Assembly (NCBI GenBank): GCA_002049455.2
Contig: KV918815.1
Span: forward strand, 186,001-250,000
DNA from: Porphyra umbilicalis
Taxonomy: Eukaryota; Rhodophyta; Bangiophyceae; Bangiales; Bangiaceae
Direction: 5' to 3'
DNA: 64,000 nucleotides
The notes below the pieces were generated by a model. The model did no database searches, was not told the origin of the DNA, and was given only the letters and a program-made list of their open reading frames with translations. Positions 1 through 64,000 of this stretch are shown in pieces. Each line of letters opens with the position of its first letter. The first letter of the stretch is position 1. Both the position numbers and the translations under genes were made by a program.

Positions 1-2420
1 CTGCCGGAGCGGCGGCCATGGGGTCGGCCACAAAATCCACAACCGCCGCCGTCAGGGCGAGGATGCGCTCCTGAAAGCGGCCCCGGTCGGCCTCGCCGCC
101 GCAGCGGAGGAGGAGCGCCTGGGCGAAGACCATGGAGCTGGCGCCCTCGCCGGGGGTGGCGGCGACGGCCGCCACCCGGGCGGCATAGGCCGCCCGCTCC
201 CCGTCGGCCAGCGGGTCGGCGCCAATGGAGCTGATCCCATGGACAGCACCACCGCCTGCTGGGGGACGGAGAGGGCGCCGCCAGCGACCCAGGGGGGGGG
301 GGGGGGGACCCGTCGGCCGCCGCGTCGGCGGCGGCGTGCTCTTTTTCCGCCCCCGCCTCTGCCGCCTCGAGCGCCGCCGCCGCGTCGTCGCCGTCGGGGG
401 TGTCGGGGGGGGGGGGGGGGCGGCGCCGGCGGTGGCGCCGGCAGAGGAAGTGGCGGGGGTGCCGCCGCCGAGGCGCGCATAGACGAGCACGTCCGAGTCG
501 TCCAGAGGCACATCTGACGGCAGCGGCCAGTCGCCACTGAGGGGGGCGGCCGCCGCCGCGGGCGGCTGCTCGGCAGTGCCGCCCACCCCAGCATCGTCAC
601 TGCCGTCGCTGCCGCCAACGCCGCCACCGCCGCCGCCGCCGCCGCCGCCCCCAGCCTTGCCCACTAGCCGGGCCGTGGCCGAGCGGACGTCGGTGCTGCC
701 GTCACCGCCACTTCCCGCACCCCCCCCAGCGCCGTCACTGCCCCCCGCCGCCTCCCCCGGACCCCGCCGCAACACGACGGCAGTCCGCTGCGCCAGTGGC
801 CGCACCTGGTTCTTGGTCCGCACGCCACGGGCGCCCGACTGGCTCACCCGCACGGCGAGCGCGGCGGCCGCCTCCTCCATCGACGCCGCCGCCCCCTCCC
901 CGTCGCACAGCTGCCGCAGCGTGTGGGCGGCCTCCACCCACAGGAGGGCGAGCATGTCGGGGGTGGCAGCAGCCAGCCACTCGAGCGTCGATGCCGGGGC
1001 GGCGCCGCTGCCGTCACTGCCATCGTCGCTGTCGCTGCCGTCGCCGCCGTCGCAGCCGCCACCCTCACTCCCGTCACTGTCTGAAAAGGCCACGTCTGGC
1101 AGCAGCGCGTCGTCGGCGCCGTCAGCGGCGCCCTCCTCCCCCCCGGAGGCGGTACCAGCCGGCACCCCCTCCCCATACACCCCCCCCCCCCCGTGTCGGC
1201 CAGCAGCCCCGCCCGCGCCGGCCGCAGCACCGCCCCCCACCCCAGCAGACCCTCCAGGCCCCCCATTACCGCCCGCAAGAGGGACGGGAGGGGGCCGCGG
1301 AGGAGGGCACCCTGCAGCCCCGCCGCCCGTGCCGTCCACAGGGGGGCGAGAGGAATGGCGGGGGGAGGGGGGCGACGGCGCCCCCGCTGCCGCCGCCGCC
1401 CACCCCTCCCCGCCGCCGCCGCCGTCGTCGCCGCCGCCGCCGCCCCCAGCCACCAGCCAGTCCAGGGCGGCGCGGGCGACAGCGAGGGCGCCGGCGCGGA
1501 CAACCCCCCGCACCACATCCTCCCCGTCTTCCGATCGGTCCACCCAAGGGGCCGGCGGCGGCGCCCCCCCCCCCCCCTCCCCCCCCTCCCTCTCCCTGTC
1601 GGCGGGACCCGGTGCGGGTGCGGGGGGCGCCCCAGGCGCCGCCGCCGCCGCCGCCGCCGGCCTGGGGCTCGCCCCCCCCCCCCAGAGCGGCCGAAACCAC
1701 CGCCTCTGCCGCCGCCGCCGCTGCGGCGTCGGCGGGGACGGCGTCGTCCAGCGGCGGCCTCATCCAATTGTCCCGCACAAAGGTGGCCAAGAGGGCGAGG
1801 GCGCCCGCATAGGCCGGCAGCTGCGCCGCCCAAAAGCCGGTGGGCGGCGGCGGGGTGGGGGGGGGGGGCGGCGGCGGCGGTGGCAAGGGCGGCGGGGAGG
1901 ACACCCCTGGCGGCGGCGGCGGCGGCGGCGGCGGTTGCGCCGGGCGCGCCGTCGGGCCCGCCGGCGGCGCCCCTGCCGGCGGCGACGACCCCCGAGCCCC
2001 CCACCGCGGCGACGGCGGTGCAGAGGGCAGAGGCCACGGCCGGGAGGCCGAGCACCGGCGCCGGGTCCCCCGCCGCCAGCTCCACCACTGCTGCCAGCAG
2101 CCGCCCGTGGTCGGTGGTGACGGCGGGGATGCCGCGCGCGAGGCCGTCTACGGCGGCGGGCGTTGGCGGCGCGGGGGTGGCGGGGAGGAGGTCCAGCCGC
2201 CGCCCGAGGCGGGCGGCCCACATCGCTTCGAGCTCCCCGCTAGCGGCGCGGCAGTGGCGACGGTGGGGCCATCGACGACAGCCCGCCGCCGCCGCCGCCG
2301 CCGTCGCAGCCACCACCCGTCGCAGTCGCGGCGATGGCGGGCGCGACAGCGGCGGCAGCCGCGGCAGGGGGGGCGGCGGTGGCGCTGCCGGCGCCCTTCC
2401 CCGCTCCCAACGGCGGCGGA
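1..2420 (-). CDS. Partial host gene, Ala-rich helical protein, frame-broken
   Basis: Minus-strand coding character runs through extremely GC-rich sequence and leaves the window at base 1, so the C-terminus is missing. Protein-like segments appear in order in different minus frames: 'LLAAVVELAAGDPAPVLGL' near 2.1 kb, 'LPAYAGALALLATFVRDNW' near 1.8 kb, 'ATPDMLALLWVEAAHTLRQL' near 950, 'WPLPSDVPLDDSDVLVYARL' near 500, and 'GRFQERILALTAAVVDFVAD' near 40-110. Repeated amphipathic helical blocks would suit a HEAT/ARM solenoid such as an importin, but no family signature was recognised. Frames change at G/C runs, so no single open frame spans it. The start is unclear. The long plus-strand ORFs here are Pro/Arg-rich shadows. 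Confidence 0.5.
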
Positions 2421-3159
2421 GCTCGTCCCCCGTCAGACAGTGGCGGGGGCGAGGAGTGGGGGGGCACCGCAACGGGCGGGGCCGCCGTCAACGCTGCCGC
2501 CGCGTCGGCGCGGGGGCGGCCGTGCCTCGGACCATCATGCCATATCGCGCGCGACGGGCGGTGCGGCCGCCGGCGGGGACACCCACACGCGCGCGCGGGG
2601 GGGGGGGTGGGGCTGGTCGCCTCGTCGGCGCGAAGGCCGACCGCGCGCCGGCTGTGTCGGTCGCGGGCGGTCGCGCACCGACGCGCGTGCGGGGGGTGTG
2701 TCGGGCGTGTGCGGCCGCCGCGGCCGACGATAGCGGTGGTGCGGCTGTCGGCAGCTCCCGCCGGTCGTCCGGGACCCGCGTCAAAGTCGGAGGGGGGGGG
2801 TGGGATTGGGGTGGGATTCGACCGATCCTGCGTGTGTCCCCCCCCTTTCATGGATGACCTGGCCAGTGTTTGGGTCGGGCCCGTGATTGCGACGCTTCCA
2901 GCCAGGCTGCTGCTACCTGTCCTTGTCCGTCCTAAAGGTACACATAGGCTCTTGACTATGTAAATACTTCTTCCCATTGGGCTGGTCGGATAGCAGTGAT
3001 TGAACTAGTGTCTGAGCGTCTGCAAAGGGGCATATGAGTATAGCAGTCGCACCGGCATACTCGACTGTGGCGGTCACTGTGGCGCGCATCTTGCTTCTGT
3101 CTTGACATCTGCAGCGGCCGACGTGTGTTGTACCCACCGGTACCCACCGGGCCTCGGGC
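2421..3159. other. Intergenic, nothing recognised
   Basis: GC falls sharply after about 2.85 kb, which marks the change from host-type very GC-rich sequence to the element-type sequence that follows. I see no gene, structural RNA or inverted repeat. The 3' part is the leader of the helicase gene at 3,160. Confidence 0.4.
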
Positions 3160-5151
3160 ATGGCCGTCGTCATCGCGTGCCGGTGGCCCGGCGCAGATGA
3201 GGCCACGCTCGTCTTTTCTGCTCAGGGACCCGACCGCGGATGTCCACGAGATCTCACCAAGCATGTGTGGCTTCAAGGAGACCTGGAGCTGCAGGTGTTT
3301 GACAACAAACATGACGCCGCGGCGTGGACGAACGCGGGGCTGCAGATGATACCGCGGGGCGTGCAGGTTCCCTTACCGTCTTCATGTTCGGACCGTGCCG
3401 TTCGATTAATGCTGGGAAGTCGCTGCAGGTTCTTTAACCTGAGCACTGATCGTGGCTTGGAGCGCTTCTTTTCCGCGCTTCGCGACAGTAAAGGTGTTGG
3501 GCTGATGCGTACCAAGTGCTTTTCGTCATTGGCTGCGGCCCTGTCTTCAGTGAAGGTCGCAGCCCCCTCCACATCTACCTCACCCAGTCCATCTATGGTG
3601 GGCCTTCAAGTTCGAATCGCATCCAGTGCGCCGCACCGATCGGTGGGCATCGTACAAGCACCCGCTTCGCTTGGTCGTGGTGAGGGCCGGCCATGGGCCA
3701 GGCCTCCGCCTCCCCCGGCCTCCTACTGGTCCCCGACGGCAACAACCGGGGTCGGTGTCAAGAGGTCCAGCGCGGAGGGATCTTCCGGCCGTGGCGGCTG
3801 GAGGGTATCGGGTCATCGTCGACCTATCGATCCACACGCCTCTCTCATCGTCTCCATGCTGGAGAGGGGTGAAAGTGTGTTTGTGACCGGCATCGCCGGG
3901 TCGGGCAAGACGACGATACTCAAGAAGGTTCTGCCCTTCCTAGAGGTGCTCGACCCCAGGATGGGAGTCTGCGCGACGACTGGAGTGGCGGCCAGTCTCC
4001 TGGGTGGAGTTACGCTCCACTCCTGGCTCGGGCTAGTGCCGGAGGTTGTTCTCGCTGTGGCCTCTGAGTTGGACGTGGAGGACGTTGTAGCGCGATTGCC
4101 GCTCCCTGCCCGGCTTCGGATATGCAGCGCGCGCTTCCTGATCGTGGACGAGATCTCCATGCTGGATGCTGCGCTGCTGGATGGGGTGGACCGTCTCTGC
4201 CGCTCCCTACGGAGAGCTCCTTCAACGCCGCTAGGGGGTATTGTCGTCCTTTTTTGCGGCGATTTTTTGCAGCTGGCACCTGTGCAAGGTCAAGGGGCCC
4301 TCTCTGGGCAGTTTCCTTTTCAAGCCGATGTGTGGCCGATGCTCTTCGGCCCGAGGGCTGTCGTTCTTACGACAGCCGGCCGCCATGGTGCCGATGCTGA
4401 GTTCCGCTCCTTACTTCTCCACATGCGCAGGGCCGAGCTCACGCCGTCCGAAGAAGAGCTCCTGCGATCCAGGGTTGTGGCGACCGCTCCCGACGATGCC
4501 GTCTACCTGTATTCAACTACAGAAGCGGCCGAGGTGCGCAACAACAAGTGCTTAGTGAGCCTGGACCAGCCCCTTGTTACCTTTGTAGCTGAAGACGACT
4601 ACAAGCAGCTGTCCGATCGCCATGGGAAGCAGCTGCTTGCCGACTACACCAAGGCCGAGTACGAAATGAAGCTGTGTGTCGGTGCCGTCGTGCTTCTCGC
4701 CTGCAACGCGTACTTCCACGCGCACGGGTTGAGCGCGGGAGCCCGAGGCGTCGTGATCGGCTTCTACACCTTCGCGGAAAAGAGAGGCAAGAGCGAGAGG
4801 CTACCGATTGTGGACTTCTTATTGCCGACGGCTGCCCGGCGTCGGCTTTTCATCAAGCGGGAGATGTTCTGTGTTACGTCTCTGTCTGCCAGGGACAAGG
4901 AGGCAGCGACGCGGCGGCAAGTTCCCCTCGTGTTGGGGTGGGCCATGACTATTCACAAGGCGCAGGGTATGACTCTGGACACGGTAGTGCTCTCCTTAGG
5001 ACGAGTGTTTACTTTTGCCGTGGTCTATGTCGCATTTTCCCGCGTCCGTCGTCTCCAAGACGTCTTTTTGCTTTCGTTTGACGCCTCCCGCGTGTCTGTT
5101 TGTCGGCGGGCGCTTGAGTTTCATGACCGCCTTCATCGTATCACATCATAG
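3160..5151 (+). CDS. Pif1-family DNA helicase (mobile-element type)
   Basis: Intact, intronless 663-residue superfamily 1B helicase. Residues 1-240 are an unrecognised N-terminal region with a Pro/Ser-rich linker. The helicase core follows: Walker A 'GIAGSGKTT' (244-252, Lys250), Walker B 'FLIVDEISMLD' (326-336, Asp330-Glu331), motif III 'LFCGDFLQLAPV' (364-375), a late motif 'GWAMTIHKAQGMTLD' (593-607) and motif VI 'YVAFSRVRRL' (623-632). Family knowledge: Pif1 helicases are ATP-dependent 5'-3' DNA helicases, and stand-alone copies outside the cellular gene are common in Helitrons, Crypton-like elements and other large eukaryotic transposons. No HUH (Rep) endonuclease motif was seen in the protein or nearby, so this is not an obvious Helitron. 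The first ATG of the open frame is 3,160. Its 3' flank holds a module repeated at 8.7 kb. Confidence 0.93.
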   Translation: MAVVIACRWPGADEATLVFSAQGPDRGCPRDLTKHVWLQGDLELQVFDNKHDAAAWTNAGLQMIPRGVQVPLPSSCSDRAVRLMLGSRCRFFNLSTDRGLERFFSALRDSKGVGLMRTKCFSSLAAALSSVKVAAPSTSTSPSPSMVGLQVRIASSAPHRSVGIVQAPASLGRGEGRPWARPPPPPASYWSPTATTGVGVKRSSAEGSSGRGGWRVSGHRRPIDPHASLIVSMLERGESVFVTGIAGSGKTTILKKVLPFLEVLDPRMGVCATTGVAASLLGGVTLHSWLGLVPEVVLAVASELDVEDVVARLPLPARLRICSARFLIVDEISMLDAALLDGVDRLCRSLRRAPSTPLGGIVVLFCGDFLQLAPVQGQGALSGQFPFQADVWPMLFGPRAVVLTTAGRHGADAEFRSLLLHMRRAELTPSEEELLRSRVVATAPDDAVYLYSTTEAAEVRNNKCLVSLDQPLVTFVAEDDYKQLSDRHGKQLLADYTKAEYEMKLCVGAVVLLACNAYFHAHGLSAGARGVVIGFYTFAEKRGKSERLPIVDFLLPTAARRRLFIKREMFCVTSLSARDKEAATRRQVPLVLGWAMTIHKAQGMTLDTVVLSLGRVFTFAVVYVAFSRVRRLQDVFLLSFDASRVSVCRRALEFHDRLHRITS

Positions 5152-5242
5152 CACTAGAAGTACAAGGCGCATGCAGAGCATGGATGCACAGATCGCACTG
5201 GAGCTCAGTATCTCGAGCCCCAAAAGAAGTCGAATACTGTAG

Positions 5243-5555
5243 TTGTCTATTAGCCTTTTTTTGGCTGATAGCATTAGGTATTCGTGTCCTTGACTTTCTT
5301 TGTAGGAGTGCATGTCTTCCTTTCGTGATGGTTCTTGTTCTCCTTGACACGATATGTCATGTGACTTCCACTTCCTTTGCCGTCGGTCCATGCACTGTCT
5401 GCCACGTTCGACCTTGTTTGCGGCCTCCCACCGCCTCTGTTTGCGGCCCACCCTGCGACCCGTGATTGCGGCGCCCCCGCGGCGGCCCCGCCCGGCCCTG
5501 ATTGCGGCACATCCCTCCACCCCTGAATGCTGCACCTTCCGCCACGCCTGATTAC
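5243..5555 (+). repeat. 3'-flank module, copy A, with degenerate minisatellite
   Basis: This resembles 8,683-9,060 in the same orientation. Shared landmarks in order are 'gctgatagca', 'attcgtgt', 'aggagtgcatgtcttcc', 'tgtcatgtgac', and then a run of imperfect units of about 25 bp containing 'ctgtttgcggc' and 'gattgcggc' followed by C-rich spacers. It starts about 90 bp after the helicase stop. It could be a shared 3' untranslated or terminal region of related elements. Confidence 0.75.
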
Positions 5556-8298
5556 AGCTACTGTCACCCCTGCCGATCGAAGACGTTAGCCTGGACGGTC
5601 GAGCGCCGCTCGCACTCAATGCGTGGAGGGGCTCCTTCACTCGACGCACACTCGTGGGAGATTCCCGCGAGATTTTAGCGCACGACGAATGATGGAGAAA
5701 CTCCAGAAAGATCAACAAGATGATCATCCAACCCCTTCTGGAATCGATGAAGCGATACCATGGATAATGAGCACAAGTAATCGTCAGAAATATCTAAATG
5801 TTGCCGTCCGGTGACCGCCGTGTAACGTGGTGCAAGAGGTTGTCGTAAAATGGCAGAAAAGGTAGCACAAAACCGTAGGATGTATATGAGACGATGGCTG
5901 TTCCTTTCGTAATTTCGTGAGACAGCGAGTTGGCAGACGACGCCCATCATGAGCCTCGCCAAACTGCGGGCGGTCAAGTGTCTCGGCATTTGCGCCCTCT
6001 CAATGCGGGTTTCGTGCGAGGCTCTGTCGCACTGTCGTGCTGTACACAGGCGGTACACTGAAAGTAACATTCGATGTCACTGGAGTCCAACTATCAATTT
6101 ACTTTCTGTGAATAGCGTGCTATGCCATTTCACCAGAAATCTTTTTGAAGAGATGTGTTCATGGTCGTGGGATGGGCATGTAGCGCTTCATACAGGGAGC
6201 TCAGAGACCATGAAGAAGAGGGTTTTGAACTATTCTGACCACGCCAAAGTGATCAGGGATGCTGCTTTACTCATCCTGCTTCGTCTCGCCATGTATGACA
6301 TACATTTGTTTGTGCCCTGATTGCTGCTTGCGAGTTGAGGATGCCTGGGTGCTTCCGGTGTAGAAGCGCACGCGTTCCTGAGACACTGCGAGACGCAAAA
6401 ATGAAAGTCATGTGGAGCAGGGCGTAACTATCTGGTCTGGGTAAACTGATGTCCCTGATCACGCCTGTCATGTCAGATCGTTGAAAAAAGTTCTCCTTCA
6501 TCCTTTTTTGTGCGCCTGCAATGGGAGATATGGTGCCGTTGTCTGTCCCTGAGGGCACGACATGGAAGTCGACCGCCGCTGGTCTGCGAGTGTCCCACAC
6601 CGTGGTAGTGACGGACACCTTTGAGTTCCCCGCCCCGCCTTATCTGACGCGCTCCAATTCTAGGCGCTGGCGATAACCCTGTTGCCGTCAGCGCCCACCG
6701 TCAATCTGCTGTTCGACGCCAGCCCGCCTGCCTCTTCGCTGCAGGCCGCCGTCGTACATGTTACGGTCCCCTCGCTGCCAATCGTGCCCCACCAGAGGCT
6801 GCTCGGCGCGGCCGTAACCGTAACCCACGTCTCTGTCCTCTCTTCCCTGACCGCGAAGCTTATCCCCAGCCCCGAACTTGTGTGAACGCAACCCTAGCTG
6901 CACTCAGTGCCTCGTAGCGCACCGGCGACTGTGAATTGGCCCGCCGCCCAGGTCGATGGCGCAGGTCCTTTCTGGAATGTAGCATCGGAGGGCTTTCTGT
7001 GCCGAAGGGTGTGGAGGGAGGATGAGCCTTTCCACTCGATGTGAGCCGATACCTTTAGCAGTGGCGCCTCCCCCACGGTGGTGCCCAATGTGGTGATGGC
7101 GTGTCCGCTGCAGATGTAAGGAGGCCTTGAGGAATCCCCCGGGTGCGCACCGGGTGAGCGCGGGCGCTTGGCCACTGCGGGGTCCGCTTCTGCCGAAAAG
7201 GGTATAAAGGATCTGTTTTCTTGCTCTCCTCCACTGGGGCTAGTCCGCGAGGCAGGTATTGGATTCTTTCCAGACAGGGACCTTCCCCCACTTGGCACCA
7301 GCACGCGGGTCGCTCCGCCACTCGTTGGGCCCTCCCCTGCTCGCCGCTCTTCACTGCCGAGACCACCGCCCCGCCGTGCGTCATCGCTCAGGCGATCAGG
7401 TGTCCCTACCGTTCGCTGACCTCCGCCAATCCTCGCTGAAGCCGTCCACGCCTGTATTCATTCCTCGTCCGTCCCTCTCAGCCGTCGCACCGCCGCGTGT
7501 GGCCGGAAGCGTCTGTCACTGGCACGCCAGCATGGGCCCCAGAGGACTTGCACACGCGGCGGGCTGGTGCCAGTTGGGGGTGCCATTCGGGGGGCAGTGC
7601 CCCGGGCAGTCCGGGCGGCGCCTCCCCACACACAGCAAGTGCCCACCCTGGGATTGGGGGTGCGGTGCTATCCTCTTCCCCGTAGTAAACAGCTGTGCTG
7701 CCCATTCGGCTTCTGCAGCGTCGTCTAGGACGGAAGAACCCTGGAATCAGGGTTGCACCAGAGACGTCGCGTTTTACTAAAGGATGAGAGGAGGTCCGTA
7801 CAGTGGACCCCCGGCGGGCGAGCATGCCGACCAACGCGGCGGTACATACTACAGCAGATGTGGAGTGATGCCCGCTGCTCAAGCTCAAAGAAGCTGTCCC
7901 ACACGCCCGATTGGATGCTGTTTGCCGCGCCAAACCGTTACCCTCATGACATCCTGAATCCTAAGTGCATCCCGCGCGACTTTGGGCTCCACCCCTGGTG
8001 TGGTGGCCCACCGGTATGCTACCGAGAACAGAGGGCGACGCAAAGTGAGCCACTCTTGTGAAGCGTACATATAGCCAAAAATGAGAAAAAAAGACGGGTG
8101 TAACCCCCCAAAGGGCTTGCCACCAGCCAAGTCGCTCCTCTTCAAAGCGAAAAGGCCAGTGACGGGTGCTACCGGTCACGCTGGGTATTTGCTTGGCCGC
8201 GTGTGCGTGAGTCGCCCCGGTGCTAGCCGCACCTCGTGACGGGACGCCGGGAGGTGGCGCCCGAGCGCCGCGTCCGCCGCTTGACCCGCTGCAGGGGA
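5556..8298. other. No supported gene; scattered short coding-like stretches
   Basis: Lower-GC, mostly non-coding sequence. Short open stretches with protein-like composition occur on the plus strand around 6,529-6,690 ('LSVPEGTTWKSTAAGLRVSH') and 6,682-6,885 (Val/Leu/Ser-rich), in different frames, and may be fossil coding sequence. Nothing in them is recognisable. No clear terminal repeats, tRNA or array were seen. Confidence 0.35.
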
Positions 8299-8676
8299 AT
8301 GCAGATGGGAGAGAATCTGCTGCTCATGTTGCTCATGGCCTCGTTGTCGGACACGACGAGTGACCTGGCGCCTGCCCGAAACGGCCGCCGAGGTGGTGTG
8401 GGGGGGGGCGTTGCGTCGCCGCCGCCTTCAGCTGGTGGCGCGAGTGGTGAGGCGATGAGGGCAGGGTCACGTGGCGGCCACAGCACGCAGCGACATTTGA
8501 CCGCAAAGGGCGCGAGTAAGGATTTAGGGGCTACGGGTCAGGATTATCCCGTGGGGCTAGTCAGCAACTCCCCGGCGTTCGACGCACTCTTTGGCCCGCC
8601 GTTTATCTATGCTCGCACGACTGCAGCTTCTGGCCCCGGAACGGTCCTGTCAGCGTCCGAAACAGTAGTTTGGTAA
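8299..8676 (+). CDS. Small hypothetical protein
   Basis: A 125-residue open frame from ATG 8,299, starting 'MQMGENLLLMLLMASL'. It has a hydrophobic N-terminal stretch (residues 5-16), then a Gly/Arg/Ser-rich middle and a more ordinary C-terminal part ('PAFDALFGPPFIYARTTA'). It ends a few bases before copy B of the repeated module, just as the helicase ends before copy A, so the two 3' ends may be homologous in origin. No family was recognised, and it could be a chance frame. Confidence 0.3.
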   Translation: MQMGENLLLMLLMASLSDTTSDLAPARNGRRGGVGGGVASPPPSAGGASGEAMRAGSRGGHSTQRHLTAKGASKDLGATGQDYPVGLVSNSPAFDALFGPPFIYARTTAASGPGTVLSASETVVW

Positions 8677-8682
8677 TAGCAT

Positions 8683-9060
8683 TCTACATGTCTAATAGTC
8701 TTATATTGACTGATAGCACATTCGTGTGGTGTACTTGTTTTTCTTGATAGGAGTGCATGTCTTCCACTCGTGCTGGTTCTTCCTCGCCGTGACAAGACAT
8801 GTCATGTGACCTCCGCCTCCTCGGCTGCCCGTCCGTGCCCGGTCTTCCACCCTTGACCTTGCTTACGGCACGTCCCGCCACCACTGTTTGTGGCACCTCC
8901 CGCCACCACTGTTGGTGGCACGTCCCGCGACCCCTGTTTGCGGCGCCTCCCCCCCCCTGGCTCCGGCACCTCCTCCCCGCCTGTGTTTGCGGCACGTATC
9001 CTGCCTTCTTCGAGGCACCCCTCCCACATTGTTAGCGGCAGCCCCTCCCTCCTGTTTTCG
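8683..9060 (+). repeat. 3'-flank module, copy B, with degenerate minisatellite
   Basis: Direct repeat of 5,243-5,555 (landmarks 'gactgatagcacattcgtgt', 'aggagtgcatgtcttcc', 'gtcatgtgac'). The downstream minisatellite has units such as 'cgccaccactgtttgtggca' and 'ctgtttgcggcgcctcc'. It lies directly upstream of the protease-ankyrin gene. Confidence 0.75.
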
Positions 9061-9165
9061 CCCTTTCCACCGCGCTGCTCGCGGCATCCACCGTGCCCTT
9101 TTGCTGCATGACGCCTGCATGACTGCTGCGGCACGAGTAGCTGGCACAACTTCCGGCTCTTCATC

Positions 9166-12100
9166 ATGTCTCCGCCGCGCCGCGGTCGGTCGCAGAAGGG
9201 GACACGGGCGACTGCCTCAACACGCTCGGCAGCAGATGGTGTGAGTCCTCCTGCAAGCGCAGCGGGGATGACCGGCCGAGGCCGCAAGCGCACTGCTGCT
9301 GCACCACCCGTCGACGAAGCTTCCTCTGTGGCCGACACCATCGATGAAGTCCCTGGCGGGGGCGCGGGTGAGTCCAAGACGAAGCGGTTGCGTACGTCGG
9401 CTCGCCTCCGGGGAAAGTCGACAACCCCGGTGGAGGAGCGGGACCGCTTGTTTGACGTCGACAACGACATCATCCAGTCGAACCGGTCATCCGTAGTTTT
9501 TCGCTACCCCCCGGGCGAGCCGGACGCCATCGACGTCACCCAAGATGACGTCGACACCCTTGTGGACGGCGGGCACCTGAGCGACGGCATTGTCGACTTC
9601 TACTCCCTCGTTCTTCTCGGACCGGACATGGGGGTACCTAGCAACATCGCCACCTTCACGTCGCTGTTTGCGACGTTGCTGATGCAGAATCGGGCTTCTG
9701 CGCTGGCGTCTCTCGCCAATCAAGCGTCGTCAACATTCGAGCGTGAGTTTTGGGTGATGGCAGTCGTCCAGCACGGCCATTGGTGCTTGGCTATCGTCGT
9801 GCGGCCTGATGAGCTGGCCACCCGCGTCATCAAGTTGGCTACTCAAGGTGGCAGCGTCGGCAGGGGCACGCTGGTGAACAACAACTCCTTTTTGGTCATC
9901 CTCGACCCCAAGCGCGGTGGCAACGACTACCGTGGACTCAAGAAGGCGCTCGCCGACTGGATGGTGGACAGGCTACACGAGAACAATGAGACGGTGGACA
10001 AGGCGGTGTTGCGCTCGCTTGTGGGCAAAGCTCTTCCCCTACGACATGTGAGGGTCCCGCAGCAGTCCGACTCCTCGAGTTGTGGGCTCTTTGTGCTGGG
10101 GTTTTGGGCGGCATTCATCCACGGCGACGACGAGACCCGCAGCCTCATGTGCGGCCTGACGTCATCGACCAAGAAGTCATCCGTTTGGACGGATTTTATG
10201 TCCACTCTACCAACAAGGAAGGACATCATCACCGCGTGTGACAAGGTGCGTCGCCAGGGACTCAAGGACAACGCGGACAAGGCCAAGTCAACAAGCTCCG
10301 ACGGTCAAGCCAAAGGGACAGTCGCGGGGATGGTCGCGGCGGCGGCGGCTGCTTTAGCGGTGGCAAGGCGCGCCTCCCCAGGCCGCGCGGACAAGGACAA
10401 GCCCAGCGGCGCCAGTGGCAAGGGAAAGGGCGTGGAGACGGAGGTCAAGAAGACAACGGCAAGAAATGACACGGTCAACCACGCCTCCTCCCCGCACGTG
10501 AAAGAGGACGGGCGGGCGGGCGCCGGCGACAAGAACTCGGATGGGGGGACAGTCGATGCAGCGGCGGCCACAGCGGCGGCTGCAGCGGTGGCCAAGGCCG
10601 CCAACGCCTCCTCCTCCCGTGCGGACAGAAGCGTGCCGGGCGGCGTGCGTGGCAAGAGCAAGGACATCAAGACGACGGCAGCGGCCGCTGCAAAGGCCAG
10701 GAACACCAGTGCGCCCCCCCCCACGCTGAGGGAGACGGGCCGGCGTGCGTCGACGACGCGGACATGGACGTGGGCACGGGGGCCGCTGCGGCCCCTGCAG
10801 GCGTGACGCCGGCTGCCAACGCCCCCCCCGCCCACACGGACGACGCAGAGCCGGGCGGCGCGGACGGCGTGGCCAAGGACGGCGGGACGGCGGCAGCGGC
10901 TGCTGCAAAGGCAGCGGCCACCGATGCCTCCCCCTCCCGTTCTGAAGGAGGCAGGTCGGCACGGGCCGACGACAAGGACATGGACATGGGCACGGCGGCC
11001 GCGGCGGCGCCTGACGGAGTGACGTCGGCCACCAACTCCCCTCACGCCCACACGGACGACGTCGAGCCGAGCGGCGCCGGTGGCACGGACAACGACGGCG
11101 GGACGGTGGCGGCGGCTGCTGCCAAGGCTGCGGCCACCGATGCCTCACCCCCCACTCTGAAGGAGGTGGGTCGGCGCGGGCTGACGACAAGAAGATGGAC
11201 ACGGGCGCGCCGGCCGCGGCGGCGGCTACAGCGCCGACTGCAGGCGTGGCCGCGCCCCCCGAAGCCTCCCCCACCTTTGTGGACCCCGACGTACCGGCGG
11301 GCACCGGCGGCGGGGCTTTAGAGCCGGGGACGGATGCAGATGCGATGGCCGCAGCGGCGGCCGAGCTCGCCTGCCAGGCTCGCCGAGCCCAGGCAACTGC
11401 CTGTACGGCCGGCAATGTCAACAATTCCGCTGAGGATGCCGCCAAGGCGGCGGCCGCCGCGGTTGTCGATGGTGCATCCTTACCACTGGCACCACCTTTG
11501 GCTGTGCGGAAGCCCGCTGTCGCCACCCGTGGCGGCAAGAGCGTCTTGCTGCCGGGCGCGAGCCGCGTGGTCTCCCTCTTTTGGCGCATCTCCAACGCCG
11601 AGCCGGAGGCGGTCGAGACGTTGCTACATGACGGCGTTGACGCCAATAGCGTTGTCGGCGGCACATTGCCGCTCCTCCACGCGGTGGAGATGGGGCAGCG
11701 TGAGTCGATTTCTCTGTTGTTGAGGGCGCGGGCAGACCCGAACCTAGCGTCTGGTCGGCGTCGGCTTACGCCCTTGCTCGTGGCCGTTCGGAAGCGCGAT
11801 GAGGTCGTGTTGCAGGCTCTATTAACTGGTGGCGCGCTTGCCAATCTGCTGGCGCCTTGTGGACTTGGTTGTGTGCGTCTTGCGGTCAGTGTGGGGAGCT
11901 TGTCCATCCTCAAGATTTTGCTCGACGCTGGTGCAGCAGCTGACCAGTGCGGCCTTGACGGCTGGACGCCGCTTCTTGAGGCTGCCTACCGCAACAACGT
12001 GGTGTGCGCTTCGGAGCTGGTACGGAGGGGGGCGGACGTCAACCGTCCCGATCGCTCTGGCGTCGTCCCTTTGTACGTGGCTGCTGCTGCTGGCCGGACG

Positions 12101-12313
12101 GAGCTGGTTCACCTCCTCGTTCAAGCGGGCGGTGACCTCATACTGCCGGTTGGTCGCTCGTCTCCATTGCTAGCTGCTGCATCGGCCGGTCATCACGCCA
12201 TGCTGAAGTCTTGGTGGCTCCCATTCAAGAAGAAGATGGCGGTGCTACGCGACCTCCAAGACAAAAAAGAGGACATGGTGGCTCGTTTGTTGATGGACTT
12301 TGGGGACGGTTGA
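9166..12313 (+). CDS. Ulp1-type SUMO/ubiquitin-like protease fused to ankyrin repeats; two frame breaks
   Basis: The N-terminal part (9,166-10,700) is a C48-family cysteine protease. The catalytic set is visible: His205 in 'HGHWCLAIVV', Asp247 in 'ILDPKRGG', Gln300 and Cys306 in 'PQQSDSSSCG'. The spacing Gln-x5-Cys matches Ulp1/SENP. An Ala-rich linker of internal repeats follows, then at least five ankyrin-like repeats (about 11,570-12,230, e.g. 'DGWTPLLEAAYRNNVVCASE'). The frame moves twice, at a C9 run near 10,713 and a C6 run near 11,146. Comparison with the middle linker copy shows each site is one base short. With one base added at each, a single frame of about 1,050 residues would run from ATG 9,166 to the TGA at 12,313. 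Family role: removal of SUMO-like modifiers; such proteases are frequent cargo of eukaryotic DNA transposons. Confidence 0.88.
10480..11250 (+). repeat. Coding tandem repeats in the Ala-rich linker
   Basis: Units of about 213-219 bp begin near 10,705, 10,918 and 11,137, preceded by shorter related copies near 10,483 and 10,603. Each encodes a Ser/Pro block, then 'ADDKDMDMG', an Ala run and 'HTDDVEPSG'-like acidic spacers. The first and third full units have lost one C in the C-run relative to the second, and that is where the frame breaks. Confidence 0.8.
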
Positions 12314-12638
12314 TGACTGACCGTGGGTGTGTGCGTGCTGAGGTGTGATAAACCCATTTATGAGTACCGCTTCTAAGTGAAGTATGACTGTGTTGTGCAG
12401 ACCTGATCGCTGACGCCAACTAGACGTCCTCGAGGCTTTGTACTCACACTTGTGGGGCTGTCAAGAAAGGCCAGCGCCACTGCCTCCGCCATGCACGCTG
12501 AACAAGCAGCGTTTGTCGGTAGCACGGGCACGAACGGAGCGAAGACATTGGAATAATGTATAGGCGTGTCGTTTTATTCTCTTGCATAGGGTCTGCTATT
12601 GTAACTGCCTCAGAGCCACACCGGTATTCTACCACTAC
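12314..12638. other. Short convergent intergenic space
   Basis: The protease-ankyrin gene and the minus-strand gene at 12,639-13,946 end tail to tail here. I see no gene, hairpin array or repeat. Confidence 0.5.
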
Positions 12639-13946
12639 TCACACAAACTTGTCCTTGTTGGCTGTGGCATAGTCGAGGATGTGCGCAGCCCACGCCTCGA
12701 CGGTCAGCGGCACGCTCCGCCAAACGGTCTCGCCCTTCAGGTTCGTCTGGAACTCCCCCGGGAGCCGCTTGCTCTGGGCGTCCACGTCAGCGTCCATAGC
12801 AGCAACGACTTGTCTCATCCACTCGAGCGCGCCCAGCTCTCGCGTCTTAAAGCTTTCGGGTGCCTTGTCCAACACGGTGTCAAATACACGCTTGCCCTTA
12901 GTCGCAGACAGACCGGCGGTGATGGACAAGGCGGCGGCCGACCCCACAGGCGCAGAGTTCGCCTTCGTCCAGCGGTGCCGCCACAGCCCAAATGGAAGAG
13001 CCTTGCTCGTCACCGCGTAGAGCGTTGGCCGCCGCCGCGTCACCTCCGCCCCAACCTCGCTGTTCTTGATTGTAGGCTGGCCCGTCTCTGGGTTGATGCG
13101 CTCCACGAGCACAGCCGCAACGCAGTTGAGCCGGACCCAGGTGTCGGTGCGCGAGCGCGCCGCCGGGCCGGCAGCAGGTGCCGACGTGTTGATGGCCGGA
13201 GTGAACGGAGTAGTTCCAGCCGGCGGTGCGGCGGTGGCAGCCGATGATGGGAGAGCTGCGACACTTGAGGCGGCTGCTGTCACCAGAGCAGCAGGAAAAG
13301 CCGGAGGGGTAGCAGTCATCTCGCCGCTCCTCTGGCCTGGAGGGATGGTGGAAGCCGCCGCGGCCGGTGATGGCCACGCCAGAGACAGAAGGCGATGAGG
13401 TGGACGCACACCCCTAGTGTCCCAAGCAACAGCAGCCTTGTGCATTGAGCGCATTTGGCTCAGTAGCACCGGTGACGGCACGCGCCCTTGATTCACCTCG
13501 GCGAGCTCCGTGACGAGGCTGTGGTGCACGTCCATGTCGTCGGGGAAGAGCGGGGAGTCTTGGATGCAAAAGTCCGCGACGGACACCGCCGAGCACTTGG
13601 ACAGCAGGTGCGCCACTCGCGACTGCGTCTCTTGGGGCTCGGTGACCTCCCAGAGAGCCATTTCGGCTGCCCAGGCCGAGTAGGAACAAGGTACGGGATG
13701 CCCCATGGGGACTAAGTTGTCGTCGACAGGCGACACGGACGGCGACGGGGGCAGGGCTGGAAACCAGGGCGACGGTGGATTGGAAGGTAGTGAGAAGCCC
13801 GGGAGCTCCCCCTCGGCTGCTAGAAAGTCCCCACCACCGAGGGAGGGGCAATGGGGGGGGGGAAGGCCGAGGTCAAGAAGAAGGCTGGTGTGATGAGGGA
13901 GGTCAGATGGATTGGGGCCACTTGGGGTATCCGACTCCGAGGCCAT
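12639..13946 (-). CDS. Unknown protein divergent to the recombinase
   Basis: Intact 435-residue frame from the ATG at 13,946. Residues 1-75 are Ser/Pro-rich. Residues 90-170 look folded ('SVADFCIQDSPLF', 'LLSQMRSMHKAAVAW'). An Ala/Pro-rich linker follows, and the C-terminal 150 residues look globular ('TWVRLNCVAAVLVERINPE', 'GALEWMRQVVAAMDADVD', 'VPLTVEAWAAHILDYA'). I recognise no family. It is transcribed away from the tyrosine recombinase across 466 bp of AT-rich DNA, so the two are probably co-regulated and may both belong to the element. A DNA-binding or accessory role is possible but not shown. Confidence 0.75.
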   Translation of the reverse strand: MASESDTPSGPNPSDLPHHTSLLLDLGLPPPHCPSLGGGDFLAAEGELPGFSLPSNPPSPWFPALPPSPSVSPVDDNLVPMGHPVPCSYSAWAAEMALWEVTEPQETQSRVAHLLSKCSAVSVADFCIQDSPLFPDDMDVHHSLVTELAEVNQGRVPSPVLLSQMRSMHKAAVAWDTRGVRPPHRLLSLAWPSPAAAASTIPPGQRSGEMTATPPAFPAALVTAAASSVAALPSSAATAAPPAGTTPFTPAINTSAPAAGPAARSRTDTWVRLNCVAAVLVERINPETGQPTIKNSEVGAEVTRRRPTLYAVTSKALPFGLWRHRWTKANSAPVGSAAALSITAGLSATKGKRVFDTVLDKAPESFKTRELGALEWMRQVVAAMDADVDAQSKRLPGEFQTNLKGETVWRSVPLTVEAWAAHILDYATANKDKFV

Positions 13947-14412
13947 GGCGCAAGTGCGTGAGGGGACGCGAGCGACAAGTCGAGCAGCACAATGCGCTCA
14001 CGCTGTCACGGATTGCATCCGCTGACGGATGTCTGGTATGGACGCTCTAGCCAACCACTGACAGACCCGCAATGCAGATAGCCACAATATTAAACACCTA
14101 ATAGTACATTAATAATACGTATTGCACAATCCCTCACTTCCAAATAGACAAGGCCGAGAAAGTGCTGGAATAAATCTTTACTAGTAGTATTACTTGTATA
14201 CTAGTAGACCTACTAGCATCTTCACAAAGGGACATTAGACATCGAGCGCTCGGCAACCGACCACCATGTGTTGTCTCTGCACCTCCATGCAAAAAGAGCA
14301 TAGGTGACGGTGATACGGTCGCAAGATCGCTATACTTGGAGAGAGCACCTCGTTGCCGTCCTCAACAAGCTGCAGCTACCTCACTGTCCGTCGACTGACG
14401 CCGTCAGCAACA
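13947..14412. promoter_or_regulatory. AT-rich bidirectional promoter region
   Basis: This separates the start codons of two divergent genes. It contains the most AT-rich stretch nearby (about 14,070-14,240, with 'aatattaaacacctaatagt' and repeated 'actagtag' motifs), in strong contrast with the GC-rich coding DNA on both sides. No precise TATA box or initiator can be assigned. Confidence 0.45.
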
Positions 14413-16530
14413 ATGGAGGCCGTTGGACAAGACGGGACCCTGGTGGGCGGCGGCGGTTCGATGAGTGATTCCACGCCCGGCCGCGGACCATCGTTGGAGT
14501 CCGTCGGCAATGGAGTTGTTGACGAAGCGCGCGCTGAGGAGGGGGAGCCTGACGTCATCGGCGGATGGGACGAGGTCGAGCCGACAAGAACGGACGAGGA
14601 CGACGCGGCCATCGCCGAGGTGGAGGCCACAGTCACGTCGGACACATCCAGGCTGGTGGGCACCCCGGAGCAGCTCGCTGCCATTGACTCTTCGTGGGAA
14701 AGTGCCATCATGTCTGAGATCATCGCGGACCTTCCTTTTGGGTCCAATGACTCTGACCCGAACTCAACCGCCGTCAAAGAAGGCGGAAAAAAGGACATGT
14801 GGCGGCACTACCACTCCACGTTTACGCTCTTCATCAACTTTTTGGGGCGCGCAGTCGCCGAGCCGGCTCTTGTTCGAGCCCAAGTTCCTCTGTCGCCCCT
14901 GATCGTGGATACGAAGGCGTTTGACCTGCTGCACAAGATGAGCAAGGCGACGCCTTTGTACATCCGGTCCTTTTTGGAGTGTCGGCGGCGGGGTCTCAAG
15001 GTGTCCGGTGGGCTTGCGCCGCTCAAGATGGTGACGGTCAACAACAACATGAAGCCGCTTGGCTACCTCTTTGCCTCATGCGTGTTGCCCAAGCGACTCG
15101 GTGGTGGCCCCGTCAGCCCGGACTGCGGACATCGTGAGGACCCGTTTCGCATCAAGCCCCTGTCGGACCAGGCGGCTGAACGTCTGCGCGGCGTCGCTGC
15201 CGGCACGTACATGGGAAATCCCATGAACGATGCCCGCGTCTCTGGGTTCCGGCGGGATGAGACAAAGAATGCCATGGAGGCGGGCGAGCGCCCGCAGTCA
15301 AACGCACCTGTCACCGACGTGATGATGGAGGCGTTCTACGACCGCATGGTTGTGCGGCATGTTCGGGCGCGGACCGCTAGGAGCTCCTTCAATGCTACCC
15401 AAGACAGCGAGTCCAAGGCTGTCTTCCACGCATTTACGCTCTACGCGTTCTCCTTCATGACAATAAGCCGGCCGGTGACGACGCTTCGACTCGTGCACCG
15501 CGACATCCAGACCCCGAATCCTCGGCTGCCCGTCAACGCTGCGTTTATGCGCAGGTACGTTCTCTTTCGGTCTTTCTTCGTATGCTTGAGTGAGCGCGTT
15601 GTTGGCCAAACGTGAGCTTTCCTGTCAGTTGTGCAGCAGCCTAACACCTATCTACGCTTCTGCACCAGCAAGCGGTGTAACCCGCACCGTCGTCGAACAA
15701 TGTCCCACTTTGTGCTTGATCATCATCTCTTCGCCTGTGCCTGCCCCAACTTCAGGTTCAAGCACTTTAGGTACATCACGGTGCGGAGCCGGATCTGCAA
15801 GACGGGGAACACCCCCAATGATGTCGTCAGCATCCGCTTCTACAGCAAGTATGCGTTGGTGGGCGACACAGAGCGCCGTGAGCTGGGCGCTGGAACATTG
15901 ATCCAGTGTCCAGAAGATTGGTGCAACCTGCCGGCGCTGTACAGCGGCTTATTGGCCATTCATGGCCAAGACGCTATGGTCAACCCCTTTTCGGCAGGAT
16001 TCCTGGACACGCCTCTGTTCTTCAAGCTCGATATCAATCGCGAAGGTGGGGCAACATCAAGCGACGTCCCTCTCCCAGATAAGGCCTTGACCGACCGCCT
16101 CGCCCTGCATTGCGCCGACATCGGCATCGACGCCACCCAAGGAGTTGTTCACAACGGCGCGTACGGGTTCCGTCGTGGCGGCACCCAGTTCTTGTTGGAG
16201 CGCACGGGAAACATTGACCTCGTGATGCGACTGGGGGGGTGGTCGCGCACGTCGGACAGCTTCATGCACTACGTGAGCAACGTGTCGATCCGGGGCTCCT
16301 GGACGTCGACTCTGCGATCCCACGCCGACGACGAGGTCACGCAAGTTGTGCACACGGTTGTGGAGGCACATCGCGACTTTATTGTGGGCCAGGCCCGTGC
16401 AACCGCTGACCGACTCTGGGACGGGCCTAACCAATTCACAACAGCAACAGCTGTTGCCGATGATAGCATCAAGCTCCTCGTCTCTATTGTTGTTGATGTG
16501 TTTAAGCAGCTCCGTGGAGGGCCGCTTTGA
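14413..16530 (+). CDS. Tyrosine recombinase (Crypton-like), one intron
   Basis: Coding sequence join(14413..15554,15669..16530), 667 residues. The intron is 15,555-15,668 (114 nt): donor CAG|GTACGT, acceptor TGCACCAG|C, and a branch-point-like CTAAC 24-28 nt before the exon. Its length is divisible by three but it contains an in-frame TGA, so splicing is required. Catalytic-type residues: Arg353 in 'SRPVTTLRLVHRD', a box II 'YGFRRGGTQ' (Tyr546-x-x-Arg549, with Tyr where His is usual), Trp572 in 'GGWSRTSDSFMHYV', and nucleophile Tyr582. Residues 1-130 are acidic and unstructured. Family knowledge: tyrosine recombinases move Cryptons by cut-and-integrate recombination. No reverse transcriptase is nearby, so a DIRS element is unlikely. 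An earlier TTG in frame was not used because ATG 14,413 has good context. Confidence 0.88.
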
Positions 16531-16883
16531 GGAGCTCACTGTTTTTTTTGTTTCCTGGTGAAGAAGCGACTTTCAGTGTTGTTGAGTAGGCTTATCCACC
16601 ATAAAAGGCATATAGCTATAAAGTAGATACTATGTGCCACTTTGTGGACTTCATCTGGCTTCATGACGTTCCACATATTCATGAAGTGCACGTGCATCAG
16701 AGGTCGCCGCGGCCTTGCGAGAACTGTGCCGCGTCTTCGTCGTCCCCTCCCTTGGCTGTGCTGCTCGTGACTCTCTCTGCTGCACATCTATCCCCTGCTT
16801 CGTCCAAGCCACAACACCCTATCCCCTCTCTACATCCCATCCTCTCCCTCCCACTTGGTGCTCTCTTTCTTCCGTGCCTCGTC

Positions 16884-17354
16884 ATGGGCACGACTGAGTC
16901 GACTTCGCAAGCGGACGATGCCGGCGTTCGGACGTCACCAGGTGCCGAGCTTGCAGCTTCCATGGCGGCCGCCGCGGCGGCTGCGGCCAAGAATGCCGGC
17001 GCCAACGCAACGACTGCACCTCCTGTTGCTTCCGTGGTGCCCTCGGTGGCCGACGTGCCGCCGGATGCCAAGCTGGTCGACCAGTGGGTTGCGTGCATGC
17101 ATCGGTGGGGCGTGCCAATGTCGTTGGACTCTATATTGAGGGTGGCTGTGCTCCTTGCGCGGACGGAGGATCTTTTTCCTGAGGTGTTTTTGTCTGCTTC
17201 ATGCTCGTTGTTTACTCGGGACAGCTTGGCCGCTAGCTTTACTGCTGGTCTCCAGGAAGCGAATGGTGGAGTTCCCGTTTCCGAGGTCACGAAGTGTCGC
17301 GTGAGGGCCGTCTTTGATTGTGCTCTTGCTGCCCGTGCCAAGAGGATAGACTAA
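16884..17354 (+). CDS. Small unknown protein downstream of the recombinase
   Basis: A 156-residue frame from ATG 16,884 after a pyrimidine-rich leader. Residues 1-60 are Ala/Thr/Ser-rich. Residues 70-156 look like one helical domain ('LVDQWVACMHRWGVPMSLDS', 'ILRVAVLLARTEDLFPEVFL', 'VTKCRVRAVFDCALAARAK'). The frame is open further upstream but that part is leader-like. It lies 350 bp after the recombinase on the same strand, so it may be a third gene of the element. No family recognised. Confidence 0.6.
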   Translation: MGTTESTSQADDAGVRTSPGAELAASMAAAAAAAAKNAGANATTAPPVASVVPSVADVPPDAKLVDQWVACMHRWGVPMSLDSILRVAVLLARTEDLFPEVFLSASCSLFTRDSLAASFTAGLQEANGGVPVSEVTKCRVRAVFDCALAARAKRID

Positions 17355-19110
17355 TGTTCGGCCAACAAGCACGGCCCCTTACCCACCCTCTCTCCGTGTC
17401 TCCCATCTGCCTTTTATCTTCTCGCCCCCGCCTATCCTTTTACCCTCCCGCTCCCACCCTCCCCATTCTCTCCGCCCGCCCCCCTCCGTCGGTGGCAACC
17501 GTCGGCCGCGGTGTGCTCACGCCGCCGGCCGGCGCGGCTGCCACCCGTGTCGCTGCAATGAAAGTGGCTTCGCTGTCGAGGTGTGTGGACGACGCGTCGG
17601 GTGCGATGGCGGCGTACCGCCGCTCCGCGTCGACCGTGGCGCCTGTCGTTGCCTTGCCGCTGGCATCGACTCGGGGTAGCTGACGTCCGTGAGGCGGGCG
17701 GCGGCGGTCGGCAAGGCGCCGGCATTGTTGGCCGGCGGGGGGGTGGGGAAGTCCCCATCGCGGACGTCAACCGCGCGGCGGAGCTCGTGGAGCCGTGGGA
17801 GAGAGCCGCCGGACGCGTCTCTGGTCGGAGCCACGGGGGGGGTGGGGGGGGGACAGCAGCAATGACTGCGACCCGGCGGCGGCCGTGCACGTGCTTGTGG
17901 CGGTCACCCAGATCACTGCCGCGCGGATGCCGGCCGCCATGCTTGACGCGGCGGGGGCGGGCGGCGTCGCGTGCTCCAATGACGGGAGATTGGCGGCGGT
18001 CGTGACGCCCGCCGATCGCCGTCGGGGGCTCACCGCCGCCACTACCGCCGCGCCAGCGCCGGGCACCCCCCTCGCGGTCGCCGCCGCCACTTCACCCCCC
18101 AGCACTGCCGTCCCCCCGCCACCCACCGCTTCGCTTCGGCGGCTGTTCCGTCGACGGCTGGCCCCGAAGAGGCCGCGAAGGGGGTGGGCGCCACCGCCGT
18201 CGCCGCGGGGCGGTCGTTGGATATCCGACAGGAGGAGGTGGCGGCGTCGGCGGCGGCGCGGATGGCGCGGCGGGGCGGTGGCGGCGGCTGTGGACCCCCC
18301 CCGACGTCGGCGTCGGAATGGGAGAGAAAGGCAACGCCACGCCTCGGCTGGTGGCCGGTTCTCCTTCCTAGCGGCGGCCGGCGGTCACCGGCGTCGCCTT
18401 CCCGCCCCGCCACGATTTACTCTACGCGTGGCGGGTGATGGCTGGGGTGCCAACGCGTTTCGGCTGGCTGCGGCTGCCGGCCTCCACCCCACCGGCGGTG
18501 GCGGCGCGTAAGGCCAACCTATCGGCGGCGGGCGTCGCGTCCGCCCTCGACGCCAAGGAGAGTGGGATGGCGTCAACTCCTCCGCGTCCGCCGCCGTCGG
18601 GACGACGACCGGGACATTGCTCGGTTGACGCGGGAGCAGTTGGACAGTTGCATCGGAGTGGGTGGGGGTGGGGGTAGCGGGAGGGGTGGGGGCGGCGAAG
18701 GGGCTGTGGAGAGGTGAGGGCGGCGGGGGGGCTGGCGAGGGGCGGGGGGACCCTGTCGGCCTGGCCACCGCGCTAGCCGCCGCGCGGCCCGCGTGATACA
18801 TGCAGTACTTGGTTGTTGCAGAAGCAGTTGGGCACGGTCTACCGTTCGTGCGCTACCGCGCGGGGGGGGCGGCGTCGGCGCTGCCGGCCGCCGCGCTGGC
18901 GCCTCCGCCCGCAGAGGTGGACGCGGGCGGCGGTGACGCCGCGGCGGCGGGCGGCGGGGACGCCCGTGTCCGCGGCGGCCGCGGCGCCGGCGGCGGCGGT
19001 GGCGGCGACGCCGGCCGACGAGTCGGCGGTCGAGGCGCGACGGACGATGCGCTCTTGGACCGCGCGGTCGTGGCGTCTGGCGGCGGTGTGTGAGGGGTGA
19101 GGGGGGTGCG
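17355..19110 (+). pseudogene. GC-rich, frame-broken coding-like stretch
   Basis: Plus-strand protein-like segments occur in sequence but in changing frames: 'VASLSRCVDDASGAMAAYRR' (17.56 kb), 'VPIADVNRAAELVEPWERAA' (17.76 kb), 'VHVLVAVTQITAARMPAAML' (17.9 kb), 'SLDIRQEEVAASAAARMARR' (18.2 kb), 'RDIARLTREQLDSCIGVG' (18.6 kb). This could be a degenerate gene, or a gene with homopolymer errors. No family recognised. Confidence 0.35.
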
Positions 19111-19390
19111 TGTCTGGCGGGTGAGATGGGTTTGTCGGCGCGCCGTAGGTCACTTGCTCTTTCGTGCTCTTCTCATCGCAAGCATGCGCCCGAGGCTGCT
19201 TGTTTCGCTTCGCGGCTTCTTTTTTATCATTGGCGCGGACAAGACGCTGGCAGGGAGGCGGTGTCAGAAAGCGAACAGTGTGTGACTGTGTCCTAGAGAA
19301 GCAAGAAAGACTGCATCACAACAAGGATAGAATCCAAAGCTACATCCCAAACAACGAGGTCTGCCAAGCGTTGAACGCCAAACCTGACAG

Positions 19391-20478
19391 TTACACAAGC
19401 ATGGACCGCTCCCACGCAATGAAGCACCAGCGTGCGTCGGCCATGCGCACACGCGTGGCCGACACGTACTCCGAAAGCGGGTACAGATGTTGGTAGGGAT
19501 AATGACGGGTAGGGTGGCTGACGTCAGTAACAATCACTACCGCCATATTGGCAGTAACCAGCTTGCCGTTCAGGTTGGGCAGGTCCAGTCGACGTAGCCA
19601 ACAGCCACGAGCGTCCCGTCTTTGAGGCTCAGCTTGTTTTCGGTGACGCCACGCCCGTCCTGCGGCACCAAAGAGCTGGACAAAGCGTCTGTAACAGGGA
19701 GGGTCCCGGTGAGGGGATGCTCCAGTGGCAGCGAGAACCGTACACGGCGCGTGCGTGGTAAGCGGGAAGAAGGCGACAGTGTAGCCGATACGGCCGCCAG
19801 CTGATCGGTGCCACTGTCGGCACGCGCCAGAAGGGGGGTAGAGGCACACGTGGTCGAGCAGGTAGCGACTGTCGCAGCGCCATCGTCCCTACGAGGCTCA
19901 TTGAGCAACCTGGCTTGGTCTCCAGGCTTGCCGACGTCAGAGACGCTCACCGGCGCGAACTCTGGCATGGACCGGCGGACGCCGGCAGCTGCCTTTTCGA
20001 AGGTCTTAGGGGGCCCCTTGGTCTTCTTGGTGACGGTGCGCTTGGCGTGTGGCGTGGACGCGGCCGCTTGGGTGTTGGACTGCCCTGAAGAGCCCGCGAA
20101 CATCTTGGCCGCACTGCGCGTGACGCGCGCGATGGTTGAGGCCGCGTACGTGGAAGCCTGCTCTGCGGCCCGGGAAGCGTCCTTGTCGTTAGTCCGCTGG
20201 CTCTGCATCCTGCTGCGCGGGGCCATGTTCGTTGATGCCGGCTCCCACTTTGTGGAAGAAGTCGCCGCCTTCGTGGAGAAAAGGGGAGATGGGGGAGCAG
20301 GTGGACAAGCGAGCAGGGGAACTGGTGCGCAGCGGAACTGGTGCGCAGGGATGGAGGTTGTCGGCTGTGGTGTGTCTCGTTCATCGTAGCAGGGAGAGCT
20401 GCGGTGCCATCTTATACTCTTCGAGACGGTTTCAGTCCAGCGCTGCACTCCAGAGAAGATGGCGGGAGGAAAGAACAT
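19391..20478 (-). CDS. Unknown protein with one frame break
   Basis: The main frame runs from ATG 20,478 (or, more likely, ATG 20,226 'MAPRSRMQSQRTNDKDAS') to 19,570. Its apparent stop follows 'VAVGYVDWTCPT'. Shifting by one missing base in a short C run near 19,580 continues it into 'NLNGKLVTANMAVVIVTDVS' and a further 40 residues, ending at the TAA at 19,391. Features are a basic Ser/Thr-rich N-terminal half with 'VTRSAAKMF' and 'RTVTKKTKG', then a beta-rich C-terminal domain. This layout resembles the other minus-strand partners at 12.6 and 29.3 kb, but I see no sequence family. Confidence 0.6.
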
Positions 20479-20885
20479 GGCGCGAAAGCGTCAGCAAACC
20501 CGTGCATTTTAACAGTGTGGGAGATGGACACAGCCAAAGAACATACTGTTAACGGAATATGACATATCGCATATCGACTATCTGACACAAAGCATGTATA
20601 CTTACCTTATAAGACAATTCGACTGCTTGTGTCCGGCTGCAGCCCGCTCGTCAATGTGTGACGTCAGTGCTCTGGGGTGGGGGGCTGCTTTTGGATCTGA
20701 TTTTCATCATGCTAGGAGATGAGCCATGCAGTTTTGGCCCGTGCGACACTTCTTCTTGCACATCAGAGCCCCCCGCGGCTCGCATGGCCAGGCGGACGCG
20801 GCTTGGACAAGCTACCCCGCTCGTTTGCTTCATCGTGTGCCACCTTCTCCCCCCCCCTCCACTTTTCCTCCTGTTCTGTCACAGC

Positions 20886-21350
20886 ATGGAAGTTGTCGAC
20901 GTTTCCATGGCATCGGCGGGCACGTGCCCTGTCACGGGGCTTGCTCTCGTCGATCCCCATGCTAGGTATGTGGCCGGGCGCGGGGGGGACTCCGAACACG
21001 GTGTCGTCGGCGTTTTCGTCTGCTCTCTTTGCGATGGCCTGAATGAGGCGCACTGAAGCGGACCTTGTAACATGGCATGGCTATTTCATTTGTTTCTTTG
21101 CTCTGTGCTGTTGGTGCCTGCCGGGTTCATATCTCTGCCTGTAAATCGTGTCTTCTTCTCTGTACGCCTTTTAAAGCCTCTCTTGTGCGCACAAATATTC
21201 CCTGGCAGGCATTGTGCGTCACATACTTGTGCGCACTCGTGCACCCAAGCCAATCAAGGACTCCGCGCCCTCCCTCAAGCTTCTTGCCTGGCGAACGGCA
21301 TGTTGCCCTGTCGTGGGGTGCAGCGCCGTTGTTGGCGCTGCAACCCTTGA
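20886..21350 (+). CDS. Candidate spliced Cys/His-rich mini-protein
   Basis: Predicted join(20886..20965,21209..21350), 73 residues. The donor is CTAG|GTATGT and the acceptor CCCTGGCAG|GC; exon phases (2, then 1) fit. Exon 1 carries 'CPVTGLALVDPHA'. Exon 2 in the spliced frame is strikingly Cys/His-rich ('HCASHTCAHSC', 'MLPCRGVQRRCWRCNP'), which suggests zinc binding. Without splicing, exon 1 runs to a TGA at 21,056. A competing frame in exon 2 ('VSDDVVVVAVVRKQT') also looks plausible. No known family is named. Confidence 0.35.
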
Positions 21351-22233
21351 GCCTGTGTCTGATGACGTGGTGGTGGTCGCTGTGGTGCGTAAACAGACTT
21401 AGCTTTGCCTATTGTGTATTGGTGACCTTTTTCTCGATGTAGTGCCGAGCACTGAGATGTGGACCGTGTATTTGGATAGACCCTACAAGGTGTGTGCCGT
21501 GCATGAGGACGACACGTTGCTGCTGCTTGCTTTCTCGTTCATCGGTAGATTCTGTGGTGGTTCCATAATCGAGCAGAGTACAGCAGCATGGCGCTAGAAG
21601 CTTTGCAAAGATGTACAGGGGGGCGGAAAGGGCGCGGAAACTCGTGCACTACTTTGGGAGGAAGACGACAAAGGTGGGGTTGTCACGTACACGCGATTCG
21701 CTCCTTCCATACTGCCCCGGAGAGGCGGGGCTGAGGGTCCTTCAGTACAACCAGAAGGGCACCTGGAGGCTCCCACGACTCAAGGAGGCTGCCAATGAAG
21801 GGAAAACCCCGCCAGGCAGCGAACTGGATGCCAGTGTATGATTGCTGATCAGTCTACTACATGTCGTATGGTCATTGTCATGTAAGCCTACCTACACGTC
21901 GTATAGGAATTGGCATGTAAGCCTACAAGTGCTCTGTTAGAACTAAGAGGCTACGCCAAATATGTCGTGTATGATTTCCGGGCACCAATGTGCTCCCGTC
22001 GATAGAATCGACCAGGGCGGCTCATGCCGCGTCCAGCTGGTACTTCACAGCCGGATGGTCGTAGTCCACTCCGTTCTTCGAACGGCAGCCTCATCTCTTC
22101 CACCTTTTTGTTCCAGTTCTTCGTACGACGCCCCGCCACGCGTGGCTTCGCCCCACTTGAATGTATCTTGTTGTTCGGTGGGAGCTTCATCGGCTTGGGC
22201 TTGGGCTGCTGTGGTTTGGTGGACGCTGTAGGT
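21351..22233 (+). other. Possible small ORF and leader of the SAP-motif gene
   Basis: A frame at 21,611-21,841 ('RARKLVHYFGRKTTKVGL', basic, 76 residues) has coding-like composition but no recognised domain. At 21,860-21,935 a short imperfect repeat ('tgtaagcctac', twice) lies in AT-richer DNA. The frame of the next gene is open back to 22,024, with a hydrophobic stretch that may or may not be translated. Confidence 0.3.
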
Positions 22234-24192
22234 ATGAGTACTCTACAGCTCGCGCAGCGTCACGCCAAGCCAACATCGTCAAGAGCCGTGCCGGCACGTC
22301 GCATTGCTCACCAAGCTGCTCGCGTGGCGTACTTTGAGACCGCCGTTATGCGTTCTCTTTCGGCTGTGACTGAGACCAACCTCCCGACCCTGCAGGCACC
22401 GGGTTCTACACCTACGGCCGCAACCACGACGGCCGGCAATGCATCTGCCTCTGTGAAATCTACGGCAAGGGTGGTGGCGGCGGGAGTCGGAGCGGCGACT
22501 GCTTCGAGTCCTGTACAAGCATTGGGGATGGCCCCAGCTGGCGGCGGTAACCCGTCCGCGACCCCTGTGGCAGCCCTGCGCGCGATGGGTGGCGATTGCG
22601 CGGCCGCTACATCGGCGCGCGCTGCTGCTGGTACCAGGGTCGCTGCGCCGCCTGTGTACGGCGCTGCGGTCGTTGTGGCCGAAACCGCACCGGCTTTACT
22701 AAGAACGACCGTCTCTCGCGTCACGGACGATGGTACGGCCCGTGTGTCAGCCGCTACGCCGGCGGTTGCTGCCTTCGGCGGCGCTGCCGCGTCAGTGGGC
22801 ATCTCGGTCGATGAGGACGATGTCGCGGCTGTTCCAGTTAGCATCCTCAAGAAAAAGTCGACAAAGCGTTCGGACCTTATCCACTTTTGCAACATGCGCG
22901 GTATCTCTTTCCACCCGGCGGCGACAAAGACGCGGCTCGTCAAGCTGCTGACCGACTATCTTGTCAGCGTCGACGTTGGGCAGTGTGGCCGTGCTCGTCG
23001 ACTGTGTAGCTTTCTTCACGGTGAACGCGAGAGGCACCCCGGACTCCTGCTCTTCCAGATACCTCTTGGGATACCCTCCAAGATGGAGGCGCCCGGCGCG
23101 GACGAGCTCGCGTCTCTCGCAGGCCTCCCGCCTGGCACTCATGGTCTGCCCAGCGTTGCCGGCGCTCCCAATGCTGTCCTGTCCACGGAAGAGGAGCATC
23201 TCGTCGAGTCCCTCTCTGCAGGCAGCGCCACGGCGGCTGCGGCTTTTCGGACTGGCCTGCAGGCGCGCCGCGAACGGGTGTCTATGACGCTGCAGGTCGG
23301 TCGTGTGGAGGCGGCCGTCATCGGCGTGAAAGACCGCCTGGACGACGTCTCGCGCAACATTGAGGACATCCGCGACATCACTGCCTTCTCTGCAGAAGAG
23401 GCACGGCGAGGGAGCGGAAAGCGGCAAACCGACCGGGAGCTCAAGTATCGGGCAAGGAAGCGTCGTGCACTGTCGGCAGTGGACTTGGTCTCTCGAGGCG
23501 CTGGGGCAGATGTCACCAAGGTGGGCGCAGCTGACAGCCGCGATGTGGCCGGTGCTGAGGACCTGTCGGTCAACACATTCAACATGGTGCCGGAGCTGAT
23601 TCCAGAGATGCCGCTAGGCGGCAAGCTGCAGGACCGGCTTGAGCTGCTCAAGAGCTGGTGCCACACTGAAGCGGCAAAGCCGGGGCTTTATGGCACCATG
23701 GCCGTGGCTCGGTCATACAGCGCTTGGAAGAGCCGTATGGAGAATGCCAAGAAAGAAGATGCTGTCAACACGGCTGCAACAAAGAAGATTGACAACGCGG
23801 TCGTGCGTGCGGAGAACTGCTTCCGGGTGGTGCTATGGATGCGGTTGGTGGTACCCTCGGTGTTCCAAGGTCTCCCCGCCCGCGCTGTGACACAAGCTGA
23901 TGCGGCCGTGCCGCTCCATGGTCTGATGGAGGACGTGTACGCGGCCATTGCTGTCCTTGCGGCGGAAATCGATGCCCCGCTGGACAGCCCCCTGCACCAG
24001 AGGAGCAAGGTGACGTACACGCACCTCCGACGTGCTCTACAGGCCAAGTCAAAGAAAGACAAACGTCAAGGCGAGCCCAAGGTGGCGGTCGCGCAGAACG
24101 CCGCCATTCGGCCGTGGATTGAGTTTTGCATCACGGCTTGGCCTGGTCGCTACGGCAAACCTGCAGTGACAATCTTACCGGGGGAGAAGTAA
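22234..24192 (+). CDS. Large element-type protein with SAP-like DNA-binding motif
   Basis: A 652-residue frame from ATG 22,234 (an upstream in-frame ATG at 22,024 would add 70 residues). Residues 50-200 are Ala/Thr/Val-rich and low complexity. At about 205-243, 'KKSTKRSDLIHFCNMRGISF' followed by 'KTRLVKLLTDYL' matches the helix-turn-helix pattern of a SAP motif (Leu..., RG..., K..LV..L), which binds scaffold or AT-rich DNA. Residues 330-460 are charged and helical, with a basic cluster ('KYRARKRRA') that could be a nuclear localisation signal. The C-terminal 170 residues look globular ('RAENCFRVVLWMRLVVPSVF'). Codon use is even, without frame breaks. It pairs divergently with the gene at 19.4-20.5 kb. 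Overall function unknown. Confidence 0.75.
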   Translation: MSTLQLAQRHAKPTSSRAVPARRIAHQAARVAYFETAVMRSLSAVTETNLPTLQAPGSTPTAATTTAGNASASVKSTARVVAAGVGAATASSPVQALGMAPAGGGNPSATPVAALRAMGGDCAAATSARAAAGTRVAAPPVYGAAVVVAETAPALLRTTVSRVTDDGTARVSAATPAVAAFGGAAASVGISVDEDDVAAVPVSILKKKSTKRSDLIHFCNMRGISFHPAATKTRLVKLLTDYLVSVDVGQCGRARRLCSFLHGERERHPGLLLFQIPLGIPSKMEAPGADELASLAGLPPGTHGLPSVAGAPNAVLSTEEEHLVESLSAGSATAAAAFRTGLQARRERVSMTLQVGRVEAAVIGVKDRLDDVSRNIEDIRDITAFSAEEARRGSGKRQTDRELKYRARKRRALSAVDLVSRGAGADVTKVGAADSRDVAGAEDLSVNTFNMVPELIPEMPLGGKLQDRLELLKSWCHTEAAKPGLYGTMAVARSYSAWKSRMENAKKEDAVNTAATKKIDNAVVRAENCFRVVLWMRLVVPSVFQGLPARAVTQADAAVPLHGLMEDVYAAIAVLAAEIDAPLDSPLHQRSKVTYTHLRRALQAKSKKDKRQGEPKVAVAQNAAIRPWIEFCITAWPGRYGKPAVTILPGEK

Positions 24193-25381
24193 AGAACGCG
24201 AAAGGTCTCTCTGTCGTCGTCTTCTTTGAGTCGATGGGGGAAGGGGGTGCCTGCACCATACCGAGAGTAATGCGTGCACACAAAGGGGGTTGGTTCTATT
24301 TCTCTGCCTCCCAGAGGAGCGCCCGCCCGCTCCGCACACGCCCGTCGTCTCGCTCCACGCACCGCGCACCCCCGCTGCTCACGGTACTCAGCTCCCGTCA
24401 GGGCGCCCTTACGGGGGGGGGGGGGGCCTCGCCCCCGCCCCCGCCCCTTTGCGGCTCACGCCACCCGGGTGGTGTCCCCCCGCGCCGCCTCGTCAGCAGG
24501 TGCCCCCTTCGAATCCGCCCCGCCAGCTCAGCGGCGGCGGTCGCTCCTTCCTGCCATCATCCCCTTCCTGGTAGCGCAACTGTGCTGCAGAGAACAAAAA
24601 AACGGACGTCGGGACGCACCCCTTCGGCCGGCCACCTCCGTCTGGTTCATCCAAGGCGATGGTGCCTCAATCTGCCGCATGACATGCCTCGTTCGGTGTC
24701 GGTGCTAGACAAGACAACGTCTTGCTATTAGAACATATTATGTGGTAATAGCATCCTGGTTGGCTACAAGAGATGTTTTGGCACTTCGACGTAAATCCCA
24801 TAATTTACGTCAGTCTTTCGTGGCGAATATATCTAGTTGTGGTTGGTGTGTATTTTGTTGTAGAGAAATGAAACTACCATCTGTTGATTTTCTCGGGCCC
24901 GACCGGGCCATGATCTGGCCAAGAAATGTTGGTTGGCCCAGTTGACGGACCGTCGTCCAGGTGTCACACTCGCAGGCTTCTATGGGTCCGGGCGTCAGAA
25001 TCGTGGGATTCTAGGGCTTGGGGCCAGGATTGTGGGATCGGTGGGATCGGAGGGCCCGAACTGGGATTCCAGCTCGGGTCTTAGGGGAGCCCGCTCCTCC
25101 AGCGCAGTGCCCCTCGTTGCTGGATCCACCACGAGCTCGTTTTTCCCTCGCATTCCTCGTAAACGCTCGTTGAAAATGGGTGTTTCCTCGCACTCTGAGA
25201 GTGTTGGCTCGTATCCCGTCCAAAAAACTCGTTGAGGCGTGTTGGCAACGAGATTAGGGCGTGATTAAGAGCTCTGTGAAGTCTGCTCAAGTTGTTACAA
25301 ATGCGACTTGATGCGCTAAACGGCTGCGGTGCTCAGTACCACAACAGAGACGATTACGACAAGAAATACGCAAAAGGACAC
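24193..25381. other. Intergenic, with a dispersed repeat
   Basis: The first 500 bp are GC-rich trailer. From 24,720 the sequence becomes AT-richer ('cgtaaatcccataatttacg' is a small palindrome at about 24,789-24,808). The 58-bp repeat at 25,102-25,159 is listed separately. No gene supported. Confidence 0.4.
25102..25159 (+). repeat. Dispersed 58-bp repeat, copy 1
   Basis: Nearly identical (apparently one mismatch) to the reverse complement of 39,999-40,056. The shared core includes 'gttgctggatccaccacgag'. It is probably a fragment of a dispersed transposon family. Confidence 0.85.
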
Positions 25382-26440
25382 CATGTGCAGCCCACAAGCT
25401 GAGAAAAGATCCCAGACGGCATCCGAGCCTGCGCTGGCGGGCGGCCACCCGCCGTCCAGCAGGGGGCGGCGGCACCCCCCTTCTCGTCGGCGTGCATCGG
25501 GCCACGCGGCGCCGCCGGCACCGCCGGCGGGGAGACCCGCCGGCACGCCAGAGAGCGCCGATACGCGTCCGTGCCGCCCCCGTCGGCGCCGCGGCGAGTG
25601 CCGCCGCCGACGCGTGGCGGGGTGCGTGATGGCCGCGGCGGTCGGCCGGGTCGGGCACGCCACCCCGCCGAGGCAGCGGAGCTCGGCCGCCGTCGACGCA
25701 GCGGCGGCGGCGGCGGCCACCGCGCGCAGAGTCGGTGGGATCGGCTGCGCACCGGCGCCGCGCGGGCCGACCGCCGCGTCGGCCAACCATCGCTGCTCCG
25801 CGACCGCCGCGGGGGTGCGAGGCGGACGCCCCGCCGACGCGCGCAGCGGTGTGGCCTCGCAGGGTCGCCCGTGGTGTCGGCCACCGTCCTTGGCTGCTTG
25901 GCCCTTTTTCTTTTTTTTGGACCGTGGATCTAGGCCGATCCCCCGGGCGGTGGCGCCGAGCCCCGCGCGCAGCCGCTGCCGTCCGAGGGCGGCGGTTCCC
26001 CACCTGCCGCACGAGCAGAGGACCCCAAGGTCATCGTGGGTCTGCGGGCGCACAACGGCGGGCCGTCGATGGTGGGTCCATGTCGGCTACCGTACAGCAC
26101 ATGTAGTGCACGGATGCGCCCCACGGTCGTGCGTGGCACGGGGACCGAGCGCTCCACGGCCGTGTTGCACAGCCGCCTTGACGGCTTGTCGCGGCCGGCG
26201 GCGCGACAGCAGTGCCGGTGATGGCATCAGCGGCGGCCGCGCCGCGGCCGAGGCGGCGGTGGCAGGGGCGCAGCCGCCGCCTGGCGGTCGGCCTTCGGAC
26301 GTGCGGGGCGGGTGCTCCGCACCGTTGAGGACAGTGGGCAATTTTCGCAGCTTGACTCGACGCTATCTTCGTTGCTACCTGAGGTCGCTGCCGCAGCCGA
26401 GACCGGCTCCTGGCTTCCTGTCCCTGCGGAGGCTGGCATA
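25382..26440 (+). pseudogene. GC-rich coding-like stretch, frame broken
   Basis: A plus-strand frame from ATG 25,382 ('MCSPQAEKRSQTASEPALAG') is open to beyond 26,300. Near 26,320 a shift of one missing base would lead into 'VEDSGQFSQLDSTLSSLLPE' and a natural end at 26,434. Much of the middle is Arg/Pro/Ala-rich and could equally be a shadow of the minus strand. No family recognised. Confidence 0.3.
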
Positions 26441-26584
26441 TGAACCTCCCCAGTCGTAACATTGGAAGAAAAAAAAGGACTGGCCGCCGAAGCGACCACG
26501 TCCTTTTTATTTTTTGTTTCGGTGCGGTCCTCACTCACTCCTTGTCTGCACCGCCTCGCCTCCCGACCGCCTCTCCCCACCCCG

Positions 26585-26633
26585 CCCAGCACCCAGCACC
26601 CAGCACCCAGCACCCAGTACCCAGGACCCAGCA
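26585..26633 (+). repeat. 7-bp microsatellite (CCCAGCA)n
   Basis: About six tandem copies of cccagca with late variants (cccagta, cccagga), followed by scattered 'ccagc' words to about 26,680. It does not match a telomere repeat I know for red or green algae. Confidence 0.85.
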
Positions 26634-27637
26634 TCAGCTATGCTCAGTATCCAGCTATGCCCAGCATCCAGCCATGCCCTCACTCGCTCGGCTAGTCGAC
26701 ACGTGCCGCCAAGTCAATGGGAGGCGGTTTGTGAGACAGAAACGGGTATCAGAGCGACAGAACCAAACCAGTGAGTGGCTCCAGATTGACATGCCAAGAG
26801 CAGGGATCCGACAATCTCTTCGGAGATATACACCTCTCAACCACACATCCGCTGGCAGAACCGCCTTCTTTCCGGAGTGTAACGCGTATCTTGGCCATCC
26901 ATAGGCCATAACAGGCCCTGCTTATCAAACTTGCAGCTGTTAAAGAGTGGTCGACGATGGTGTTAAGTCTCTCTGCAGAGAAGTTCATCGCAATGAAGAG
27001 GGCGGTTGGTTACATTTGTCGACGTGCCGCCATGTATTGTGTCTGGGTAGCCCCCATAGATTCTCCTTGCTATCGGTTGCCAAATCTTTGTTAGGTGCTG
27101 CTGTGGGGTTGGAAGGTGAGATGAGTCCAACTAGTGGAACAGGCGCGTGGAACAGGCGCGGCGATTATCCCTCTCGCTCCTGTGTTTTTCTGTCCATGGA
27201 CAGATGCTCCCGTGCACCACAACAGTTCCGGCCAAGAAGCACGCGATGTGCTACCGCGATGAATGACATGCATATGAACGACGTGCATACGTGTCGAGTA
27301 TGCTCAGCCGTGGCGTGTAGCATGAATACAACGAGGTCGCAGCGGCGTGCGTAGCAGGGGCTTTTGAATCTGTCACTTTTCATAGAATCTAAATATACTC
27401 CAGTTGCGCTGACGTGCACTCAGATTTGAGTTTTTGATGATATCATGTATCTGGATTCGGATCTGACCTCGTCGGTCGGGTTCAGGATCAGCATTATATT
27501 CGGATATGTTATTGCTCCGATTTCGATTATAATCTGTGTACCTAGAGTGAGAATATTCCGTAGGAGGACACTGCTGCGCAAATAGGGATCGACGCATGTA
27601 CCAACGAGAGGTTGTCCGACGACGCCGCCAACACAGT
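26634..27637. other. No supported gene
   Basis: Mixed-GC DNA with only short, unconvincing frames. The 27,380-27,560 part is AT-rich with 'gatatc' and 'ggatatg' words. No terminal repeats assigned. Confidence 0.4.
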
Positions 27638-27941
27638 CTAGTGTCTATTCTACCGCAGCATCATTTGATGCGAATCGCATCAAATGATGCCCATTTTCGG
27701 AGCGCTCGTTTTCGTACTTCCCGACCTCTGACGCTCTTTTCGACAGCAGAAACGGACTCAGCGATGCCTTGCTATTCCTGGGGGAGATCCCAGCCAATAT
27801 GCTGTAGATACAAACGGGGGGTGCTCCAGTTGCCTCAACAGGGGGGGTAGAACCGTCGTTTTCTGGCCCTGGGAGAGGGTGCATCATTTGATGCCCAAAC
27901 GGGCATCATTTGATGCCCGATTGCGGTAGAATAGACACTAG
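27638..27941. mobile_element. 304-bp MITE with internal palindromes
   Basis: Perfect 20-bp terminal inverted repeats CTAGTGTCTATTCTACCGCA at 27,638-27,657 and, inverted, at 27,922-27,941. Since the ends read CTAG, the target duplication could be TA or CTAG. Directly inside each end lie copies of GCATCATTTGATGC or its reverse complement: two facing each other at the left (a 14-bp stem with a 4-5 nt loop) and two in tandem at the right. No coding capacity. Confidence 0.88.
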
Positions 27942-29337
27942 CGCCAGCCAACGTACGTTTTGAGGTGGTCTCAATCTCCTGGGAAACTGGAGTGGTATGG
28001 TGTACCTGCACAATTCCAGCGTGCAAACTAAAAGCTACAATCTCGTTGTCGGACACAGAAAGATTTGTGGTGCTGCGGGCAGTGCTCTCCCAGTCACGAT
28101 GAGCGCTCGTCGGGGTGCAACAGTGGTCGACGCTGGAGGGTGTTGTGACAGCAACGAGGCGCAGTTTTTATGCGACGAGAAGCAGGGCGGCAGCGCTGCT
28201 CCTTACGCGAAGGGGATAGGATCATGCTGCGGATACCCAAACACCTTAACGTCGTGGTCCGGGCATCCGGCTCAGGTGTGCCAGACACATTTCTCTCTTA
28301 GTTGCGAAGGTCCAGCCCCTATCGCATATCTGGTAGCCAACATTGGCATCTTGTTCGCCTGCGGCGTCGCAAGGGCTGCCCCAGACTGTTGTTGTAGCGC
28401 ACAGCCGATTCCGGGAGTCGGATAAACTCAGGCAAAGTATCGCCACTCTGATTACATTACATTATATCCTGACCTCAGAGAGTTATTAAGGCACATTATA
28501 ATCGTCGGTGCATGGACAGAGTACATTAAGAATACGCAGCTACGGCATGAATCTGGATATATCCGAGTATACTGTGCGGATATATCTAGCTCAACTTTAT
28601 CCACCTCAGCCCCTGGTGCGTAGCCGAGGGGGGTACCGATGAGCGAGACGACGTTGCTGACAGATACAAGTGCTCAGCGACGTCTCCATCATGCAGAAGC
28701 ATTGGACATTCTTCAGGGCGCAAGAGCATGCATGGCATAAAAGCTTGTGGACAATACCACAGGTGCAAAGAGAACCAGTGTAGCTATCAAACACGCGGGC
28801 CGTGGCTGGACTGTGTTTTCTACTACCCGCGAATCACGTGATACATGCATGTACAGGGCAGATAGGCGAGCGAGGGTGTATGAGGAACATAGACGAGGTT
28901 TCACGTGGCCATAATATCCAATCCCTCGCCATTACAAAGACCGTCTACCGATTCCCCGCCGATGGTCATCTTGCACAAAAAGAAAACGTGCTATCCCTAC
29001 TGTGCCGGCACCCTCAGCACACACCCATCGGGTTGCTCGAGTTGTCGCTCACCGGGAAGAAAAGCACCAAACGGCCCGGCGAGCGAGATGCGCTGTGGAG
29101 CTCTGTGTTCAACGCAACAGGAGAGTGAACAGTGATGTTCACGGACAGCACAGACGAAGAGGGAGCATCAGTAACGTTGAAGCTGTAGGGTGCTGCGGCG
29201 GCTGGCGACGAGGGGGACGCCAGAGCGTCGACGGAGGGAGACGCCAGTGGGGTCCGGGAGGGGCGGACTGGCGCGGCGGTGTCGACGGCACCCGTCATTA
29301 GCGCAGAGGGCGGCCCGGCCACGTCCTCAGTAGCATC
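27942..29337. other. No well-supported gene
   Basis: A Cys/Gly-rich frame at 27,997-28,425 (142 residues, ATG start) could be a small secreted protein but has no signal peptide or family. 28,430-28,600 is AT-rich, with repeated 'ggatatatc' words. From 29,100 the sequence is trailer of the minus-strand gene. Confidence 0.3.
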
Positions 29338-31131
29338 CTACTGGACGCCAGTGGCCGGCACGGCCGCCGCCGGCGACGATACGGGGGCCCCGGCAACGGG
29401 AAAGAGCTGCTCGCAGAGAGTTTGGACCACCGCAACAAAGTCACGGGACTTGAAGTTGCCCGACACGTTGGTCGCTTGAGTCACGGTCGAAGAGCCGTCG
29501 TTGGAGAGAGGGACACGATCTTCGCCCTGCATTACCCTGAGCGAGTATTGGCGCTTCGAGCGTCCACCGAGCGCCACGGCCACCTCCGAGAGCAGGTACT
29601 TGATGGGCACCCTGCCGCCTTCCACGGCGTCAAGGCTCCACGGGAGCTGCAACCCGACCGCGACACCAAGCACTGCCGCACTGCCGGTCTTGCGGACCTC
29701 GGCGACGAGCCACGACTGGCCGCCGCCGACCGAACGCGAGGGGGAGCACACGCACATCGCCGCCGTCGGCACGGTGCAGCGTGCCGACTTGACGACGGCC
29801 ACGCGCCTGGGCTTGGCAGTGGGTGAGGCGCCCGGGAGGTTGGACTGCCCGGCCGCGCCGCCCGCAGCCTTGCGCTTGACTCTACTCAGGTGACCGCCAG
29901 TTGGGTCCGTTCCGGGGATGACGACAACCCCGGCTGGCGGTCTCCCTCCATCCGCCTCGACGGGGACGACGTCCCCCACCACAGAAGAGCTCCCTGCCAC
30001 CGCGACAGGCACGCGCAGGGCGCGATTCAAGCTGTTCGGTGGGCACTTACGGAGCACAGGGCGCAAAACACGCAGGAGCGCGGTCAGGTCGTCATCGTCG
30101 TCGAGGGAGAAGTTCCAGTTAAACAGGAGCTTCGAGGGGCCGAGCGTGTTGTTACTCTGATCTCCGTCGAAGTGGACGACGCAACGAACCTTGTGGGCCT
30201 CCCGCTCGAGCGCGGGGGAACGGAGCCGAGCGCCCAGCGCCGCCACCTCAGCGACGCTCAAGCCCCGGTCGTGCGCCCCACTGGCAGACAGGGATAGCTC
30301 TTCCAGGGTGCACAGGTTGCGGCTCATCCACTCGCCGATGACCATGTCCGGGTTGGTTACAGCTCGGAGCGCCTGTGACGGGAACGAGGCTGGCTGCCCC
30401 GACACGTGCTTGTGGGCCGCCAGACGCCCGCCAAGGTGCATGCCGCGGTCTCCTACGCCGAAGGTCTCCTCCAAGAAGCGCAGCGCCGCGACGGGGTCGG
30501 AAAAAAGCTCGAGCAGCCGCGCTCGGAGCAGCTTCCTGTCCCCGCAGTTGTTCAAGGCGGCGAGGCAGTCCAGCTTCCACGCCACGACGGCGATGCCCAT
30601 GAAGGAGAAAATTGACGCGTCCCGTCTGGTGCGCAGGCGGAAAGCGCAGCACAACAAAAAAGACAGGCGCTCTGTCGACGTTCTTGGCGTCGGTGGGTGC
30701 CGTGAGCCGGCTGCGACCTCGTCCGTGGTTGGCGCCGGCGGGAGGGCAACGGGTGACGCGGCGAATGGCACGTGCCTACCGGTGGCACTGGCCACCCGGT
30801 CGTCCATGGCGGTAGCGGTGGTGGCCTCGGCGGCAGCGGCGGCGGCTGGAATGCCGAGGGATCTTGCGGTGCTCACGGAGCCGAGAGACCTGACGCCCGC
30901 ATCGGACGAGCGGGCGGCCGAAGTCGGAAATCCAACGACCGAGCCGGCGACCGAGCCGACGGGCGCCATGGTCGTCAGCGACAGGTCATCAGCCACTGCA
31001 TCACGGAGTGTCGGCGCGACAGGATCAGGCACACCAGCAGTGGGCGCTGAAGGTGCAGGCACACCCGTGGTCGCCACAGGGGCAGGCGCATCAGGGGCCG
31101 GGGCCGCCCCACAAGTAGAGAGCATGTCCAT
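29338..31131 (-). CDS. Unknown element-type protein (minus partner of third divergent pair)
   Basis: The minus frame ends with TAG at 29,338. I place the start at ATG 31,131 ('MDMLSTCGAAPAPDAP'), giving 597 residues. The frame is open for another 830 nt upstream, but that part is low complexity and Arg/Pro-rich. Residues 1-170 are Ala/Pro/Thr/Val-rich. A folded region follows ('FMGIAVVAWKLDCLAALNNC', 'LLELFSDPVAALRFLEETFG', 'MVIGEWMSRNLCTLEELSL', 'CVVHFDGDQSNNTLGPSKLL'). There is then a basic linker ('LSRVKRKAAGG') and a beta-rich C-terminal domain ('QYSLRVMQGEDRVPLSNDG'). No family recognised. It faces the plus-strand genes at 32.3 and 35.0 kb. Confidence 0.72.
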   Translation of the reverse strand: MDMLSTCGAAPAPDAPAPVATTGVPAPSAPTAGVPDPVAPTLRDAVADDLSLTTMAPVGSVAGSVVGFPTSAARSSDAGVRSLGSVSTARSLGIPAAAAAAEATTATAMDDRVASATGRHVPFAASPVALPPAPTTDEVAAGSRHPPTPRTSTERLSFLLCCAFRLRTRRDASIFSFMGIAVVAWKLDCLAALNNCGDRKLLRARLLELFSDPVAALRFLEETFGVGDRGMHLGGRLAAHKHVSGQPASFPSQALRAVTNPDMVIGEWMSRNLCTLEELSLSASGAHDRGLSVAEVAALGARLRSPALEREAHKVRCVVHFDGDQSNNTLGPSKLLFNWNFSLDDDDDLTALLRVLRPVLRKCPPNSLNRALRVPVAVAGSSSVVGDVVPVEADGGRPPAGVVVIPGTDPTGGHLSRVKRKAAGGAAGQSNLPGASPTAKPRRVAVVKSARCTVPTAAMCVCSPSRSVGGGQSWLVAEVRKTGSAAVLGVAVGLQLPWSLDAVEGGRVPIKYLLSEVAVALGGRSKRQYSLRVMQGEDRVPLSNDGSSTVTQATNVSGNFKSRDFVAVVQTLCEQLFPVAGAPVSSPAAAVPATGVQ

Positions 31132-32285
31132 GCTGCTGCGAGATGTCGATGAGAGGGCGGAAGGGCACGAAAAAGAGGGCGACCACAGCCCCCCGGGGAA
31201 GCAGTGCGTGGCAGACCCGACGGTGGTGCGTCGTGCACACAACCGAGGCTCCATTATTAATGATAGAGAAGGGAGGTGGGAGCGACAGCGTTGACGCAAG
31301 GGGGGGGGCAGAGAGGAATGACCCGCGAGGCCGCGGGTGCTCCAGCTGCAGCTGCAGCTGCCGCTCTGCACAGCTGTCGGGCGTCCGTGGCGCGCAACCC
31401 GCGTCGAAGCGAGGCGCAGCGACCGCCCGCAGAAGCACGAGGGGTTGTCAACGCCTGCAGCACGGGCCGAGAGGTCGGGCGCCGCACCCGCGGCCGGTTG
31501 AGGTCGAGGTGGGGATGGACTGCAGTCGTGGCGGCGTCGCCAACCCCACACAGCGCCGTAGCAAGAGGCCTTCGGCGTCGGCGGCGTCGGCGGCGGCGGC
31601 GGCGGCGGCGGTGGCTGCGGCGGCGGCCGTGTTGGTTGTAGATATTCTAGCTGCCGTCGCGACCATTGCCGACCCCACAGACTGAAGAATAGGACGGAAC
31701 CAAATCCACGCAGATGGGGAGAGGCAAGGCAGGGGCGGGGGGGGGGGGGGGGGGCGGAAGTACGCGAGTGCCGCCGCCGCCGCCGCCGCCGACAGCCGAT
31801 TGGCCCGGTGCTGCGTGGGATTGGCAGCTGCTGCAGCGGTTGGCAGCAGCTGCGGCTGCACCGCAACCGCCGGCCGGCGGCGGCCACCTCACATCTACCT
31901 CCACCGCGGTGCCGGCCGCATTCTACCTCCACCGCGGGGCCGGCCGCGGGTGCGGCGCCCACCGCCTCGACCCGTGATGCTGGCGTGGTGGATGCTGTTT
32001 ATACCCCCACCCCCATCCAGCTGTAGCCTCTTCCTCGCGCGCGGTGGGTGGCAGCTGCAGCTGCTGCTGCGGCAGCCGCACCTCCTGCCAACTTTTGGGA
32101 CGCGTCGGCCGCCATCCCCCCCCCTAAGTCGTCCCGTACCTCAACCCGCCCACGGGGCGGTGCTATTTTGTTCCCCGCGACATTGGCTCCCTCGCGCCTC
32201 GCGTGCCACCCTTTCCCCCCCATCTTGCCCTCCTTTGTTCCCCCCTCCCCCCCGCCTAGCCCTCCTCGCCGCCCGTTCCAGACGT
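31132..32285. promoter_or_regulatory. Divergent intergenic region
   Basis: This lies between the starts of two divergent genes and is GC-rich with G/C homopolymers near 31,740. Several 'ctgcagctgcagctg' words (31,345 and 32,053) form small palindromes. Long frames cross it on both strands, but their Ala/Arg/Pro composition argues against translation. Confidence 0.3.
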
Positions 32286-33692
32286 ATGCCTCCTCGGGGT
32301 AGTCGCGGTCGCGGTAGACCGGAGTCCCTAGCAGAGCGTGGCGGCCCTGTTTGGCGGCAGCTCAAGTTGAGCTTTGTACGGCGGTCCCCCGCGGCGCCTC
32401 CGCCACGTCGATTGCTGGGCTTCAATTCTCATCATGGAACCGCCGCCCCCTCCACCGGCGGGCCCGTCACGCCACCCAGCGTCTCTCCGCCCTCTCCTGT
32501 GCCGGCTCCGCAGTCGGCGGGCGGCAGCCGGTCGCGGAATGCTGGCGCTGTCAGTGGGGCGGCACCGGGCACTAAGGGCGGACAAGGACCTGGGCCGTCT
32601 CATGCCCCTCGTGCGGCGGGTACCCGAGCTCGACGGCGTGGTTCAAGGTCTGCTCCTGCTGGCGGTGCCGCCGCTTCGTCGCCCACTGGCCGGTCCTCCA
32701 TGCGCATCACGACGGCCACTCGCCATCGCTCGCCGCCGCCGGCATTGGGCGCCCGCGACCGCGGCATTGAAGCTGTGCCTGCGCCGCGGGACGGTCATCA
32801 TGGTGCCAGGCGCCGGCGGCATCTCGCACTTCATCATCATCCAGAGCCCTTATCGGCTGATGCTGCCGCTCAAGCCGATGCTGCTCGTGGTGTTGGCACC
32901 GGTTCAGACGATGATGTCGCTGTCGGTGGACAAGTGTCTCCTGCGAATCATCAACGCGCACCCCGAGACGGTGGTGGCGCCGATGGCAATGCGAGAGGAG
33001 CTGCACTGCTCCTTGAGGAAGGACCTGCTGGCGCGCGAGCCAGGGGACGTGGCGCCAAGCGTGGCAGTGGAGGTGTTCCTCAAGATGCGCTCGTGGCACG
33101 TGCCCGCGCACCGCGGCTACACAAGGCGCTCGCGGCATTGGCGGCGCCCGGTGATGACGTTCTGCGTCTGCCGCCGGCCCAACGCCGAGACCATGCACCT
33201 GTTCCCGCGGAGTCCGGGGGAGGAGGCGCTCGGGCGGCGTCAGGGCTGGCTGGACTGTACAAGGCCGTGGAGCAGACAGCTGGTGTGGATTCTTCCCCTG
33301 TCGAGTCCCGTCGAGGCCGCTCGCGGACAGCGTTGGAACGAGCGGCCAGCCCCCCCCGTCTTCGGTTTGGTCGCGGCTCGCGCGGGGTGTCCTCTCATGG
33401 GAGTGACGACGATGGTGCGTCGCAGGTGGCCTCACAGGGGGCGTCCGGCGACGCTGCTGTCGCTTTGCTATCCGGTGTGTCGCGCGTTTTGCGCGGCGTA
33501 GCTGCGCGGCTGCGCCCGTCCTTGCTGGGTCGTTTGGGCGGTCGCCGTGGCGCGCGTGCCGGGGATGCGGACCCGTGGGATTTGTTTGCAGTTGACGAGG
33601 ATGGGTCTGATGGTGTCGATGAGGCGTCTGTCCGTCCGACCAAGCGTGTGCGGCGGGTGGTGGAGGTTCCCACCACGTCTGAGGACGAATGA
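32286..33692 (+). CDS. Basic Gly/Arg-rich protein with acidic tail; competing frame
   Basis: A 468-residue frame from ATG 32,286 ('MPPRGSRGRGRPESLAERGG'). The N-terminal half is Arg/Gly/Ser/Ala-rich, and the end is clearly protein-like: 'GDADPWDLFAVDEDGSDGVD', then basic 'RPTKRVRRVV', then 'TTSEDE'. This suggests a nucleic-acid-binding or nuclear protein. However, a second plus-strand frame, 32,374-33,501, contains the more globular 'CLLRIINAHPETVVAPMAMR' and 'VAVEVFLKMRSWHVPAH'. The true product may use both frames through frame breaks, or the second may be a shadow. Unknown family. Confidence 0.5.
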   Translation: MPPRGSRGRGRPESLAERGGPVWRQLKLSFVRRSPAAPPPRRLLGFNSHHGTAAPSTGGPVTPPSVSPPSPVPAPQSAGGSRSRNAGAVSGAAPGTKGGQGPGPSHAPRAAGTRARRRGSRSAPAGGAAASSPTGRSSMRITTATRHRSPPPALGARDRGIEAVPAPRDGHHGARRRRHLALHHHPEPLSADAAAQADAARGVGTGSDDDVAVGGQVSPANHQRAPRDGGGADGNARGAALLLEEGPAGARARGRGAKRGSGGVPQDALVARARAPRLHKALAALAAPGDDVLRLPPAQRRDHAPVPAESGGGGARAASGLAGLYKAVEQTAGVDSSPVESRRGRSRTALERAASPPRLRFGRGSRGVSSHGSDDDGASQVASQGASGDAAVALLSGVSRVLRGVAARLRPSLLGRLGGRRGARAGDADPWDLFAVDEDGSDGVDEASVRPTKRVRRVVEVPTTSEDE

Positions 33693-34970
33693 CTCTGTTG
33701 AGTGGGGGAGTATAGATGCGTTGATAGATGTTCCTTGTGACTCGTTTGTCTTCCCGCGTGAACCGCGCACAGTGGATGGCCTTGAAAATGCTATCTATGT
33801 CACTCAATTCTCAGTAGCGGCCTTCCTCTCGCTGAAATCCGCAACGTTTCCATGGTATGCACCGCGTACCTTCGCTCATGAGTGACCGCGTACCTTCGCT
33901 CATGAGTGAGAGGGTGCATCCTCTTTGAGTATGGTAGCTGTGTATACATAGCGCACTTTCAGCGGCAGCGCACACGGCGCTCGGTGGAGTAAACAAGAGT
34001 CTCTTGCGTGTGGCAATGTAGACATGGTCGCGTTCTGGTGCGTGCGAATGTACACATGACATTTCCCATTGGCAACCAAAGGTTATCTGCGGGGTCGTCG
34101 TCGATGCCCCTGTTCTGGGCATGCGCACGAGTGACGATCGGCTTCGTGGCACAAGGAGCGTGAGCGTGTCCCGGTCGCGCTTGTCGTTGTCAAGCCATTT
34201 ATTTGTTCGTGATAAGACGGATGTAGCACCCGCGATCTGGTACTAATCACGGTCAGATTCATGTACGAAGAAGGGCTTAAATAGCGTGGACTATATTTAT
34301 GTTCACCTTCGCATGAAGTGTTTGTTGTTAGCCCTACTTTTGGCTATAAGATCTGGATCAAGACACGATCTCGGCGGATCTGCGTCAGAGCGTGGCCGTG
34401 CGGCACGCATGCGCTTTTCGTTCTTGTGGCAGAGCAGCGCCCCGCGAACCGGCCGGTTCGAAACGCCACCCGTCCTTCCCAGCCCCTCAGGAGCCTCGTG
34501 AGGAGGCGCCGCCGCCACCGCCGCCTCTCCCCCTCTCACGCCAATGGAGAGAGTGAGCGGGGCGCCGATGCCCCCACCTCGCCTCTTGCGCCAACGGAGG
34601 GGGTTTTCGGGGCGCTACTGCCCCTACCCACCCCTGCCCACCGCTCGCACTCACGGAGGAGGATCGTGGGGCGCCACCCCAACCTCCGGGCGACGTATAC
34701 CGCCACCACCGTCGCCGCCACCGCGGCCACCTTGAGAGGCCGCGGCCGCGTTGCTGATTTCACCGGGCCTGGCGTGTCGGTACTCTCTTTGCCTATCCCC
34801 GCCATCCCCCCCACCCCGCCCCCCCCTCTCTTTCCGAGCGCCGTCACCCTCGGCGCGGTGTTTCCATTGCTCTCGCTCCCCCATCCAGCCCCTCTCTTCC
34901 ACCACTCCCATGGCGCCTCCGACAACCAAACCCCCCGTCCTCCCGCCGTCTCCCGACGCTGCTAGTCGTC
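33693..34970. other. Intergenic, leader of the large ORF
   Basis: A 24-bp direct duplication (ccgcgtaccttcgctcatga core) lies at about 33,866-33,914. From 34,480 the sequence is pyrimidine-rich leader up to the ATG at 34,971. No gene supported. Confidence 0.45.
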
Positions 34971-37900
34971 ATGAGTGACGCCAACGCCGGGGCTGCCGCC
35001 CTGGCGGCGGTGGTGGAAGAAGGCCTGGAGGAGTACCCGGACGACTTGGGCGACGACGCGGACGGTGACGCCATCGGCGCGCTCGACGGCGACGCAGGCG
35101 GAGATTTCGGCGAAGACCCGCTCTACGTTACGTACTCGGAGCTGGGGATTGAGTTCGACGAGGCCACCGCCGTGGCGGCGGCCCGCTTTCCCTCTACATT
35201 TTCCCTCTGCACGCGCGTCTCGGTTGAGGGAGGGGTTGGTACCTGGAGCATCGTCGGGCCGGCGCTGCCCGCGCGGCGCATTGACCCGCTGAAGTTCACC
35301 CACGTCGTCGTCGTCCGCGGCGCCGCCTCCCTGACGAGCCGGGAGATTTATGTGCGCGCTTGCGGGCGCCTCGTCACCTGCGGCATGTATGCCTCTCTCG
35401 CTGCCACGCACCATTCCATCCTACTGGTGGCTAGAAACATCAACGTCGAGGGGCCCGCCGGTTTGGACGAGCCAAGCTGGTCGAGCGTCGCCTCCACCGC
35501 CATATCTTCCGCCGACACCACGGGCCTGCTCGGTCGGGCGGGGAGAGCGACACAACGGACGCGCACCGGCGCGGGGTTGACGGTCGTCGACGTCAAGTCG
35601 GTGGCCACGCACCCGTGGCGTCTGTACGCCCTTCGCCAGCGCGACCGGCGGGTGGCCAGGCGGGCGGTCGCCTTTTACCGGCGGCGAGTCGGGGAGATTG
35701 TGCAGCAGGATAGCGGCGTTGTGCGCGTGCTCGGGTCCAACGCCTGCTCCCGCTTGAGACGGGCGCTGGAGCTCGTCGACCGCCCCAAGGACGGCTCCGT
35801 CTCCAAGCGCGTGCGCGTTTCACACGGCCGCACTATTCCACGCTTGCTGCCCTCGCGGTCCACGTACGCTACGATGAAGCGGACCGGCGTGGACAAGAGT
35901 GTAACCGTCGCGCACCGGCTGTGGGTGCTTGACGCGGCGGGCGAGGTGGAGGCCTGGTCGTACAAGCCTGGCTCGGCCGCGACGGGGGAGCGGCACTACA
36001 CGCTTGAGGATGGGCGCGAGATGCGCTTGGGTGCCAACGGGGTCAAGCGCTCGGCCACGTGCTTCTCCGTCAACGGAGATGACGATGCGGACCTGGGGAC
36101 CGCCCACTTTGCCGACCAGGACACAACCCTGGCGGCCGATCTAAAAATCTCTACCAACTCCTACATCGAGTCGTTGGACGGCACGGAACGGTTGAAGGTG
36201 GTGGCGCTCGAGTTCGACGGGCCCGCCCTGGTGCAGCGCGCCATCGACGAGGGTCTCGACCCGACTTTTGTCGGTGACCCGCGTGGATGTGCCAACGTCA
36301 TCACCGTCGCTGCTGACGGCGGCCCTGTTTGCCGGCGGACACTGACGGTCGTCACGCTCACCCTCTCGACAGAGTTCATTATCGGCTCGCAGTCGCCCCT
36401 GTTGCCAATGCTGTTCATCCTCGGAGGCGAGGGGCAGCTCCACTCCGGCATCGGCCGCCGGTTGAGGCCCGCCATCACGGCGGTCATGGATGCCGACTAC
36501 CGGGTGCCGACGCGCGCACCCGCCAAGGACAACCACCCCCCCCAGCTTTGGACGACGACGGCGACCCCCCCCAGCTGTTGGACGGCGACGAGTCCCCCCT
36601 CGCCCAACAGCCCTCGTCGGTGAAGGTCGTGCGGCCGCAGCAGCTGCTCCGTCTCGTGGCTGATTTCGCAATGCAGGGCCACATGCTCGCGTTGACGGGC
36701 GGCGCGGACATGTGGCGCTGCCCCTCCGGGTACCCGTGTCTGGTAGCCGACATGGGGTCCCTGTCGGCGCCTAGCTGGTTGATGACGCGACCGCGAACGG
36801 TGGCCTCCCTCGAGACGCAGTGGCTGTTGTCTGTGTGGAGCTTTGCCCGATGGTGCGCCCTGCGTCCTAAGCTGTGGGTGTGTGGCGACGGCGTCGTTGG
36901 AGTGCCTTGCCGCGATTGCGGCCTCGTCATGGCGTACGAGTCGCTCGGCGCCACGCACCTGGCTTGCCGCACGGAGGGGTGCGCTTTGATCGGCGTGCCT
37001 CAGGGAGAGCTGATGCCGACGCTGCCCAAGACCGCCATGGGGCTCGCCTTCCGGTCGGCCCGGCGCACTTTTGGCGGCGTGCGTGGATTTCCCATCGTTC
37101 CCGACTTGCCAATCGCCGTGCAGCATCCCCTGCTGCACTGCACGAGCAACATCATACGCATGATCTTCTTCTTCATGCTCGCGTGTTTCACCCGCCAGCA
37201 GGCCGATACAGCACGAGCCAGCATCTACGAGTTCGAGGGCAAAACCAACATGGGTGCAATGTACGGCCGGGAGTTCCGCGCCTTGGTTGCCAAGCTTCTG
37301 GCGTGCCCGGATATGCTGGGAGTCCCCATTGACAGGGCCATCCTCATGCTGATGTCGCTCGCGCAGCTGCTCTCGGCCGCTTGGCGCAAGGCGGTCGGCC
37401 GCGGATCCGTCGCGGAGCGCGAGGCGTCGGCGGCCATCCTCGAATTGTCGGCCAAGCTTCTGGCGCCGCTGTTCGCCCTGTTCAAAAGGCTCGACCCCGA
37501 GACGAAGGACAAGGGCGTATTCAACCTGTACGTGCATGCGGCCGCCGCGCACGCGCGGGAGCACACCGGGCGCAACGCGCCCCCGGTGCCACTCGTCAGC
37601 GATGACGACATTGAGGGCATCATCCGGCAATTGAACACTTACTTCAAAACCCGCACGAGCAACATCTCGCGGGTCGAGGCGCTGGTCGATATGCATGCTA
37701 TCTTCCCCTATGTGACGGAGCCGACCCGCTCTCGCTTTTCGGCAGAGGCAGGCATCTACACGGCATCTTTACGCGTTTGCGCGTGCGCCGCCGGCCTCGG
37801 CCCGACGCTGCAAGCGGACTTCAAGCATGCGGAGGCGCTCGCCGCCAACGACGAAGCACTGTCGGTCGCGCACTCGGTCGGGAGTAACGGCGCCGACGTC

Positions 37901-38575
37901 ACCACGTTCACGCTGCCCGCTTCTGTGCGGGAGACCGAGCAGACGATCATGAACATCGTGTACCGGTCCGAGGACGAGACGGTCGTGCGCTTGGGCATCG
38001 AGCGTCGCATTGCGTTGGCCCTCGTGCAGCGGCAGGCGGTGGTCGACATCTATTTCTGCGGCAACCTTGGGGGAGAGCACAGCGTGATGGCAAACGTGCT
38101 GTTGACCACCCCGCTGCCGCCCGAGACGTGCCCGGGCGGGGCACCCGACCCGACGAGCGATGAGCCGGTGCCAGAGTTGGATGACATCGAGGCGCAGGTA
38201 CCCGCGGCGGCGGGGGGATTGGCGCCCCACTCATCGGGCGACGCCTCGGTACCGACGCCCATCTTCATGGAGCAGCCAGGGACGACGCCGAGTGAGATCA
38301 CGCCGTTCTTGCCGCCCGTTGCCCTGCGCCGGCGACTCTTTGGGGGCGAGGACGAGACTAACATCGGCGACGCGGGGGAGTGGGCGGCGGCCGCGCGGGA
38401 GGAGCTGACGATGGTAGAGATGTGTGTGACGCGGACGCAGACCGAGCACTTCGAGGACTGGTGCTCCAAGAATGCGGCTGACGCGACGGAAATCCGCCAC
38501 GCCGCAGAGAAGCTACAAGTTAAGCTCATAGAGCTGCTGGCTAACTCCACCTCGGCGGTTGTCCACGTCGTATAG
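34971..38575 (+). CDS. Protein of about 1,200 residues, transposon-type, one frame break
   Basis: The first frame (34,971-36,540) and second frame (about 36,541-38,575) are joined by a C8 run at 36,536-36,543. One extra C gives a continuous 'DNHPPPALDDDGD' and about 1,201 residues. Order: acidic N-terminus (1-55); an alpha/beta region ('THVVVVRGAASLTSREIYVR'); a basic helical segment ('RDRRVARRAVAFYRRRVGE'); a block with alternating strands ('RRTLTVVTLTLSTEFI', near residue 460); a Cys-rich possible zinc ribbon ('CGDGVVGVPCRDCGL' plus 'CRTEGC'); then 'HPLLHCTSNIIRMIFFFMLA' and helices; and a low-complexity acidic tail. The strand block and the 'HPLLHCTSNIIRM' block remind me of conserved blocks in large uncharacterised DDE-like transposon proteins, but I cannot place catalytic residues. 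Confidence 0.78.
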
Positions 38576-38849
38576 CATGTAACAGATATCCCTTCAGTCT
38601 CTTTCTCGTTTGTCGACTGGCATCATTCTACCTGCCATTCCAACCCCCCCCACCCACTCCCTGACCCTGTCTTGGGAATGTCTGGTCGAGCGACCCCCCC
38701 CAGCGGCCAACCGACCACTATTGGTAAGTTCAGCGCGCACGGATAAGCGGAGCACCTCCGCGGCAACAGGCACTCGTGCCGCTGACGGGTTGACGCGCCG
38801 TCTTCTTCGCCCGTGCCGCGCCCGGCCGGGGATGGCAGGGGGGGGGCGG

Positions 38850-39360
38850 TCAGCGTGAGGTCGGTGGGGGAGGTGGCGGGCGTGCGGTGGGCTTGGGGCC
38901 GCCACGGCTGCTGCTCGACCACCACCCCCCCGTTGGCGCGGAGCAAAAAAAAGCGGCAAGCGGTGCCGGCGTCGGGCAGGGGGGGGGGCATTCAGCGTAA
39001 AGTCGGTGGCGGAGGTGGCGTGCGTGCGGTGGGCGTGCGTCCGCCACGGCAGCAGCTCGACCACCGCCCCCCGTTGGCGCGGAGCGTAACAAGGCGGCAA
39101 GCGGGGGCGGCGTCGGGCAGGCGGGGTGTAACCAGCGTAGAGAGCGGTGGGGGAGGCGACGGCGGGCAGCCGGGGGCGGCGAGCGTGGGGAGCGGTGCGG
39201 GAGGCGACGGTGGGCAGCCGGGGGCGGCGAGCGTGAGGAGTGTCGGGGGTGGTGGCGGGCGTGCGGCGGGGGCGGCGGCGGGCAGGTGGGGGCGGCGAGC
39301 GTGGGGAGCGGTGGGGGAGGTGGCGGGCGTGCGGCGGGCGTCGCTGCAGGGGGCGCAGTG
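38850..39360. repeat. Two-level minisatellite
   Basis: Two imperfect copies of a unit of about 135-145 bp (landmarks 'ctcgaccacc', 'cgttggcgcggagc', 'gcggcaagcg', 'gcgtcgggcag') at 38,852-39,122. They are followed by four to five copies of a unit of about 45 bp ('ggcggcgagcgtggggagcg', 'gaggcgacgg') to about 39,345. Arg/Pro-rich frames on both strands are by-products. Confidence 0.75.
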
Positions 39361-40700
39361 GCTCGCGTGCAGTGAAGTGTAGAAGCACCGGTCGGCGGCG
39401 GGCAAGCAAACGAACGGCTGCGACCCAGCAGCGGCGAGCAACCAGCGCGAAGTCAATGAACCCGCCGGGTGGTGTGGATCGTGCCGCAACCCCCCCCTGT
39501 CGCGGGCGTCGGGAAGCCGCTTTTCCGCGCGGGATGCATCGTTCTTTGGCGCGCGTCGCAGCAGTTAGAGGAATGGGCAATCACATTATCATAACCATTC
39601 CCCGTCGCCGGTCATAGGAGGACAGTTTCTGCTCAGGTGGGTGGCAATAAATATCGTCAAGACGCACGGATGGGAAGCTAAGTTTGAAAAGCAGATACTT
39701 GTACAGCACCTCGACACCCCGTGCACGACTTGATACGCACGCGACGAGAACGGTCTTCTAAAGCAGCGTGCAGAATTCTCGTAACCACCTCGTTGGGGGG
39801 AACGGAGAGCGTACTCTGGCAGCCGGGTATTCACACTATGGCCCTGTACACCATGGAAGGCGCTTCTGAAGACGCTTCTGATGCACCCAAAAAGTCGGTG
39901 CAAAATGCCCGGATGTGACCGTATACATGTTTTAACGAGGTTTTGACAAAAAAAAACGCTCCACAGAGGCCTTTACGAGGGGTTGTGCAAATTCTCAACG
40001 AGGAATGCGAGTGAAAAACGAGCTCGTGGTGGATCCAGCAACGAGGGGCACTGCGCAGGACGATGGGTCGCGAGCGTCTGCTTGAAAATTCAAACAGAAT
40101 GTGCCTTGGTTGTCCTGTGGAGCGCCATTGCCAGACTTAAACACAAAATACAGTCCGCGTGTCTGACCAGATCGACGTTTCCGGGGGTCTGAACGCACCA
40201 CCCTCATTCTGAGGCAACTGACCCCGACATCCTACGAAGAGCGAAGTACGGCGTCCGTATGACCGCGGCTGACATGCTACAAACAAGAAAAGCTACAGAA
40301 AGTGCTGGACGTGTGTTGCGCACCGAACCATGCCCAAAGAACCCGCAGCAGTGATCGATACACTGCGTACCGCCCGAAAAGGTGTGCACACGGGGCCAAC
40401 CGCAAGTACTCCCGCGCGTGCCCTGGAGAAAAAAAAACTGCGGGCGCGTTCGCGAAGATATCCTGGCCTTCATTTTCTAAACAAAAGGAAGTAAGTGTGT
40501 CCATGTACAGTCGTTCCACGAAAATCCTAGCACTCGGCCGACATCAAAAGTGCGTCCCATATGTTCCTGGTTTCTTGCAAGCGCGGCTAAAATTAAGTGA
40601 CGTGTCCCAGAAAAAGTCTCAAACCCACTTCTGTGCTCAATAGATTTTAGGTGCTCCAACACACACGGCAACGCATGACATCGAAGAGCTCTCCAGCGCC
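39361..40700. other. No supported gene
   Basis: Contains the inverted second copy of the 58-bp dispersed repeat and AT-richer sequence with A-runs. Only short frames are present. Confidence 0.4.
39999..40056 (-). repeat. Dispersed 58-bp repeat, copy 2
   Basis: Inverted relative to 25,102-25,159. Similarity fades on both sides, so these are probably two independent remnants of one family. Confidence 0.85.
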
Positions 40701-42109
40701 GTCACTGGCCCCCACGTCGGGATGCCAGGCCCGTCGACCAAAATCGCTGTTCCGCCCGTGGCGCGCGTGCCAGGCGTCACACGTCCAGTGTCGATGATCA
40801 GAGCGCGGCCCCGGGCGTGTCGCCCACTTCAGCTGACAGCCCAGTGCGAGCAGGACTGAGACCTGTAGATCTCGTCCTCCGAGCCATTTCGAACCGCTGG
40901 CAAGTCCATTGCGAAATCATAGGGAATCGCAGCATCTTTTGACCCTATCTTGATCCCTGAACGATGGCCCGACGGTCCAGATCACAGGCCCGTTCTGGGT
41001 CGGTCGAGGTCACATGATAAAATTTGTGACGATCAGAACGCAAGTGTCGACCCGACGCCGGCGTCGTCGATTCGGACCACGTCGCCGCCGCGATGCGCAG
41101 CCCCCCCACCCCCCCCCCACCGCCATGTGCCTTGTTCTGTGGGCGGTCCCTTCGTGTCGTTGAGATAAACACATGCTCTTCTTTTTTCTTGTCGTTTTGA
41201 CCACAGCTGCCCTCGTCGATCTCCCTTGTTGGTGCTGATCACTGCCGGTGGCTCTCTTGCGTTTTTTTTTTATGAAGGGGGAATGAAGGTCACGGCGGTG
41301 GGTTTGTGCACTTTGAGTTCGAGGCGGCTTCTCCCTCCACGACTCGAACAGCATTGTACGCACTGTGGACGGGCTAGAAGAACTGATGCCGAGAGTAAAG
41401 AAGTGCATTAACTGCAGCGAACGCAAGCTCAGTCCCGCAGCGCAGAAAAAAGACCAAGACAAAAAAGAACAAGAGCAGCGTGTGTGTTTACCTACGACAC
41501 GAAGGGACCGCCCACAGAACAAGGCACATGACCCACGAAAAAGAAATCAAGAAAAACGAATGCAAGACGAGACGAGAAACAGAAGTGATTGGAACAGGAG
41601 TGGGGGGGGGGGGGCGGGGGGGAGCGTGGGGCGGCAGGGGGGGGGATCGGGGGGACGCCTCGGCCGCAGCCGCGGCGACGGCGACATCGGCGGTGGGGGG
41701 GGGGGTGGGCTGCACATCGCGGCGGCGACGTGGTCCGAATCGACGACGCCGGCGTCGGGTCGACACTTGCGTTCTGATCGTCACAAATTTGATCATGTGA
41801 CCTCGACCGACCCAGAACGGGCCTGTAATCTGGACCGTCGGGCCATCGTTCAGGGATCAAGATAGGGTCAAAAGATGCTGCGATTCCCTATGATTTCGCA
41901 ATGGATTTGCCAGCGGTTCGAAATGGCTCGGAGGACGAGATCTACAGGTCTCAGTCCTGCTCGCACTGGGCTGTCAGCTGAAGTGGGCGACACGCCCGGG
42001 GCCGCGCTCTGATCATCGACACTGGACGTGTGACGCCTGGCACGCGCGCCACGGGCGGAACAGCGATTTTGGTCGACGGGCCTGGCATCCCGACGTAGGG
42101 GGCCAGTGA
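40701..42109. mobile_element. Foldback element with arms of about 490 bp
   Basis: 40,701-41,193 and 41,459-42,109 are inverted copies. They pair from 'gtcactggcccccacgtcgg' at the outer left, through the shared block 'cagcatcttttgaccctatc', to 'gggaccgcccacagaacaag' near the centre. The right arm holds about 150 bp of extra, G-rich sequence. The spacer (41,194-41,458) has no convincing gene. Similarity fades outward, so the exact ends and any target duplication are not resolved. It could be a non-autonomous foldback or long-TIR Mutator-like element. Confidence 0.8.
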
Positions 42110-43779
42110 AGGCCCTCGAGAAGTCCTTGCTGTTTTTTGCTGCCTCGTGTGTCAGCCCAGCTTGCGTGTGCTGAGCCCATTTCGAAAAAAGGCGACGGCT
42201 TCCAACGGAACAATCCCAGTGAGTCGTAACGTGCCTTTCCGCTGCGTGTGAGCCGGTAACAAGTGAGGCATCTATTGCAGGGCCTGTTCTCAATAGAGGC
42301 ACTCTGGGGCTCTCTCATTGGTCCACCACATCAGCGAAAATGTGGGCAGTGCCTTGTGGATCCCCGCGCCAATGAGAGCGCAGGGACGGAGGATCTATCG
42401 AGGGAACATTTTGCTGCCATGCGTGATAGTGCCCAACACGTGTGAACGTGGGCGACATTCTCGCGCCACGCGTGCAATGGACCTACCACGAGTTCCGAAA
42501 TCCGGTGCAGCTTCAGCTGTCTCGGAAATATTGTTTCAGAAAGCACATGTCCCTCTTGAGAAGGTCCCTCAGGCCCGCCGGGCCTCCGCTGTAATCGTGG
42601 ATTGGTCATGTTCGAGGGAATTTCAACAGCGCATGTCTAAAAAAGATAGCATTGAAGAGCAAAAGAGGCACATGTGAGATGCCGATGGAACTATTGGTCC
42701 CGCGGGTGTGCTAGGTTTTTGGTGGAACGACTGTAGTTCAAAGCAATGTCCAGCCAACGGCACAACGAGCGAGCGGCCTCTGTTTTTCTTTCTCTACGGT
42801 GGCTTGGTTCTTTTCGCCGTCTTTGCCCCGTGAACGACGTCCTAAGCGTCCTTCACGGCGGAATAATGCTCGTCGTCACTCGGGTGGCCACCCCCAGCCC
42901 CCCTCCGAGGCAATCAGACTGCCGGAGGACACGCTGCGGGCGTGTACATCGGCCGCCCCCACCCCACTTAAAATCAGCGGCTGACCGGCGGCAGCGTCGC
43001 CCGTGGCGGCCGCCGCCACGAGACGTGGGCGCCGCCGCCGCCGCCGCCGCTGCCGCCGCCGCCGCCGCTGTCGCCGCCGCCGCCGCCGCCACAACCGACG
43101 CGTCCCCGAGTTGCGCTACGCTGCGGGGCGGCGAGGGTGGCGAGTGCGTGCGCGGCGGCGCGGGTGGGGGTGGTGGTGTGCGGCGGCTGCAAGGGGTTGC
43201 GGCGGCCACCACGCCAGCGACGCGCGGCAGCGCCGTGTGGCGGCGACGCGACGGTTAGCGAAGGCGGCGGCTGAGACGGCGGCCGGCTGGACCGCCAGTT
43301 GGCGCGGCGGCGCGCGCACACGGGCGATCGGCGCGCCGCGACCGCGACGTCATCGTCGTGCCGCTGCTGTGGTACCGGGGAGCGGCAAACGGAGGCCACC
43401 CCGTCCTTGCCGCTACCTCCGCGGCGCAGCCGCCGCGTCACCGCCGCCGCACTGCCGCCGACGCTATCGCCGCCGGACTGGCCGTCGCGACATCACCCCG
43501 CGCCCTCGGCCCCCCCTTGACGGAGGGGGCGCTCCGCAGGTTGCCCAGTCCGCCTCGGCAACAACCAGCGTACAGCCCAGTCCCCCCCCCCCCCCTCCCC
43601 ACGCGCTCCCAGCACCACCTTCGTCCTCATCAATCAGCTCACGAACTGTACCTTGGCAACCACCATGTCCACCACTGCCCCTCCCCCGCTCCCCCACCCA
43701 GCGCCCCACGTCTGCGACCATGAGACCCTGTCTGAAAGCCCTGGCAACTGCCCGCTCGACCGAGAGATTAAACTGGGCG
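42110..43779. other. No supported gene
   Basis: 42,110-42,700 has only weak short frames on both strands. 42,900-43,640 is very GC-rich with (CGC)n-type runs encoding Ala or Arg in every frame, so coding cannot be judged. Confidence 0.3.
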
Positions 43780-44020
43780 GCTCCGCGTCAGAATCACTTT
43801 CGCGCTTGCCGCGACCGCTCGGCCCGCACCGTTCAAATTCAAACGACCTCCCACGAACGACCCCCTCTCCAGCACCCCCACCTTGCCCATGCACCAAGTA
43901 TCCGAAACTTATCACCCCAGACCCGCTCCACGACGGCGTAAACGCACCACCCCCCCTCACGGGTGTTTCCAACCGGAAACCGAGGCGACAACCACGTCCG
44001 CGCTCCGTGCCGGCGCGTCA
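43780..44020 (+). repeat. Diverged direct repeat, copy 1
   Basis: Aligns over about 240 bp with 45,585-45,825 in the same orientation. The best-conserved block contains 'gcaccaccccccctcacggg' and 'tgtttccaaccggaaac'. A minus-strand frame ('RLETPVRGGGA', 'SFGYLVH') is kept in both copies, so the family may once have been coding. Confidence 0.8.
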
Positions 44021-44600
44021 GCGACAATGTCAACAACGACACATTGTGACAACCAGTTGCCGCACCCCCCCCCTCCCCAACCTTTCCCAACACCACCTCC
44101 GCCCCCATCAACCCGCAGTCAAACCGTACAGCGACAGCGGTCTTGCATCGTCGGAAACCCGGTGCCGCCTGATGAAACCCCAACGGCACAGGACGAACCC
44201 GAACGGCACGAAGTCGTTCGGCTTTTGTTCGAGTGTTCGTCCCGCGAACGAACGCCGGATGTTCTCTGATTTTCGTCCGACAGAGTGACAATCCGCCCAC
44301 AGCGACCTGTCAGAGAGGTGCTTGTCCAGGCTTCTGTGAGAGGCATACACACAGCCAGCCCGGCTCGAAGTCGATTTCCATGACAGTCCCAGATCTTGAT
44401 AAAAACAAACATGGGCCAATCAGAGTCCCTCTGGCGGCAAGGTCACCAAGTCTATGAGACAAGTCAAGCCTCGAGTGCTGGTGCAACTCCAAGTCCGAGT
44501 GAAAAGGCGCTCCTGGAGCATCATGAGAGCGTCCTGCAATCGACCGCAGACAACTATTTAATATCGTATTGATGAAGACGTTAGGTGTTTGATTTCAAAC

Positions 44601-45266
44601 ATGGGCACCAACCGTGCCTGTCGTACGGTCTTGCCGGGGCAAGGAGAGGTGTGCCGGTCTCGAGTGGAAGCTACAGGAGAGGGGCGAGCTCTACGAGAGC
44701 AACCGACACATCTTACTGACAGGGCAGTCCTTGCCTTGGCTGACTCTTCCATGTCCGCCATCCTCCCCTGGTCGACACTCACGCACTCTGGTTGCCATGC
44801 TGCCGAAAGAGCCTTCCAGCATCTGGGGCGGCAGCAGTGGACAAGAGATGGAGGATACTGTGGAGGCGCAAGTTTTACGACGCGGGGGAGCGGCAATGGC
44901 TGCGGACGTCGACGGCGGTGGACGTGGAGGAGGACAGCGGCGTCGGTGGGGGGGGGGCAGCGGTGGGCGGGGGGCGGGAGGTCGGAAGGGACGAGGTCTG
45001 GACGTGAGCAAGAAAAGGCAGGTGCAGGGAAGTGTGGAGAGTTGAGGCGTAGGGAGGGAGGGGCAAGGTGGGGAGGGGGACGGCGGGGAGGGGGACGGCG
45101 GGGAGGGGGACGGCGGGGAGGGGGACGGCGGGGAGGGGGACGGCGGGGAGGGGGACGGCGGGGAGGGGGACGGCGGGGAGGGGGACGGCGGGGAGGGGGA
45201 CGGCGGGGAGGGGGACGGCGGGGAGGGGGGAGGTGGAGAGGCAGAGGACCGGTGTCCTTAGCTTAG
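44601..45266 (+). CDS. Hypothetical protein with pentapeptide repeat tail
   Basis: The frame from ATG 44,601 starts 'MGTNRACRTVLPGQGEV'. It has an ordinary-looking N-terminal 75 residues ('HLTDRAVLALADSSMSAILP'), then Gly/Arg-rich sequence ending in an (RRGGG)n array from the 15-bp minisatellite. The opposite strand reads (LPAVP)n through the same array, so either strand, or neither, may be translated. Confidence 0.25.
   Translation: MGTNRACRTVLPGQGEVCRSRVEATGEGRALREQPTHLTDRAVLALADSSMSAILPWSTLTHSGCHAAERAFQHLGRQQWTRDGGYCGGASFTTRGSGNGCGRRRRWTWRRTAASVGGGQRWAGGGRSEGTRSGREQEKAGAGKCGELRRREGGARWGGGRRGGGRRGGGRRGGGRRGGGRRGGGRRGGGRRGGGRRGGGRRGGGRRGGGRWRGRGPVSLA
45072..45230. repeat. 15-bp minisatellite, about 10 copies
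   Basis: Near-perfect tandem units gacggcggggagggg. The unit length is a multiple of three, so copy-number change would not shift a reading frame. Confidence 0.92.
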
Positions 45267-45584
45267 CAGTCTTAGTCGTCATCATCAATAGAGAAACTGT
45301 AGCACCGGAAGAAGTACTGTCAGGAGGGTGGCGAGCTGTGTTTTGGGCGCCAACGTTTGTCCGGACGAAAGGCCTTTCGTTCGGCCGCTCGTCTCACAGG
45401 ACGACTGCCGATCGCTGCGACTGACGAAAGTCGATTCGTCTGGTGGATGCAATCCGAACGAGGAGCGGACAGAAAAGAGCGTTCGTTCGAGGGCACCCAA
45501 TTTCCGACGATCCCCCTCCGTCATCACGCCTGCAGCAGTGCGTCGCCATACCCCCATAAGAGCACGGCCACCCAAGCATCCGCT
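45231..45584. other. Intergenic
   Basis: AT-richer sequence with repeated 'cgaacg' and 'cgttcg' words; no gene or terminal repeat recognised. Confidence 0.4.
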
Positions 45585-45825
45585 CCGCGTTAAAATCACT
45601 CTCCCGCGACCGCCGCGACCGCTCCGCCCACTTTGTTTTCAAAATCAAACGAGCCCCTGCAGCGACCCCCCTCCCCAGGACCCCCACCGTCCTCATGCAC
45701 CAAGTACCCGAAACTTACGACCACGGACCCGCCCCACGACGGCGACAACGCACCACCCCCCCTCACGGGTGTTTCCAACCGGAAACTGAGGCGACAACCA
45801 CGACCGCGCTCCGTGCCGGCGATGA
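45585..45825 (+). repeat. Diverged direct repeat, copy 2
   Basis: Partner of 43,780-44,020; see there. Confidence 0.8.
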
Positions 45826-46029
45826 AGATGAGCACAGCCTTCGCCACTTGGCACACAACCCGGCGGACGTCCACTGACACTTTCCCTCGCGAAAAAACGG
45901 AGCGCAGAGGTGACCTCCGTCCACAAGAGGCGAGCAAAGTGTCCCACGGGGTTTTTACAAGTACTCCCGCAACGTGCACTAGAAGAAAAAAAATTAGAGG
46001 GGGGTCCCCCGTTGTATTCCGGGTATAGT

Positions 46030-46085
46030 AAATACCCTTGACCTAAAGGCCAGGGAAAAACCCTGGACTAAAGTCCAGGGAAATA
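46030..46085. repeat. CCCTGG..CCAGGG hairpin motif
   Basis: Closely spaced forms of 'ggccaggg', 'accctgg' and 'actaaagtccaggg' create small hairpins just downstream of the glycosyltransferase stop. The word 'ccctggactttagt' recurs twice at 53,168-53,198, so this is likely a fragment of a repeat family. Confidence 0.5.
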
Positions 46086-46124
46086 CCGGCCCAGTTTTCT
46101 TTTGTTGGGCGCCCCCCCCCCCCG

Positions 46125-46302
46125 TCACCGACGCGCGCGCCGCCGGCGCACGCCCGCCACCGCCGCCTGTACGGCCGCCACGACGCGCCCGTCGGGCACC
46201 ACAAAGGCCCGCGGCGTCCACCGGCGGGAGCGCCAGCGGCAGACGTCCCCCCCCCACGCCACCGCCCGCCGCTCCGCGGCCGTGAGCGTTGCTGGGTGCC
46301 AC

Positions 46303-46333
<31 letters not shown>

Positions 46334-47887
46334 CCACTGCATCTCCGTGCACGGCAGGTACGTGAGGTCCGGCCCGAGGAGCGGCACAAAGGCGCCCGTC
46401 CATTCGCGGCGGGTGGGGACCCCCCCCGCCCCCCCCTGCCCCCCCCGCCAGCGCCGCGTCCCAGCAGCACCGCCACACCTCCACCACCGCCCCGTCGGGG
46501 GGCATAAAGAGCGCATTGACGACCGCCGCGCCGTGCGGGGCGACGACCACGTCGGCGGCCGCAAACGTTGCCGCCTGCGCCGCAAAAGAGGAGGGCGTGA
46601 GGCGCTCGGCGACGGTCAGGGCCACGCCTGGGAGCGCCCGCAGCGCGGCAACAAGCGTGTCGGTGTGCACCCACTGGCGGGTCGACTGGTCGCCGCGGGT
46701 GTAGAGGAGCACGCGGAGGGGGGGGGGGGCGGGGTGCCGAGCACCCGCGCCGCCGTGGGGGGGGGGGGGGGGGCACCTGGCCCCCGCGGTGGAGGTGCCC
46801 GAGGATGGCCCCCCGCACAAAGGCGAGCGACGCCCGCTTGTACGGCACGCTGCGCTGCGCGTGCGCCGGCGGTCCGCCGCCGTCGGGCGTGACGACGGTC
46901 GTCCACCGGGAGAGGCGCCAGTACTCCCCATCCTCCGCCGCGCCCCACACAAACGAAAAGACGCCGCCGTCGTAGCAGTGGCGGTCGGCCGCAAACGCTT
47001 CCGCAAACACCACCCGCTCGAACGGCACCGCCGCCGCCGTCGTCAGCAGCAGCGCGGTCGTCCCCCACGTCGACCCGTTGCCGCCCGCGTCTGCGTGCGC
47101 CGCCGCCGTCGCCGCCACGTCCCCATCCGCGAGCGCGGCGGGGACGCCCTCGAGGAGCACCGCCGGCGTCGCGTCGGCGGCCGCCGCGTCGGCCCCCGTC
47201 GCCGCCCGCCACCGCCACCGCCGCCGCTGCCGCCGCCGCCACCGCCGCCGCCGCCCCGCGGGGGGGGCGCGGCGGGAGCCGCCGCCGCCGCCCCCGCCGC
47301 CCGCGGGGCCCCACACTGGGTGAGCACCCCCGCGAGGGGCTCCACGTGGTCGGCGGCGGCGTGGAAGGGGTTCCCGCGCCCAAACTTGGCCGCCGCCGGC
47401 ACGTGCACCGCGCGGCCGCGGTGGTGGACGGTGCGGCCGGGGGTCGGCGCGCCGCCGTCGGCGGCGCCCGCCCAGGCGGGGCCCCCAACGCAGTGGCGGA
47501 TGGCCCAGTGGGCGGCGGGACCCCCGCAGGTGAGCGGCGGCCGGTCGGGGAGGGGGAGGGTGGGGGGGGGGACGCCCCGCGGAATAAGCGGGGGAGGGGG
47601 GGGGGGGGGGGCGGCGGGGGGGGGGGGGGGGGCGCCGCCCGACCCAACCCCGAGGGCGTCGGGCCGGAGCGGGCGCCACAGGACGACGGTGGCGGCGGTG
47701 AGGGCGAGGACCGCCGCCGCGGCGGCGGCGACGCTGACGGCGGAGAGGCACCGGCGGGGGTCCCTCCGCGGGGCGGCGGTCGCCTTGGTCGGGGATGGGG
47801 GGGGGGGGGGGCGGCGAGGGGGAGGGGGGGGGGGTCGTCGCCAGGACCGACCGTGGGGAGCCGGGGGGGGGGTCACCGACCGCGCGC
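46125..47887 (-). CDS. Family 61 glycosyltransferase (DUF563), type II membrane protein
   Basis: Host gene, frame-broken at four G/C runs; the start is probably the ATG near 47,887 ('MRAVGDPPPGSPRS'). A signal-anchor helix ('CLSAVSVAAAAAAVLALTAA', about 47,675-47,755) implies Golgi lumenal topology. Lumenal segments follow: 'NPFHAAADHVEPLAGVL' (47.4 kb) and 'VVFAEAFAADRHCYDGGVF' (47.0 kb). The catalytic GT61 block is near 46.5-46.7 kb: 'VLLYTRGDQSTRQWVHTD', then 'VVVAPHGAAVVNALFMP' and 'GAVVEVW'. The family transfers xylose, GlcNAc or arabinose onto glycans or proteins; the acceptor is unknown here. The C-terminal part switches frame twice ('FVPLLGPDLTYLPCTEMQWW', then 'AVAWGGDVCRW') around runs of up to about 25 C, and ends with TGA at 46,125. 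Confidence 0.85.
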
Positions 47888-49168
47888 ATGGTTGCGAGGG
47901 GGGGGGGGGAGGGATGGACGCCACACCGTAGGTTGGGTGGGGGGGTGGGCGGGTGCCAGCGGACAATGGGTGCGCTTCGCACCCCCCGCGTCGGGCGGTG
48001 GCTCTTCAACGCATGCCCTGACCGCCGGCGGCGCGCAAGCGCACGCCGTTGGCGGCGGTCGGGGGAGACACTGCGCCCATGGGCGGGAGAGGTCGGCAAC
48101 GTCAGCGGTTCGCGGCGCGCCCTCGCGGCGGCACCACCAGACCAGTGTACCCGGCTGGGGCGGCGTGGCGGGCGGGCACCGTGGCCGGCCGCATGGGGCG
48201 GGGTGTGGCCTACGGTCACGCGGCGGGTGGCTCGGTCGGCGCCGGCGAGCGCCGCGGACGGCGCCACACCAGCCGCGGGCGCCCCCTGACGGGGCCCGCT
48301 CGGCCCCGCCGGCCCGCGCGGCGCCGGTCGCCGCCGTGCGTGCCGGCGTGGCGGCGTGGGGGGCGCCCGCCTGCGCGCGCGCCCGCGTCAGCGCGTTTGC
48401 ACGACGACGCAACCGGCGGGGTGGGGTGGGGGGGGCGGCGGCCGACTCACTCGGCGGTGCCGCGGCGGTGGCGCGGTCTACGTTTGGGGACCGCGGCGCG
48501 CGCGGCACGCTGCGAGCGGCGACGTAGACGACGGCCACGCGTCGCGCGCCCAAGCGGGGGGCCATCATGGACGATCCAGCTATGACTGTCGCAGCAGAGC
48601 CGCTCGGCAGTCCGCGTTTGGCCGTCGAACGGGCCCCGCCGGGGGCGCGACCCGCTGTCCTCGGGACGCGTGGCGTGGTGACGGCTGGACACGAGCGGGG
48701 GTCTCGTGCAGCACCGGCGTGTACAGTGTTGCTGTTTTATGAATTTTGGACCACTCGAATAGGCACAGGACTGGGCCCAAGCGTGATCTTATTGGTGCAC
48801 GTCATTTTTCTGTCGCGCCCATTGGCTGCGAGGGATTTTTTAGCTCAAGCTGTTCTAGTTTGTATCGGCCAAGATTCATCAAAGAGCATCACAAGATTCT
48901 CCAAGTAGACAAGTGGCACTTCTGTACTTGTCCAAACCAGTGTCGCGCCCACTATTTTCCACTCGGTGTGACTTGTCGGCGGGTGTGCCACGTGGGTCCG
49001 CGTGCACGGGTGTGGCCGAGCGCCTCGTCGGCGCACGCGCCTCCGCCACCCCCCGAGAGGCACGCGGCGCCGCCCCGTTGGCGGCACCGCCCGCCGCCCC
49101 GTTGGCGGCACCGCCCGCTGCCCCGTCGGCGGCACGGGCGGGGGCCGCCGCGCGCGGCGGCGGCGCCG
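47888..49168. other. GC-rich spacer between two host genes
   Basis: Long frames cross both strands but are Arg/Gly/Ala-rich and lack recognisable domains. 48,740-48,980 is AT-richer. The upstream promoter of the glycosyltransferase must lie here. Confidence 0.4.
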
Positions 49169-49300
49169 TCAGGCGGGCGGCGCCCGCCGCTTGCGCGCGC
49201 GCAGCGTCATGGGGAGGCGCGCCGCCGCCGCGGCGGGCGGCGGGGCAGGCGGCGCCTTTTGCGGTCGCCCCACGGCGGGTGCCGACGGGCGGCGGCGGCG

Positions 49301-49331
<31 letters not shown>

Positions 49332-49482
49332 TCGTCGTGGCGGGAGGGCGGGGAGGCGGGGCCCGCCGTTGCCGCCGCCGCCGCTGCGACGGCGCCCGCC
49401 CCTTTCGGCGCCGCCGGCGTTGCCGCCCCCGCCCCGCGTCTAGCCGCCGGTGCGGGGGCGGCCGGCACGCCGGCCGGCGCAC

Positions 49483-49516
<34 letters not shown>

Positions 49517-50751
49517 GGCACGCGCCGTGCCTGCCGCCGCCGCGCCGCCCGCAGTGCCCGCCGTCTGCCCCGTCTCGGCCTCTGCCTCGGCGCCCTTTGG
49601 CGGCGGTGTGGGCGCGTCGCCGTCCGCGCCCCCCCCCCCCCCCCCCCCCCCCCTCCCCGTCGAGCGCGGGCGCTTCCCCCCCCCCCCCCTTTCCCCCGCA
49701 CCCGCGGGGGCGTCCCCCCCACCACGTACGCGCTCAACGACGGTAACTCGGCCGCAAACAGCACGTTGTGGGCCCACATGGCGGCGCCGTCGTCGCCAAA
49801 GCGGCACCGAAAGAAATCCCCCACGGCCGCCGCCGCCGCCGGCGTCACCCCCCCCCCGCCAAGTGTGGCATATAATCCCGCGCCATAAACGTCCACACGT
49901 GCGTGTCGACCGGAATTGCGTCTGCGTCGAGGGCGAGCGACGCGACGCACGCGGCGACCTTTTGGCCGACGCCCGGCAGGGCGGTCAGCGCCCCCGCAAT
50001 CGCCCCCCGGTCGGACCCGCGGAGGGCGGCGAGCCACGCGTCGCCGCCCGCCGCGGCGGCGGCGGCGGCGGCGGCCGGGAGGGTGCGGGCGCGGTAGCCA
50101 AAGCCCGCCGCCCTCAAGGCCCCCTCGTCAAGCGCCGCGGCGAGGGCGTCCGTCCCCGGAAACGCATAGTGGTCCCAGCCGTCGACGGCGCCGAGGCGGG
50201 TGCCGTACGCCCGCCCCAGGTGCTGGGCGAGCGTCGCAGAGCGCGCCAGCTGACACTGGGGGGTGCACAGGAAGGAGTAGAGCGCCTCGGTGGGGGGGGT
50301 GCGGAGCGTGCGCAAGCCGCGGAGCGCGGGGGCGGCGGCGAGGAGCGCCGCAAAGCGGCCGTCGGCGGCGGCAAAGCGGCAGAGGAGGGCGCCCGCGTCG
50401 ACCGACGCGTGGAAGTAGTCGTGGATGGCCGCGTCGGCGTCGGCGTCGGCGTCGGCGGCGGCGGCGGTGGTGGCAGCGGTGGCGGCAGCGTCAGCGGCTC
50501 CGCGGGCGTCGGCCGCCGGCGGCAGCGACGCGGCCAGCCGGTAGTAGACGGGGGGATCCCGGTGGCCGACGCGCACCGCCTGCGGCGGCTGTGCCAGCTG
50601 GCGCAGGACAAAGAGGCGCGCCTCAATGGCGCCCGCCCACTCTTCGTAGAGGGCCGGCGGCGCGGGCGGGGCGGCGGCGGCGGCGGCGGACGGACTGGCC
50701 GACGCCCCCGCGGCGGGGGGGGGGTGACGGGCAACGACGACGGCGGCAGGC

Positions 50752-50784
<33 letters not shown>

Positions 50785-50995
50785 GTGACGGTGACGGGGG
50801 CGGGGGGGGAGGCGGGGGCGTCCACGGGATGGCGGCGGGGGTGCGGCGCCAGCGGTAGGCCTGCCCGATGGGCAACGTCACGTCCAACCGCAGGTGCCCG
50901 TCGGGGATGCGGAGGGGCCGCCACCCGCCGCCGGCGGGCGGGGTGGCCATCCTCACGCCGACCAGGGGGGGGGCCCAGGCGGGCAGCCGCCGCAT
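49169..50995 (-). CDS. OGG1: 8-oxoguanine DNA glycosylase/AP lyase, Ala-rich insertions, frame-broken
   Basis: Base-excision repair enzyme that removes 8-oxoguanine from nuclear DNA. The N-terminal domain reads 'LRLDVTLPIGQAYRWRR' (about 50.86 kb). After a Gly/Pro-rich stretch and a frame change near 50.7 kb come 'EARLFVLRQLAQPPQAVRVG', helices 'EALYSFLCTPQCQLARSATL', and the helix-hairpin-helix 'LPGVGQKVAACVASL' with catalytic-type Lys. 'IPVDTHVW' follows with the conserved Asp. A second break at the C-run near 49,855 leads to 'WAHNVLFAAEL', the conserved C-terminal helix. An Ala-rich extension (third break near 49.63 kb) ends in 'TLRARKRRAPPA', a likely nuclear localisation signal. Each break needs one additional base. 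Start: ATG 50,995 or 50,950. Confidence 0.92.
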
Positions 50996-51103
50996 GGCCA
51001 ACCGCAAAGGGCGGGCGATCGATGGGGGGGGGAGGGGGGGCAGGGGGGGCGGGTCGAAGCCAAGCGGGGTGATGGGACTCTGGGTGTTGGAAGAGCATTG
51101 TTA

Positions 51104-52005
51104 GAGCAAGCCCAGCGGTTCGGATTATGGCGGAGAATCTCCGCTAACGCCATATTATGGCGGAGAAGGGTGCCCAGCGGTCAGATTTATGGCGCGGAAT
51201 CCACACCAAACGTTGGGATGGCGGAGATCCGACGCTATAATCCGGTGGTATGGCGTGAGATCTACGCCATCCCAACGTTTGGCGGAGCCATATGGCGGAA
51301 ACATGCCGCTGCGAATCGAAAGGTCATCTCGAATATGAGGACAGGTGACACTTCGAAGTGGCCATGAGGTTTCTTTGAATCGCCTGACCAATGACTACAA
51401 GACACGTCCGGCTGCAACGTCGCTTTTGAAGCCAGCGACCATGCATTCCCTCCTCATGGAAGCACGGTGCAACAGGGAGGATTCAAATGCTGTCGTCTTT
51501 TTGCCAGTCACCGCCATTGTGCTCTACATAAACAGAGAAGCGATCTAATATGTGCGTCTGTTTCTTCGTCGACATCTTCAGTTGATTTCAGCTGGCCGAG
51601 GGTCGGGGGGGGGGGTGGCGCTGAACTCATGCATTCTTCCTGGCGAGCGTGATGGCCCAGTCCCCCAAGACACGCCCTTCAACTCATGTGGGGGGGGCGC
51701 AGGGCGGGGGGGCAATATGCGAATAGAGAGGGGAGGGAGTACATACTTCCGCAGCGGGCGCTCCGCCAGCAGAAAACGCATGGTTTGCAGCTGGGATGGT
51801 GCAGGCGGGGCTCCTCCTCCACTTCCTGGCGCGGTCCCGAAGAATTCGGATTTTCCGCTATACTCTGGCGCCCGAACCGCTGGAAGACACCGACCATCGG
51901 CCGCTCCATAATTTGGAGGGGCCACTCACAATGCGCCACGAATCGAGTCGAAAACGCTATATTTTTTTAATACTATGGCGTTGGCGGGCACCGCTGGGCT
52001 TGCTC
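51104..52005. mobile_element. 902-bp TIR element with TTA target duplication
   Basis: Terminal inverted repeat GAGCAAGCCCAGCGGT at the left (51,104) and, inverted, ending at 52,005, flanked by TTA at 51,101-51,103 and 52,006-52,008. A TTA duplication is typical of PIF/Harbinger-type transposons. Near the left end, 'ccaaacgttgggatggcg' (51,208) pairs with 'cgccatcccaacgtttgg' (51,266) as an 18-bp stem. No transposase frame, so it is non-autonomous. Confidence 0.85.
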
Positions 52006-52008
52006 TTA

Positions 52009-52306
52009 TTGTGCTTCTCACAAAAACTGGATCCGCAACATCCGCTTCAGCATCATGAACCGCCCCCTGAGCCAATGAAACAGTGATTTTGCAACGGAAG
52101 CTGATGCACCGAGGTCCAGTTTTTGTGAGAAGCACAATATTGTGCTTCTCAAGTTATTGTGCTTCTCAAGCACAATATTGTGCTTCTCACAAAAACTGGA
52201 CCTCGGTGCATCAGCTTCCGTTACAAAATCACTGTTTCATTGGCTCAGGGGGCGGTTCATGATGCTGAAGCGGATGTTGCGGATCCAGTTTTTGTGAGAA
52301 GCACAA
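52009..52306. mobile_element. Palindrome of two 129-bp MITEs inserted at TA
   Basis: Units 52,009-52,137 and 52,178-52,306 are inverted copies that differ, as far as I can see, at one base. Each begins TTGTGCTTCTCACAAAAACT and ends with its inverse, and each is bordered by TA. The 40-bp centre holds further partial ends (TTGTGCTTCTCAAG) also separated by TA, as expected from repeated insertion of a Tc1/mariner-type MITE into its own end. The left TA overlaps the TTA duplication of the preceding element. Confidence 0.93.
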
Positions 52307-52309
52307 TAA

Positions 52310-53258
52310 CAATGAGATGCTATCCCCATATTCAAGCCACGTTGCACAACGTGTCCAATTGAGCACCTGAAGTCCGACGTAACACCACTTTTCAGACGAA
52401 GAAGCCCTTTTTTTGTTCGGGCCATGGAAATCGAACTACCTACTTGATTCTGGCTTCCGCTGACGAAGAATAGCTGTGCGGCTATCGCTTTTCTATTTCG
52501 AGTCGGAATAGCTTGTAGGATAGCCGAGGCTATCTCACGGGGGCCTCTGATTGGCCCATGTGATGGATCAACAACCCGTTTCACAGCAAATAGTAGCACG
52601 TGGCTGCAACGTGTGCACCACGTCTGCAAGATTGACTGCCAGTTTCTTCTGGGCAGAGGTGGTGGGAACGTCCGCAAGAGCTGTCGTGCATGGCAATGGT
52701 CCTACAGTGACGTCCTTCTAGGCGTGGTCGTCATCAAGCGCTGCACATTTTGACCTGTTTCTTTGCCCGTCTGCCGACGAGCGTTCTCTGCGCCTTCGTT
52801 ATGGTTGATACGGCTGCTCACCACAGTTGTCATCTGCCGCTGCAGTGAATCAAGTCCTGGCAGAAAATATCGTCTTGATCGGGCCCAGACAAGGCCTGGT
52901 GTAAGGAAACCTGCAGGTACTTAGGCTCATGACAGCACAGCAGCCAACCGCTGACGTACATGTGGCTGTCTAAGGACGCGGACTTGGTTCTAGAATGGAA
53001 TAGCCGATAGCGATAGCCGGAGTTGTTGGCAATGCTCTGAGCGGGGGATAGGGGGGGGTCGAGGACAGACGGGCGGTGTGGACCCCCCCGCAGACGGGAC
53101 CCCGGTCGCGACACGACGCGGATCAACGTGACGCTGCCATGTCGACGATGGATGCAGCGTGAATTTCCCTGGACTTTAGTTCCCTGGACTTTAGTACAGG
53201 GTACTACTATACACACCCGCACATTGAAAAATTCCCAGGCCTTGAGTACAGGGTACTA
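52310..53258. other. No supported gene
   Basis: Unique-looking DNA with short frames only. 53,168-53,198 has 'ccctggactttagt' twice, and 'tacagggtact' occurs at 53,196 and 53,247. Confidence 0.4.
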
Positions 53259-53657
53259 TTGCTGATCCCCGAATTTTGTCCTGGGGGACAGAGACAGAGA
53301 CTGACTGTGAATAACAGCACTCTATTAGTCCAAAACAACAGTAAGAAGGCATCGAAGCCAATAGAAAGCCCGCATTCGGTGTCAGGACCTTGCATCCAGC
53401 AGAACTCACTGTTTGTTGCCGCTTGATCCGACTTTCTTGGCAAGGAGCAAGCTGCCCTCGCGAGATCTTGAGATTTTCTACTGTCTCCTTGCCAGAAGTG
53501 CAGAAAAAAAGAGGAGCTGATGTCGATTTCCAGGCTGTATGGGCACATGTAAGCAATCAGGCGCACCAAATCAGTCCCAGGGGCGCATCTGATTGGTGGA
53601 GAGAGTCGGTCCGCAAGTCAGACTCTGTCCACCAGGACAAAATTCGGGGATCAGCAA
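53259..53657. mobile_element. 399-bp TA-flanked TIR element
   Basis: Inverted repeats of about 36 bp with one mismatch, starting TTGCTGATCCCCGAATTTTG, at 53,259 and, inverted, ending at 53,657. They are flanked by TA at 53,257-53,258 and 53,658-53,659. Short frames inside are not convincing. This fits a Tc1/mariner-type MITE of a different family from the 129-bp units. Confidence 0.88.
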
Positions 53658-54289
53658 TACACACCGTGACCAGAGTTGGCACGGTGTCGAGGTGACATTT
53701 CCCTGTCCATCGATTCCTATCAGATGTCTCGACACGGTGTCACCGTGTCGCTGCTGCCACGACATAGTAGCCCACCATTGAATATGAATGTGGCTGGCAC
53801 AGAATCCGCTTGTTGCGAACGACCTCGCGACAGTGCGATTTTGACCCCGCAGGAGTCGATTGGGAGGACTTCGAGCGGATCAGGGACCCCCCTCATATGG
53901 TGCGCGCTTGGTCGCATTCTCAGCATGCGTTTTTAGGCGCTGGATCGGGGGGGGGGGTCTGACACGTGGTGACATGTCATGACATTTCCTGTGTCATGAC
54001 ATCGGCGAAATCGACCCCGTGGGGCGTGACACTGACATGTCATTGACATGTCACAACGTGGCATGACATGTGCCTTCCCTAACCGTGACGGAGCTGCTTC
54101 CTTGAATAATTCTGACTCCGAAATCGAATTTTCTGAAGGACCGTTCGCCAGATTGTCTTACATCGGTTACAGGATTGTCGACAGCAGATGATTGAACAGA
54201 CACGCAGACTGTCCCCGGTTACGTATGGGACCATCAACACGGTGGTCATCGGGAACTAACAGGATGGATCGACTCTTGCTGATCCTCAG
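53658..54289. other. No supported gene
   Basis: 54,000-54,075 has clustered 'tgacatgtca' words (several overlapping palindromes), which may be a local repeat. The last 8 bases (ATCCTCAG) are the left target duplication of the next element. Confidence 0.45.
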
Positions 54290-55657
54290 TATGGTTGTGC
54301 AACACGACCCTTTTCGAAGGGCGTGCGGTCGTGACACATTCAAACACGCCCAAAACAGGCCCTTAAACACCAAACACGCCCAACACGCCCTAAAGTAACA
54401 CCCATAAAGTCTCCAAGTAGCACCTACCAATGCTCTGCGTAAACCGCTCCATACGATACACAATCTTGGCGCTGGCCAGATTCCACGTCGTGTCAAACAC
54501 ATCCTTCAGCAGCACGTTGGTCGGACGAGGACCGCGGCCGCTACCTGCCGCGCTCGACGCCCCACCCACCGCAGCAGCGACACCCTCCGTGCCGACGCTC
54601 CGCGCCACGTAAGCCTCGCAAATGCTCACAAAATCAGACTCTCAGAGGCGAGGCGGCTGGCTGGCGCCGTTGACTTTCGACGCTTCGTCGTTCGCTGTCG
54701 CCTCTTGTTGAACGGGGCGACACAAGTGGCCCCCCTTGCGCGGCGGCACGAGGGTTTGCCACCACGTGTCGCCCCGGCGGACGAAGCAACCGGGGGATGG
54801 AAATCCGGGGACTTACCGTCTGTCTCGCTCGGTGGCCATGCCTCCACATAGCCACGACGGACCGACTGTCTCGCTGTCATGGATAGGACGAACGTTTGGT
54901 GGAGAATGGGGGGACCGCACCGCTGGGGATGGGCGAGGCGTGACAGAGCACGCGCGTACGTGCGCTGAGGGGAGATTGCTTGTAGGACCCTCTATGGGAC
55001 GAGGGGGGTGACTCTGGTACCACGGGAACTGCCCAGCCGACTACATAGATGAGGGTGGCGGGGGCAACCGTCGCACCAAGAACAGGACAGGTTTTCTAAG
55101 ACGCCCTCGCGTTGCCGACGAGGGGACCGGGTCCGCGGCGAGGTCACCTGGTGGGAACTTTGCAACACCTCTCCCCGCTCGCGGCATGCCTGGGACACCT
55201 CGTCCAACTCTTTTTGTATGCTTCTGGCGTCGTATCCCAGGCCTGCGACCGCATCGGCGTCAGCGTCGTTCTCGTTGTCGGGATCGGGAGGGGGGCTCCA
55301 CTCGTCCTCGTAGTCATCATCGGGGTCCACCATTCTGCCGGCATCTTGACCAAAATCGCCAATGCGGGACCCCGGTGACACCGCCTGGCGCGGCGCCGCC
55401 TCTTTAGCCAGCGCCGCTCGCATTTGCAGCACCATCTTGGTCATGTCGGTCAATCGGTGGGGGTCGAGTCGGTTGCAATCCTTACACGACCACCTCACTA
55501 CAATTAGCCTAATAGGTGCCCATGAATCTGTAATTAAACACGCCTAAAACACGCCCCATGTTTGGACAGGCGTGCTGGCGTGATACGCCCTAAGCACGCG
55601 ATAAAACACGCCCTGGGCGTGTTCGGGAACACGCCTTGGGCGTGTTGCACAACCTTA
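54290..55657. mobile_element. hAT-type element, 1,368 bp, with 8-bp target duplication
   Basis: The left end TATGGTTGTGCAACACG and the right end (inverted) TAAGGTTGTGCAACACG match at 16 of 17 bases. They are flanked by identical ATCCTCAG at 54,282-54,289 and 55,658-55,665. An 8-bp duplication is the hAT signature. Multiple subterminal copies of 'acacgccc' at both ends look like transposase-binding sites. It has no recognisable hAT transposase; the interior carries two spliceable exons on the minus strand. Confidence 0.92.
54428..55497 (-). pseudogene. Two internal exons carried inside the hAT element
   Basis: Exon A 55,148-55,497: acceptor AATTGTAG|, donor CACCAG|GTGACC. Exon B 54,428-54,638: acceptor CTGAGAG|, donor AGCATTG|GTAGGT. 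They join in phase 0 across a 509-nt intron. The product fragment (about 187 residues) has 'RWSCKDCNRLDPHRLTDM', an acidic stretch ('DPDDDYEDEWSPPPDPDNEN'), a helix ('SIQKELDEVSQACRERGE') and 'TNVLLKDVFDTTWNLASAKI'. Exon A starts and exon B ends within codons, and no start or stop exon lies within the element, as expected for captured internal gene fragments. Family not recognised; it may instead be the element's own degenerate gene. Confidence 0.6.
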
Positions 55658-55665
55658 ATCCTCAG

Positions 55666-58059
55666 ACAATTATGACATGGCCCAGCGGATAGTTCTTTGC
55701 GACGGTCCTCCGAACTAACCGCAACCAGTCGGAAAACGGTCCGTCGGACCGTTTGACGGACAGCCCCTGGGACGGTCCTTTCAACTTGTCTGCTGGACAT
55801 GCAGGGCATGACTTTTGGGAGTGCGGTCTTGAACCCATTCAGGTGGGCTCCTCGGAAGAAGATCAGCTCGACAGCTCAGGCGCACGTCCTGCGGATAGGT
55901 GTACCAAACGTGCCTGGCATCAGACGGGTCCGAGAGGTCCCTCACTTCAGCTGTAAGTAACATCTTGGAGTGCTCAGTCCGTTGGCTGCTCCCTGTACCT
56001 CCTTCCGCCGCATGAGTCGAGCCCGTCCGCCGTCCAGTTACTGGCACTGTCAAAGAGAGGAAGTCTATTGATCGGAGCTAAGGGCATGAATGGGTCAAAG
56101 AGACGGAAGCGTGGACCTCGTGCGTCCGCTTACTTTTCTTTTGAGAGTGATGAGACTGTGCCTGTGCCTCGTCGCTCTGTGGGACAAGCGTCTGCTCATG
56201 TGAGCGCCTCAGGAGCCTCATGCACTTCGTTGCCTAACGCTCGTGGCGGCGCTGAGATGAATGGTTCGAGATCTGGGAGTGACGGTGAGGCGGAACATAG
56301 TGCCCCTCACACATCCAGGCTCGTTCACGTCGACTCAGGCGGGCAACACAGACCTTCAACTCCACGTCGTCGTCAGAGGACGCCCACATGGGTCCGAGCA
56401 TGTGGCGTGCGGCAAGCAGTAGTAACCAACGGTCTCGTCAGTACCTCATCCGAGGGGCGAAGCGAGATCTGCATGGAAGACCTTTGCGAACGTGGCCCTC
56501 GTCCAGACCGTGATTGTCGCACGGTTGTCGTAGGGTTGTAATGTGCCCTCACGGAGACGTGCCGCCACGGTGATCGAGCGCTCCGTTGAATCCAAAGATC
56601 GTCGAGGCGCGCAGCGCAGGCGCATGACTTCGCCGCATGCTCGCACAATTGAACATGTGAAGAGCTTCGGAGCGATTTTCTTTGGGGGCTACATCCATCA
56701 CTGATAGGTGCAGCATGCCTGAACACGGCAATGTCAGGGTTCCAGGGGTGTCACGTCTCGAATGGGCGCAGTTGAAAGTCATTATTGTATTTCTATGGCA
56801 CACAATTTTACCGGATCATTTGCCAATGGTAGTTGATTTCGACAGCTGTTCGGAGGGGAGCAGCTCGATCTGTGCGATGAATCGAAGTTGCGATCTCGGA
56901 TCATGGAAGCGCCGCCGCCGCAAATTGGACAATTCAGATTGCTGGGCAGGCTACCCGACCAGGTACCCGATTGGGGTTAAGATCGAACGAGCAACTCGCT
57001 GCGGCCAAGCCGTACGGGAACACCACTCATTCTGGTCTATGCGCACGTCTAGGGCCCGTCTTGCTCGCGCTCAAGTTGTTCAAGTCGTGTAGTGCACTTA
57101 AACGTAGTGCTCACGATTGCTCGACACAGGCCGCTCAAGCTCGCCCCTTTCACACAGTCAAGAGCCACACGTCATCGCCAAGCCACCCCGCGCACATCAT
57201 ATGTAAGATACCCATAGCGCTCCCATTCAGCCGCAATATCGAAACATGCCTCTAAGCCCTTCAAACATCGTCCACTGCTCGAAACGAGCTGGGATGGCTT
57301 GGTACGCCGGCGAGACAAAACATGCATGCGCCTGTATCGCTCCGCTCAGGTCACTTCATGGTATAAGCCGATGTTCGTCTTTCACAAATGACAAGAGGGG
57401 CGCCCGTGGTTGGCTATCTTAGACCCATTTTGTGCTAGGAAGGATAGTGTTTCATCGAGAGGTGCCATGCGCGTTGTACGGGCTCTACGGCGGAATGCTT
57501 CACGGCTGACTGATGTCCCGCCAACAGCTGTGAAATCGTACTTACCTGCCACCGAGTTGAGCAAGTTATGTATTTTCCTCTCTTCCTCTGCCTTACTGTC
57601 AATTCCTGGATACCACCTTGTGCCGAGAACCTGTGGAAGCATTGGTGCTGCACTACGTTGCGGTGCTTTTGAGATTTGATGGTTGACAGATCCTTCGTTC
57701 GGACGAAGGTCTGGGTCCTGGTAGCTTCGTGAACCCACCTACTGCCTTCCACACTGGGTGACTCAGTGACGTCATGGGCTAGGTGGTCAGTTCGCATCGT
57801 CCTCGCAGTGGGATGGCTGCCACAACGACGGGGACATTCGTCCCGCTCGGCGCGTTCCTTGCGCCGCAGCTTGTACGTCCTTTAAAACGTCTATGGGTGC
57901 GCCCTTTGAGTGTGCAGGTATGCGTGTGTGACCGTTTTCGCTGCCCGTCTGTGCCGTCGCGTCCATTGCCTGGTTCTGCTAGTCTCTCCATGCTCCTTTA
58001 TCACGCGGTGCTAATAGTGCCAGTCGCCGAGTTTTCTCTTTCTGTGTAGCTGGCTGGCC
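55666..58059. other. Low gene density
   Basis: Aside from the ORF at 56,086, short coding-like stretches occur at 55,781-56,053 on the minus strand ('VRDLSDPSDARHVWYTYPQD') and 56,682-57,092 on the plus strand ('LKVIIVFLWHTILPDHLPMV'). None has a recognised domain, and the rest appears non-coding. Confidence 0.35.
56086..56541 (+). CDS. Small basic Ser-rich hypothetical protein
   Basis: A 151-residue frame from ATG 56,086, beginning 'MNGSKRRKRGPRASAYFSFE', with a strong nuclear-localisation-like cluster, then Ser/Arg-rich sequence. No domain recognised; it could be a first exon. Confidence 0.35.
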   Translation: MNGSKRRKRGPRASAYFSFESDETVPVPRRSVGQASAHVSASGASCTSLPNARGGAEMNGSRSGSDGEAEHSAPHTSRLVHVDSGGQHRPSTPRRRQRTPTWVRACGVRQAVVTNGLVSTSSEGRSEICMEDLCERGPRPDRDCRTVVVGL

Positions 58060-59619
58060 ATGGATCCTTCCCCAGGGGTACTCGATGGCGTCCGATGGGC
58101 ACTCGATGCGTCACAGCAGCGGGCATTGTCGCTTTTTGAGACGGGCGCCAACGTTGCCCTCTTGGGGCGGGCCGGTTGCGGCAAGAGCGTGTTGATGCGA
58201 CGCATGGTCTCCATGGCCATTGAGAAACATGGCCGAGAGGCGGTCGCCGTCACGGCGTTGTCGGGGTCCGCGGCCCAGATTTTGAGCGGCCAGACGCTCC
58301 ACTCCCTCTTCGGGATGGACACCCGACCTCTGTCCCGCGAGGCCTGGCTGCGCGAGACGCTGAGGTGCCCGGAGGTGTGCGGACGACTGAGCCGCCTCCG
58401 GGTGCTGTTCATTGACGAGATATGCACGGTACCATCGTCCCTGTTCTCTCGGCTCGGCTACGTCATGCGGCGGGTAGCCCCACCGCACATGCAGCACCTA
58501 CCATTCTCTGGTTGCCATCTCGTATGTACGCTTGATTTCCACTTACCTGCTTTTCGTTTGCGTCTGTCGTCTTCCAGTGGGCACCTGGGTTCTCGTTGGC
58601 CGCCAAGGCACGGTCCACTTACTGAAGCCCTTTTCATGACCGATATTATCTGACGAACGCTCTTGTATCACCCTCCCTACGTGCTTCTGTTCGTGTGCAG
58701 GCGCCGGTGACCCTCTCCAGGTCGCGCCTGTGAACGTCACAGAGAGCTCCGTCGACCGCATGGTCTTCCAGTGCGCCACGTGGCGGGACTGCTTCGAGCG
58801 CGCGGCGGGAAAGGTCATCTGCCTCACAGGTAGCCACCGGCAGCGGGACGCGGAACTTCAGCGCGTGTTGGACCGGCTGCGCTGGGGGCGCGTGAACGCG
58901 GCTGTTATGCGAAAGATCAACGTAACCCGGACGGCCAGCATCGCTGGGTCCGTCACGCAGCTGCGCATCAAGACACATCCACGCAGCTCATCAACGAGGA
59001 GCGGCTGGTCCAGATCGAGTCTCCCTCTGTCGTCTTCACGGCGACGGACGAGATCTTGACCAACGACGAGAGCTTGGTCGAGACGGCCGTCACCTCGTTG
59101 CGGTCGTCCGTGGATCTGACGGTCGTCCTGAAGCTAAACGCGATTTTCATCCTGACGCGGAAGCTGGGCGATAATTCTCCGGGCTCACGCGGCGTGGTGA
59201 AGCGGTTCATTAGTGCCGGGGACCAGAGGGCGAGCACGGTGACTGAAGTGGAGTGTGATTTCGATGGGAAGCTTGTGGTGGTTGGCCGCTCGCGTTTCTC
59301 TGCGTACAACTCGTCAGGGACAGAGCTGGCGTTTTGCGAGAAACTCCCTCTTTTGCTTGGATGGGCCATAACCGTGCACCGCGCCCAGGGCTTTACGCTG
59401 AACGCGGTGCAGATTGACTTTCGACTTGATACGTGGACCACGGCGGGCCTTGCGTACACGGCTCTGCCGCGCGTGCGGTCATTTTCGGCTCTGTGTGTGA
59501 AGGGTTCACGTAGGAACCTCATCCAGTTCAGTCGTTGCTCTGCCACCTACTATGAGAAGCAGCTTTCCGAGGAAAACATCGACCCCGAGCAAGATGGGCG
59601 ACCGCCCATTGAGCCGTAG
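58060..59619 (+). pseudogene. Second Pif1-like helicase, intron and two one-base breaks
   Basis: Exon 1 (58,060-58,521) carries Walker A 'GRAGCGKSVLM' (Lys42) and Walker B 'VLFIDEICTVPSS' (Asp119-Glu120). A probable intron is 58,522-58,700 (GTATGT...GTGCAG). Exon 2 resumes with motif III 'GDPLQVAPV', but the frame is one base short across the junction. A second one-base loss lies at about 58,972 ('QLRIK' then 'DTSTQLINEERLVQIESPS'). The late motifs are 'GWAITVHRAQGFTLN' and 'YTALPRVRSFSAL', with Pro replacing the usual Ser of motif VI. It lacks the long N-terminal region of the helicase at 3.2 kb and is clearly divergent from it. Either a decayed gene or one with sequence errors. Confidence 0.82.
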
Positions 59620-60119
59620 GGATGCTGTTCTCTCTTCTCTTTGGCTCGTATAACTGTTTTGTCCAAAGGCCCCTTTTATCGGACGCAAAAGAAGAAGCGT
59701 GCTCCCTTTTTGAGGTGCTACGCGGCAGACACAAAACGAGCATTCCACAGGACGACCAGTCGCCGATACTCGCCATTGGTGCCTTCTTGCAGGCGACGCA
59801 TCGTCTTCGGGTAGAACACATTCTTGGCATTGACATAAGTCTGCAGCAGGTACTCGTACGCATCCGTCATCTACAGCAGCTCCATGGCTTGGTAGTTCTC
59901 GTCCAGGCACGACTCCACGACCTCGACGCCGTACACAGTCACGGCTGGCATATGCCGGGTGACCATCTCTCCCAGATTCCCTAGAGCAAGAGAAGGTCGC
60001 TCCAGTTGATGCAATGTGGCCTGCCCAAGTATAACGGCGCCGGCACCTGGGGGGCGGTCCCACAAGCACACGCGTGGGCTGGGAAATCAAGCAACACCAG
60101 GCACATAAGGAGGCAGACG
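59620..60119. other. Convergent intergenic space
   Basis: The helicase and the minus-strand locus end towards each other here; no additional gene is supported. Confidence 0.4.
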
Positions 60120-61991
60120 TCATTGGAAAGTCAAAAGAGGTTCAATCCAGTAGATGTCAAGTAAACGGAGAACCGAACAGACCAACAAGACGAAGAGCAC
60201 GTACCCAGTCATCCTCGCTTGCCAAACCAAGGTGTGTAGCGAGACGACGTTGAGCATGGTTTCTGCGAGTGCGCCATCACCCCACGCCCAGCACGGCACC
60301 TTATCTGCGTCGGCACCGAGCGACCGCACCTTGACAGCGACAAAGCGAGACGGGAGCGAGTTGACAGGTACCAGAGTGCAGTTAACGTCAATGACGGCAT
60401 GAGCAGCAACGCGGCCGTCATGTAGTAGCTCCTGAAATGGAGAGCACGGATGTATGGCCGCCGTGCTGGCGGCGCAGTCCCGGGTGCGGCAGTCAAACGA
60501 AGCCTCCGTCACGGGCTCCGGCCGCCCGACAAGATGTGGATAGCCGAGGTTGGCGTACGTGCCATGAACTGGCCCTGTAGGATCCGCGCCCCGCGCATCG
60601 CTGTCCCCAACGGCACGGCGACGAGGGCGTCCCAAAGCGGCTCCCACATCAGCGTCTCCTTCCCGCCGCCGAGCCTGAGCATCCCCAATCCGGGAAGCGT
60701 CCGAATCCAACGCCGCTGGCAACCCGCCGCTCCCACCCGCGCGGGGACCAGCACGATCAGGTGGCCGCGAGCGAGGATCCTCGAGAGCGAGAGCCATTCC
60801 AGAACGCCCAATGCTACCCCTCCGCGCAGCCTCGCCGCTGCGCTCGCCCCCGCCTTTGGCCAGTGTCGGCGGCGGGCCCCCACGTCCGACACCGCCCCCA
60901 ATGCTTGCCCCGCTGCCGCCAGCGCCGCCGCCTTGCGTCCGTGGCGGCAGCCGGCCCCCACGCCCGGCACCGCCCACAACGACCGCCCCGCCGCCACGTG
61001 CTCCGCTTTCTTGCGTCAGTGACGGCAGAGGACCCCCACGTCCGTCATTGCCGCCAACGACCGCCCCGCCGCCGCGCGCCCCGCCGCTTTGCGTCAGTGG
61101 CGGCGGCCGGCCCTCACGAACGGCACTGCCGCCAACGACTGCGCCGCCGCCGCGTGCGCCGCCGCCTTGCGTCAATGGCGGCGGCGAGCCCCCACGCCCG
61201 GCACCGCCCCCAACGACCGCCCCGCTGCCGCGTGCGCCGCCGCCATGCGCCAGTGGACGTGGTGGGCCCCCGCTCCTGGCGCTGCCAAAATCGACCGCTC
61301 CGCGACCGCCCTCGCCGTCGCCTTGAGGTCGTACCACGGGATCGCCACCACGCCCGCCACCGCCTTGGGCCGGTCGTGGCGGGCTATCCGCAAGATCCTG
61401 CCCGCCCTCAGCGCCGGTCCCAATCCGAGCAACAGCGGCTACCGGAGCACCACCAGCACGAGAACGGTTCTCATCAACGCGGCTAGCATCTTCCCCGCCA
61501 GCCCCGACAGCCCTACCCCCAACTCGGTTGGAGCCGGAGCCGGACGCGCCCCCGCCGCCTCCTCCTTCGCGACCCCCGCCCTCGCAGCCACCGCCGTCAC
61601 CGGCACCGCCTTAGCCGCAACCGCCAGCAGCATTACCGGCTTCATTCTTGCCCTGTGATGAGTCCGTCTTCTTGGGGGCGGAAACGCGGTTGCCGCTGTT
61701 GCACTGCTCGAGGATCCAATTTTAGAATGCGTCGTTGATGTGCAGCATGTAAATGATGAGCGCGAGGGCCGAGGCGATGCACATCTGCGACCGGTTCGCC
61801 ATCTTGATCGTGACGAGAGTAAAGGGCTTGGTGGGGCGGGTAGCCAATGATGGGACCTTCACGGTCACGCCCAGGGTGACCACGGGGGCGAGCTGCTCGT
61901 ATACAACTTGCCTGATGGACAGACTCTGCTTGCAGTAGTACGCCATAAGGTCGAAGAACCTCTCCAAGTCGGCCAGCTTGACCCGCCTACG
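60120..61991 (-). pseudogene. Continuation of the 62-kb gene, interrupted only by TAA codons
   Basis: In the same minus frame as exon 2 of the next feature, coding-type sequence continues after TAA at 61,992-61,994: 'RRRVKLADLERFFDLMAYY', a hydrophobic helix 'MCIASALALIIYMLHINDAF', TAA (61,722-61,724), 'NWILEQCNSGNRVSAPKKTD', TAA (61,611-61,613). Then comes a Gly-rich part with five to six 26-residue repeats ('GGARGGGAVVGG', 'PPPLTQ'). The C-terminal globular region ('VIDVNCTLVPVNSLPSRFVA') ends in a membrane helix ('YVLFVLLVCSVLRLLDIYWI') and TGA at 60,120. Possible explanations are nonsense mutation, readthrough, unseen introns, or separate genes. No family recognised. Confidence 0.5.
60840..61275 (-). 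repeat. 78-bp coding tandem repeat, 5-6 copies
   Basis: Imperfect units with landmarks 'gcgtcagtggcggc', 'ccccacg' and 'caacgaccgccccgccgccg'. On the minus strand each encodes 26 residues of 'GGARGGGAVVGG..GRGG.PPPLTQ' type. The frame is kept through all copies. Confidence 0.85.
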
Positions 61992-62933
61992 TTAGCCGCC
62001 GCACAGCTTCCGCCCGATATCACGCAAGAGTGTTGCCTCCACCGTGTGCTCGATCTTCTGTGAGGCGGCCATCGCCGACAGGTGCTCCCGATGAGATGCG
62101 ACCGCGTTTGCTCGCGCGTCCCTCTGGGCTCGCGACAACGGGCTCTCGCCATCGTCTTCGGCTGGGAGTCCCGATCCTACCAGCGCCGGCACACGGATGC
62201 CATGAGGCAGAGGAGGAAGAACCGGTGCCGAAAGGGTGGGAGGCGGGGAAGAGCCGCCCGCAGCGTTGCCGGGGGATGGGCCGGCGTCAGGAGTGGGTGG
62301 TGAGCCGCCACCGGGGGTGGAAAGAAAAGGTCCAGCGGCAGCAGCGGGTAGTAAGTCGTCGGAGGCACCGGACGGTGAGCCGTCGGCGGCAGCCGGTGGT
62401 GAGCCGTTGGCGGCAGCGGGTAGTGAGCCGCCAGCGGGGGGAAGGGGGGAAGGACCGACAGTGGCAGCGAGGGGTGCGCCGGCGGGGGGGGCACATGATC
62501 AGCGGGTAGTATGGGGGGGGGAAGATACGGTCGCGGCGGGGGGGCGTGAGCTAAGGACAGAAGACATGCTACGAGGCAAGGCAGCCTGGAGAGAAGCCAT
62601 AGACGAGAGGTCGCCCCCGCCACTGACGCTCCCCGCAGAGGTGTTCCTACCTGAAAACTCCTCATCAATTGAGGAGCCATGCCCCGGCGCGCGGCCAGCT
62701 CGCGCCGAACTAGCAAAGCCATCAAAGAGCATCTTCATCCCGCGCGCGCCCGCCGCGCCTGCCACCGAGCTGTGTTGTGTGATTCCGGTGGCATAGAGCA
62801 GTGCGTACTTGCCATCTCCTCGACGCGCGCAACAGACGAAGCTGTAACGCTCGGCACTCATCTCGTCCAGTTGCTTGAGCGAGTACCTTTCGGCCTTTGC
62901 AATAGCCACCAGGTCATCCGAGAAAAATGCCAT
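61992..62933 (-). CDS. Spliced gene, unknown function
   Basis: Predicted join on the minus strand: exon 1 62,933-62,651 and exon 2 62,161-61,992, 150 residues. Donor TTTTCAG|GTAGGA and acceptor GACTCCCAG|CC give matching phases (1, then 2). The intron of 489 nt is GC-rich with tandem Gly/Pro-coding words and must be removed because the frame stops inside it. Protein: 'MAFFSDDLVAIAKAERYSLK', 'RYSFVCCARRGDGKYALLYA', then across the junction 'SSIDEEFSAEDDGESPL', then helical 'KIEHTVEATLLRDIGRKLC'. Unknown family. The frame continues beyond the TAA stop into the next feature. Confidence 0.6.
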
Positions 62934-64000
62934 GGGGTGCCGGGGAGGGGGGGCAGGGGGTGTGCGGGTGGACTCGCGGCGTGAGGACGAAGGGAGCTCG
63001 TGCGGGGGGTGAGCGGGTAGAGCCGCGTGACATGAGGGTGAAGGGGGCTCGTGCCGGGGGTCGGCGCTACGCGTGAAGACGTGCAGGGCGGCGACACGCG
63101 GCTGTGCTGGTCAAGCAACGCGCAGGGTGGGAGGGGCGCCAAAGAAAGCAGGCGATAAAGCAGGCTCGCCCCAAGTCAAAGTCGCCTTGAGGAACTCTGG
63201 CGAGGGGGGGGCGGGGGGTTGGTGCCACGAGCAAGCTTGGCAAAGTCACGCAACACGGATAATGCCAGGGTTGGGATGGGGGGTTTGTTGCAACGGCTCT
63301 CGGACAAACCCCCCTAGCGCCTCATCTGATTGGTTGCAATATATTCTTGCAGCCTCCAATCAATTCAAGAAGGTGAGAGCCAGATCATCTTCTGCCGTGT
63401 CTCCCCAAGCCTCCTTGAGAATCCTCTGATTAGCGCCGACGACAATGTAGCCCGCCCATGTGGGTGCTCCGCCTGTTTCGCAGCACCGCTTAGTTTGAAC
63501 GCTCAGCTGTTTGAATTGGACCACCATTTGAACTGCGGGATGACGTCATCATGGGCTGCTCCGCGCGCTGCTGCATCACTGTGACGTTGCCCTCTTCGGC
63601 GCTTCACCTCTCCACTACCGGCACAGGCGCCCGCTCACGATTCCCCAGAGCTTTGCTCTCTCCGTCCCGGCATCGTGTGGCGCTACCGACGGCCGCCGCG
63701 CCCACCGCCGGCGCCGCACCCGCCGCCGCCACCCGGTGCGCCAAGGACGTGTGTTGCCGTCGGTCGTCGCCGCCGCCGCCGCCGCCCCCTCCTCCATCGC
63801 CACCGCAGACGCGGCGGCAGCGGCGGGGGTGCTCCCCCCCCCCGCCCGGCCCGCCGTTGCCGCCGCCTTCCCCGCGGCCGCCGGCCGTCCACTGCGGGCG
63901 CACGCGGCGGCTGAAAGGCGTACACTCCACCGCCCCCGCCGCCGGCTGCGGCGGTGCGGCACGGCTTGCCCGGGCGGCGGGCTCGTCGCTCTCTACGCGC
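62934..64000. other. Promoter side of the spliced gene, then GC-rich edge
   Basis: 62,940-63,600 is non-coding as far as I can see, with an AT-richer part at 63,310-63,590. From about 63,650 the sequence becomes host-like, very GC-rich and Ala/Arg-coding in several frames. It may hold the start of a gene leaving the right edge, but strand and frame cannot be decided. Confidence 0.35.

Follow-up and report, generated by a model that had tools for sequence, protein, structure and literature searches.

Large multi-gene elements built around a tyrosine recombinase have so far been characterised mainly in fungi. The Starships, as described in the accessible parts of PMC12506042, PMC11623301 and PMC12134995, are fungal elements of usually 100 kb that carry many genes and display direct repeats and empty sites. 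The Cryptons, including the oomycete CryptonF and CryptonS elements with a C48 peptidase, also rely on a tyrosine recombinase, are devoid of inverted repeats and in some cases encode an Ulp1 protease; the accessible text of PMC3212892, which is the source of these data, contains neither the word 'helicase' nor the words 'red alga'.

The window analysed here, i.e. the whole stretch of 64,000 nucleotides from the red alga Porphyra umbilicalis, very probably (about 0.8) carries a 22.3-kb DNA transposon whose own tyrosine recombinase excises and reinserts it by exchange at a short core. A first-pass annotation had proposed a multi-gene recombinase unit at 9166..17354, made up of a Ulp1-ankyrin fusion, an unknown protein, a recombinase and a small protein. 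The four genes are indeed present at these positions and the unit is mobile, with copies displaying the same order, but only a part of it had been seen: homology extends to 2771 and about 25091, which makes the unit nearly three times larger and adds the genes of a PIF1 helicase and of ORF7. The whole element (2771..25091, about 22.3 kb, 61.5% GC) therefore encodes PIF1, Ulp1-ankyrin, P0003, the recombinase, P0006 and ORF7, and includes an open frame of about 300 aa (19570..20487, reverse strand) that has no Pfam match and whose status as a gene is uncertain.

The matches with other copies (C100, C35, C12, C271, C70, C327 and C1) end at 2771 and at about 25091, the right end being certain to about 1–2 bases, and the sequences beyond differ. 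Six ends were recovered on each side, all with a constant terminus, and the flanks differ among these 12 ends except in C35 and C70, which have their target repeat in common. The six genes are found, in unchanged order and orientation, in two other copies, C100 and C35. The co-occurrence that the annotation proposed to check is seen at these two loci, and the repetition of the four-gene order and orientation indicates that the cluster is not due to chance. The copies are few and all come from a single genome. A segment shared by the window and C100 (25091-25403) was rejected as a part of the element: in C100, a nested insert of 1.4 kb precedes the terminal 130 bases of this end, so that 25091-25403 corresponds to a separate repeat. 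Another fragment, in C119, is 99.6% identical and has an N as its left boundary; it may be an assembly join.

The left end carries the direct repeat, or core, GGGACCC (2771..2777), which is present as a single copy in empty sites. Its right counterpart (25085..25091) is GGGAGCC in the window and GGGACC, or a near sequence, in other copies. Two GTGGGATT repeats (2800..2817, forward strand), a motif picked after inspection, lie next to the left end and are suggested as candidate recombinase binding sites; three GTGGGAT repeats (25003..25047, forward strand), all in the same orientation, precede the right end. The predicted circle junction would consist of the right end TTAGG, the core GGACC and the left end CGCGTCAAA. 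Comparison of one end with the other detected no inverted terminal repeats (38 of 500 shuffles score equally well), and no DDE transposase was found by Pfam in the element ORFs scanned. The alignment of copies that the annotation had recommended yielded the ends and also an empty site. The C35 copy is inserted within a dispersed repeat, whose empty copies read CTGT-GGGACCC-TCCCC (eight fetched, one with a single base change). When joined, the C35 flanks agree with all eight, each with one core copy, and the filled site has GGGACCC on either side without inverted repeats. This pattern fits integration by a tyrosine recombinase; in principle, the 7-bp repeat could also be a target duplication made by another enzyme.

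The recombinase gene (14413..16530, forward strand) comprises exons 14413-15554 and 15756-16530 and encodes 638 aa once spliced. The segment in between (15555..15755) is most likely a GT-AG intron, since its removal keeps the frame and relatives resume at the same position. The protein displays R353, K396, Y517, R520, W543 and Y553 in the order R, K, H/Y, R, H/W, Y of Cre-like tyrosine recombinases. R353 is present in 7/7 N-terminal sequences; among the 13 C-terminal sequences, R520 is invariant (13/13), W543 is found in 12 and Y553 in 11, and the position of the classical His is occupied by Tyr (Y517) in 11, by Cys in one and by Asp in one. An unguided profile alignment placed the first Arg, the Trp and the Tyr on the corresponding residues of Cre, a result equalled by 1/200 shuffles, whereas the signal obtained with lambda Int did not exceed that of shuffles (27/100 as good). 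Both profiles are thin because the relatives retrieved by the scan are near-identical: only 4/80 relatives of Cre are at 65–80%, the others being almost the same sequence, and 80/80 relatives of Int are at 99%. A structure model of exon 2 alone with one relative reached a pLDDT of just 43.6, too low to be of use. Pfam gave no match for either exon at E up to 1 or for the 13 C-terminal members at E up to 5, and comparison with Pfam, PHROGs, NCBIfam and solved structures provided no usable match. The missing His of the classical tetrad, the absence of recognition by any profile library, the comparison with lambda Int and the poor structure model count against the main reading. Among prokaryote contigs, the single match (L089, 64% GC, from a Gracilibacteria bin) was not accepted as a bacterial relative and was taken for eukaryotic contamination.

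The PIF1-type DNA helicase (3160..5151, forward strand, 663 aa) has an open frame in the window copy and matches both Pfam PIF1 (E 8.1e-25) and a solved PIF1 structure (E 2.1e-50). Genome-wide, a PIF1 gene lies within 5 kb of the recombinase at 17 of the 36 recombinase loci, versus 0.27 expected; the 19 loci devoid of it, fragments and contig ends included, speak against the main reading. By contrast, a C48/P0001 match is absent within 10 kb at 34 of the 36 loci, fragments counted, and nearly all of the 114 C48 matches of the genome lie away from them. The constant partner of the recombinase is therefore PIF1 and not the protease. ORF7 (22228..24192, forward strand), an unknown protein of 654 aa without Pfam or NCBIfam match, has relatives within 5 kb of six of these recombinase loci, and the order ORF7, recombinase, reversed PIF1 is common to five loci (C64, C496, C513, C37 and C40). 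A visual resemblance of ORF7 to SAP was dropped, as no profile backs it, and another ORF of the window (29338-31998) proved unrelated to ORF7 on comparison.

According to the annotation, recombinase copies without the neighbouring genes, or neighbours belonging to unlinked families, would speak against the unit. Both situations exist in part for the protease, but they are tempered by C182, the closest relative whose recombinase is assembled. This locus was initially viewed as devoid of protease; a profile combining P0001 and L043 overturned this view by detecting, about 4 kb away and beside a P0006-type domain, a Ulp1-like frame overlooked in the previous searches. The protease therefore looks like an inherited part of the lineage of the window element, and C182 possesses counterparts of PIF1, the recombinase, ORF7, Ulp1 and P0006.

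A broader and much more tentative proposal is that, among eukaryotic tyrosine-recombinase elements, these would constitute a superfamily of their own that replicates as circles, with recombinase, PIF1 and ORF7 as inherited core and a SUMO protease fused either to the P0006 domain (relatives) or to ankyrin repeats (the family of this element). If true, the element would amount to a red-algal plasmid capable of integration. The same data make it unlikely that the element is a Crypton-like transposon in which the recombinase alone ensures movement, PIF1, Ulp1-ankyrin, P0003, P0006 and ORF7 being accidental passengers. The rarity of C48 matches near recombinases and the Ulp1 of some oomycete Cryptons (accessible text of PMC3212892) would suit such an acquisition, but the recurrence of PIF1 and ORF7 beside divergent recombinases and the gene set retained by C182 argue against it.

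The protease gene (9166..12313, forward strand) specifies a Ulp1/C48 domain (Pfam E 6.8e-6, residues 203-327; resemblance to SENP1 at E 4.6e-4, chiefly over residues 121-211), an alanine-rich linker and ankyrin repeats (Pfam E 1.1e-22). The fusion described by the annotation is borne out by C100 and C35, the two other copies compared over this stretch, where the three parts are in register at both poly-C tracts, although stops occur elsewhere in both; in the window copy, the Ulp1 and ankyrin parts are not in one frame, which is broken at these two tracts. This broken frame also counts against the main reading. The catalytic Asp is seemingly missing in some related Ulp1-like proteins. P0006 (16884..17354, forward strand, 156 aa) corresponds to a domain that recurs in P0003 (12639..13946, reverse strand, 435 aa, residues 79-173) and at the C-terminus of Ulp1-type proteins elsewhere; neither P0003 nor P0006 has a Pfam match at E up to 1. 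The AT-rich region noticed in the annotation is real and lies between P0003 and the recombinase (13997..14400, 48% GC, falling to 35% at 14080-14240); this divergent intergenic region likely contains promoters.

Under the transposon reading, the tyrosine recombinase would excise the element, probably as a circle, and exchange at GGACC or GGGACCC would then reinsert it with a copy of the core on either side. The PIF1 helicase may help to copy the circle or to pass forks, thereby increasing copy number. As for Ulp1-ankyrin, we would guess that it removes SUMO from the chromatin or the repair proteins of the host, P0006 and P0003 perhaps contributing, and that it thereby counteracts silencing and permits transposition.

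A slightly less probable alternative than the acquisition of passengers, and a doubtful one, is that the element belongs to a non-fungal branch of the Starship superfamily, i.e. that it is a large cargo element driven by a captain. The direct repeats, empty sites and multi-gene content agree with it, as does the Tyr found at the position of Cre H289: R353, K396, Y517, R520 and Y553 have a spacing similar to that of R260, K308, Y424, R427 and Y458 of the Sanctuary captain (accessible part of PMC12506042). However, DUF3435 (PF11917) was matched neither by the window exons nor by the C-terminal members at the above thresholds, the recombinase is central (11.6 kb separate it from the left end and 8.6 kb from the other) rather than first, 22 kb is small and the host is not a fungus. 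An integrated virus of polinton-like or virophage type is improbable: some polinton-like viruses of similar size use tyrosine recombinases and superfamily 1 helicases (PMC12220804, as far as its accessible text goes), but Pfam detected no capsid, packaging ATPase or polymerase in the larger element ORFs that were scanned, and a pattern scan of viral contigs returned 24 stretches with no confirmed recombinase relative. As for an ordinary, immobile cluster of host genes copied by segmental duplication, which the few copies in one genome might evoke, it is refuted by the empty site within a dispersed repeat, besides the precise ends and the flanks differing at most of them.

In this red-algal case, the ends are exact, the empty site is clean and the recombinase is paired with PIF1 at 17 loci. 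Two questions become accessible to testing: whether elements of this type aid their own replication, and whether the replacement of the active-site His by Tyr had several origins. Furthermore, a transposon that encodes its own SUMO protease, known in two fusions, gives a handle on why many transposons encode Ulp1.

Among known systems, Helitrons also use a PIF1-type helicase (match to Helraiser, E 5e-18), but here the helicase is a separate gene, Pfam detects no Rep domain and the ends carry a direct-repeat core. Ginger1 and Mutator-like transposons are mobile and encode an Ulp1 domain too; unlike the present element, they use DDE transposases, to which Ulp1 is fused in Ginger1 (accessible text of PMC2836005). 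The reverse transcriptase typical of DIRS-type elements was not found by Pfam in the ORFs scanned. Compared with Starships, the element is far smaller, red-algal and has a helicase in fixed partnership. Among the paper listings searched, none described a recombinase and Ulp1 associated with PIF1, ankyrin repeats and a size of 22 kb. As to the elaborate Crypton imagined in the first-pass annotation, the element resembles Cryptons in its short direct repeats at both ends (5–7 bp, versus 4–6 bp in Cryptons) without inverted repeats, but differs from them in usual size and in the active-site His, the recombinase family departing from the Crypton R-H-R-Y signature. The pairing of a tyrosine recombinase with Ulp1 is already known from oomycete Cryptons (PMC3212892, accessible text), from which the element differs by its Tyr-for-His substitution, PIF1 helicase, ankyrin fusion, ORF7, 22-kb size and a recombinase without Pfam match.

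The element, a transposon-like repeated unit extending from 2771 to about 25091 according to end searches and DNA comparison of its copies, has dispersed copies, recognizable ends, a target core and a set of six genes. The first-pass annotation had placed a four-gene unit at 9166-17354; all four genes are found there and the cluster is real, but DNA homology between copies extends far outside these coordinates. The element thereby also includes a PIF1 helicase gene (3160-5151; E 2.1e-50 to a solved PIF1) and ORF7, a large uncharacterised gene (22228-24192) that has no match in Pfam or NCBIfam. The question whether the four genes recur in the same order elsewhere was answered by protein searches, which found them so, also in the same orientation, on contigs C100 and C35, and fragments of the set on C119, C12 and C327. 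All six genes lie in order in C100 and C35, where they span about 40 kb and about 61 kb, respectively, owing to later insertions; in C100, a 13.2-kb insertion follows the recombinase gene. The fragment of C119 (L011, L058; 2.3 kb), which is 99.6% identical to window 16094-18402 and has N at its left boundary, is perhaps an assembly join. Window 25098-25403, 85% like part of a 1.4-kb insert that lies within the C100 copy, is read as a separate repeat flanking the element.

End searches located six left ends (C55, which is the contig of the window copy, C271, C70, C12, C100 and C35). Right ends, likewise six, were located in C55, C327, C1, C35, C91 and C100, those of C91 and C100 being split. 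The left end is GGGACCCGCGTCAAA in C55, C271, C70 and C35, relative to which the core, a short direct repeat, is changed in C100 and C12; the right end is TTAGGGGACC in C100, C1 and C327, with C35, C91 and C55 reading almost the same. The C35 and C70 copies occupy the identical place in a dispersed repeat (40 copies scored out of 51 candidates). All eight retrieved copies of this repeat are empty at the matching place and carry one core each, reading CTGT-GGGACCC-TCCCC (with one changed base in L087), the very sequence obtained by joining the C35 flanks. The target repeat is present in at least 40 copies (for example C599:13701-14055 and C111:122926-123280) and has been hit twice by the element at the same place. 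No inverted terminal repeat was found by blastn between the two ends, and local alignment for inverted repeats between them did not rise above shuffled sequences, of which 38 in 500 scored as well. The motif GTGGGAT occurs eight times in the element, five of them within 95 bp of an end and in one orientation; although picked after looking, these subterminal motifs suggest candidate binding sites for the recombinase.

The recombinase gene (14413-16530; probably two exons, with a predicted 638-aa product) was matched by no profile library searched, and its identity as a putative tyrosine recombinase rests on the residue pattern. In alignments A1 and A2, which exclude relatives with stops, R353 is found in 7/7 N-terminal sequences. 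Among 13 C-terminal sequences, all have R520, 12 have W543, and K396 stands in each of the 11 that extend over its position. The nucleophile Y553 is present in 11/13 and absent from L015 and L019, and Y517 stands at the His position in 11/13 (Cys in L017, Asp in L023). In an unguided profile alignment, the first Arg, the Trp and the Tyr fall on the residues of Cre, with 1/200 shuffled Cre profiles as good; comparison with the lambda Int profile gave no signal (27/100 shuffles as good). Tyr for His has precedent because the captain of the Starship Sanctuary, which has R260, K308, Y424, R427 and Y458 on Cre positions, likewise carries Tyr (Y424) in place of the active-site His (PMC12506042). A relative of the recombinase was also seen at L089 (5001-5789), on a 64% GC contig (JAHDHX010000014.1) filed in a Candidatus Gracilibacteria bin, which is probably eukaryotic contamination.

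The first gene had been described as a Ulp1-ankyrin fusion. It encodes a C48/Ulp1 domain (Pfam, E 6.8e-6; resemblance to SENP1 over residues 121-211, E 4.6e-4), with ankyrin repeats (E 1.1e-22) joined to it by a linker rich in alanine, and the His, Asp, Gln and Cys of the Ulp1 domain are in place in the window protein, as read by eye. Two poly-C tracts break the frame in the window copy, whereas Ulp1, linker and ankyrin are in register at these tracts in C100 and C35, the two other copies examined across the stretch, which have stops outside the tracts. The fusion is thus a property of the element family, and the window copy is broken or misread at the two runs.

P0006 and residues 79-173 of P0003, two unnamed proteins of the element, share a domain (E 1.8e-14, single target). 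This P0006-type domain also ends Ulp1-type proteins of C84 (L043), C108 (L047), C2 (L048) and C323 (L045), E values in a small set running from 1.2e-5 to 0.0096, and a 671-aa protein of C141 (L063), whose Ulp1-like first half is below the Pfam cut-off (E 0.08) and scores E 2.3e-17, again in a small set, with a profile of the window Ulp1 protein (P0001) and L043. Most of these five contigs are devoid of any recombinase match. C182, whose recombinase is 44% identical to that of the window, holds counterparts of PIF1, recombinase, ORF7, Ulp1 and P0006; a Ulp1-like frame (E 1.4e-8), then a P0006-type frame, lie about 4 kb from its recombinase, and a second P0006-type match is on the other strand. 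The presence of the protease in the element is probably not accidental. Its activity may not be general among related Ulp1-like proteins, since in the alignment the triad Asp seems to be missing from some of them.

Across the genome (83.8 Mb, 665 contigs), merging exon matches within 4 kb gave 36 recombinase loci, fragments included; counts are lower bounds, as the search scored best candidates only. Recurrence of the neighbours beside other recombinases proved partial: PIF1 lies within 5 kb of 17/36 loci (0.27 expected from even scatter of 62 merged PIF1 loci), but a C48/P0001 match lies within 10 kb of only 2/36 (C55 and C100). None of the 17 belongs to the window's own family, where PIF1 is 9-10 kb away. 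Relatives of ORF7 lie within 5 kb of 6/36 loci, and the order ORF7, recombinase, PIF1 reversed is common to five (C64, C496, C513, C37 and C40). Away from recombinases, frames of the C48/Ulp1 and PIF1-like types are paired, about 3-7 kb apart, on 20 contigs (C164, C541, C99, C145, C34, C20, C32, C42, C136, C51, C71, C155, C261, C162, C26, C223, C200, C356, C135 and C178), which may represent another transposon family. Of 12 phycobilisome-linker matches in the genome, C665, apparently the plastid, holds four, and the remaining eight are on other contigs; among 14 control genomes, only a cyanobacterium gave a match, and the host is therefore a red alga.

The window copy, nearest to C271 and C327 (98-99%), has PIF1, recombinase, P0003, P0006 and ORF7 open. 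Changes by codon position are almost even in the recombinase (21, 22 and 27, C55 versus C100) and somewhat more frequent at third positions in P0003 (54, 38 and 72) and ORF7 (59, 45 and 77; C100 and C35 together for both), a pattern that fits copies mostly decaying after insertion. Outside the element, the window carries an ordinary gene for an OGG1-type 8-oxoguanine DNA glycosylase (49845-51143, minus strand) and two large open frames, 34758-38575, with no Pfam match above cut-off, and 29338-31998, considered as a relative of ORF7 and rejected as unrelated on comparison.

The recombinase would excise and insert the element; a circular intermediate is probable, since other tyrosine-recombinase elements use one. 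PIF1 would aid replication or fork passage. The Ulp1-ankyrin protein might, as a guess, take SUMO off chromatin or repair proteins; a transposon Ulp1 has been proposed as a possible aid to repair in an earlier paper (PMC2836005). Among the matches listed in searches for a recombinase with PIF1, for ankyrin with Ulp1 and for red-algal Cryptons, titles and abstract openings, a scope outside which preprints and most subscription papers fall, describe no such gene set. The association of a recombinase with Ulp1 is itself already known from oomycete Cryptons (PMC3212892), some of which share this pair with the element.
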